DNA of 33,242 nt. It comes from a bacterium (GTDB lineage Bacteria > Myxococcota_A > UBA9160 > SZUA-336). Of this stretch, positions 1 to 33,242 are shown one piece after another. The position numbers and the translations under genes are program-made. Location of the stretch: contig JAAELY010000228.1 of assembly GCA_024226335.1 (NCBI GenBank), positions 1-33,242 of the forward strand, in the 5' to 3' direction. Positions within the stretch are counted from its first letter, which is position 1; each line of letters starts with the position of its first letter. The notes under the pieces were generated by a model. The model ran no database searches and had not been told where the DNA came from. It saw only the letters and a program-made list of their open reading frames with translations.

Positions 1-624
1 ACGCGGGATGCGATCTTTGCAGGGATGAAGCGGCGAGAATCCTATGCGACCTCGGGGCCGCGCATCCTCCTGCGCTTCTTTGCTGGCTGGGGCTTCGACG
101 CTGCGATCGTCGCCGATCGCAACCCGGTCGCGGTCGCCACCGATGGTGGCGTTCCCATGGGAGCCGCGCTGCAGCCGGAGCAAGAAGGGGCCGAGAGCCC
201 GACCTTCTTCGCCTGGGCCGGCGCCGACTGGATGAGCGCTCCGCTCCAGCGCATTCAGGTCGTCAAGGGTTGGATCGACGCCGACGGAGAAACGCACGAA
301 TCGGTGCGGGACGTCGTCTGCGCAGACGGCCTCGAGGTCGACCCGAATACACTTCGCTGTCCGGACAACGGCGCCTCTGTCGACACCAGTTCCTGCCAGA
401 CGCGCGGCGAGCGCGGAGCGGGACAGCTGATGGTGGCCTGGCAGGACGACGACTTCGACGCGAGTCAGGGCGCCTTCTACTACGTCCGGGCGATCCAGAA
501 CCCGACCTGCCGCTGGTCGACGTACGACGCGATTCGCCTGGGCATCGAGCCAGACCCGCGCGTGCCCGCGACAATCCGCGAGCGGGCCTGGTCGTCACCC
601 ATCTGGATCGACCCACCGAGCTAG
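1..624 (+). CDS. DUF3604 domain protein, C-terminal part (5' end outside window)
   Basis: The reading frame is open from base 1, so this is the last 207 codons of a longer gene; the first ATG inside the window (25) is internal. The segment AGMKRRESYATSGPR is followed by a C-terminal stretch with RWSTYDAIRLG and ERAWSSPIWI. These are the hallmarks I associate with the end of DUF3604 proteins, which are typically about 600-700 aa. Function of the family is not established; members are often exported or periplasmic and occur near sulfatases and other catabolic genes. No signal peptide can be judged because the N-terminus is missing. A 129-bp gap separates it from the acyl-CoA dehydrogenase downstream. 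Family call is confident; role unknown. Confidence 0.85.
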   Translation, partial: TRDAIFAGMKRRESYATSGPRILLRFFAGWGFDAAIVADRNPVAVATDGGVPMGAALQPEQEGAESPTFFAWAGADWMSAPLQRIQVVKGWIDADGETHESVRDVVCADGLEVDPNTLRCPDNGASVDTSSCQTRGERGAGQLMVAWQDDDFDASQGAFYYVRAIQNPTCRWSTYDAIRLGIEPDPRVPATIRERAWSSPIWIDPPS

Positions 625-753
625 CCGCGCCGACCCGGCCACTCTTCCTGTCCGCCGAAGAAGTTATGATGCGCGTGCATTCCACGAAACCTCCCGCCAC
701 CGGATCCGGAGCAACAGGCTTCGACCCGGCGAGCAAACCCGTCAGGAGACCCC

Positions 754-1980
754 ATGGCCATCGATTTCACGTTTCCCGAGGACGTCCAGATTGCGGTCGA
801 CCATGTCCGGAAGTTCTTGGACGACATCGTTCGCCCCTCCGAGAAGAAGATCGCCGCGCACAAGGACTCGCGAGAGGTCCTGGTCAAGGAAGTGATCCAC
901 ATGCGCATGGCCGCCCAGGAATGGGGCCTTTGGCTGCCCCACATGCCGGAGGAGTATGGAGGCATGGGACTCGGGCACGTGGCGATGGCCAGCGTTTCGG
1001 CCGAAGCAGGAAAGACGCGCTTTGGCCCCTTCGCGTTGAACGCCCAGGCTCCCGACGAGGGCAATATGCACACGCTCCTCCACTTCGCCACGCCGGAGCA
1101 GATCGAAAAATACTTGAAGCCGCTATGCAAGGGCGTCGCTCGCTCCTGCTTTGCCATGACCGAACCCTCTGTCGCGGGTTCTGATCCGACCTTGATTCAG
1201 ACCAAGGCCGTCGAGAAAGACGACCACTGGCTGATCAACGGTCACAAGTGGTTCATCTCGGGCGCCACCGGCGCTCAGTTCGCCATCCTGATCGCGCGCA
1301 CGGAAGACGATCCGGAAATTCGCCAGGCCTGCAACAGCGCCTTTCTCGTCGACATCCCGTCCGAGGGTTGGGACATCCTGCGCGATGTGGAAACCATGAG
1401 TGGCGGCCACAACCACTGCGAAATCCGCATCACCAATCTGAAGGTTCCCAAGCAGAACATGCTAGGCGGCCGGGGCCAGGGACATCGCCTTGGGCAGGCT
1501 CGACTCGGACCGGCACGGCTTGCGCACTGCATGCGCTGGATCGGACAGGCCGAGATCGCGCTCAACATGACGATCGAGCGATCGTTGGAGCGGTACGCTC
1601 ATGGATCCCTACTGGCCGAGAAACAGGGCATCCAGTGGATGATCGCGGACTCGACGATGGAGCTTTACCAGTCGAAACTGATGGTCCTCCACGCGGCGTA
1701 CAAGATCGACGCCGGTCAGGACTTCAAGAGCGAGGTTTCCATGGCCAAGCACTTCGTCGCGAACTCGCTCGGCCGCATCATCGACCGTGCCATTCAGGTT
1801 CACGGCGCCCTGGGGTACAGCAAGGACACGCCCTTGGCGGACATGGCGACCAATGCGCGCTGGGCCCGCTTCGCGGATGGCGCCGACGAGGTGCACCAGT
1901 GGCGCATCGCGGAGCGCGCCATCGAGGCGTATTCGAAGACGGGGAGCGTGAGCAGCGCCGCGGGAGACCTTCCCCTGTAG
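754..1980 (+). CDS. acyl-CoA dehydrogenase (ACAD10/11-like)
   Basis: A 408-residue flavoenzyme expected to catalyse alpha,beta-dehydrogenation of an acyl-CoA, passing electrons to ETF. The sequence shows the usual three-part ACAD layout: an N-terminal helical domain (EYGGMGLGHV), a middle beta domain with FAMTEPSVAGSDPT and INGHKWFISGA, and a C-terminal helical domain with QVHGALGYS and ARFADGADEVHQWRIAERAI. The GADEVH context is typical of long-chain/ACAD11-type members. Length is normal (about 390-410 aa). The ATG at 754 is preceded by AGGAGA at suitable spacing. It appears to be a single gene, followed by a hairpin at 2085-2108. Substrate chain length cannot be read from sequence. Confidence 0.93.
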   Translation: MAIDFTFPEDVQIAVDHVRKFLDDIVRPSEKKIAAHKDSREVLVKEVIHMRMAAQEWGLWLPHMPEEYGGMGLGHVAMASVSAEAGKTRFGPFALNAQAPDEGNMHTLLHFATPEQIEKYLKPLCKGVARSCFAMTEPSVAGSDPTLIQTKAVEKDDHWLINGHKWFISGATGAQFAILIARTEDDPEIRQACNSAFLVDIPSEGWDILRDVETMSGGHNHCEIRITNLKVPKQNMLGGRGQGHRLGQARLGPARLAHCMRWIGQAEIALNMTIERSLERYAHGSLLAEKQGIQWMIADSTMELYQSKLMVLHAAYKIDAGQDFKSEVSMAKHFVANSLGRIIDRAIQVHGALGYSKDTPLADMATNARWARFADGADEVHQWRIAERAIEAYSKTGSVSSAAGDLPL

Positions 1981-2084
1981 GAACGCATCCCGCAAAGAGC
2001 CGCACAAATCTCCCGGCGCCGGGCTTGGATGTCGAGCGAGGCTTCGACCGCGCATCAGGCCGCCCGAAGCATGGGATTGGCCGA

Positions 2085-2108
2085 AGCGACTTCATGCAGG
2101 AAGTCGCT
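2085..2108. terminator. hairpin downstream of acyl-CoA dehydrogenase / tRNA-Arg remnant
   Basis: A perfect 9-bp stem (AGCGACTTC / GAAGTCGCT) with a 6-nt loop. It lies about 105 bp past the acyl-CoA dehydrogenase stop. On the opposite strand its last base touches the CCA end of the tRNA-Arg remnant, the position expected for a tRNA terminator. No T-tract follows on either strand, so termination is plausible but not proven. Confidence 0.4.
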
Positions 2109-2157
2109 GGCGCGCCGGGAGGGCTTCGAACCCCCGCCCCTCAGGTTCGAAGCCTGA
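2108..2157 (-). pseudogene. 3' half of a tRNA-Arg(TCG) gene (integration scar)
   Basis: Read on the minus strand, the segment has a 5-bp anticodon stem (TCAGG/CCTGA) with a 7-nt loop CTTCGAA (U33, anticodon TCG, A37). A 5-nt variable region, a T-arm GGGGG-TTCGAAG-CCCTC, the 3' acceptor strand CCGGCGC, G73 and an encoded CCA follow. Upstream (minus sense) there is no D-arm and no matching 5' acceptor strand GCGCCGG, so the gene is not intact. Such 3' tRNA halves typically mark attachment sites of integrated elements. The sequence 5' of it carries phased 10-bp repeats. Not expected to be functional. Confidence 0.7.
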
Positions 2158-2199
2158 ACGGAGAGTGAGGAAAATCAAATAGTTACGCGATTCTAAGCG

Positions 2200-2229
2200 G
2201 GAATACGCAGGAATAGACGGGAATACGGT
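2200..2229. repeat. three tandem 10-bp repeats (GGAATA-N4)
   Basis: Three consecutive decamers, GGAATACGCA, GGAATAGACG and GGAATACGGT, share the core GGAATA at exactly one helical turn. They lie about 40 bp from the truncated tRNA-Arg. Phased repeats beside a tRNA scar resemble arm-type binding sites of tyrosine recombinases, but a plain tandem duplication is also possible. Confidence 0.5.
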
Positions 2230-2400
2230 ACCCCCCCGCCTGCACTTCCTCGCTCGACGCGCCATCAATGAACGCTACGGGATCCTGCGTGCACTCCCGT
2301 GGTCATCCGCCGGTCTTCGTGGATCAGAGCTGAGATCCGAAACGGGAAGCGGATCGCGTAGCGGTAGAAGTCCTTTCCTTCACTGGAGTGCAAGGTGTTT
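2230..2400. other. rest of the 1981-2506 gap, no gene recognised
   Basis: Between the iterated repeats and the sulfatase promoter I see no recognisable gene. A short minus-strand reading frame (about 46 codons, containing GKDFYRYAIRFP) looks faintly protein-like but has no convincing start or family match, so I do not call it. Confidence 0.3.
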
Positions 2401-2420
2401 TCGAGATCAGATTATCAAAA

Positions 2421-2457
2421 TTTGGTCATAGACAAAATTTTAGCAATGATCGATATT
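2421..2457 (+). promoter_or_regulatory. promoter/operator copy 1, upstream of sulfatase
   Basis: The -35 TAGACA (2429-2434), 17-bp spacer and -10 GATATT (2452-2457) lie 50 bp before the sulfatase ATG. An imperfect inverted repeat TTTGGTCATAGACAAAA (2421-2437) overlaps the -35. The same module recurs before the carotenoid oxygenase (4899) and the nitroreductase operon (8350), including the spacer motif TTTAGCAATGATC. It is the most diverged copy. It probably binds the TetR protein encoded at 4163-4876; this is inference. Confidence 0.7.
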
Positions 2458-2506
2458 CGGCTCCACACCTTCAAAAGAGCCGCCGCCCCATCGAGGAGAC
2501 CCTGCC

Positions 2507-4090
2507 ATGACGAACGAGGCCTCTCTCACAAAGGCCGAGAGCCTGGCCCCTCGAGGCCATCCTCTCCTGCCATTCTGGATGGCGCTCGTTTCTCTGGTTG
2601 CGATGGCCGGCCCCGCCTCCACGCTGGCAGATTCCCACACACAATCCCCGCCCTCTGCCGGCGTGGCGGCGGCCGACCGCCGACCGAATATCCTGATCCT
2701 GCTGGCAGACGACCTCGGCTGGGGCGATGTCTCCTACCACGGCAGCGAGATTCGGACGCCGCATATCGACAACCTCGCGCGCAGGGGGATCGAACTCGAT
2801 CGCTTCTACGTCCAGCCGACCTGCAGCCCGACCCGAACTGCTCTGATGACAGGGAAGTCGCCGATGCGCATCGGGATCACGCGACCGATCACTAAGAATG
2901 AGAAAGGTGGCCTCCCGCTTGGCGAGACATTGCTGCCGGAACATCTCGCGCGAGCCGGCTATCAATCGCTGATGTCAGGCAAGTGGCATCTCGGCCATTA
3001 CACACCCGAGATGTTCCCCCACGCCCGGGGTTTCGAGTCCTTCTACGGTCATGTCAGCGGTGGCATCGGCTATTGGGATCACAACCACGGCGGGGGCCAC
3101 GATTGGCAACGCGATGGCGTAACCGTTCGAGAGGAGGGCTATACGACCCATCTGATCGCGGACGAAGCGCTGCGCCTGCTCACCACTCGCGACCGCACCC
3201 GCCCTGTATTCCTCTACGTCGCCTTCAACGCCCCGCACATTCCGAACGAATCGCCATCAGACGCGCTCGCTCGTTATGCGTCGATCGAAGACCAGAAGCG
3301 TCGCATTCACGCGGGCATGGTGAGCGAACTCGACTCCGCCATCGGCCGAATCCTCGCGGGCTTCGAAGAGGAAGGAATCCTCGGCAACACCCTCGTCTTC
3401 TTCTCGAGCGATAACGGCGGCATCGTCCCCGGAACCGGCCCCCCGGCACTCTTGAATGTCGCTCGTTTCTTCGACGCGATCTTCGACCGACCAATCCCCA
3501 TCCCAGGCTTCGAGTTCCTCGTCGCAAATCTACTCGACGGGGCGAGCGACAACGGCCGCTTGCGCGGCGCCAAGGGCGACCTCGGCGACGGTGGAAGCCG
3601 GGTCCCCGCAGCGATCTGGTGGCCCGGTCACCTCGAAAACGGAACCCATGAGCGTTTCATGACAATCTCCGACCTCCTCCCGACGCTGATGGAAGCGATC
3701 GGCGCAGCGGACGCGATTCCGGGTGATCTGAATGGCCGCAGCCAATGGGCGGCGCTGAACGGAGATCCCTCCAACAGCGAGACACCCGATTACGTCACGA
3801 CCGGCCTTTTCGGAGAAGCCGCGTTCTATCGCCCCCCCTGGAAACTCCACGTGACGGACCCGCCCGAACTCTACGACGTATTCGATGATCCCTACGAGGA
3901 GCGCAACGTCGCGGGCGAGAATCCGGAGGTCGTCGAGGCTCTATTGCAGGCCACAGAAGCCTGGCCTCGCGGAAGGGCCACCTCGGCGACCATCGCCGAT
4001 AGTTTTTTCGATCCGGACCTCTTTGGTGGTCGGGAGGATCGCGAGCCCTGGGCGGATGTCGCTCGAGAGCGGGCATCCCGCACGAATTGA
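2507..4090 (+). CDS. exported type I sulfatase (arylsulfatase family)
   Basis: A 527-residue formylglycine-dependent sulfatase hydrolysing a sulfate ester. Residues 1-42 hold a positively flavoured start and a hydrophobic stretch (FWMALVSLVAMAGPASTLA), consistent with a signal peptide and periplasmic or extracellular location. Metal-site motif ILLADDLGWGD (D68, D69) precedes the C-S-P-T-R signature at 106-110, where Cys106 is the residue converted to formylglycine. SGKWHLGH (157-164), NAPH (241-244) and SSDNGG (D302/N303) complete the active site. Length is typical. ATG at 2507 follows GGAGA. It stands alone behind promoter/operator copy 1, so it is probably co-induced with the oxygenase and monooxygenase operons. 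The substrate is unknown; an organosulfate of the compound degraded by the neighbouring genes is an inference. An anaerobic sulfatase-maturating enzyme or FGE must exist elsewhere. Confidence 0.93.
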   Translation: MTNEASLTKAESLAPRGHPLLPFWMALVSLVAMAGPASTLADSHTQSPPSAGVAAADRRPNILILLADDLGWGDVSYHGSEIRTPHIDNLARRGIELDRFYVQPTCSPTRTALMTGKSPMRIGITRPITKNEKGGLPLGETLLPEHLARAGYQSLMSGKWHLGHYTPEMFPHARGFESFYGHVSGGIGYWDHNHGGGHDWQRDGVTVREEGYTTHLIADEALRLLTTRDRTRPVFLYVAFNAPHIPNESPSDALARYASIEDQKRRIHAGMVSELDSAIGRILAGFEEEGILGNTLVFFSSDNGGIVPGTGPPALLNVARFFDAIFDRPIPIPGFEFLVANLLDGASDNGRLRGAKGDLGDGGSRVPAAIWWPGHLENGTHERFMTISDLLPTLMEAIGAADAIPGDLNGRSQWAALNGDPSNSETPDYVTTGLFGEAAFYRPPWKLHVTDPPELYDVFDDPYEERNVAGENPEVVEALLQATEAWPRGRATSATIADSFFDPDLFGGREDREPWADVARERASRTN

Positions 4091-4162
4091 AGCAACGGAG
4101 GGTCCAGGGCGGCTATTCGTAGCCTTCGAAATCCAGACCCGGCTAGACGGTTCCGGCCTCGT

Positions 4163-4876
4163 TCACTTCAGACCTCTGACTTGCGCCTTGCGTCGGGCGG
4201 GCTTCGTCGAGCGCGCCTTGCGTAGTCGCGTCAGCTTTCCGATGAGCGCGGGGCGGAAGGTCTCCTCCGCGTCGGCAGCCAATCCGATGTAGGACGCCTG
4301 TAGCACGGTCTCGCGGAATTCCTCGATGGAGATCAGGCGAAACGCCCAGTCTCGCGAGGCAACGCGATAACTCGCGAAGATCCTCTCGCCGAGGATGTCG
4401 GGGGGGATCGAACCTCGCAGCTGCCCTTGCTCCTGAGCCGTCCGGCACGCCTCCGTCATGAGCGCGACGGCCCATCGGGTCAAGCCTCCCCTCTTTCCCC
4501 AGATCTTCTCCTGATCTGAGAAGAACTCGTTGGCCACGAACGCGGCACGGTAGAAGTCCTCTTCTGCGCTGAAGAGCGATGTGGATTCGTTCGCCACGGC
4601 CTCAAGCAGCGCCACGGCCTCAAGCAGCGCCACGGGCTCCGCCTCTGCGAACGCCTCCAGCCGGGCTTCGAGCGCGGCCATCGTCTCGGAGATCAGCATG
4701 AGGAGGATCTCTTCCTTGTTGCCGATCAGGTTGTAGAGAGTGGGCTGAGTGACCCCGGCTGCATCGGCCAGGGAGCGCATGTTCAAGCTCGGAAAGCCGC
4801 GCTCGGCGATCGTGCGCCGCGCTTCCGCCAGGATCCGCCTGCGGCGCTTTTCCATGTTGATCGCTCGTGTACTCAT
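4163..4876 (-). CDS. TetR/AcrR family repressor, likely controls the region 2 catabolic genes
   Basis: A 237-residue regulator. Residues 8-60 form a TetR DNA-binding domain: a basic N-terminus (MEKRRRRILAEA), RGFPSLNMRSLADAAGV and the recognition helix region TQPTLYNLIGNKEEILL. The C-terminal ligand domain is unremarkable except for a duplicated VALLEA segment created by an 18-bp tandem repeat at 4593-4628. I use the ATG at 4876; a GTG at 4888 and an ATG at 4855 are alternatives, and none has a clear ribosome-binding site. The gene is divergent from the carotenoid oxygenase, with operator copy 2 in between, so autoregulation is likely. The ligand is unknown. The first ~20 codons plus promoter are duplicated at 8281-8400. 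Confidence 0.9.
   Translation of the reverse strand: MSTRAINMEKRRRRILAEARRTIAERGFPSLNMRSLADAAGVTQPTLYNLIGNKEEILLMLISETMAALEARLEAFAEAEPVALLEAVALLEAVANESTSLFSAEEDFYRAAFVANEFFSDQEKIWGKRGGLTRWAVALMTEACRTAQEQGQLRGSIPPDILGERIFASYRVASRDWAFRLISIEEFRETVLQASYIGLAADAEETFRPALIGKLTRLRKARSTKPARRKAQVRGLK
4593..4635. repeat. 18-bp tandem duplication inside tetR
   Basis: GCCACGGCCTCAAGCAGC occurs twice head to tail (4593-4610, 4611-4628), followed by a partial third copy. It is in frame and inserts one extra VALLEA unit into the ligand-binding domain of the TetR protein. Confidence 0.85.
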
Positions 4877-4948
4877 TCGAGGTTTCACACTAGCAAATTT
4901 TAGTCATTGACAAAACTTTAGCAATGATAAATATTCTGGATCCAGAAG
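4830..4948. repeat. long duplication, copy A (tetR 5' end plus promoter)
   Basis: This ~119-bp segment covers the first codons of tetR, the divergent operator and the start of the carotenoid oxygenase leader. It aligns almost without gaps to 8281-8400, with high identity by eye. Identical stretches include GTCATTGACAAAACTTTAGCA. This copy is the likely original because it joins an intact tetR gene. Confidence 0.85.
4899..4935 (+). promoter_or_regulatory. promoter/operator copy 2, tetR/carotenoid oxygenase intergenic
   Basis: A canonical -35 TTGACA (4907-4912), exactly 17 bp, then -10 AATATT (4930-4935), 44 bp before the oxygenase ATG. The inverted repeat TTTAGTCA-T-TGACAAAA (4899-4915; 7 of 8 positions symmetric) covers the -35. 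A bound TetR dimer here would block RNA polymerase and could also repress the divergent tetR gene. Nearly identical to copy 3 at 8350. Confidence 0.8.
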
Positions 4949-4978
4949 ACGCCCTCAACCAATCCAGGAGAACCTTCC

Positions 4979-6394
4979 ATGCTAATCGAAATCGACTATC
5001 TGTCCGAGGCCATGCGGCCAGATCCTGTTGAGTCGGACTACACCATCACCAAGATCGAAGGTGAAATCCCCCGGGAACTGAACGGGACCCTCTACCGCAA
5101 TTGCCCAAACCAGAAGACCTCGCCAAAGGCCGGTCCTGGCGTATTGCATATGTTCGACGGTGACGGTTTTGTCAGTGCTTGGCGTTTCGAAGACGGCAAG
5201 GCCCGTTATCGCAGCCGCCACCCTCGCACGGAGAGCTTCCTGCGCGAGCAGGAGGAGGGCGAATACTGTCTCGGCGGACTCAACGTTGGGCCAGACCGCG
5301 CGCTACGGAATCCGCCGCCGAACTATCAGGCCAACACCAACGCCGTCTACCACGCCGGTCGGCTTTGGGCAATGCATGAAACCATGCCACCCTTCTTCAT
5401 GGATCCGGACACCCTCGAGTCGAAGGGCATCTGGGATTACGATGGCAAGATGCTCGGAATGGCGTCTGGTGCCCATCCATGTATCGACGTGAGAACGGGC
5501 CAGATGTTCCAATGTGGCTACCAACCCATGGCACCCTTCCTGCAGCTCTACGTTGTGGAGGCCGACGGAAAGGTCTCTCTGGCAGAAGCGGTCGATACCC
5601 CCTGGGCTGGCAAGATCCACGACATTGCGATTACCGAGAACTACATCATCGTCCCGCTCGGAGCCGTCGACATCAGCTACGAGAACCCGGACAGGAATGA
5701 TCCTCTTGGGGGCCTGAAGGCACTACGGGCACGGCCCGACCTGAACTTGCGGTTCGGCATCCGCAAGCGCGAGCCGGGTAGTCCCATGCAGTGGTTCGAG
5801 GTCCCCGACAGTCACTACATTCTGCACGTCGGAAATGCCTTCGAACGGGATGGGAAAATCATCATGGATGCCCCCGCTTGGGAGAATCCGACTGCCTTTG
5901 TCGAAACTATCAAGCACCTTCGCGAAGGCAAAGTCGATCCGGACGCAGCACACTGTCATCCCCGCGTCTACGAGTTCGACCTGGCCACTGGGACCTGCAA
6001 AGGGACCAAAGTGAGCGACATGTTTGCTGAGCTAAACCGGTTTGATGATCGCCTGATGGGATACGAGAATCGGTATGGCTACGCTTCGGTGGGGAGACCG
6101 GGCGAGGGAATATTCCGAAGTGTTGGAAAATACGATCGCTCGGGCGGGCCGATGGCGATCCAGGACGCTGTGGAAGGCAATTTTGTCGGCGAGCCCATCT
6201 TCGTTCCTCGTAGTCAGGACGCAGCCGAGGACGATGGTTTTGTCATCGCCTTGCGCCACGATGGACCCAACGATCGTACAGGCCTCGACATCCTGGACGC
6301 ACGGGGTGTAGACAAGGAACCGCTGGCGCGTCTATGGCTGGATCACCGAGTTCCGTTCAGCCCCCATGGTTGCTGGCGGCCCGAAGGCACTTAG
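4979..6394 (+). CDS. carotenoid cleavage oxygenase / lignostilbene dioxygenase family
   Basis: A 471-residue non-haem iron dioxygenase of the RPE65/CCD superfamily, which cleaves C=C double bonds of carotenoids, apocarotenoids, stilbenes or related phenylpropenes. The N-terminus shows IEGEIPRELNGTLYRNCPN and HMFDGDG, typical of the family. The four iron-binding histidines of the beta-propeller can be placed at H166 (GAHPCID), H214 (KIHDIAIT), H283 (ILHVGNAFE) and H463 (FSPHGCW). Length is typical. ATG at 4979 follows AGGAGA. No signal peptide, so cytoplasmic. It is transcribed from promoter/operator copy 2 and faces the FAD oxidoreductase across an IS remnant. Substrate cannot be read from sequence; bacterial relatives include both stilbene and carotenoid cleavers. 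The C-terminus ends just after the last histidine, so minor 3' loss by the IS insertion is possible. Confidence 0.9.
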   Translation: MLIEIDYLSEAMRPDPVESDYTITKIEGEIPRELNGTLYRNCPNQKTSPKAGPGVLHMFDGDGFVSAWRFEDGKARYRSRHPRTESFLREQEEGEYCLGGLNVGPDRALRNPPPNYQANTNAVYHAGRLWAMHETMPPFFMDPDTLESKGIWDYDGKMLGMASGAHPCIDVRTGQMFQCGYQPMAPFLQLYVVEADGKVSLAEAVDTPWAGKIHDIAITENYIIVPLGAVDISYENPDRNDPLGGLKALRARPDLNLRFGIRKREPGSPMQWFEVPDSHYILHVGNAFERDGKIIMDAPAWENPTAFVETIKHLREGKVDPDAAHCHPRVYEFDLATGTCKGTKVSDMFAELNRFDDRLMGYENRYGYASVGRPGEGIFRSVGKYDRSGGPMAIQDAVEGNFVGEPIFVPRSQDAAEDDGFVIALRHDGPNDRTGLDILDARGVDKEPLARLWLDHRVPFSPHGCWRPEGT

Positions 6395-6444
6395 TAGTTC
6401 TGGGATCTTGGCTTGAACCTCATGCCGCTTCCCTCTGCACCTGC

Positions 6445-6476
6445 CTCACGCCCGCTGCGTACGCAGCGGGCGTGAG
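6445..6476. repeat. 32-bp perfect palindrome between convergent genes
   Basis: Two 16-bp arms (CTCACGCCCGCTGCGT and its exact complement) meet without a spacer. It lies between the ends of the carotenoid oxygenase and the FAD oxidoreductase, next to an IS remnant. It could form a strong hairpin acting as a bidirectional terminator, although no T-tract follows, or be part of an IS end. Confidence 0.75.
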
Positions 6477-6488
6477 CTGACCCATCGC

Positions 6489-6584
6489 CTAACGAGTGAA
6501 ATCGTCGATCACGGTGAGGACTCGGAGCTGCCGTCCGTCGATCGTCTGATCGGCGACGAAGTCGTAGCTCCAGACGTGGTTCAG
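6489..6584 (-). pseudogene. IS3-family transposase (OrfB) remnant
   Basis: The minus strand encodes NHVWSYDFVADQ followed by a stretch ending LTVIDDFTR and a stop. This is the opening of the rve/integrase core of IS3-family OrfB, in which the Asp of WSYDF is the first catalytic residue. Only about 31 codons remain; the rest of the element and both terminal repeats are not recognisable. It begins within the stop codon of the FAD oxidoreductase gene, whose last codons may have been altered by the insertion. Confidence 0.8.
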
Positions 6585-8242
6585 TGACTCTCCCGCCAGG
6601 CGTCCCAGTCGGGGCGGAGCTCGGGTAGCGCATCCCGGTCTCCCATCGTCTCGCCGGCGAGAGCGGGCGTGAGGAGGTCTGATTCGAGCACCTCCCCCGC
6701 TGCGAGCACACCGCCGCGTAGTACTCCCATGACTCCCCCACCCGAGGGTGTGCTGGCGCCGCACAGGAACAAGCCCTCGATCTCCGTGCGCGGCCCGACC
6801 CGCATCGGGACCGGTGCCTCGATTCCGTTGGCGGTGCCTCCGGTGGAGTGTGTAAAGCGTTCCTGGCTCACCGGTGTCGCCGCTTCCTTCCAGACGATGT
6901 GCTCCCGGATGTCCGGGATCAGCTGCAGATTCGTGTCGATCATCTGCTCCACGAACTCGCTCTTGCGTTTTTTGTACTCCGCGTCGCGGTGATAGCGTCC
7001 GCCATCAGCGGGGCCCCGGTCCACGTTCCACACCCCGTAGTCCCGCGGCGCGAGGGTCATGATCTGCAGGTTCGTGTGCCCCTCCGGTGCCAGGTGCTGG
7101 CTCACCGGGTCCATCGTGGTGGCGGTGGTCAGCATGGTCATCTTGGCGTTCAGCCGCCCAGCATCGAGTTTGTCGTACACGCCCTCGATGTCGTAGTCGC
7201 CCCAGGTGTAGTGGTTGCTGTTGGGCATGCCGCGTTCCGCGAGGTCCACGTCGAGGCCGAGATACACACTGACGAGAGGTAAGGACATCTTGAGGGCTCG
7301 GATGTACTCAGCGGTTTCTTCGCCGAAGTGCTCCTCGCCGACCAGCTCGAAAACAGTTCGTTTCAGGTCGGCATTCGAGACGACCACCGGCGCATCGATC
7401 TCCTGCTCGTGACGCCCCTTCTGTCCGACGACCACCCCGCGCACGTGACCTCCCTCGACGCGGATCTTCTGCACCGGGCTCTTCGTGCGCACTTCGCCGC
7501 CGTAGGCTCGGATCGCTTCGATCAGCCGGCCGGCGATTACCTGGCCTCCACCCACCGGGTAGTAGGCTCCGCGCAGAAAGTAGTCGATGAAACCGGCCGC
7601 CATGACCACCGGGGTTTCCGAAGGCCGCACGGCGTAGGTAGCCTGCTCGCCAAGCAGCACAGCCTGCGCGCGCTCTCCGAGCCGATGCTCCGCGAAGAGC
7701 TCCGTCACGGGCCGGAGCCCCCACGGCAGGAAGCCGGGTGCCCGCTCGGCCAGCTGCGCCAGTTCGAGTTCGCCCCGTTGCATGCGGCGACCGGCCTGGG
7801 ATACCCCGTGCATCACGTCGAGCACCGCGTCCAGCGCCTCGCGCTCGCGGGGAAAGGTCTCGTGTAGGCGGGCCCGGTAACGGTCCCAGCCGAACGGAAT
7901 TCGGAACTCGAGATCGGGAAAGTGGAGGGTGGTGTAGCCGTCGGAGTCGAGGGGACGGAAGACCACGCGCTCAGCGAGGCCGACTCCGTTCAGTACAGCG
8001 GTGATCATGCCATCACGCCCGCACTCCCCGATATAGTGGACGCCGACGTCGAACTCAAATTTCCTGCCCTGGTGGTCGCGACGGAACGCATGGGAATTCC
8101 CCCCCGCCACGTAGTGGGCTTCGAGGACCAGAGTTCGCTTGCCCGCGGCGCATAGGTAGGCGGCGGTGGACAGACCGCCGAGTCCCGAGCCGACGACGAT
8201 GGCATCCCATTGCTCGCGTTCGTCCGGGGTCGCGTCGCTCAT
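6581..8242 (-). CDS. phytoene desaturase/CrtISO-like FAD-dependent oxidoreductase
   Basis: A 553-residue NAD(P)/FAD-dependent oxidoreductase of the phytoene desaturase, carotenoid isomerase and retinol saturase group (COG1233). It has the N-terminal dinucleotide-binding motif GSGLGG (18-23) with acidic residue E41 ending the second beta-strand (LVLEAHYVAGGNS). It also has an internal PVGGGQVIAGRLIEAI, and the C-terminal FAD-binding signature LFLCGASTPSGGGVMGVLRGG. Members saturate, desaturate or isomerise conjugated polyenes or similar hydrophobic substrates. ATG at 8242 follows GGAGAA. It is divergent from the nitroreductase operon and convergent with the carotenoid oxygenase. Its own promoter is unclear, because the conserved promoter motif upstream points the other way. 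The tail runs directly into the IS3 remnant, so the native C-terminus may be altered. Co-occurrence with a carotenoid-oxygenase-family enzyme hints at a polyene or stilbenoid substrate. Confidence 0.88.
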   Translation of the reverse strand: MSDATPDEREQWDAIVVGSGLGGLSTAAYLCAAGKRTLVLEAHYVAGGNSHAFRRDHQGRKFEFDVGVHYIGECGRDGMITAVLNGVGLAERVVFRPLDSDGYTTLHFPDLEFRIPFGWDRYRARLHETFPREREALDAVLDVMHGVSQAGRRMQRGELELAQLAERAPGFLPWGLRPVTELFAEHRLGERAQAVLLGEQATYAVRPSETPVVMAAGFIDYFLRGAYYPVGGGQVIAGRLIEAIRAYGGEVRTKSPVQKIRVEGGHVRGVVVGQKGRHEQEIDAPVVVSNADLKRTVFELVGEEHFGEETAEYIRALKMSLPLVSVYLGLDVDLAERGMPNSNHYTWGDYDIEGVYDKLDAGRLNAKMTMLTTATTMDPVSQHLAPEGHTNLQIMTLAPRDYGVWNVDRGPADGGRYHRDAEYKKRKSEFVEQMIDTNLQLIPDIREHIVWKEAATPVSQERFTHSTGGTANGIEAPVPMRVGPRTEIEGLFLCGASTPSGGGVMGVLRGGVLAAGEVLESDLLTPALAGETMGDRDALPELRPDWDAWRESH

Positions 8243-8280
8243 CGTGAATTCTCCATTCGTTCGGTTGAAGGGGCGGGGCC

Positions 8281-8400
8281 AGGATCCGCTTGGCGCGCTT
8301 CTCCATGTTCATCGTTCGTGTACTCGTTCGGAATTTCACATTAGCAAAATTTAGTCATTGACAAAACTTTAGCATAGATCAATATTCTGGAATTCAGAAG
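8281..8400. repeat. long duplication, copy B (tetR 5' fragment plus promoter)
   Basis: The counterpart of 4830-4948. Read on the minus strand it still encodes TRTMNMEKRAKRILA, the N-terminus of the TetR protein, but the start ATG corresponding to 4876 is ACG and the frame leaves homology after about 23 codons, so it is not a gene. On the plus strand the transferred promoter now drives the nitroreductase operon. This is direct evidence of regulon growth by copying a promoter/operator. Confidence 0.85.
8350..8386 (+). promoter_or_regulatory. promoter/operator copy 3, nitroreductase-monooxygenase operon
   Basis: -35 TTGACA (8358-8363), 17-bp spacer, -10 AATATT (8381-8386), 31 bp before the nitroreductase ATG. 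The inverted repeat TTTAGTCATTGACAAAA at 8350-8366 is identical to copy 2. It is predicted to place the five downstream genes under the same TetR repressor as the oxygenase. Confidence 0.8.
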
Positions 8401-8416
8401 AAAGGAGTTTCCAACG

Positions 8417-8869
8417 ATGAGTAATCCCCAAGGTCTGCCGCCGGAGATCGTCGAGCACATCCGCTTGTATCGAGAAGACCCGGAGAAAGCACACCACTGG
8501 GATTCGACGCCGTTGGGCGGACCCGGTGTCCTGACCACCCTGCTGCTCACCACCCGCGGACGCAAATCGGGCGAGCCGCGGTCGCTGCCACTCGTCTATC
8601 AGCAGGTGAACAAGTGCTTCGTCGTCGTGGCCTCGAAGAAGGGATCACCGGCCCACCCTGCTTGGTACCTGAATCTGCAGGCACGACCCGAGTGCGAAAT
8701 CCAGGTGGGCAACGAGCACTACCGCGTGCGCGCCCGCGATGCCGAGGGCGAAGAGCGCGGGCGGTTGTGGGGTGTCGTGACTGCGGCATATCCGCCCTAC
8801 GACGAATACCAGACAGCTGCCGGGAAACGACGCATTCCTGTGGTGGTACTCGACCCCATCGACGAGTGA
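8417..8869 (+). CDS. F420-dependent nitroreductase (Ddn) family protein
   Basis: A 150-residue split-beta-barrel protein of the deazaflavin-dependent nitroreductase family (formerly DUF385). Visible signatures are LLTTRGRKSGEPRSLPL near residue 45, VVASKKGSPAHPAWYLNL around 75-90, and ARPECEIQVG. Characterised relatives use reduced F420 to reduce quinones, nitro groups or conjugated double bonds. F420 use here is inferred from family membership. ATG at 8417 follows AAAGGAG at ideal spacing. It is the first gene of an operon running through the flavin monooxygenase, CoA-transferase, hydrolase and VOC genes, directly behind promoter/operator copy 3. It could supply a reduction step or protect against quinones formed by the ring-oxidising enzymes. 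Confidence 0.88.
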   Translation: MSNPQGLPPEIVEHIRLYREDPEKAHHWDSTPLGGPGVLTTLLLTTRGRKSGEPRSLPLVYQQVNKCFVVVASKKGSPAHPAWYLNLQARPECEIQVGNEHYRVRARDAEGEERGRLWGVVTAAYPPYDEYQTAAGKRRIPVVVLDPIDE

Positions 8870-8920
8870 CAACCGAACTCGTCGCAAGCTCTCAATCAAA
8901 AAAACAAGGAGTTCATTGAC

Positions 8921-10117
8921 ATGACTGCATTTGGATTTTCTGACTGGATGAAGAGGGCCGAAGAAGTCTCCCCACTGGTTGCCGCCGAGGCGGACGAAGC
9001 GGAGAGCCTGCGACACATGACCGATCGAACGGTTGAAGCGTTCAAGGAATCGGAGCTCTACTACCTCACGCTTCCGCAAGAGCTCGGAGGTCCCGATCTC
9101 CCTCTTGTCGAGTCACTGGAGGTTCTCGAGAAGGTCTCCGAGGCAGATGGCGCCGCCGGTTGGTGCCTCTTCGTCGGCAATATCGAGGTCGGGACAGCGG
9201 GAGCGTACCTGGCCGACGCCGGGATCGAGACCGTCTTCACCAAGCCAAAGGACTTGCTGATCTCCGGGCAGGGGATCCCGAACGGTGTGGCCCGACCCGT
9301 CGACGGGGGCTACCGCATCGACGGGGATTGGAAGTACGGCAGCGGCATCCATCACGCCGACTACATCCACAACGGCTGTATCGTGCTCGATGAGGATGGG
9401 AATCCCCGGATGACGGACGCGGGGAAGCGCGAGATCAGGATCTGCCTCACCGAACGCAAGCACGCCGAAATCAAGGACGACTGGCACGTGCTCGGCCTGT
9501 GTGCCACGGGCAGTTTCGATTACTCGATCCGTGACGTATTCGTCCCGACGGAGATGACGCACGACTTCGCAACGACGAAGCCGCATCGCGGCAGCTACCA
9601 GTTCACGCTGGGGTTGACCGGATACACCACCTGGGGACACACGGGTTTCGCTCTGGGCGTCGGACGTCACGCGCTCGACGAGCTGAAGAAGCTCGCGCAG
9701 ACCAAGGAGAACCCGTTTGGACTGCTCGGCGATGGCGAGAGCTTCCAAGTACGCTACGCACATGCCGAGGGCAGCCTGCGGGCCGCGCGAGCCTTCTGCT
9801 ATTCGGCTTGGGACGATCTGTGCGAATCGATGGCGAGGCAAGAGCCCGCAAGCCTCGATCAAATCGCACTGATCCGTCTCGCGATGTCCAATGTACACGA
9901 TGTAGTGTCTGATATCACCACGTTCGCCCACATTGCGGGGGGAGGCGTCTCGCTTCGCCACAGCCCTCTCCAGCGCTGCTACCGCGACATGCACGCGGGT
10001 ACGCAGCACATCCTGTTGGCCGACCAGATCCGGCAGGATACGGCGAAGGTGTTGTTGGAGATGGCGCCCGAGAATGCTCGATGGTCCCCTCTCGGCCTCG
10101 AGGCGCCTTCCGCGTAA
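8921..10117 (+). CDS. class D flavin monooxygenase (HsaA/acyl-CoA dehydrogenase-fold hydroxylase)
   Basis: A 398-residue protein with acyl-CoA dehydrogenase fold resembling two-component flavin hydroxylases such as HsaA, DszC and pigment-biosynthesis hydroxylases, rather than true dehydrogenases. Evidence: [14 protein letters not shown] near residue 80, [21 protein letters not shown] (substrate loop region) around 127-147, [16 protein letters not shown], and a C-terminal helical part with [26 protein letters not shown], where a His in RDMHAGTQH matches the family's conserved region. Such enzymes ortho-hydroxylate phenols using FADH2/FMNH2 delivered by a separate reductase. No reductase gene is adjacent, which is notable. 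ATG at 8921 follows AAGGAG. It sits in the nitroreductase operon and fits a ring-hydroxylating step before the dioxygenase and CoA-transferase. Confidence 0.88.
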
Positions 10118-10142
10118 CAACGGAGTGCAGGAAGGGCCCAGC

Positions 10143-11492
10143 ATGAAACGAGTTCCCCAGATCTCACCCGAGCGGGCCGCGGCCATGGTCGAAACGGGTG
10201 ACACGATCCTGGTCGGCGGATTCGGCATGACCGGACATCCGGTCCATCTGCTTCACGCACTTGCCGAGACCGGTGTTCGGGACCTGACGTACGTCGCCAA
10301 CAATGTGGGTGAAGTCGGACTCGGCGGCGGTCGGCTCCTGAGCAAGGGGCAGATCAAGAAGGCGATCGGCTCGTTTTTCACAAGCAACCGCGAGGCAGTG
10401 GCGGCCGCGCAGCACGGGAGCATGGAGATCGAGCTTCTTCCCCAGGGATCGCTTGCCGAGGCGCTGCGCGCGGGCGGCGCCGGAATCGGGGGCTTCTTCA
10501 CTCCGGCTTCGGCGGGCACCGTCATCGGAGAGGGAAGGGAGACGAGGATCTTCGATGGAAAGCCGCAGGTGTTCGTACCGGGCCTTCGCGGCGACGTAGC
10601 CTTCATCCGGGCTTGGAAGGCGGATACCGCCGGCAACCTGGTCTACCGGATGACCGAACAGAACTTCAACAAGGCGATGGCGACGGCGGCTGATCTGGTC
10701 ATCGCCGAGGTGGAGACGATCGTTCCGGTGGGCGAAATCGCCCCCAACGAGGTTCACACGCCGGGTTGTTATGTGGATCGTCTGGTTGAAGCGCGCATGA
10801 CCCTGGACGACCTCGGGTCTTCTGCGTCGGTGGCATCCAGCGCAAGAAAGGTTGACCCGCTGCGGATGAACATGGCGCACCGCGCGTTGGCGGAGCTGAA
10901 AAGCGGGGACGTGGTGAATCTGGGGATTGGGATTCCCACCCTCGTGGCAGACCTGATCACTCCCGAACGCGGGATCGTCCTTCATACGGAGAACGGAATG
11001 CTCGGCGTCGGCCCCGCGCCAGCGGAGGGCGGCGCGATGGAGTACCCCGTGAACGCCGGGAAGGTCCCGGTTACGGCGCTGCCGGGAACCAGCTACTTCG
11101 ACAGCGCGGATTCGTTCGCCATGATTCGCGGTGGCCACGTGGATATTGCGATCATGGGCGGGCTGCAGGTGGACGAAGCCGCGAACCTCGCGAACTGGGC
11201 GGTTCCCGGCAAGCCGCTATTGGGGGTGGGCGGTGCGATGGATCTCGGCTCGGGAGCCAAGCGGCTCATCATCACAATGACTCACACCAACTCCGACGGG
11301 AGCCCGAAGCTGGTTCCACAGTGCGACCTGCCGCTCACGAGTCGGAACGCGGTGGACCTGGTGATCACGGATCTTGCGGTCTTCTCGTTTGCTCCGGGCG
11401 ATCTCACGCTGGTCGAGCTGATGCCTGGGGCAAACCTGGAACAGGTGAGATCCGCGACCTCGGCGAAGTTCGTCGAGAGGTTGCCGGGTTGA
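10143..11492 (+). CDS. 3-oxoacid CoA-transferase, fused A and B subunits
   Basis: A 449-residue succinyl-CoA:3-ketoacid-type CoA-transferase in which both subunits are joined. Residues 1-~235 form the A part ([28 protein letters not shown]). Residues ~240-449 form the B part ([15 protein letters not shown]), with the catalytic glutamate E283 in the motif TENGMLGVG that forms the glutamyl-CoA intermediate. I use the ATG at 10143 because it follows GGAAGG and begins the family's N-terminus; the frame is open further upstream inside the monooxygenase gene, but that extension is not conserved-looking. The enzyme activates a 3-oxo acid (acetoacetate, 3-oxoadipate or a larger analogue) for thiolysis. 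Its place in the operon after ring hydroxylation argues for a 3-oxoadipate-like intermediate, but specificity cannot be read. Confidence 0.92.
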
Positions 11493-11556
11493 ATTCGAGC
11501 CGACGCGCCGTGGCCACCCCGCGTCGCGGGCCTCGGTCGGGTCGACAGGAGGCGAG

Positions 11557-12282
11557 ATGCTGGAACGCGAAGTAGACATCAAGCGTGCCGACGGTGACAT
11601 GAACACCTTCATCACACATCCAGAAGAAGGTGGACCCTATCCGGTCGTGCTGTTCTACATGGATGCGCCCGGAAAGCGGGAAGAGCTGCACGACATGGCT
11701 CGCCGGATCGCCACCACGGGGTACTACGTGATGCTGCCGAATCTCTATTACCGCCGGACCCGGGCGTTCACGATGCCCCCGGGCTCCGAAGAGGAGATGT
11801 TCGAGCACATGGACTCGCTCTCGATCCAGATGGTGAACGAGGATACCTCAGCCATGCTCGAGCACGCGGCGGGCGACGGCCACGCCGCGGACGGTCCGGT
11901 CGGCGCGCTGGGCTACTGCATGAGCGGGCCCTTCGCCTTTGCTGCGGCCGCTGCGTTTCCCGATCGGATCGCCGCTTCAGCATCGCTGCACGGTGTGCGC
12001 CTGTGTACCGAAGCGGATGACTCGCCTCATCGTGACGCGAACAAGATCAACGGCGAACTCTACTTCGGTTGCGCGGAAACGGACGAGTGGGCACCCAAGG
12101 AGATGATCGACGAACTCGATGCCCACCTTGCAACGACCGGCGTCAACTACCGGATCGAATGGTACCCGGATACCACGCACGGCTTCGTCTTTCCGCAGCG
12201 TGGAGAGATGATCTACCACAAGGAAGCAGCCGAACGGCACTGGGAGCGGCTGTTCTCCCTGTTCCAACGGAATCTGACGTGA
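11557..12282 (+). CDS. dienelactone hydrolase family protein
   Basis: A 241-residue alpha/beta hydrolase of the dienelactone hydrolase family. The nucleophile elbow is GYCMSG with Cys121 as nucleophile (cysteine is characteristic of true dienelactone hydrolases), with D176 (AETDEW) and H208 (DTTHGF) completing the triad. The N-terminal FITHPEEGGPYPVVLFYMDA and late FVFPQR are also typical. No signal peptide. ATG at 11557 follows AGGCGAG. Dienelactone hydrolases open lactones formed during aromatic ring catabolism; some relatives act on other small esters. It sits between the CoA-transferase and the VOC dioxygenase, so a lower-pathway role in aromatic degradation is likely. Confidence 0.92.
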   Translation: MLEREVDIKRADGDMNTFITHPEEGGPYPVVLFYMDAPGKREELHDMARRIATTGYYVMLPNLYYRRTRAFTMPPGSEEEMFEHMDSLSIQMVNEDTSAMLEHAAGDGHAADGPVGALGYCMSGPFAFAAAAAFPDRIAASASLHGVRLCTEADDSPHRDANKINGELYFGCAETDEWAPKEMIDELDAHLATTGVNYRIEWYPDTTHGFVFPQRGEMIYHKEAAERHWERLFSLFQRNLT

Positions 12283-12296
12283 TGCCAACCGCCCTG

Positions 12297-12316
12297 CAGC
12301 TGACAAGGCTCAGCTG
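12297..12316. other. small hairpin between hydrolase and VOC genes
   Basis: A 7-bp stem CAGCTGA / TCAGCTG with a 6-nt loop, in the 69-bp spacer of the operon. It could affect mRNA processing or attenuate the last gene; no T-tract follows. Weak evidence for any function. Confidence 0.3.
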
Positions 12317-12351
12317 TCTCCCCGCCAATCGGCGCGCTCTGGAGGGTTCAG

Positions 12352-12897
12352 ATGCAACTCCGCTTCTCACATAACGCGATCAAAGTCCGCGACCTTGCTG
12401 TCATGCTCGACTTCTATGAGAACGTCCTCGGATTTCAGGTAACGGATCGCGGCCCCCTCCCGCGGCCCGGATCGCCGGAGATCGTCTTCCTCAGCCAGGT
12501 GGCGAGTGACCATCATCAGCTCGCCTTTGTCGACGTGCCACAGGACAGCGACGTGCCCGATACGCTCCTCCATATGGCCTTCCGCGTGTCGTCGATCACG
12601 GACGTCCGGGAGATGATCAAGCGGCTCGAAGAGGACGGGCTGGCGACCGATGTCGAGACCGTCACGCATGGCAACGCCTGGTCGGTCTACTTCAGAGACC
12701 CGGAGTTCAACCGTATCGAGGTGTTCTGTGACACGCCGTGGTACGTCCCGCAGCCCATCGTCGTGCCCTGGGACCCCGAAATGAGCGATCGGGAACTGTT
12801 CGAGCACACTGAAAAGCTCTTCTCGAACGAGCCGGGTTTCGGTCCGATGGAGGAGTGGACAGCCGCGCAGGCGGAGAAGGTCGGCGAAGAGACCTGA
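12352..12897 (+). CDS. VOC-family extradiol dioxygenase-like protein
   Basis: A 181-residue glyoxalase/bleomycin-resistance/extradiol dioxygenase (vicinal oxygen chelate) protein. Two beta-alpha-beta-beta-beta modules are visible: FSHNAIKVRDLAVMLDFYENVLGF and, later, LHMAFRVSSITDVREMIKRL through VYFRDPEFNRIEVFCDTPWYV. Metal ligands can be placed at H7, H74 and E123, matching the 2-His-1-carboxylate set of single-domain extradiol dioxygenases. GGAGGG precedes the ATG at 12352. It is the last clear gene of the operon behind promoter/operator copy 3. Ring cleavage of a catechol-type intermediate is the simplest role, but related VOC proteins catalyse isomerisation or epimerisation. Confidence 0.85.
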   Translation: MQLRFSHNAIKVRDLAVMLDFYENVLGFQVTDRGPLPRPGSPEIVFLSQVASDHHQLAFVDVPQDSDVPDTLLHMAFRVSSITDVREMIKRLEEDGLATDVETVTHGNAWSVYFRDPEFNRIEVFCDTPWYVPQPIVVPWDPEMSDRELFEHTEKLFSNEPGFGPMEEWTAAQAEKVGEET

Positions 12898-13093
12898 TGC
12901 GCCCGATCCGTACGTACGCGAGCTGAGCGAACTCTCTGATCTCGAGGCCGAGCTGTCAGCGGCCAACGACGCTGCGCTGCGCGCGCGTGCTCGCGACATC
13001 GGTGCGGCTCTGCTCGAATCGCCGGCCGTGTTGCGCGAGATCGCCGATCGGGCTCCGGCGGACGCCGAACCCGATCTAGGCGCAGGGCCATGA
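12897..13093 (+). pseudogene. small frameshifted ORF coupled to the VOC gene
   Basis: The VOC stop codon overlaps an ATG (TGATG at 12895-12899), the usual sign of translational coupling. The ATG frame ends after nine codons, yet a second frame from 12896 reads on smoothly for about 65 codons (DPYVRELSELSDLEAELSAA and ESPAVLREIADRAPADAEPD) to a TGA at 13091-13093. A single missing base near 12905 would join M-R-P to DPYVREL. I recognise no family. Either a decayed gene, a sequencing error, or a chance open frame. Confidence 0.4.
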
Positions 13094-13284
13094 CGATCCT
13101 GGACCAGGAGCCCGACCCAAGATGGACGGCGACGCCCAGACGCCTCTGCATCGCCGCCGCCGGCATTGCGCTCACTCAGGGAATCTACGGATTCGACCTC
13201 GATCGCGCGCCTTGGCGGCGACGCGCAGGGACGCCTGGCTCGCCGCCAGACATCTTGGGTCAGGCTCCTAGGTGTGGGTTCTAA
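13090..13284 (+). CDS. small hypothetical ORF, possibly a detached leader of the cytochrome
   Basis: Its ATG overlaps the stop of the preceding frame (ATGA). It encodes 64 residues with a short hydrophobic stretch (LCIAAAGIALTQGIYGF) after two arginines, signal-peptide-like but with no clear cleavage site. The next frame encodes a c-type cytochrome lacking a signal sequence. The two might once have been one exported cytochrome broken by a frameshift. No family recognised. Confidence 0.35.
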   Translation: MTILDQEPDPRWTATPRRLCIAAAGIALTQGIYGFDLDRAPWRRRAGTPGSPPDILGQAPRCGF

Positions 13285-13667
13285 GCAGGTTGTTCACGGA
13301 GCTCCCTGAGCCGCTGAAACGGGCTGCCCGCTGGAAGCCTTGCAAGGCCGACGCGAATTCGTACTCCGTAGCGAGCTACCGGACGGACGAACCTGTCGAA
13401 GCCATCGACTACACGCCTGAGCAAGTCGGACGCCTCACCTACATGGCCACGTGTTCCGGCTGTCACTCGGTCACGTCGAGTCTCGTCGGCCCGCCGATGA
13501 CCTATGTGCGTGCGATGTACAAGGACAGCCCTGAAAAGCTCGCCGCGTGGATCGCCGCTCCAGTTCGCCGGAACCGCGCATACACCGAGATGCCGCCGCA
13601 GGACTACCTCCCCAAGAGCACTCGCCTAGCGGTCGCGCGATACATCTTGGAGGAGCTCGACAAATAG
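13272..13667 (+). CDS. c-type cytochrome domain protein, no signal peptide (possibly truncated)
   Basis: A 131-residue frame starting at GTG 13272, just after an in-frame TAG at 13269. A single haem-binding motif CSGCH lies at 61-65, followed by LVGPPM and a candidate axial methionine M107 in YTEMPPQDYLP, then a terminal helix TRLAVARYILEELDK. This is the layout of class I cytochrome c. Haem attachment needs export, yet the N-terminus (WVLSRLFTELPEPLKRAARWK) is not a signal peptide, so the gene is either 5'-broken or the remnant of a larger protein. It lies 3' of the monooxygenase operon. Domain call is confident; functionality is doubtful. Confidence 0.7.
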   Translation: MWVLSRLFTELPEPLKRAARWKPCKADANSYSVASYRTDEPVEAIDYTPEQVGRLTYMATCSGCHSVTSSLVGPPMTYVRAMYKDSPEKLAAWIAAPVRRNRAYTEMPPQDYLPKSTRLAVARYILEELDK

Positions 13668-13862
13668 GACGTGGTCGAGAACAGCCTTCGTCGGTAGAGC
13701 ACACAGCGGCCGCAGACTCACCTCGACAACCGGGATACGACGTTCGACTTCCTCCCCTGCGGCGCCATTGGCATCCTCGCGTGAGGGAAGCCTCGCCCGA
13801 GATGCGAGGCCTCAGTGCGCCGGTTCCAACCGCCCGAAACCGCAGCTTTTCTCGAATTCGGT

Positions 13863-13879
13863 GGCGGGAATCGAACCCG
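13863..13879 (-). repeat. tRNA/tmRNA T-arm-like fragment; 17-bp identity to ssrA 3' end
   Basis: The minus strand reads GGAGCCGGGTTCGATTCCCG followed by CCACC, the look of a tRNA/tmRNA T-arm and 3' strand. Seventeen bases (13863-13879) are identical to 32185-32201 inside the tmRNA gene. No complete tRNA can be folded around it and there is no CCA. It may be a left attachment remnant of the element whose recombinase lies at 31461-32150, or a coincidental T-arm match. The rest of 13668-13970 shows no gene. Confidence 0.4.
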
Positions 13880-13970
13880 GCTCCAGGAAGCGCAAGCGCC
13901 CGAAAAGAAGGAAGTCTTCGGACTGATATCTTGTCCCGGGGTTGTCCCGCGGAACCCGGTGACCTCCTGC

Positions 13971-14987
13971 TCAGCCTTGCAGCGGCGCCAGGCAGTCATG
14001 CGCTTGAAGCAGTGGATCGATCTGGTGCCGGGCCTCATCTGAGAGCGCTGCGTACCCTCTCCGAAGTTCTTCCAGGCAACGGCTCTGGTACTTGAAAGGC
14101 GCGCCCTCGTAGGCGAGACCGCGTGCGTCGATCCGAACCCGATCGGCCCCCGATTCGAGCGCCGCTCGGTTGGCGACGAGGAAAGGCAGGTACGCCTCAC
14201 CGGCGAGGTCGAGCAGTGCATCCACCGCTGGACTCCTGGGCTCATCTTCTCTGCGCCACTCGCCCTCGTAGCCCGACAGGTCGTGCACGTGATGGCACCA
14301 CCGCATGGTGTAAGGCGCGCGTTCCTGGCAGGGACCGATGGCCGCAAGGTCGAGGGTGAACTGGCAGAGTTGACCGAACAACGCAAAGTCCGCGTTCGAG
14401 GGCCGGCTACCGAAGAGGAAGGGCTGCTCGGGAATGTTCGGCTCGAGGGCATCGAGTACCCGATCCGCGATGTGCATCAGCATAGGCATATTGGCTTCGG
14501 TACAGCCCACCAGCGGGTTGCGCCCGACCTGACGGGTCTCGAAGTCGTGACCCTGCTTCTCGACCATTGTGCGGCCGCCACCGAATTGTTGATCGAAGGC
14601 GATCAGTCTTCCCGTCCACTTCGTGTGCTCGGGAAACGCCCAGCGATAGGCGTACATCGCCTTCGACAACCACTCGTCGGCGAGGTCTTCAATCAGTGCC
14701 GCCAGGAAGGCATCGGCTTCGCGTTCCGGGATCACAGATCGCTCGGCGTGACGCTTTTCGAGGTCTAGGATCAGAGGCGTCGAGTCGTTCAGGAAGATGC
14801 CGTCGGGGTATTCGAGCACGGGCATCACGGGGACTCGCACCTTCCCGAACGCCTTGGCCCAATCGACCATGCGCCCCATCACCGCATGGGGGATTCGCCG
14901 ATAGCGCAGGACCGCGCGCATCTTCATCGAGTAGGGTGAGCCGATGTGAGCGTAGAGGCGGTAGACATGTTCGTTGTGCGTGGTCAT
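13971..14987 (-). CDS. glutathione S-transferase-like protein
   Basis: A 338-residue protein with an N-terminal thioredoxin-fold GST domain. It opens YRLYAHIGSPYSMKMRAVLRY (SPYS at 17-20, in the position of the GSH-contacting residue), then VPVMPVLEYPDGIFLNDST with the cis-Pro and the acidic D-S GSH-binding residues. A helical C-terminal domain follows (PFLFGSRPSNADFALFGQL around 210-230), plus an extra ~80 residues beyond the usual GST length. ATG at 14987 has no strong ribosome-binding site. It stands alone between degraded sequences. Members of this long GST type are frequent in xenobiotic-degrading bacteria, but the substrate is unknown; glutathione use is inferred from family. Confidence 0.85.
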   Translation of the reverse strand: MTTHNEHVYRLYAHIGSPYSMKMRAVLRYRRIPHAVMGRMVDWAKAFGKVRVPVMPVLEYPDGIFLNDSTPLILDLEKRHAERSVIPEREADAFLAALIEDLADEWLSKAMYAYRWAFPEHTKWTGRLIAFDQQFGGGRTMVEKQGHDFETRQVGRNPLVGCTEANMPMLMHIADRVLDALEPNIPEQPFLFGSRPSNADFALFGQLCQFTLDLAAIGPCQERAPYTMRWCHHVHDLSGYEGEWRREDEPRSPAVDALLDLAGEAYLPFLVANRAALESGADRVRIDARGLAYEGAPFKYQSRCLEELRRGYAALSDEARHQIDPLLQAHDCLAPLQG

Positions 14988-15038
14988 CAGGCAAGATACC
15001 TTTGCTAGCTAGATCAGTAGATGTACTCGTCAGCCGGT

Positions 15039-15302
15039 TCATCCAGCTGCGATCAATGTTCGGTCGTCCACCAGGATAACGACAATGTTAGGCGGTCGGC
15101 TCGGAGGGCAATCGGAGGCGAATTCGTTCGAGATCGCCGGCCCCTGGCCCCACGCGACATCGTGATGCGCACCGATCGGGTCCCTGAATTCGCTCAAGGT
15201 ACCGATCAAATCCGGATAGCGGAACAAGAGCGAGGGGCCCGCCAGCACGACGGCGGCGACGAGAACGATGAGGGCGAGGCCTAGCGCAGCGATCCACTTC
15301 AT
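15039..15302 (-). pseudogene. N-terminal stub of a second sulfatase
   Basis: An 87-codon frame with an N-terminal membrane anchor or signal (WIAALGLALIVLVAAVVLAG), a linker containing RDPIGAHHDVAWGQGPA, and then RPPNIVVILVDD, the start of the sulfatase catalytic domain (first metal-binding Asp pair). Homology stops at residue 80 (about 15063), followed by seven unrelated residues and a stop. The CxPxR active-site motif and the remaining ~400 residues are absent. A deletion or rearrangement endpoint therefore lies near 15060. Confidence 0.8.
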
Positions 15303-15306
15303 GATG

Positions 15307-15462
15307 TCAGTGTCCTATCCAACGGGATCCAGGCTTGAGCGATCGGGCGACCGGAAACTCCGCTGACTCTACGCGCGGCCGGGGCCCTTGGGCCGCCGGC
15401 ACTGCGTCCCGCAGCGTGTTGCGGACTGCGGCCTCGCTCGATGGCTTGTTTCGTCCTGACAT
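15307..15462 (-). CDS. small hypothetical ORF upstream of the sulfatase stub
   Basis: A 51-codon frame (starts MSGRNKPSSEAAVRNTLRDA) whose ATG is preceded by GGGGGAG at good spacing and whose TGA lies 4 bp before the sulfatase-stub ATG, so the two look like an operon. No family recognised and composition is Arg/Pro-rich; it may be a leader or a remnant. Confidence 0.3.
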   Translation of the reverse strand: MSGRNKPSSEAAVRNTLRDAVPAAQGPRPRVESAEFPVARSLKPGSRWIGH

Positions 15463-15988
15463 TCGACACTCCCCCAGGAGGCTCTCACCTCCGCAGAGTG
15501 TCTCTTACCTCAGAGCCTCGCGTCTCCGAGTTCAGCTGACGGGGTACAGCAACAGCATCTGCAAGTCCCAGGTCATTTGGGTGTTCCACCTCCGTTGCGG
15601 CCAAGTACAAGTAAATCTGGCCTTCGGAAGCGAGTCTCGAGATCTTCCCCCTTCGTTCGACTCGAGGAAGATCCAGGACGGTGCCCTGCTCCTCCAACAA
15701 TGGCGACCGAGTCCCACATCCATCTGCGATAATTGATGAAAGTACTATCACCACTATTGACTGGTACCGGCGAGTTGATTCGGGATGTGCATCCCGCGGC
15801 GGCCCCGCGAAACCCGTCGCGGGTTCGGCCGGGGAAGCATGCAATCAATGACCGACCATGGCTGAGCCGACGACAGCTGATGCTAGGAATTCCACTGCAT
15901 CTATGATGTGGCATGATGGCAGAACAAAGGGGCTTGAATCGCCTTGCCGCAACGATAACGGCCAAGAGTTCAATGGAGGACTGACACA
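15463..15988. other. intergenic stretch, no gene recognised
   Basis: About 525 bp. Open frames exist on both strands but none has a family-like sequence together with a ribosome-binding site. The segment GAATCGCCTTGCCGCA (near 15937) recurs once near 18028, suggesting these flanks of the repeat-protein locus share a short repeat. Confidence 0.3.
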
Positions 15989-17419
15989 TTGCTTCGCTCA
16001 GTCGATCTCGTTTTCAGCCCGCAAACTCCCGCCCGTATAGCCGCTGCCATCGTTTCCGTGATCGGACTGCTCGCCAGTGCGACAGCAGCCAACGCTGTGG
16101 ATCACTTTCGCGTCTACCCCAATGCCGCCGCTGTCGGACTCGATGGCCCGATCGTCCAGATCGACGACCAATTCGGCAGCCAGACGACCGACCTCCAGAG
16201 CCCAATTCGCTTCATGGTCCCCGCCGCCAAAAACGGCGAGGGCTTGCTCGATCCCTTCAGTCACCTCACCTGCTATCAGATCCTAGACGGCGTCGCTGGC
16301 CCCGCGGTAATTTCGACGAACCAATTCGGGGCTCAGCCGTTGACGCTGGGTATGCCAGACTCGCTCTGTGTCCCGACCGAGAAACTGATTGCTCCCGGGC
16401 CGGTGAATATCGATCACTACAAGTGTTACCTCGCGAGCGGTTCGTCGATCGATACTGGCGTTTCCATCCAGGATCAGTTCGGTCAGAGCTCCGCAATCGT
16501 CTTGAATCCTCGACTCTTCTGCACTCCGGCCGCGAAGAACGGGGAGGTCGTCATCGACGATGTAACGCACCTGACGTGCTACGACACGACGCCACCGGGT
16601 CCGGCGCCGGGGGCCATCCCGATCCTGAACCAATTCCTGCCCGCAGCGGATCTTCTCCAATTGCAGGAAGCCGACATGCTGTGCGCTCCATCGACGAAGG
16701 AGGTCGTGGAACCGGAGCCAGACCACTATCAAAGCTACCCGACAGTGCCGGTCGTTGGCTCCGACGGACCCATCGTCACGATCGACGATCAATTCGGTTC
16801 ACAGACAACCGACCTCGGTGACGTTGTCAGCTTTTGGGTCCCGGCCGACAAGAATGATGAAGGAATCGACGACCCGTTCAGCCACCTGACGTGCTACGAC
16901 ATCGTCGACGGTTTTGCGGGCCCGCCCGTCATCGCCACGAATCAGTTCGGCGCCCAGCCGCTGGTGCTCGGCGCGCCTCACTCCCTCTGTGTCCCGACGG
17001 AGAAGTTGATCTTTCCAGGGCAGGTCGATGTCGATCACTACAAGTGCTACTTGGCGACGGGCGCGCCAATCGATGTCGGAGTCAGCATCGCGGACCAGTT
17101 CCAGGGGCGCACGACACTTCTTCTGGAACCCAACCTCTTCTGCACCCCGGCCAGCAAGAACGGCGAAGGGATCGACGACGCCGATACACACATGACCTGT
17201 TACTCGACGAATCCAGCAGGGGCGCCTCCGGGACTGATCCCGATCTTGAACCAGTTCCTGGCCGGGTCCGAGCAGATCGACCTGCTCGGACCCGATTTCC
17301 TTTGTGCCCCTTCGACCAAGGAAGTGGTCTTACAAGTACCGGTTTTCCCCGCGCTAGGTGCGGGCGTGCTCATATTGGTGATGATGGGAGCCGCCTTCAC
17401 AAGAGCGCGCCGGTTGTAG
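15989..17419 (+). CDS. secreted tandem-repeat protein with C-terminal sorting-type anchor
   Basis: A 476-residue secreted protein. The start is a TTG at 15989 with GGAGGA eight bases upstream; no ATG is available. Residues 1-36 form a signal peptide ending ANA. Two ~205-residue repeats (38-~240 and 245-~447) each contain two cysteine-bearing sub-modules with the sequence order DGPIVxIDDQFGSQTTDL, DPFSHLTCY, TNQFGAQPLxLG, SLCVPTEKL, DHYKCYLA, LFCTPAxKNGE, IPILNQFL and LCAPSTKEV. The tail (about 452-476) has a VPVFPALG motif, a hydrophobic helix and a basic end (TRARRL), the tripartite plan of PEP-CTERM/IPTL-CTERM-like sorting signals. The repeat family is not one whose function I know. It is likely a surface protein. 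It ends 5 bp from the convergent DUF1566 gene. Confidence 0.8.
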   Translation: MLRSVDLVFSPQTPARIAAAIVSVIGLLASATAANAVDHFRVYPNAAAVGLDGPIVQIDDQFGSQTTDLQSPIRFMVPAAKNGEGLLDPFSHLTCYQILDGVAGPAVISTNQFGAQPLTLGMPDSLCVPTEKLIAPGPVNIDHYKCYLASGSSIDTGVSIQDQFGQSSAIVLNPRLFCTPAAKNGEVVIDDVTHLTCYDTTPPGPAPGAIPILNQFLPAADLLQLQEADMLCAPSTKEVVEPEPDHYQSYPTVPVVGSDGPIVTIDDQFGSQTTDLGDVVSFWVPADKNDEGIDDPFSHLTCYDIVDGFAGPPVIATNQFGAQPLVLGAPHSLCVPTEKLIFPGQVDVDHYKCYLATGAPIDVGVSIADQFQGRTTLLLEPNLFCTPASKNGEGIDDADTHMTCYSTNPAGAPPGLIPILNQFLAGSEQIDLLGPDFLCAPSTKEVVLQVPVFPALGAGVLILVMMGAAFTRARRL

Positions 17420-17424
17420 GCAAG

Positions 17425-17907
17425 TCAGCCGCCCCGAAACGAGCGGACGCATAACACCCGTCGCGTAAGGTCCGGCCTGAGGAGCGGCGCCAGGCGCGTG
17501 CCGAATCGGAAGTCGAAATAGAAGCGCCGATCCGAGTTCTCGGGCGACATACTCCACAGGTATGCGCTCGTCAGCCGAATCGGCTTTGCCACGCGGCAGA
17601 TCGAGTCACCGCAACTGGATTCCGCAGCCGGATCATAGAGCCCCGCCAGTTCGTCGATCGTAGGAAGACGCCAATCGGTCTTCCCCATTCGCGAAGTACC
17701 TCGGCAGAATCGTTCGGCCTCCTGCCAGTTGACTTCGGCGGCGTTGTCCTGGCCCAGCCATTCAAGACCGGTCGAGCGATTTTCGACGGTCTCGGGGATC
17801 TCGACCTCGTCGGTATCGCTCGACATGGTGGAACTCTCGTCCGCGCAGGCGAAACTCGTGACTAGTGTTAGTGCGATTGCGACGTGGTATCGAGCCGACC
17901 GATTCAT
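17425..17907 (-). CDS. DUF1566-domain lipoprotein
   Basis: A 160-residue protein. I start at the ATG 17907, which follows GAGAGA and begins MNRSARYHVAIALTLVTSFAC, a lipoprotein signal peptide with lipobox TSFAC; upstream in-frame codons (to 17994) are probably not translated. The mature part carries the DUF1566 pattern: EWLGQDNAAEVNWQEAERFC, then WRLPTIDELAGLYDP, and YLWSMSPENSDRRFYFDF. This family occurs in secreted or surface proteins of unknown function. Convergent with the repeat protein, so independently transcribed. Confidence 0.82.
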   Translation of the reverse strand: MNRSARYHVAIALTLVTSFACADESSTMSSDTDEVEIPETVENRSTGLEWLGQDNAAEVNWQEAERFCRGTSRMGKTDWRLPTIDELAGLYDPAAESSCGDSICRVAKPIRLTSAYLWSMSPENSDRRFYFDFRFGTRLAPLLRPDLTRRVLCVRSFRGG

Positions 17908-18092
17908 CGTCTCTCTCATGTGTTGATCGTTTCGATCATTCGGTTGCCTTCCGCCGTGGCCATACAAATGGCAGCACTGGCTGGAAATGATCATTTGCAG
18001 GGTGACCGGCGCTTGGGCGGAATACCGGGCGTGAATCGCCTTGCCGCACTGCGCGCTCTGCTCGTCATTGACTGGAATGATACCGCCAACTG

Positions 18093-18272
18093 ATGCCGCG
18101 ATACGAGGAGTCCCTCGGCGGCCTGCGCCAGGACGTCATCGACGGGAAGATCGATCGCGCACACGATCTCGAGGCGCTGCAGATGGCGCTCTCATCGCTG
18201 CCCCGTGGCTATCGCACCTTCCGCAAACAGTACGCGAAGCGGATCGATACCGACGTGGACGACCGCAGCTAG
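18093..18272 (+). CDS. small hypothetical protein, 59 aa
   Basis: ATG at 18093 overlaps the stop of a preceding open frame (TGATG at 18091-18095). The predicted product is charged and helical (MPRYEESLGGLRQDVIDGKI, then DLEALQMALSSLPRGYRTF), with no signal peptide or membrane segment, and looks protein-like. No family recognised. Further downstream (about 18410-18530) another orphan frame containing KHYRVPTQTFAAFLEVAM has no start and runs into the antisense of the methyltransferase gene, so this area may be a patch of decayed genes. Confidence 0.4.
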   Translation: MPRYEESLGGLRQDVIDGKIDRAHDLEALQMALSSLPRGYRTFRKQYAKRIDTDVDDRS

Positions 18273-18530
18273 CGAGTTGCCGTCACGCGGGATCCAATCT
18301 CGACTGCGAGATGGCGACCCGATCTGTCCCGCGCCCGGTCAGCGTCGGCCTGAAGCCGCGGATTCGCTGAGATCCATGAGAGCGGATGCGGGTTTTCAGG
18401 GCACCGTGAATCAGTCCGACTTCTGTTGACGGGAAACACTACCGAGTTCCGACACAGACCTTCGCGGCCTTTCTGGAGGTCGCGATGGACGAGGGGATAA
18501 CCAACACAGCAGTCGCTGATGCGGTAGGTC

Positions 18531-19697
18531 TCAGCGCCGGAGTCGCTCTGTCGCCAGATCGGCTCCGGCGCGCAGTGCCTTCAGCTTCTCCCAGACAACG
18601 CCCGTCACCACCTGTGTCACTCCGGCATATGTTCCAAACCCACAATCAGTACCTGCAATCACCCGCGTTGGATCGCCGAGTGCATCGGCCACCTTCTCGA
18701 TGCGTTCGGCGACCACCTCGGGGTGCTCGACGTAGTTGGTCGTCGTATCGATGACCCCGGCGATCACGATCAGATCGTCCGGCGGTGGCATCTCCCTGAG
18801 CACCCTCCACTCGTGAGCGTGTCGCGGGTTCGCAAACGGGAGCAACAGAGCTCCGACCTTCGCCCGATAGACCATCGGTAAGAGATCACGCATGGGAACG
18901 TCGTGCGTGTGCGGACCCTCATAGTTCCCCCAGCACAAGTGCAGCCGCACGCGGTCCGGCGGCAATCCCTCCAGCGCTCGATTGATCAACGCAATGCGTT
19001 CCTCCACGCTGCCAAGGAACTCATCGACATCGACGCCTTCATACGCGGCGGCCATTCCCAGGTCCGGACAATCCAGCTGCAGCACGAAGCCTTGGGACAC
19101 GATATACGCATATTCCTCGTGCATGGCCGTAGCGATGGCGCCAAGCAGGTCCTTCTTGCTGTCGTAGAACTCGTTGGTGATCGAGATCCCGATCACACCC
19201 GGTGAGGGTGCAGTCATGAACGGCTCCACGAATTGCTTCCGTTCCTCGCCGCTGATCCGTTTGAACTGCGCGCACTCGGTTTCGATCGGTTCAAGGCCAG
19301 CGTGGCGGACTTCGGTAGCGATCTTATAGGGCGTCTCTTTGACACCTTCCTCGACGAATTCCCGCAGCGGCGAAATCTTGAGCAGGTCCGGAAACGCGAC
19401 GAGGTCCTTGGGCGGCGGCTCGCCCGGACAATCGGGGGCTGCTATGAAGCCGGTGAGGCGATCTGCGATGTAGGTGTAGAACGCCTGGCGAGCTTGCTCA
19501 CCGTTGCCGCCGATATCGACCCCGGAATCGTGTTGGGCCGCGATGACGCGCCGGGTACTCGATTCGACCTCCTTCAGCAGTGCGACCGCATCGATCTCCT
19601 CGCCGCGACTCTGCGCGACTAGCAGGCGATTGAGTTCCGCACTGCGCGGCAAACTACCGGCGTGCGTCGTCAGGATTCGTTCAGTGCTGCGTATCAT
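18531..19697 (-). CDS. MetE-like cobalamin-independent methyltransferase family protein
   Basis: A 388-residue protein of the methionine-synthase-II C-terminal family (COG0620, UROD/MetE superfamily). It starts STERILTTHAGSLPRS, the typical N-terminus of short MetE-like proteins. It shows zinc-ligand positions H253 and C255 (LHLCWGN) and C352 (TDCGFGT), as in MetE. Length matches stand-alone MetE-like proteins, which lack the N-terminal half of true MetE. Such proteins transfer methyl or alkyl groups to or from thiols; several act on substrates other than homocysteine. GGAAGGGG precedes the ATG at 19697. It is the last gene of the minus-strand cluster with the LLM oxidoreductase, aminotransferase and hydantoinase, so it may remove or recycle a methyl group of the degraded compound; this is inference. 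Confidence 0.85.
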   Translation of the reverse strand: MIRSTERILTTHAGSLPRSAELNRLLVAQSRGEEIDAVALLKEVESSTRRVIAAQHDSGVDIGGNGEQARQAFYTYIADRLTGFIAAPDCPGEPPPKDLVAFPDLLKISPLREFVEEGVKETPYKIATEVRHAGLEPIETECAQFKRISGEERKQFVEPFMTAPSPGVIGISITNEFYDSKKDLLGAIATAMHEEYAYIVSQGFVLQLDCPDLGMAAAYEGVDVDEFLGSVEERIALINRALEGLPPDRVRLHLCWGNYEGPHTHDVPMRDLLPMVYRAKVGALLLPFANPRHAHEWRVLREMPPPDDLIVIAGVIDTTTNYVEHPEVVAERIEKVADALGDPTRVIAGTDCGFGTYAGVTQVVTGVVWEKLKALRAGADLATERLRR

Positions 19698-19833
19698 GGA
19701 TAGCCCCTTCCGTTCTCATCGCCTCGGGGAACGCACCGATTCGGTCATTGGCTGGGAGCGTGGAAGTTGATCACGCCCGCAGCACCGGGTCGCCCTCGAA
19801 AGCAAATTGGCACTATGTTGGCGTAGGCGTAAG

Positions 19834-20868
19834 CTACTGGAACGCCGGTATGATCTTCTCCGAAAGCGAGTCAATGAGGTCAGACATCGCGACGTTGGGA
19901 TAGACTGCAATCTGGGTCACTCCGAGCTCCCCGAGCTTCTGGATCTTCGCGATGCAGTCGGCCGCCGTTCCCGCGATCGCCATCATGGCTGACAGCTCTT
20001 CCGAAATGTAATCAGCATGCTCGGCACCCGGCCTACCGTGATCTCGATAGTCGTACTTCGGCTTGGCCTCGAGCAGCCGCAGCAGGTTCTTCGGGGCGTT
20101 CTCCTTCGGCAGCTTCGCAACCATCGCTGCCGTGTGGTTCGAAAGCACTGCCGCGAAGGACTTGACCATTCTGGCGCCTTCGGCGGCACTCGTCGCGAGG
20201 GCGATCGGTGCACCGCAGACGAACTCGAACCCCGACAAGTCCCTTCCGACCTCCGCCGCTCCCGCACGCACATGGTCCATGCACCACTTCACGGTATCGA
20301 GATCGGCCACCTGCAGGATGACGCCATCTGCGTGTCTGCCCGCCCAGTTCAAAAGCAACGGGCCGTAGGCCGCGACGAAGAGGGGGATCGGCGTCTCGAG
20401 TTCAACCCAGGGGAACCCGACCGGAACAGAGTCTCCCTCCGATTGGGCGTACCAGTCCTCAGCCTCCGCGCGCTCCTCTGGCACGTACTTGATCTCTCCT
20501 CCGCTTGCCAGTGATTTGATCCGAAGAGCCGCCTCCTTGAACTCCCGCAGCGTTGCCGGCCGTTCGCCCAATCTGCGCAAGGCACTGTCACCGCGGCCCA
20601 ATCCCAGAAGCGCTCGGCCCCCACTCAGTTCGTTCAATGCCGCGTGGAAGGCTGCCGTCACGACGTCGTGCCTCAAGACCGGATTGGTCACCAAGGCACC
20701 GAGCTTGATCTGGCTTGTTGCCGCAGCTGCGAGTGACAAGCTGGTCTCCATCGCCCCGAAGCCGACAGGCGAATCCACAAGCCAGGCGTAGTCGAACCCG
20801 CCCTTCTCCATTTGGGCGACATGGCCGGGAAACTCCTTACCCGGAAGCCCTAGACAACCAAATTTCAT
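19834..20868 (-). CDS. LLM-class (luciferase-like, possibly F420-dependent) oxidoreductase
   Basis: A 344-residue TIM-barrel flavin/deazaflavin oxidoreductase. The sequence shows MKFGCLGLPG, GGFDYAWLVDSP, ATSQIKLGALVTNPVLRHDVVTAAF and LGLGRGDSALRRLGERPATLREF. Together these resemble F420-dependent methylene-H4MPT-reductase-like LLM proteins more than bacterial luciferase or RutA. I start at ATG 20868, six bases after AAAGGA; longer in-frame starts lie inside the preceding gene. It follows the aminotransferase by 16 bp, so one mRNA. In the cluster it is the only redox enzyme that could act on the ring itself. Cofactor preference is inferred from family resemblance. Confidence 0.85.
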   Translation of the reverse strand: MKFGCLGLPGKEFPGHVAQMEKGGFDYAWLVDSPVGFGAMETSLSLAAAATSQIKLGALVTNPVLRHDVVTAAFHAALNELSGGRALLGLGRGDSALRRLGERPATLREFKEAALRIKSLASGGEIKYVPEERAEAEDWYAQSEGDSVPVGFPWVELETPIPLFVAAYGPLLLNWAGRHADGVILQVADLDTVKWCMDHVRAGAAEVGRDLSGFEFVCGAPIALATSAAEGARMVKSFAAVLSNHTAAMVAKLPKENAPKNLLRLLEAKPKYDYRDHGRPGAEHADYISEELSAMMAIAGTAADCIAKIQKLGELGVTQIAVYPNVAMSDLIDSLSEKIIPAFQ

Positions 20869-20884
20869 CTTCATTCCTTTGTCC

Positions 20885-22258
20885 TCATCTGAGTACATGA
20901 CGTACCTTCTCTTCTGCCACCGGGCGGAGCTCGCGCAGGGTTTCCGAGAGAGCATCTACCACGGAGTCGATGTCTCCCTCCGTCATCGGAGTGGAGATGC
21001 TGAAAAGCGCTCGCGCTGCGAACACCCCGCGTCGCAACATTCCAAGTCGGAGTAGGTCTGGGAGCGGAGCCGCTTGGATATAGGGAAGAACGAAGCCTCT
21101 GGCTTCGCTCGACGGCTCCTCGTTCCAGTGCAGAACACTGAGCGAGCCGATCCCGCTCGCGCAGCCGCGGAATCCGGCCCGCGTGAAGGCGTCGTCGAGG
21201 CCGTTGCGAAATCTCTCACCGAGTTCATCGATCCGCTCGAGCTCGCCCCGGTTCAGCGCACCGAGAGTGGCCAGGCCGGCCGCCATGCTGAGCGGGTTCC
21301 CACTGAAGGTGCTCGCGTGAAAGATGGGATCTGGAACGTCCGGATTGAAGAGCTCCATGAGCTCCTCTCTTCCCCCAAAGGCGCCGATGGGAAGTCCGCC
21401 ACCGATGATCTTCCCCATCGCGGTCATATCGGGCGTGACCCCTGTACTCTCCTGCATACCTCCGAGGCCGAGGCGCAACGTGATCGTCTCGTCGAAGATC
21501 AGGAGCACCCCGCGCTCGTGGGCGATCTCTCGCAGCTCTGCCAGGTAGCCCTCTTTCGGGGGGATCATTCCGCCAAAGGTCAGCATAGGTTCAACGAGCA
21601 GACAGGCCACGTCGTCGCCCTGCTCGTCCAGCTGCTTCCGGGTGACGTCGGCTCGGTTGAATGGGGTCACCAGCACATCGTCGCCCGCGCTGGCCGCTAT
21701 GCCGCCGTCAGGTGGCAACGCTACGGGGTTCTCTGCGGGTCCAGCGCGCTCGGGAACAGGCAGGACACTCATCTCACCGATGTCGTGAAAGCCGTTGTAG
21801 CCCCCCTCGAGCTTCATGACACGCTGCCTCCCCGTGAACGCCCGGGCAGCCTTGATCGCCATGTAGGTGGCCTCGGAGGCGCTCGCGCAAAAGCGCACCC
21901 GGTCGAGCCCCGGCACACGTTCGCAAAGCAACGCCGCCAGATCCACCTGGCTGCGGGTCGGCGCCGCGTACGCGGAACCCTCCCCCATCTGGGCCTGAAC
22001 GGCGCGTACCGTCGGTGGGTGGGCGTGACCATGAATCAAGGAAGTGAAGTTATTCGTGAGATCGAGGTACTCGTGGCCGTCCACGTCGGTCAACCGGCAA
22101 CCCTCACCGCGGGCGATCGAAACGGGGTACGGTGAGTAGTGTGCGCTCGCGCGCGTGTCGCCTCCAGGAAGTACGCGACGGGCCTCCTCTATCAGCTTTT
22201 GAGAGCCTGGCGTCCAGTCCGTATAGGCCTTCAGCAATCGTTCCACGTGACTACTCAT
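20885..22258 (-). CDS. class III PLP aminotransferase (glutamate-1-semialdehyde aminomutase-like)
   Basis: A 457-residue fold-type I PLP enzyme of aminotransferase class III. It shows DVDGHEYLDLTNNFTSLIHGHAHP, the acidic PLP-nitrogen contact in LIFDETITLRLG (D256), Schiff-base lysine K283 in AMGKIIGGGLPIGAFGG, and STFSGNPLSMAAGLATL. HemL-like members outside haem biosynthesis often transaminate beta-amino acids. Its ATG overlaps the hydantoinase stop (TGATG), with AGGAGAA upstream, so translation is coupled. A beta-amino acid released by the carbamoylase upstream in the pathway is the natural substrate candidate, with pyruvate as acceptor, which alanine dehydrogenase could regenerate. Confidence 0.88.
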   Translation of the reverse strand: MSSHVERLLKAYTDWTPGSQKLIEEARRVLPGGDTRASAHYSPYPVSIARGEGCRLTDVDGHEYLDLTNNFTSLIHGHAHPPTVRAVQAQMGEGSAYAAPTRSQVDLAALLCERVPGLDRVRFCASASEATYMAIKAARAFTGRQRVMKLEGGYNGFHDIGEMSVLPVPERAGPAENPVALPPDGGIAASAGDDVLVTPFNRADVTRKQLDEQGDDVACLLVEPMLTFGGMIPPKEGYLAELREIAHERGVLLIFDETITLRLGLGGMQESTGVTPDMTAMGKIIGGGLPIGAFGGREELMELFNPDVPDPIFHASTFSGNPLSMAAGLATLGALNRGELERIDELGERFRNGLDDAFTRAGFRGCASGIGSLSVLHWNEEPSSEARGFVLPYIQAAPLPDLLRLGMLRRGVFAARALFSISTPMTEGDIDSVVDALSETLRELRPVAEEKVRHVLR

Positions 22259-23649
22259 CAGATTCTCCTGTGTGGGGTCCTTCTCTCGAGAAACCTGCCG
22301 GACCCAGCTTTCGCGACGAACTTGCCCCTATCGACCACCAGATTGCCGCGAATGATCACGCTCTCAACGCGCCCGTTGACCTCCATACCCTCATAGGGTG
22401 TGTGGTCCGAGTCGTAGTGGATGTTCTCAATGCTAAGGGTCGTCTTGCGAGCGGGATCAAAGATGACGAGATCTGCATCGGAACCCGGCGCGATGGTGCC
22501 CTTCTTCGGATAGAGACCGAAGAGACGCGCCGGATTCGTCGAGAGCAGCTGCACATAGCGATTCAGACTCATGCCGCGCTGCACGACACCGCCGTCGTAC
22601 ATCAGGACTCCTCGTTCTTGGACGCCGGAAACCCCATTGAGAATCCGATGAAAGCCCTCGCCTTCCGTCTCTTTTCTGCGCGAGAAGCGACTCGACACAT
22701 GATCTGTCGCGACTACGTCCACCCCCCCATGCACCACTGCGTTCCAGAGCACGTCCTTGTACTCCGCGGGCCGCAACGGAGGTGCGCAGACGAACTTCGC
22801 ACCCTCGAAGCCCGGTCGCTCGAGGTCATGCATGTCGAAATAGAGGTATTGGGGACAGGTTTCCACGAAGACCGGTTGCCCCGCGTGTCGAGCCCGCATC
22901 GCCGCATCCAGTGCCCCGACCGAGCTGAGATGGACGATGTAGAGTGGGCTGTCGGCAATCTTGGCGATCTGGATCGCCCGGTACGTGGCTTCGTCTTCGC
23001 ATTCCGGTGGCCTGCTCAACGCCACGCCGATGGGGTCCTTGGTCTTCTCCAGCACGTGGTGCGTGCAGGTTTCGACGATGTCGCCGTTTTCAGCGTGGAC
23101 ACTCACCATCGCGCCGTGTTCCTTCGCGGCGGACAGGAAGTTCAACAGTGCGGTGTCGTCTGACATGAAGAGGCCCTTGTAGGCCATGAAGAGCTTGAAG
23201 CTGGACACCCCGGCCGCGACCAGCTCCGGAACCTCCTTCAAGGCCGCTTCGGTGGCGTCGGTTACCGCCAGGTGGAACCCATAGTCGACGACTGCCTTTG
23301 ACTCAGCCCTCTGCCTCCAATCCTCCAAGGACGCGCGGAGGCCACGACCCGGCATCTGGAAGGCGAAGTCGACGATGGAGGTGGTCCCGCCATGGGCCGC
23401 GGCGATCGTGTCGTCCAGGTAGTTGCCTAGCGTCACTCCGCTGTCTGCGGGGGGTATGGGCAGTTCGATGTGCGTGTGGGCGTCAATGAAGCCGGGAAAC
23501 ACGTACTTGCCAGTCGCATCGACGACTTGAGCGCCGTCGTCTGGCAAGTCGATGCCAATGGTCGAGATGGTCTCACGATCAACTCGTATGTCGGCTTCAT
23601 AGGTATCGCTCGCAGTGACGATCGTGCCGCCCTTGATCAGCATGTTCAT
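22258..23649 (-). CDS. hydA: dihydropyrimidinase / D-hydantoinase
   Basis: A 463-residue amidohydrolase that opens dihydropyrimidines or hydantoins to N-carbamoyl amino acids. Metal centre residues are all visible: H58 and H60 (FIDAHTHIEL), the carboxylated bridging lysine K152 (SSFKLFMAYKG), H185 (VSVHAENGD), H240 (IVHLSSVG) and D316 (ATDHVSSRF). Cyclic amidohydrolase ends such as GTIAPGSDADLVIFDP are present. Length is normal for the family. I choose ATG 23649 because GGAGAA lies seven bases upstream; 23664 and 23643 are alternatives. It is followed by the aminotransferase with overlapping stop/start and preceded by the carbamoyl-amide hydrolase, the classical order of ureide catabolism. 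Confidence 0.93.
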   Translation of the reverse strand: MNMLIKGGTIVTASDTYEADIRVDRETISTIGIDLPDDGAQVVDATGKYVFPGFIDAHTHIELPIPPADSGVTLGNYLDDTIAAAHGGTTSIVDFAFQMPGRGLRASLEDWRQRAESKAVVDYGFHLAVTDATEAALKEVPELVAAGVSSFKLFMAYKGLFMSDDTALLNFLSAAKEHGAMVSVHAENGDIVETCTHHVLEKTKDPIGVALSRPPECEDEATYRAIQIAKIADSPLYIVHLSSVGALDAAMRARHAGQPVFVETCPQYLYFDMHDLERPGFEGAKFVCAPPLRPAEYKDVLWNAVVHGGVDVVATDHVSSRFSRRKETEGEGFHRILNGVSGVQERGVLMYDGGVVQRGMSLNRYVQLLSTNPARLFGLYPKKGTIAPGSDADLVIFDPARKTTLSIENIHYDSDHTPYEGMEVNGRVESVIIRGNLVVDRGKFVAKAGSGRFLERRTPHRRI

Positions 23650-23724
23650 ATCTCGATTCTCCATCTGCGTCGGAGCGAACCCGACTCGGCCACTAGCGCA
23701 CGGGTCGCGGATCGCTTCAACGAG

Positions 23725-24579
23725 CTACTTCACTAGAGCTCCATAGGCATCCGGGCGTCGATCCCTGAAGAAGCCCCAGTAGTTCCGGGTCTCCTCTACC
23801 ACCTTGGTGTCTATCTCCGCGTGGACGATCTGGTCCTCGAGGCCCTTTGATTCGGACATGATCTCTCCTTTAGGATCCACGAAGAAGGAGTTACCACCGC
23901 CACCTCTACTGCCACCCTCCAGCGATTCGAAGACCGTGTTGGCAAGCCCTACATACATGCAATTGGCAATCGCGTGACCCTTCTGCTCTGCGACCATGAC
24001 GGGGATCGACGGTCCCAGCGTGGCTGTGGGAACTAGCATCAGCTCGGCCCCGCCGAGGGCAAGACATCTTGCAGCTTCGGGAAAGTGCCTGTCGTAACAG
24101 ATCAGGATGCCGATCCGGACGCCGAAAGGCGTATCGAAGGTCGGAAACCCCAGGTCGCCAGGCCTGAAGAAGAGCTTCTCGTCGCCCCCGACGCCCTCCC
24201 TGGAGAAGCTAGTCACACGCGGGATGCTCATCTTCTGGTAGGTCCCTATGATTTCTCCGTCGGGTCCGATCACCGCAGCAGAATTGTAGTTCTGCCCCGG
24301 GATCGTCTTCTGGAAGATTGGCGTCACGATTACGGTCCCAGTTTCCTGTGCCACCTTGCTGATCTTTTCCGTGGTAGGTCCGGGAATGGTCTCCGCGAGT
24401 TCGCAGTGCTTGATATCGAAGTCGTGGCACCAGTAGGCAGTATTGAAGAGCTCCTGTAGACAGATGATCTGGGCTCCGTCGTCAGCCGCCTCATGGATGA
24501 GCTTGGTCGACTTCTCCACATTTGTCCCCACATCCTTGACGTTCATCTGCTGAATCACGGCACACTTGACCTTCGGCAT
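23725..24579 (-). CDS. N-carbamoyl amide hydrolase (beta-ureidopropionase-like, nitrilase superfamily)
   Basis: A 284-residue carbon-nitrogen hydrolase with the nitrilase catalytic set E43 (LQELFNTAYWC), K116 (YQKMSIPR) and C161 (ILICYDRHFPEAAR). The motif FNTAYWC and the overall length match N-carbamoylputrescine amidase and beta-ureidopropionase members, which release CO2 and ammonia from N-carbamoyl compounds. I use ATG 24579, preceded by AGGAGGAGGACAGAACG. It lies 75 bp upstream of the hydantoinase on the same strand, so the pair should perform successive steps. Specificity between N-carbamoyl-beta-alanine and other N-carbamoyl amines is not decidable by eye. Confidence 0.9.
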   Translation of the reverse strand: MPKVKCAVIQQMNVKDVGTNVEKSTKLIHEAADDGAQIICLQELFNTAYWCHDFDIKHCELAETIPGPTTEKISKVAQETGTVIVTPIFQKTIPGQNYNSAAVIGPDGEIIGTYQKMSIPRVTSFSREGVGGDEKLFFRPGDLGFPTFDTPFGVRIGILICYDRHFPEAARCLALGGAELMLVPTATLGPSIPVMVAEQKGHAIANCMYVGLANTVFESLEGGSRGGGGNSFFVDPKGEIMSESKGLEDQIVHAEIDTKVVEETRNYWGFFRDRRPDAYGALVK

Positions 24580-24754
24580 CGTTCTGTCCTCCTCCTGCGC
24601 GTGTCCCATCGGGCCGCCCAGGCTCGAAAGCTGATTGAGTACTCTTATCGGACAAACCTTACTCTGTGAACCTTTCTTCTTGCATCGAGCCTGCGCTGCA
24701 GCAGAGACCGGTTCGCCGCGCGATCAGATCGAGAGTCGTCCGTATGGACATGAG

Positions 24755-26344
24755 TCACCCCTCCGTCTCCAGGGACTCGCGCAGCTTGTTCTTCGCGACC
24801 TTCTCCAATGTCGAACGCGGCATGGAATCCACGAGACGCACTTCGTGGGGGTGCTTGAAATCGGCGAGGGCTTCCGCGCAGGCGGCTTCGATGTCCTGCA
24901 CCAGGCCGTCAGGCGCCCGGGCGATACCACCATGGGGAATCACGAAAGCGACGGGGACTTCATCCAGCATGTCGTGCTTCTTGGCCACGACGGACACCTC
25001 ATCGACGCCGGGGACCGACAGGATGACGCGTTCGATTTCCGAGGCGGCGACATTCTCGCCGCCGACTTTCAGCATGTCCTTGTCACGATCGCCCCACTGG
25101 ATGAAGCCGTTTTCCAAGAGGACCACTCGGTCGCCGGTATCGAAGAAGCCGCATTCGTCGAAGCTCTCCTGTGTCGCGATCGAGTTGTTCAGATACTCGA
25201 GGAACAGCGAGACGCCGCGCACGCCCTTGATCTTGAGGCGGCCCGTATCGCCTGGTTCTACGGGGCGTCCCTCTCCATCGAGGATCGCGATTTCGTACAT
25301 AGAGGCAGGCCGGCCGATGGACATGGGCGGACCCGGTAGGTGCGGGTCACTGACGATGCCGTGCGTGATCGTCTCCGTCATGCCCCACCAACCGATGGTG
25401 GTCACCTTGAAGTGATCGTCCCAGGGAGCCGAACAAACGCCCGTGCCCCATAGGCGGTAGTGATGCTCCGGCACTTCGTATTGCGCCAGGGCCTTGATGC
25501 AGAACGGAATGGTCGAGTTCCACGTGCACTTGTGTCTCAGCGAGACACTCCAGAAGCGGCTCGCGGAGAAGCGGGGTTGCACGACAACGGTTGCACCGGC
25601 CCACAAAGTCGCCAGCACCGAATAGGCCTGGGCATTCGCGTGGAACAGCGGCAGGTAACACAGATGCACGTCGTCCGGCGTCAGCGTCTCGTGCATGGCG
25701 TTGATCTTCCCGCCCCAGAGAGCATTGGCGTGGGTCCAGACCACGCCTTTGGGCCTGGAGGTCGTGCCGGACGTATATTGAATGCTCACCGGCAGCAGCG
25801 GATCGGCCGGGCGTTGGTGCGCGTCGGCGGGATCGCCATAGAGCCTCTCGAAGGACGAGGCGTGGTCGGGTCCCTTCCCTTGCGCTGGGGCGGCGCCGCT
25901 GTCGGTCTCCGTTACGGCAATCCACCGAATGCGCTTGCAGTGTTTCGACACGAGATCAGCCAGGGCCGGCTGCGAGATGGCCGCGACGGCTTCGGAATCA
26001 TCGGCGAAATAGGCGAGCTCCTCGCCAGCCGAACGGACATTCGTCGTCACCGCCACGGCGCCCAGGTGGGCACAGGCATACCAGGCGAGGGTGGCTTCTG
26101 GGCAGTTGTCGAGATGGATGAGAATGCGGTCCCCCGGTCGGATGCCGCGTCCCGCAAGGCCAGCCGCCAGCGACCGGGTTGCTCGGTCGAATTCCCCATA
26201 CGTCCAGGTCCGGCCTTCGCCTTCGAAGGGCTCCCAGATCAGGAACGTGTGATCCGCGCGCCGCGTGGCTTGCATGGAGACGAGCCGCGGCACGTCCCAA
26301 CCTGCAAACAGGTTCACGCCCAACAGGTCATGACTGCTCGTCAT
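24755..26344 (-). CDS. AMP-forming acyl-CoA synthetase
   Basis: A 529-residue ANL-superfamily adenylating enzyme. Core motifs: the phosphate-binding loop YTSGTTSRPKGV, WWGMTET, TGD within FFDTGDRVVLLENG, and the C-terminal catalytic lysine region LEKVAKNKLRE. It activates a carboxylate with ATP and transfers it to CoA. I start at ATG 26344, whose A is 3 bases before the end of the amidohydrolase stop (ATGA overlap), so the two genes are translationally coupled. The acid might be the carbon skeleton left after ring opening and transamination, or a substituent. CaiC-like appearance; substrate unknown. Confidence 0.92.
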   Translation of the reverse strand: MTSSHDLLGVNLFAGWDVPRLVSMQATRRADHTFLIWEPFEGEGRTWTYGEFDRATRSLAAGLAGRGIRPGDRILIHLDNCPEATLAWYACAHLGAVAVTTNVRSAGEELAYFADDSEAVAAISQPALADLVSKHCKRIRWIAVTETDSGAAPAQGKGPDHASSFERLYGDPADAHQRPADPLLPVSIQYTSGTTSRPKGVVWTHANALWGGKINAMHETLTPDDVHLCYLPLFHANAQAYSVLATLWAGATVVVQPRFSASRFWSVSLRHKCTWNSTIPFCIKALAQYEVPEHHYRLWGTGVCSAPWDDHFKVTTIGWWGMTETITHGIVSDPHLPGPPMSIGRPASMYEIAILDGEGRPVEPGDTGRLKIKGVRGVSLFLEYLNNSIATQESFDECGFFDTGDRVVLLENGFIQWGDRDKDMLKVGGENVAASEIERVILSVPGVDEVSVVAKKHDMLDEVPVAFVIPHGGIARAPDGLVQDIEAACAEALADFKHPHEVRLVDSMPRSTLEKVAKNKLRESLETEG

Positions 26345-27711
26345 CGGAGCCCCCCGCACTCCATGGCGAGCGCGGCTCTCTCCATCCGTTCCACCAGGCT
26401 CTGTGCCGCCTGAGTTGCCTCCGAGCAGACCTCTTCTTCATCCACGGTCTGCATGCGCCGATCGCGCATAACGACGCAGCCGTCGATCATCACGGTATCA
26501 ACGGCCTCCGATTTCATGGAGTACACGAGATTCGAGATCAGATTGCTGGAGTGGCCAGTACTGATATAGGGCGAGAGGAAGGGGGAGTTCATGTCGACCA
26601 ACACGAGATCCGCACGCTTGCCCACCTCAATCGAGCCGATTTCGTCTTCGAGCCCCAAGGCACGCGCACCGTTGATGGTCGCCATCTCCAGGACCGTTTG
26701 GGCCGGCAAGAGCTTCGCGTCCTTGTTGTTTGCCTTGTGCAGCAAGGACGCGAACTTCATCGCCTCGAAGATATCCCTGGAGTTGCTGCATACGGAAGCG
26801 TCGTGCCCGATGCCTACATTGATGCCGGCATCCATCATGCGTGGGATTGGAGCGATGCCCATGCCGCATTTCGAGTTGGACAGGGGGTTGTGAGATACAT
26901 GAGCGCCGCCTTTCGCGAGCAGTTCGATGTCCTCATCGGTCATGATGACGCAGTGGGCCGCGACACAGCGCCGATCGAGCAATCCCTCATCGAACAACAC
27001 GCGGACCGAACGCTTGCCGTGACGCTTGATGCTCTCCGCGCTGTCGGCTGTGGTCTCGTTCACGTGTACCTGAACGACGATGTCATGCTCCCCGGAGAGC
27101 CCCTTCAGCCTGCGAATCGTCTCGATGCCGACGACCGAAACCGATTCGATGCCCACACCAACGCTGATTCGCCCGTTCGCCCTACCAGCGAGCTCGGGTA
27201 TCAGAGCCTCGTGTTCCTTCAGAACTTCTAACGAGCCCGATCCGGAGGGGAGGTCCATCAGAGCACAGGAAAGCGTCGCCCGGATACCGGTCTCATCAAC
27301 GGCATCGGCGATCCTGTCGAGCTGACCCCACATCTCGTTGACGCAGGTGGTCCCTGACTTGATCGCTTCGAGATAGGCCTTGCGAGCGGCAACGTAGGCA
27401 TCGTCTGGTGTCATTGCGGCCACCTCGGGATAGACCCGCTCCAGGAACTCCTCCAGCTCCAGATCATCGGCGAAGCCGCGCGTCATAAAACTGTGGGCGT
27501 GCAGGTCGACGAGTCCGGGTATGACCGCCTTTCCGCGACCTTCGATCACCTCTCCGGCGGAATACCGGGCGGCGAGCTCCGCAGTCGTCCCCACAGCGGC
27601 GATCCGATTGCCCTGGATGGCAATGGCGCCGTTTCTCTCGAAGATCCTTCGCTCGGCGTCCACGGTCACAATGGACGCGTTCCGGATCAGGAAGCTGGCC
27701 TGCTCTCTCAT
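26341..27711 (-). CDS. amidohydrolase, aminohydrolase/deaminase type (AtzB/TrzN/SAH-deaminase-like)
   Basis: A 456-residue metal-dependent hydrolase of the subtype III amidohydrolases, which deaminate or dechlorinate N-heterocycles (SAH/MTA, guanine-type, triazines). Visible residues: H71 and H73 (GLVDLHAHSF), H216 (VQVHVNET), H253 (AAHCVIM) and D304 (GHDASVCSNS), plus GALGLEDEIGSIEVGKRADLVLVD-like C-terminal beta-domain sequence. I start at ATG 27711, preceded by GGAGGGATTTC; the open frame extends further upstream but only through the intergenic region and the start of the divergent regulator. Heads a two-gene unit with the acyl-CoA synthetase, divergent from tetR at 27868. Confidence 0.9.
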   Translation of the reverse strand: MREQASFLIRNASIVTVDAERRIFERNGAIAIQGNRIAAVGTTAELAARYSAGEVIEGRGKAVIPGLVDLHAHSFMTRGFADDLELEEFLERVYPEVAAMTPDDAYVAARKAYLEAIKSGTTCVNEMWGQLDRIADAVDETGIRATLSCALMDLPSGSGSLEVLKEHEALIPELAGRANGRISVGVGIESVSVVGIETIRRLKGLSGEHDIVVQVHVNETTADSAESIKRHGKRSVRVLFDEGLLDRRCVAAHCVIMTDEDIELLAKGGAHVSHNPLSNSKCGMGIAPIPRMMDAGINVGIGHDASVCSNSRDIFEAMKFASLLHKANNKDAKLLPAQTVLEMATINGARALGLEDEIGSIEVGKRADLVLVDMNSPFLSPYISTGHSSNLISNLVYSMKSEAVDTVMIDGCVVMRDRRMQTVDEEEVCSEATQAAQSLVERMERAALAMECGGLR

Positions 27712-27802
27712 GAAATCCCTCCTGGACGGCCCCAGGGCATCGTTTGCTCGTGCCGGTTCGAGAGGCTTGATCCTTTGATATCGAGAAAAGCTAATAGAGT
27801 CA

Positions 27803-27813
27803 AGTTTAAAACT
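27803..27813. promoter_or_regulatory. candidate operator in amidohydrolase/tetR intergenic region
   Basis: AGTTTAAAACT is a symmetric 11-bp element (5-bp arms around one central base) within the only AT-rich part of the 156-bp divergent spacer. Position between the regulator and its likely target fits a TetR operator, but the element is short and unrelated to the operators near 4899 and 8350. Low certainty. Confidence 0.35.
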
Positions 27814-27867
27814 AAGTCGGGAAAGTTTTATCTTGCCTCTCGATCGCCGTTTCCCTATCGTGCAGTC

Positions 27868-28491
27868 ATGGCAGAGGAACCCAAGGGGCTGCGGGAGCAG
27901 AAGAAGGCGCGGAGGCGGCAGCACATCATCGACGTGACAGTCGAGCTGGTCGGCGAGCTTGGGTACGAAAAGGTCACCGTAGAGGAGGTGCTGCGACGCG
28001 TCGGGATCAGCGCGCCGACCTTCTACAACAACTACTTCACGTCCAAGGACGACGTACTGCGGGCGGTGGCCCGGGAGTTCCTCGAGGCGGATGCGCTCGC
28101 GGCGGAGCAACAGTCGCGGCAAGCGTCCTCCGCGGCGAGCCGCCTCCGAAACCTGTACGCCCTGTTGGCCGACGAGATGGCGGCGGATCCTGAGCTGTGC
28201 CGGGCGCTCGTGCTCGCCGATGCCCTGAGCATCTACAGGCTACCGGGGCTGCGAGACGCCGAGACGCGCTGGAGCATGGCCCTCAAGGCGATTCTCGCCG
28301 AAGGACAGAAGCAAGGCGAGATCAGCCGGCGCATCCCTGCAGATCGGCTCGCCGTGTACCTCAGTGGCACCGTGTACACGACTGTCTGTGCATGGGCCAC
28401 CGAGCACTCGACCATGCCGTCGATCCACGAGGCCCTGGAAGGAGCGCTAAACCTCTTTCTGCGCGGTGCGCAACCTCGCAGCAGGAAGTAG
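27868..28491 (+). CDS. TetR family regulator of the amidohydrolase cluster
   Basis: A 207-residue TetR-type repressor. DNA-binding domain at about 10-60: REQKKARRRQHIIDVTVELV, GYEKVTVEEVLRRVGISAPT and FYNNYFTSKDDVLRAV, where the FYNxF-type recognition helix end is typical. C-terminal ligand-binding half is helical and diverse. I start at ATG 27868; the frame is open far upstream but that part overlaps the amidohydrolase gene antisense and is not TetR-like. Divergent from the amidohydrolase/CoA-synthetase unit and upstream of a second amidohydrolase and alanine dehydrogenase, so it probably controls both directions. Ligand unknown. Confidence 0.9.
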   Translation: MAEEPKGLREQKKARRRQHIIDVTVELVGELGYEKVTVEEVLRRVGISAPTFYNNYFTSKDDVLRAVAREFLEADALAAEQQSRQASSAASRLRNLYALLADEMAADPELCRALVLADALSIYRLPGLRDAETRWSMALKAILAEGQKQGEISRRIPADRLAVYLSGTVYTTVCAWATEHSTMPSIHEALEGALNLFLRGAQPRSRK

Positions 28492-28557
28492 CGTGAACAA
28501 GCTCCGAGCGCTGGCACTAGACATCCTGTCAGGCGTGCTCCCCACGACGAGGTAGTC

Positions 28558-30090
28558 ATGACGGCGCATACCTTCATCAAGAACGCACGCGTGTTAACCA
28601 TGGATGACGAAGGTGGCGAGCATCCGCGCGCCAACATCCTGATCCGTGGCTCCGAGATCGAGAGCATCGGCCCTGATGTTGCGCCGGACGGTCGCGAACT
28701 CGCGCGGGAAATCGACGCCACTGGCATGCTGGTGATGCCGGGCATTACCAACGCCCACTTTCATTCGACGTTGAACATGCTGAAGGGGGTGCGCGCCATT
28801 CCTTTGAGTGTGCTGATTCTATCGGCCTACGAAATGGTCGCGGCGAGGGCGGGGGAAACGATGGACCCGGGGCTCGTCAGGCATGTCATCTCGGTAACCA
28901 CATCGCTGGGTGCGATCGAGATGTTGAAGTGCGGCGTTACGTCGGTGCACGACGATGCACATCACTTCCTCAATCCGCTCAGCGCCGCCGTTCCTGCCAA
29001 CGTGCAGGCCTATGCGGACAGCGGCCTGAGGGCCACCATCGCGCTGGCGCAGACCAATGTGGTGGAATACGACAAGTACCCCTTCTTGAAGGACAGCCTG
29101 CCTCCCGATATCCGCAAAGAAATGGAACAGACTGCGGACACAACGTCGGACGACGAGATCCTCGACAACTACCGTAGCTACATCGACCAGTGGCACGATA
29201 CGGCCGATGGCCGCATCCATGCGGCGGTGTCCATCTCCTCGCCCGAGCGGGTAACGACGGAGCTGCTCTGTGCCGCCTATGCGCTGAGTCAGGAGCGAGG
29301 CGTGGTGTTCGAGGCTCACTGCCAGGAAGCGAAGTACCAGCGGATTCTGGCCGAGCAACGCCACAAGAAGAGCTGGATCGCCTACATGGATGAGCTGGGG
29401 GTGCTGAGTTCGCGCGTGCATCTGAACCATGTCGTCTGGACCGACGCGCGGGACATCGAGATCCTGGCACGGACCGGCACCACGGTCTCCCACAATGTTC
29501 ACTGCAACCTCTTCATCGGAAGTGGCCTGATGCCCCTGCGTCAAATGCGAGAGGCGGGCGTGCCGGTGGGGATTGGTGTCGATGAGATGGATGCGAGCGG
29601 CACCATCAACCCTTGGGAAGTGGCGAAGATGGCCATGTTTGCACAGCACCTGAGCGATCCAGACTGGGAGCGCTGGCTAGGCGCTGGCGACATGTTGTGG
29701 TGCCTGACCCGAGGCGGGGCGCTCGGTATGAGTCGAGCAGATGAGGTCGGCAGGTTGGCGCCGGGTTGCCAGGCGGACTTGATCATGATCGATCTCAACA
29801 CCCTGGCCTTCGCGCCGTTGAACGATCTACCCACGCAGCTGGTGATGGGCGATCAGGGCCGCTCTGTCGTGATGACCATGGTGGCCGGTAGAGTGGTCAT
29901 GGAGAACGGGGTGGTGACCACCGTGGATGAGGAAGCCGTCAAGCGGGCTGTTCGGGAGCTGGCTGAGGTGTTGCCGCAAGGAGCGGACACCAGCCGTCTC
30001 TATCCGTACGCGAGACGCATGCAGTTGCGTGCGGAGGAGACCGATGTGGGTTTCGATCGCAGCCTGCACGCTCACTACAACCTGAACTAG
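28558..30090 (+). CDS. amidohydrolase, second deaminase-type enzyme
   Basis: A 510-residue amidohydrolase of the cytosine/guanine/triazine deaminase group. Metal-site residues: H67 and H69 (ITNAHFHST), H254 (EAHCQE), H291 (LNHVVWTD) and D342 (GVDEMDASG). The C-terminal beta-sandwich shows RLAPGCQADLIMIDL. It is about 50 residues longer than its neighbour at 26341-27711 and diverged in the substrate region, so they are distinct enzymes rather than a recent duplicate. ATG at 28558 lies 66 bp after the regulator; ribosome-binding site is weak (GACGAGG). A long substrate-binding insertion at about 165-225 is rich in charged residues. Substrate unknown; an amino-substituted N-heterocycle or cyclic amide is likely. 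Confidence 0.9.
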   Translation: MTAHTFIKNARVLTMDDEGGEHPRANILIRGSEIESIGPDVAPDGRELAREIDATGMLVMPGITNAHFHSTLNMLKGVRAIPLSVLILSAYEMVAARAGETMDPGLVRHVISVTTSLGAIEMLKCGVTSVHDDAHHFLNPLSAAVPANVQAYADSGLRATIALAQTNVVEYDKYPFLKDSLPPDIRKEMEQTADTTSDDEILDNYRSYIDQWHDTADGRIHAAVSISSPERVTTELLCAAYALSQERGVVFEAHCQEAKYQRILAEQRHKKSWIAYMDELGVLSSRVHLNHVVWTDARDIEILARTGTTVSHNVHCNLFIGSGLMPLRQMREAGVPVGIGVDEMDASGTINPWEVAKMAMFAQHLSDPDWERWLGAGDMLWCLTRGGALGMSRADEVGRLAPGCQADLIMIDLNTLAFAPLNDLPTQLVMGDQGRSVVMTMVAGRVVMENGVVTTVDEEAVKRAVRELAEVLPQGADTSRLYPYARRMQLRAEETDVGFDRSLHAHYNLN

Positions 30091-30143
30091 CGGCAAGAGC
30101 GTGACAGAGGGCACCGAGAACTCTCGTCCGCTGGAGAGCGACC

Positions 30144-31256
30144 ATGAGAATCGGCGTCCCGAAGGAAACTAAAGTGCACGAGTACCGGGTGGGGCTGATT
30201 CCCTCCGCGGTGCAGGAACTCAGCCGGGCCGGACACGAGACGAGGGTCGAGACCGGCGCCGGGGCCGGGATCGGCTTCAGCGACGACGACTACCGCGCTG
30301 CGGGTGCGGATGTCTGCCCAGACGCAGCGTCGGCTTACGACACGGAGCTGATCGTCAAGGTCAAGGAGCCGCAGCCCTATGAGTGCGCCATGTTGCAGCT
30401 CGGCCAGGTCCTGTTCACCTATCTCCACCTGGCTGCCGACCCGCGCCAGGCCAGGGCGCTCTGCGCGTCGGGCGCCACCGCAATCGCATACGAGACGATC
30501 ACGGCCGACGATGGATCACTACCACTGCTGACGCCGATGAGCGAAGTCGCCGGGCGCATGTCGGTGCAGGTCGGGGCCGCATGCCTCCAGAAGGCGAACG
30601 GCGGGCGGGGTGTGCTACTCGGCGGCGTGCCCGGCGTGAGCCCCGCCCGCGTGGTGATCCTGGGCGGTGGTGTGGCGGGAACCAACGCGGCCGAAATCGC
30701 GGTCGGGATGCGCGCGGACGTCACCGTGGTGGACCGCTCGCCGAAGCGCCTCCGCGAGCTCGCCGGCCAGTTCGGTGGCTCCCTTCGAACTCGCCACTCG
30801 GCCGCCGAGGCAGTCGAGTCCTTGGTCTCTGACGCAGACCTTGTGATCGGCGCCGTGCTCGTGGCGGGCGCGGTTGCGCCCAGGCTGGTGTCCCGCGACC
30901 TGGTACGCCGCATGAGGCCGGGCTCGGTGCTAGTCGACATCTCGATCGACCAGGGCGGCTGCTTCGAGACCAGCCGGCCGACCACGCACGCCGATCCGAC
31001 GTTCGTCGTCGACGACGTCGTACACTACTGCGTCGCCAACATGCCCGGTGCCGTCCCCCGTACCTCCACCTTCGCGCTCGGCAACACCACCCTCCCCTTC
31101 GTCCGAGCGCTGGCCGACCACGGCTGGGAGAAGGCGATGGCCGACGATCCACACCTCGCACGGGGGCTGAACGTGCACGCCGGAGGGATCGTCTGCGACC
31201 CGGTGGCACAAAACCTCGGGATCCAGTCCCGGGAGCACCCGGTGGCCGTACAGTGA
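30144..31256 (+). CDS. ald: alanine dehydrogenase
   Basis: A 370-residue NAD-dependent alanine dehydrogenase (L-alanine to pyruvate and ammonia, reversible). Family landmarks: MRIGVPKETK start, active-site K74 in IVKVKEPQP, H95 in YLHLAAD, Rossmann motif GGGVAGTNAAEIA at 174-186, and IDQGGCFETSRPTTH followed by YCVANMPGAVPRTST. Length equals the family standard (about 371). It follows the second amidohydrolase by 53 bp on the same strand. In context it could recycle the alanine formed by a pyruvate-dependent class III aminotransferase, releasing the substrate's nitrogen as ammonia. Confidence 0.96.
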   Translation: MRIGVPKETKVHEYRVGLIPSAVQELSRAGHETRVETGAGAGIGFSDDDYRAAGADVCPDAASAYDTELIVKVKEPQPYECAMLQLGQVLFTYLHLAADPRQARALCASGATAIAYETITADDGSLPLLTPMSEVAGRMSVQVGAACLQKANGGRGVLLGGVPGVSPARVVILGGGVAGTNAAEIAVGMRADVTVVDRSPKRLRELAGQFGGSLRTRHSAAEAVESLVSDADLVIGAVLVAGAVAPRLVSRDLVRRMRPGSVLVDISIDQGGCFETSRPTTHADPTFVVDDVVHYCVANMPGAVPRTSTFALGNTTLPFVRALADHGWEKAMADDPHLARGLNVHAGGIVCDPVAQNLGIQSREHPVAVQ

Positions 31257-31460
31257 AGAAACGAGCAAGCGCACCGGTTGCGATGTGATTGGACCGGCTG
31301 CACCAGGCGGAGAACGAGGGGCCTCAAACTCGAGCACTCAGGCGACAGTAGAGGTGCTGGCCTCGTAGCCCTCGTCGCGGAACACCGTTCCTGGTCGCGT
31401 TCACGCCTCGGCGAGTCTTCGCCATCCCGTTGGCTGCACGTCCGATGAGAGATCCGCGAA

Positions 31461-32150
31461 GTGCCCTCCCTCCCGGCCGGCGAGATCCAGGTCGAGCAGT
31501 ACGCACCCCAAACCCCGCACGTCGAGACGGTCGCAAAGGTCTACGCCGAGATCCCGATCCCGAAGCTCGGGATCTTCCTCGCTCGATCGCGGATGGGACT
31601 GAGGCCGTCCGAGGCAAGACGGCTAGACGTCTCCGACCTGAAGCTCGGACAGGGCGGAGGTATCGCCGGAGCCTACCTACTGATCCCCGCACGGAAGAGC
31701 AAGAAGAAGCGCTACCGGATGCTCAACGTGCCGGAAGATCTAGCAGCTTGGTTCAGCCATCCCGAGGTGGTGACCGCCTTCGAGCAGATCTCTCGACGGT
31801 TCGGCCGGGAGCCTCTTTTCCGGAATCCGAACGGCTACGGCGACGGCCGCTGGAAAGAGACCAGTGAGAAGCGCGCGCTAGCAAAGGCGTTCCAGGCAGC
31901 CGGCGTCGAGCCGATCCGGCCGAACGAGATGGGCCGCCAATTCTTCGCGACCGAGCAGGTGAACGCCGGAGAGAGCATCTACGCAGTGAAGGCGCTCCTA
32001 GGACACTCGGACATCAAGAACACCGAGCGCTATGCGAAGCTGCGCCCCCAGAAAATCGCGGCCAGCGGAGCGAAAGTAACACCGATCGGGATAGGGGCGA
32101 AAGTCGATAACGGCCCCCCAGCGGCCCCCAGCAGTAAAAACGAGGAGTAG
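31461..32150 (+). pseudogene. tyrosine recombinase (integrase), catalytic domain only, beside ssrA
   Basis: A 229-codon frame beginning at GTG 31461 just after an in-frame TGA. It is the catalytic domain of a phage-type integrase: Arg I R48 (MGLRPSEARRLDVSD), lysine beta-hairpin (ARKSKKKR, about 79-82), box II PNEMGRQFFAT with R159 but Asn155 where His is usual, LLGHSDIKNTERYAKL with H182 and nucleophile Y191. The N-terminal SAM-like/core-binding domain (about 150 residues) is missing. The frame one base over upstream (VAFTPRRVFAIPLAARP) may be its frameshifted continuation. It ends 24 bp before the tmRNA 3' end, the typical site for island integrases. Probably inactive. Confidence 0.8.
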
Positions 32151-32174
32151 AAGTGCTGGATTTACAAAGGTTTT

Positions 32175-32538
32175 TGGTGGAGGCGGCGGGAATCGAACCC
32201 GCGTCCGCATAGCTTCTTTCGCCCGCGTCTACGTGTGTAGCCCCGTGTTTAGTTTTAGCGCGCCGTCTGGCCCCGGCACCCGCCTAACGACGCGCGAGTC
32301 GGGAGTTTTCTCGTCCGCATCCCCCCGACGTGGAGTTGGACCAGCCCGATGAATATGACACCCCCGCAGCTCATCGCGCGTCGGCTGCGGGCGTGCTCAC
32401 TGTACTTAGGGATTAACTAAGCAGCGAGAGCGAAGTTTTCGTCGGCAACTAAAATTGCCTTGCCGCAAGTTTTACGAGGACACAGCACCTCGACACGCAA
32501 CGGACGACGTCGACCACCCGTCGAAACCGATCGCCCCC
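32175..32538 (-). ncRNA. ssrA: transfer-messenger RNA (tmRNA)
   Basis: The 5' end GGGGGCGATCGGTTTCGACG and the 3' end with T-arm CGGGTTCGATTCCCG and encoded CCA form the tRNA-like domain; the 7-bp acceptor stem pairs with one G-U. The tag reading frame at 32417-32446 encodes ADENFALAA then TAG. The resume codon GCC is placed directly after TTAGTT, which corresponds to the conserved UAGUC upstream of the E. coli resume codon. With the charged alanine the tag is AADENFALAA, ending in the usual ALAA protease signal. About 364 nt, normal for one-piece tmRNA. It rescues stalled ribosomes with SmpB. Its 3' end is the insertion target of the neighbouring recombinase. Confidence 0.97.
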
Positions 32539-32680
32539 TGAATCTGACCTGATTCTAGGCACTTGGGGCCTTTCGTCAAGCCGGAAATAGAGCCATTCGG
32601 CAGCCCGGGAGGGTAGCTGAACAGCTGGCGAGGGCGTTTGCTAAAGTCCGCAGAGTCTCGAATAGAAGGGGATTCCAGCC

Positions 32681-32989
32681 ATGTCGTTCAAGAAGCCGAC
32701 CGAGGGCGAAAATGAGTACTTCGCCCGCGAGGACGCGGAGAAGATTGAGGCGGGGCACGTCAAGGCGGCCGCAGAACAGCGGGCGGCCGAGCGCCAGGCC
32801 AGACTGGGAACCTGCCCCGGAGGCTGCGAGACCAAGCTCGCGCAAGAGCCTTTCCAGGCGATCGTGATCGACCGCTGCCCGACCTGCGGCGGTGTGTGGC
32901 TCGATCCGGGCGAACTCGGCGAGATCGCCAAGGACAAGTCGAGCACGGTGCGGGAATGGTTCGACTTCTTCAGTCACAAGAGTGGTTGA
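32681..32989 (+). CDS. zinc-ribbon (TFIIB-type) protein
   Basis: A 102-residue protein. An N-terminal charged helical stretch (EYFAREDAEKIEAGHVKAAA) is followed by a zinc ribbon with C45/C49 (GTCPGGCETKL) and C66/C69 (DRCPTCGGVWLDPGEL). The CPxCxGxWLD pattern is the mark of the zf-TFIIB/COG3809 family, small proteins of unknown role. ATG at 32681 lacks a strong ribosome-binding site. Its last 8 bases overlap the start of the methyltransferase gene. No membrane segment. Function not known. Confidence 0.88.
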   Translation: MSFKKPTEGENEYFAREDAEKIEAGHVKAAAEQRAAERQARLGTCPGGCETKLAQEPFQAIVIDRCPTCGGVWLDPGELGEIAKDKSSTVREWFDFFSHKSG

Positions 32990-33242
32990 TCGAGCCAGCG
33001 TCGTCGTCCGGACAGGACGCGAGCGCTCCATAGGACTCGGGCATCCCTGGATCCTGTCCGGCAGCGTCGAACGTGTCGAAGGCCAGCCCGCTGCGGGTGA
33101 TCTGGTGCGCGTGCTCGACGCACAGGGCCGGGTTCTGGGGCACGGCGACTACGATCCGAACTCGCAGATCCGCGTGCGCGTGCTCGCCTTCGGAGAGTCG
33201 CGGAAGCTCGACGAAGACCTCGACGAGAAGTGGTTGCTGCAG
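32982..33242 (+). CDS. RlmI-type class I rRNA methyltransferase, N-terminal part (runs off window)
   Basis: The first 87 codons of a longer gene. GTG at 32982 overlaps the zinc-ribbon gene by 8 bp, implying coupled translation. The sequence SIGLGHPWILSGSVERV, then GDLVRVLDAQGRVLGHGDYDPNSQIRVRVL, is the PUA-like RNA-binding domain found at the start of RlmI/RlmK-type SAM-dependent 23S rRNA m5C methyltransferases (COG1092). The catalytic domain lies beyond the window. The family call is good; the exact target cytosine cannot be inferred. Confidence 0.85.
   Translation, partial: MVDRASVVVRTGRERSIGLGHPWILSGSVERVEGQPAAGDLVRVLDAQGRVLGHGDYDPNSQIRVRVLAFGESRKLDEDLDEKWLLQ

Follow-up and report, generated by a model that had tools for sequence, protein, structure and literature searches.

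How could three unrelated catabolic units at one locus come to carry the same promoter/operator module, and would a single regulator govern them all? For scattered genes under one regulator, the account often given is gradual expansion of the regulon (for the LacI regulators, see PMC4052901). The locus analysed here lies in a window of 33,242 nucleotides, the whole stretch of DNA under study, from a bacterium of the lineage Myxococcota_A.

Promoter copies and the genes behind them

The preliminary description had given three promoter sites, each with a TTGACA-type -35 element and a 17-nt spacer, and the sequences match it:

2421..2457, plus strand: promoter/operator copy 1, TAGACA-17-GATATT, 9 of 12 consensus positions; imperfect inverted repeat at 2421-2437, 6 of 8 pairs
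4899..4935, plus strand: promoter/operator copy 2, lying between tetR and the oxygenase gene, TTGACA-17-AATATT, 10 of 12; inverted repeat at 4899-4915, 7 of 8 pairs
8350..8386, plus strand: promoter/operator copy 3, TTGACA-17-AATATT, 10 of 12; inverted repeat at 8350-8366, 7 of 8 pairs

Across the three copies, 30 of the 37 positions of the module are invariant, and the three-way repeat that includes site 1 spans 52 nt at 83-85% identity. Downstream of each forward -10 element, at 30-49 nt, lies a start codon with AGGAG before it. These promoters make up three of the five sigma-70-like sites found at positions 1-14000 of the window (shuffle mean, 2.2). Outside the 17-bp repeat, the motifs TTTAGCA in the spacer and CAAA on the left are conserved.

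Searches with Pfam and NCBIfam profiles bore out the genes that had been named at the locus, i.e. a sulfatase, tetR, a carotenoid-type oxygenase and a five-gene operon:

2507..4090, plus strand: sulfatase, 527 aa (PF00884, E 2e-58), with a hydrophobic N-terminal stretch and CSPTR at residue 106
4163..4876, minus strand: intact TetR/AcrR-family regulator, 237 aa (PF00440, E 1e-10)
4979..6394, plus strand: carotenoid-oxygenase/lignostilbene-dioxygenase family protein, 471 aa (PF03055, E 1e-102)
6581..8242, minus strand: CrtI/CrtISO-like FAD oxidoreductase (PF01593, E 3.5e-19; TIGR02734, 124 bits, below the 238-bit cut-off)
8417..8869, plus strand: F420H2-dependent reductase, first gene of the operon (PF04075, E 1e-33; TIGR00026, 97 bits, above the cut-off of 46)
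8921..10117, plus strand: HsaA-like flavin monooxygenase/acyl-CoA-dehydrogenase-fold protein (NF045629, 125 bits, below 450; PF08028, E 4e-15)
10143..11492, plus strand: 3-oxoacid CoA-transferase, two subunits fused (TIGR02428 and TIGR02429, both above cut-off)
11557..12282, plus strand: dienelactone-hydrolase family protein (PF01738, E 2e-40)
12352..12897, plus strand: VOC-superfamily protein, like a single extradiol-dioxygenase domain (PF00903, E 2e-16; TIGR03211, 53 bits, below 320)

We take the CSPTR of the sulfatase to be the formylglycine-type motif, and the reductase is presumably Ddn-like. The oxygenase scores 237 bits against the lignostilbene dioxygenase profile NF053778, below its cut-off of 800, which places it in the wider PF03055 family only. 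Taken singly, the parts of this locus (a TetR switch, a sigma-70-like promoter and catabolic genes) are ordinary.

Remnants of tetR beside copies 1 and 3

Both extra promoters have pieces of tetR on their left, whose strand is unchanged and whose order is as expected. The preliminary description had overlooked these remnants, which are the best evidence of copying:

2352..2403, minus strand: remnant of the middle of tetR, matching tetR 4538-4589 (about codons 97-113) and abutting promoter copy 1 at TTCG
8277..8327, minus strand: remnant of the tetR N-terminus, the first 16-17 codons (TSTRTMNMEKRAKRILA versus MSTRAINMEKRRRRILA), with the start ATG changed to ACG
8278..8401, plus strand: duplicated block at site 3, matching 4827-4949; 124 nt, 86% identity, whole-genome E 2e-34

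At site 3 the remnant is identical to tetR at 43 of 50 nt (8278-8327) and, by tblastn, at 12 of 16 amino acids; the repeat that sites 2 and 3 share was also scored as 114 nt at 87%. The site-1 remnant matches tetR without gaps at 38 of 52 nt, the best of 60 shuffles reaching 29, and blastn within the window gives it an E value of 2e-4. At 52 nt it is too short and weak to be listed in a whole-genome DNA search at E 1; it is supported by its position and by a scan of the window with tetR DNA, in which nothing besides sites 1 and 3 attained 38 of 52 (maxima elsewhere of 31 on the same strand and 32 on the opposite one). The copies carry fragments of tetR itself, which lends strong support to the proposal that one module was copied before three catabolic units.

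The changes in the remnants, counted by codon positions 1, 2 and 3, number 4, 7 and 3 at site 1 and 2, 3 and 2 at site 3. This spread is as for decayed non-coding DNA; an excess at the third codon position, the sign of a past coding period, was looked for in both remnants and not seen. No insertion element was recognised beside either of them. The junction at site 1 has the form expected from a deletion of 290 nt between TTCG repeats.

The candidate regulator and its putative operator

The intact TetR carries a TetR_N helix-turn-helix (PF00440) at residues 15-59, scoring 41.7 bits against a cut-off of 24. Its AF2 model, of the single chain, is all-helical, with ten helices, a C-terminal ligand/dimer domain and a pLDDT of 82, and Foldseek matches it to TetR-family structures with a probability of 1.00. 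The nearest solved folds include the TetR-type FadR of Thermus thermophilus (3anp/3ang; 22% identity, query TM-score 0.59-0.63) and EthR (17-18% identity, query TM-score 0.61-0.67), a likeness of modelled fold only, from which no relationship of ligand or operator can be claimed.

Site 2 does lie, as had been described, in the divergent tetR/oxygenase intergenic region, where the start codons of tetR (4876) and of the oxygenase (4979) are 102 nt apart, and this position is what an autoregulated operator predicts. Divergence across a short gap is usual for TetR regulators: among 663 mycobacterial ones, about 60% are divergent, most of these within 200 bp (PMC4482099). A candidate promoter for tetR itself overlaps the operator:

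4897..4924, minus strand: candidate divergent tetR promoter, TTGCTA-16-TAAAAT, 9 of 12 consensus positions

The best minus-strand -35/-10 pairs at sites 1 and 3 score 8 of 12, so that a 9 of 12 match occurs only beside the intact tetR.

The 17-bp inverted repeat said to cover the -35 element is present at all three sites but is imperfect at each of them, with 7 of 8 pairs at sites 2 and 3 and 6 of 8 at site 1, where neither pair change is compensatory. In 2000 dinucleotide shuffles with a 1-nt centre, an equally good palindrome arose in 4.2% for site 2, 3.4% for site 3 and 32% for site 1; when a centre of 0-5 nt was allowed, 14-16% of shuffles matched the palindrome at each site (16% at site 2). 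As a palindrome, the inverted repeat is only marginally better than chance. An alternative inverted repeat, TCATTG-N12-CAATGA, is complete in site 2 and keeps 5 of 6 pairs at site 1 and 4 of 6 at site 3.

The whole 5.75-Mb genome contains three exact members of the 17-mer family, all in the window. The motif search, which might have returned hundreds of unrelated copies, thus found three, and at the stringency used no fourth copy of the site came up in the genome. The degenerate palindrome TTTNGTCANNGACNAAA, with 2 mismatches at most, was matched 25 times forward and 26 times reverse in the same genome; the reversed control scored 13 and 19. The three sites supply 6 of these 51 rows; the remaining 22 and 23 are somewhat above the control, each with at least 1 mismatch. 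All four single-mismatch places outside the window (L031-L034) fall within open reading frames of 313-715 aa. A genome-wide regulon was considered and set aside, as those four palindromes are not in promoter regions, and we claim no further members.

Beyond this genome, the site is absent from 376 other sampled genomes of the phylum (up to 3 mismatches in a 25-mer), where no close TetR orthologue was found either. Nor was one found in 90 genomes of the class among the at most 31 candidates scored per genome; the relatives recovered are at most 41% identical (among at most 7 or at most 31 candidates scored per genome). The lack of both orthologue and site in the phylum sample makes cross-species footprinting impossible. 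Around nine loci of TetR relatives, scanned with flanks of about 1.5 kb (shorter in L023 and 6 kb in L015, the longer stretches L024-L030 not being included), the 17-mer at up to 4 mismatches was absent apart from a single 4-mismatch match in L015, a locus labelled Deltaproteobacteria. In favour of the proposed regulon, a sulfatase gene lies about 1.1-1.2 kb from two of eight distant TetR relatives, and one adjoins a CrtI-like gene. Neighbourhoods of oxygenase homologues (from 9 of the 10 genomes with a match) and four HsaA-like loci showed neither synteny nor the site; among these 13 loci, L077 and L078 begin less than 400 nt from the oxygenase, so that little of their left side was covered. 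Two places with 4 mismatches, in L073 (on both strands) and L074, were taken as chance matches. An exact-pattern scan of viral contigs for the site returned 0, and plasmids gave no match to the TetR protein at E 1e-5.

History of the locus

We consider it on balance probable, judging from the sequence, that a cassette of tetR and its divergent promoter was duplicated, that two tetR copies decayed, and that the surviving TetR most likely controls all three units. In such a history, copies of the ancestral cassette (tetR with the divergent promoter/operator) would have come to stand before three unrelated catabolic units. The tetR copy at site 1 would have undergone the 290-nt deletion between TTCG microrepeats and then decayed, that at site 3 would have lost its start codon and everything past about codon 17, and the promoter/operator stretches would have been retained in all copies. 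The surviving TetR (4163-4876) would most likely bind the 17-bp imperfect repeat overlapping the -35 element at the three sites, and so would jointly repress the sulfatase, the carotenoid-type oxygenase, the F420/HsaA-like operon and itself as long as no pathway compound is bound. Of this history, the sequence shows the copied DNA, the pieces of tetR, the promoter-like geometry and the restriction to one locus, whereas the deletion, binding by TetR, repression as opposed to activation, autoregulation and the ligand are inferred.

Much of the shared sequence would also be expected if copies 1 and 3 were fossils, unregulated or otherwise regulated, with TetR controlling its own intergenic region only. 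Common ancestry alone would explain the similarity, even without TetR binding at sites 1 and 3, and the repeat of site 1 is one pair short. Furthermore, the 37-bp modules are not significantly less diverged than the copied flanks (3 of 37 versus 12 of 72 positions between sites 2 and 3, p 0.18; 5 of 37 versus 14 of 52 between sites 1 and 2, p 0.10), so that selection on the sites is not demonstrated. Yet all three copies have retained the distance between -35 and -10 and most of the sequence of the spacer, even though the two adjoining tetR copies decayed, and we regard this alternative as unlikely. That each site looks like an unremarkable promoter of TTGACA or TAGACA type, its spacer 17 nt long, might suggest independent origins or chance sigma-70 look-alikes, a negligible prospect that is refuted by the attached tetR pieces, the 114-nt and 52-nt repeats and the failure to find a fourth copy in 5.75 Mb.

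It is also conceivable, and in our judgement quite improbable, that a different regulator, such as another TetR-like protein of this genome, recognises the element, or that TetR acts as an activator. The TTTAGCA and CAAA motifs would then be part of that site. The 52-nt three-way repeat exceeds a 17-bp operator, TCATTG-N12-CAATGA offers an alternative inverted repeat, and 19 other TetR-like matches occur in the genome at E 0.001. The nearest of these, however, is only 30% identical to TetR (over residues 3-206), and the copied unit contains tetR, which implies that the site travelled with that regulator.

The best explanation is a local regulon, predicted to be under the surviving TetR, of the sulfatase, the carotenoid-type oxygenase, the five-gene F420/HsaA-like/CoA-transferase operon and perhaps the CrtI-like gene. 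The latter gene has the tetR remnant and promoter copy 3 on its 5' side, and it may have inherited or taken over the vacated divergent half-promoter at site 3.

The tfd operons of pJP4, a plasmid of 2,4-D degradation, are homologous operons. The closest known precedent for our locus is the tfdT remnant of that plasmid. There, too, the regulators of a catabolic cluster are related, each of them lying divergent to an operon, and one of them is inactive: TfdT does not function, and its divergent tfdCDEF operon is controlled as part of the regulon of intact TfdR/TfdS (PMC6449761), tfdT being truncated in pJP4 and in most pPO plasmids (PMC10531765). The pJP4 regulators differ in being LysR-type activators, of which TfdT was inactivated by an insertion element, whereas here the regulator is TetR-type, with two short remnants and three target units unrelated to one another.

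KstR (Rv3574) resembles the present case as a TetR-type regulator with a divergent neighbour and a palindrome over the core promoter that is repeated before catabolic genes. As reported in PMC1995591, the palindrome in its own divergent promoter overlaps the -10 element and further copies precede target genes. Predictions in two mycobacteria gave 16 and 31 other sites, and binding was shown, as was conservation across genera. The KstR site reads TnnAACnnGTTnnA and so differs from the 17-bp repeat described here, our TetR scores 24.2 bits against the KstR profile NF033703 (below the 280-bit cut-off), and at this locus there are three sites of predicted binding in one place. Copying of a TetR cassette in this manner is not described among the open-access matches listed on duplicated operators, regulator remnants and promoter capture, which is a weak test; the matches listed on lignostilbene dioxygenase with TetR (including PMC12997858) and on the lineage contain nothing on this regulation.

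We lean slightly towards viewing the locus as a snapshot of regulon assembly in which a whole cassette was copied and surplus regulators were dropped, as opposed to new sites being gained one by one. If TetR binds all three sites, growth of a regulon by cassette duplication and regulator loss is documented here, and the sulfatase, the carotenoid-type oxygenase and the F420/flavin operon would be joined in one predicted degradation pathway.

Promoter modules and tetR remnants

The three promoter modules, which share a spacer of 17 nt and differ in their -35/-10 hexamers only at site 1 (TAGACA/GATATT, vs TTGACA/AATATT at sites 2 and 3), lie exactly at the positions reported in the preliminary description and are arranged with their genes as follows.

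2421-2457 (+), site 1, upstream of the sulfatase gene
2507-4090, sulfatase, with CSPTR at residue 106
4163-4876 (-), tetR, the intact regulator gene
4899-4935 (+), site 2, in the tetR/oxygenase gap
4979-6394, oxygenase of the carotenoid/lignostilbene family (PF03055)
6581-8242 (-), CrtI/CrtISO-like oxidoreductase
8350-8386 (+), site 3, upstream of a five-gene operon
Operon gene 1, F420H2-dependent reductase
Operon gene 2, HsaA-like flavin monooxygenase
Operon gene 3, fused 3-oxoacid CoA-transferase
Operon gene 4, dienelactone-hydrolase-like protein
Operon gene 5, VOC protein resembling an extradiol-dioxygenase domain

The modules are invariant at 30 of 37 positions, and positions 1-14000 of the window contain five sigma-70-like sites, these three included (shuffled mean, 2.2). 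A motif search of the kind proposed earlier returned three copies, all in the window: in the 5.75 Mb genome (556 contigs, 97.4% complete) both the 17-mer family and a 25-mer with up to three mismatches occur three times, and among 377 phylum genomes scanned the 25-mer matched only our own (0 of the 376 others). An exact-pattern scan of viral contigs gave no matches.

Judged from the sequence, the copying of the cassette, tetR with its divergent promoter/operator, is literal. The earlier view that one module had been copied is borne out by direct repeats common to the sites and by pieces of tetR coding sequence attached to sites 1 and 3. The repeat between sites 2 and 3 covers 114 nt at 87% identity (4827-4940 vs 8278-8391) and extends to 124 nt at 86%; its leftmost 50 nt are tetR coding sequence, and 8324-8277 (-) can still be read as STRTMNMEKRAKRILA, compared with STRAINMEKRRRRILA in the intact TetR, ACG now standing in place of the ATG start codon. 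A 52-nt repeat is common to site 1 and the other two sites (83% and 85%). Directly left of site 1, 2352-2403 resembles the middle of tetR (4538-4589) in 38 of 52 positions, against a maximum of 29 in 60 shuffles. These two matches join at TTCG, a tetranucleotide present both inside tetR (4586-4589) and at the start of the gene (4876-4879), so a single 290-nt deletion between the short repeats would account for the arrangement. When a 52-nt frame of tetR was slid over the whole window, 38 identities were reached only at these site-1 and site-3 pieces, each on the strand expected; elsewhere the same strand gave at most 31 and the opposite strand 32. A genome-wide DNA search with tetR plus promoter listed, below the query itself, site 3 (E 2e-34) and site 1 (E 5e-8), and no further match better than E 0.048; the tetR piece of site 1 (52 nt), too short and diverged, was not listed by itself. 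Differences from tetR at codon positions 1, 2 and 3 number 4, 7 and 3 in the site-1 remnant and 2, 3 and 2 in the site-3 remnant, with no third-position excess in either, as expected if this DNA is decaying.

Predicted operator and its targets

Promoter-like sites stand face to face in the tetR/oxygenase gap (rightward TTGACA-17-AATATT, leftward TTGCTA-16-TAAAAT), and the inverted repeat TTTAGTCATTGACAAAA, with 7 of 8 pairs around a central T, covers the rightward -35 and overlaps the leftward -10. At site 1 it retains 6 of 8 pairs, with two changes, neither compensatory, and one pair broken. Dinucleotide shuffles of the 56-nt surroundings produced a repeat as good as this, with a centre of 1 nt, in 4.2% (site 2), 3.4% (site 3) and 32% (site 1) of cases, and in 14-16% with centres of 0-5 nt; being copies, sites 2 and 3 are not independent. 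A looser palindrome scan of the genome gave only a modest excess over control; beyond the window it has four matches with a single mismatch, all within long open frames. The repeat is a reasonable candidate operator because of its position, not its statistics.

In the most probable mode of action, a TetR dimer on this repeat would shut both promoters, and the cassette copies before the sulfatase gene and the operon would answer to the same TetR. Binding, repression and a ligand at the three sites are predicted from family knowledge, as represented by KstR (PMC1995591) and a mycobacterial TetR survey (PMC4482099). Sites 1 and 3 may instead be fossils or simple promoters. The module has diverged less than the adjoining copied DNA in two comparisons (3/37 vs 12/72, p 0.18; 5/37 vs 14/52, p 0.10), but not significantly so, and the data are therefore no proof that these sites remain under selection. 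Their rightward promoters are kept at 9-10/12, and the best leftward pair matches consensus at 8/12, against 9/12 at site 2; the weaker leftward pair would fit loss of the tetR copies, an anecdotal point of three sites and a one-base difference.

The CrtI-like gene is a candidate fourth unit of the predicted regulon. Because it starts ∼35 nt left of the site-3 remnant, it now lies opposite the divergent half of the copied switch; its upstream region consists of that remnant and the minus-strand side of promoter copy 3. Against the lignostilbene equivalog model the oxygenase scores far under cut-off. From the mix of genes, our guess for the pathway substrate is a sulfated aromatic or polyene.

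Other features of the window

A tyrosine-recombinase-like protein of 229 aa (31461-32150, +) ends 24 nt from a tmRNA gene (32175-32538, -), a classic site of island integration. The 25 nt at 13860-13884 match the tmRNA 3' end at 88%; this may be the scar of an attachment site or simply common T-arm sequence. A protein of repeated DUF7450 units is encoded at 15989-17419, its DNA carrying a pair of 272-nt repeats and, at intervals of 306-315 nt, four copies of a 61-nt stretch. The run at 19834-28122 (-), comprising genes for a luciferase-like monooxygenase, class-III aminotransferase, two amidohydrolases, carbon-nitrogen hydrolase and AMP-binding ligase, together with another TetR-domain frame (27493-28491), may form an operon of its own for the catabolism of nitrogen compounds.

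Relatives, precedent and likely assembly of the cluster

The intact TetR has a TetR_N domain, and its AF2 model is all-helical (pLDDT 82), the nearest solved folds including Thermus thermophilus FadR and EthR. The protein also carries ALLEAV twice in tandem, a short internal repeat that falls in a gap of the aligned relatives. Relatives in the class are 38-41% identical and occur at E 1e-28 in at least six of 90 genomes, our own included, with up to 31 candidates per genome scored; the search of GTDB contigs, which reaches close relatives only, found one, in a MAG labelled Deltaproteobacteria bacterium MED660 (locus L015). Among eight relative loci in six genomes, a sulfatase gene lies 1.1-1.2 kb from the TetR gene in two and a CrtI-like gene beside it in one, which is only suggestive because both families are common. 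Near nine relative loci the 17-mer with up to four mismatches was absent except for one 4-mismatch match in L015.

In pJP4, the nearest precedent, TfdT, divergent to tfdCDEF, is inactive owing to an insertion element and the operon divergent to tfdT is counted in the TfdR/TfdS regulon (PMC6449761); a truncated tfdT is likewise recorded in PMC10531765. The history is of the same kind, but here the regulator is of the TetR type, there are two remnants and the target genes are unrelated.

Ten other genomes of the class, none of them in our organism's own family, encode homologues of the oxygenase (47-58% identity, E at most 1e-90). In the neighbourhoods fetched from nine of these 10 and from four HsaA-like loci, some of which end at contig ends, the other window proteins that were looked for were missing, bar a weak acyl-CoA dehydrogenase match at one locus (L083). 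The catabolic cluster therefore looks to have been assembled in the organism's own lineage.

Follow-up and report, generated by a model that had tools for sequence, protein, structure and literature searches.

Copies of a tetR-operator-promoter block at three promoters of one bacterial gene cluster: a probable local TetR regulon

Three copies of a tetR-operator-promoter block fall within 6 kb of the window, which is the whole analysed stretch of 33,242 nucleotides. They are best explained, with a probability of roughly two in three, by a local TetR regulon that came to include three promoters as a unit of tetR, operator and promoter was duplicated; the spare tetR genes would then have decayed, and a regulator at a CrtI-like gene would have been lost. 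The elements of the copies are listed below.

4827..4949, copy A: tetR 5' end, operator, divergent promoters and leader of the RPE65-like gene; 86% identity to 8278-8401
8278..8401, copy B: dead tetR 5' end, operator, promoter and leader
2407..2458, copy C: operator and promoter, ahead of the sulfatase gene (2507)
4895..4919, operator dyad A: AAATTTTAGTCATTGACAAAACTTT
8346..8370, operator dyad B: AAAATTTAGTCATTGACAAAACTTT
2417..2441, operator dyad C: AAAATTTGGTCATAGACAAAATTTT
4907..4935, + strand, predicted promoter A, towards the RPE65-like gene: TTGACA-17-AATATT, overlapping the dyad
4897..4924, - strand, predicted tetR promoter A: TTGCTA-16-TAAAAT, overlapping the dyad
8358..8386, + strand, predicted promoter B, towards the nitroreductase operon: TTGACA-17-AATATT
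2429..2457, + strand, predicted promoter C, towards the sulfatase: TAGACA-17-GATATT
4163..4876, - strand, tetR: TetR-family repressor of ~237 amino acids (PF00440 TetR_N, E 1e-10)
8278..8327, - strand, tetR relic of copy B: codons 1-17, the first of which reads ACG (8327-8325)
2352..2403, - strand, internal tetR relic beside copy C: 38/52 identical to tetR

Local alignment of copy A with copy B resulted in 86.3% identity over 124 columns with one gap of one base, and E 6e-35 was obtained by self-blastn. An earlier note had described a duplication of about 120 bp between 4830-4948 and 8281-8400, and the alignment ends (4827-4949 and 8278-8401) agree with this within 3 bp. The likeness covers tetR codons, operator and leader and not the operator core alone, as described there; operator and leader of A and B are 86-90% alike. 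A third copy had been missed. Copy C, upstream of the sulfatase, was 82-85% identical to A and B over 52 bp in the self-comparison, and past it a weaker likeness to the leader of A continues through the Shine-Dalgarno region to the sulfatase ATG (about 2509). No block copies beyond A, B and C were found in a search of the whole draft genome (5.75 Mb in 556 contigs). The genes downstream of these homologous promoter segments (RPE65-like, nitroreductase-like and sulfatase) are non-homologous. Because the copies are 14% apart, the copying is an old event with surviving traces and not a recent one; the description of a regulon expansion caught in the act was thus too strong.

A perfect dyad of 25 bp, AAAnTTTnGTCnnnGACnAAAnTTT, is present in all three copies and is placed on a sigma-70-like promoter. 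No other site with up to two mismatches was detected in the 5.75-Mb genome, and the number of matches expected from shuffles was 0. A match with three mismatches at 32433 overlaps the tmRNA gene and was taken as chance, as a control pattern also yielded one. All 18 dyad positions are invariant among A, B and C, and the four variable positions all lie within the seven non-symmetric ones (P=0.0028). Confinement of variation to non-symmetric positions is the pattern expected from selection by a symmetric DNA-binding dimer. The operator is conserved under selection after copying, as judged from this comparison of the three copies, and it is mainly because the variable positions avoid the dyad symmetry that the copies are thought to be functional. 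The dyad was absent from the examined loci of relatives, even if four mismatches were allowed, and no common operator was found upstream of the TetR relatives (40% identity).

The TetR_N helix-turn-helix domain of the intact TetR was recognized by PF00440 with 41.7 bits (cut-off 24). The gene starts with ATG at 4876-4874, with an in-frame GTG at 4888, and no second intact gene of its kind exists in the genome, where the next best match reaches 30%. In copy B this start codon is ACG and the frame is dead, as reported before. The match of the tetR frame ends after 17 codons counted from the ATG, or 21 counted from the upstream GTG, so that the previous figure of codons 1-20 fits neither count. 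Past these 17 codons no trace of tetR sequence of the same family was found at B. Seven base changes separate the relic from tetR, six of which are non-synonymous, the lost start included. Since an arginine pair (RR), in which the intact TetR agrees with all relatives listed, is replaced by RA in the relic, and since the start is lost, B is regarded as the derived, decayed copy.

A further piece of tetR is preserved beside copy C. It is in frame and in tetR orientation, and reads ENTLHSSEGKDFYRYAI vs ESTSLFSAEEDFYRAAF of the intact TetR (codons 101-117). Its score of 38/52 compares with a maximum of 31 across 560 control segments of the window. The relic is collinear with 4538-4589 if about 295 bp, the N-terminal part of tetR, were deleted. 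Because copy C keeps this internal piece, it arrived with, or had acquired, a longer tetR. By analogy, B may likewise derive from a unit longer than 120 bp. For the earlier claim of a segmental duplication of about 120 bp this means that copying of more than the operator core stands, whereas at least at C the duplicated unit was longer. In the same way, a remnant of a separate full tetR, named before as a finding that would speak against the duplication, was not seen at 8281, where the adjoining relic belongs to a different tetR family, but was seen at copy C.

Exactly three rightward operator-linked promoters were recovered in a promoter scan. Dyad A overlaps the -35 element of the RPE65-like gene as well as the tetR promoter. 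Autoregulated TetR repressors with a divergent target gene usually show this arrangement. The idea that the copied promoter now drives the nitroreductase operon is supported insofar as TTGACA-17-AATATT is intact in B and points at 8417; it is a promoter predicted from its motifs. On the tetR side, the promoter of B is weaker by consensus (best 8/12, with poor spacing) than that of A (9/12). For this reason it is uncertain whether the CrtI-like gene would be controlled from copy B.

The following genes lie behind the promoters and beside the copies.

2507..4090, + strand, sulfatase (PF00884, E 2e-58)
4979..6394, + strand, RPE65-type gene, carotenoid / lignostilbene cleavage oxygenase-like (PF03055, E 1e-102)
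6581..8242, - strand, CrtI / carotenoid-isomerase-like FAD oxidoreductase (PF01593), with the tetR side of copy B upstream
8243..8264, - strand, probable relic of the 3' end of another TetR-family gene, comprising the stop and the ~7 codons before it, 20/22 identical to locus L074
8417..12897, + strand, run of five genes downstream of copy B, with gaps of 25-69 bp
8417-8869, + strand, F420H2-dependent nitroreductase type
8921-10117, + strand, HsaA/HpaB-like monooxygenase of the acyl-CoA-dehydrogenase fold
10143-11492, + strand, fused CoA-transferase A+B
11557-12282, + strand, dienelactone hydrolase
12352-12897, + strand, glyoxalase-fold protein

The gene set suggests catabolism of a sulfated aromatic or terpenoid compound. 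As the matches mostly identify a family and stay below the NCBIfam equivalog cut-offs, no substrate is claimed. The sulfatase start (2507-2580) apparently is the ATG that matches the start of the RPE65-like gene in the copied leader, which adds about 9 residues ahead of the start of its nearest relative (L115, 77%); a translational fusion with copy C is possible. Upstream of L115 neither tetR nor the block is present.

Several other features of the window were observed. Between the convergent RPE65-like and CrtI-like genes, the stretch 6395-6590 holds a transposase fragment of the IS3 type (rve, VWSYDFVADQTIDGRQLRVLTVIDDFTR), adjoined by a perfect palindrome of 32 bp (6445-6476) without a second copy in the genome. 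Transfer of the block by an insertion sequence was considered; the stretch with the IS3-type remnant has no other copy in the genome, so that it could not be linked to the block. The remnant lies 1.7 kb away, and flanking repeats at the copies were not seen by eye. Downstream of the glyoxalase-fold gene, an imperfect inverted repeat (13106-13269) has arms of 29 bp, 83% alike and 106 bp apart, and is possibly a terminator or a small element. Two direct repeats of about 570 bp (68%) at 16141-17328 lie inside one ORF (15989-17419) and show a four-fold inner period of about 306 bp; the ORF encodes an internally duplicated, apparently secreted protein. The tmRNA gene (32175-32538, tag ADENFALAA) adjoins an integrase-like ORF (31461-32150), an arrangement that would suit an integration site.

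On the CrtI side of copy B, the sequence points to a displaced regulator. The best NCBIfam matches of the CrtI-like gene are carot_isom and crtI_fam, both below cut-off, and its start lies 35 bp from the tetR relic of B. The nearest relatives in the class are found in L074 (84% at the protein and 85% at the DNA level) and L075 (75%). In both loci a different TetR-family gene (PF13305 TetR_C_33) is located on the strand of CrtI and overlaps the CrtI start by 4-8 bp. An overlapping gene of this type is also present in L077, L060 and L061, and L062 has one close upstream; in total, six of the 14 CrtI homologue loci examined carry a TetR_C_33-type gene at the CrtI start. In the window, the 22 bp at 8243-8264 encode ERMENSR* in the corresponding frame (ERMEKPR* in L074), and none of 1000 shuffles matched L074 as well. 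Against L075 the match of these 22 bp was not beyond chance in the shuffles. Only 13 bp separate this tail of the other tetR from the tetR head of copy B. Elsewhere in the genome, one TetR_C_33-type regulator is retained, which is 46% identical to that of L074. As the nearest relatives carry an unrelated TetR gene at this position and 22 bp matching its 3' end remain, copy B looks like a regulator replacement at CrtI, besides the gain by the nitroreductase operon. The tetR relic of B also opens an out-of-frame ORF of 94 codons (8055-8339, with GTG at 8339 and inner ATGs), which reaches across the start of the CrtI-like gene and might serve it as an upstream ORF.

Comparable results were obtained for the RPE65-like gene. 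Its homologues (54-58% for most) have a TetR_C_33-type gene directly upstream in eight of nine informative loci. The gene of the window has only the divergent tetR there and no TetR_C_33-type gene directly upstream. No TetR relative exceeds 41% identity, and among the loci checked not one was found beside RPE65. A TetR_C_33-type gene on the same strand directly upstream of both CrtI-like and RPE65-like genes is a recurrent pairing with a cis-encoded regulator across the class (L074, L075, L077, L060-L062, L072, L073, L081-L083, L086 and L087).

Homologues of the nitroreductase were detected in 49 of the 379 genomes searched. The same operon was found in none of the fetched homologue loci, where the homologues sit in other contexts. 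No relative with the whole gene order of the window was found, nor was an empty site seen on the nitroreductase side; a true empty site for B is missing there because there is no relative of the same genus. Regarding loci without the second copy, with which the earlier note had proposed a comparison, CrtI, RPE65 and sulfatase homologues indeed lack the dyad or the block, whereas no syntenic nitroreductase operon was found.

From these observations the following course of events can be proposed. The intact tetR (4163-4876) most likely represses itself and the RPE65-like gene via the 25-bp dyad overlapping both promoters. One copy of the unit (C) would have landed upstream of the sulfatase, and another (B) in the interval that separates the CrtI-like gene from the nitroreductase operon. 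Their tetR parts would then have decayed or been deleted, while the dyad was presumably kept by selection, so that the three promoters may now answer to a single TetR acting in trans. At B, the resident TetR_C_33-type gene was probably lost, by which the CrtI-like gene would have changed its regulator, and the nitroreductase operon would have acquired the same promoter on the other side of the copy. We infer that tetR and operator were copied together as a unit, and that A, or else a close paralogue, gave rise to B and C. Binding of the dyad by TetR and activity of the promoters are likewise deduced from the DNA sequence. The simplest reading is that this TetR replaced local regulators at the RPE65-like and CrtI-like genes and gained the sulfatase and nitroreductase promoters. 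Whether the locus may be read as a regulator swap, with TetR taking over the RPE65-like and CrtI-like genes by transplantation of the tetR-operator unit while relatives keep a cis-encoded regulator of the TetR_C_33 type, we consider evenly balanced.

Copying of the tetR-operator unit with later loss of the spare tetR is preferred over copying of 120 bp, because C came with a longer tetR. In the shorter alternative, a segment of about 124 bp would have been copied directly from 4827-4949 to 8278 by illegitimate recombination or template switching, and a full tetR would never have been present there. For B alone, one short insertion replacing the resident gene suffices, and the similarity at B indeed ends after 17 codons, only 13 bp from the relic of the other tetR. 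However, as tetR codons ~101-117 are retained at C, the 5' end cannot have been all of tetR that moved in at least one sister copy, and no insertion signature was seen at B. Direct copying of the short segment is thus considered less likely than not. Assembly of the cluster from several sources, in which B and C would stem from separate members of one tetR-operator family that had been acquired horizontally and not from copy A, is unlikely. It would agree with the strongly conserved N-terminal arm of the TetR family (79% DNA identity over 47 bp in genome G046), with the best CrtI relative belonging to another family of the class and with the IS3-type transposase remnant between RPE65 and CrtI. 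Against it, operator and leader of A and B are closely alike, yet not even the dyad occurs in any fetched relative.

It is still less probable that the dyad serves another regulator and that the neighbourhood of tetR is incidental. TetR relatives at 40% identity lack the dyad upstream, and binding of the dyad by this TetR is itself predicted from sequence; but the dyad sits in the tetR promoter and occurs only at these three sites in the genome, and tetR relics of the same orientation persist at two of the three copies. Chance similarity or an assembly artefact has a negligible probability: the assembly is a draft in many contigs, but the E-value for A and B and the absence of dyad matches expected in shuffles argue against chance, and a difference of 14% between the copies is not that of a misassembled repeat.

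As copying events get erased, the way in which bacterial regulons gain targets usually has to be deduced from how binding sites have spread. In the locus described here the vehicle, namely tetR pieces around the operator, is still visible at both daughter sites, and selection on the operator alone is measurable. Thus, these 6 kb make spread of a site by copying, and not by point mutation, directly testable.

The arrangement at copy A corresponds to a divergent autoregulated TetR repressor, as the intact tetR is divergent from an enzyme gene and the dyad lies over both promoters. The difference consists in two extra promoters with the same operator and dead pieces of tetR. Promoter copying and regulon expansion are already known. 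Mobile promoters and promoter propagation were reported for prokaryotes (Matus-Garcia et al. 2012; van Passel et al. 2014, as cited in PMC5906472 and PMC9208149), and PMC5906472 calls it prevalent that existing promoters are copied. As in those cases, a short promoter segment was copied ahead of other genes; here, in contrast, the segment bears an operator and relics of the repressor gene, and it occurs within 6 kb only and not as a dispersed repeat. Regulon expansion is well described, and one of the routes by which regulators gain target operons is duplication of regulator and target (PMC4052901). The regulators of the LacI family in that study also acquired new target operons. Their expansion was inferred from the distribution of sites across genomes, whereas here the DNA that carried the site and the apparently displaced regulator can be read. 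It is this legibility that stands out, with the vehicle, the selected site and the probable displaced regulator within 6 kb.
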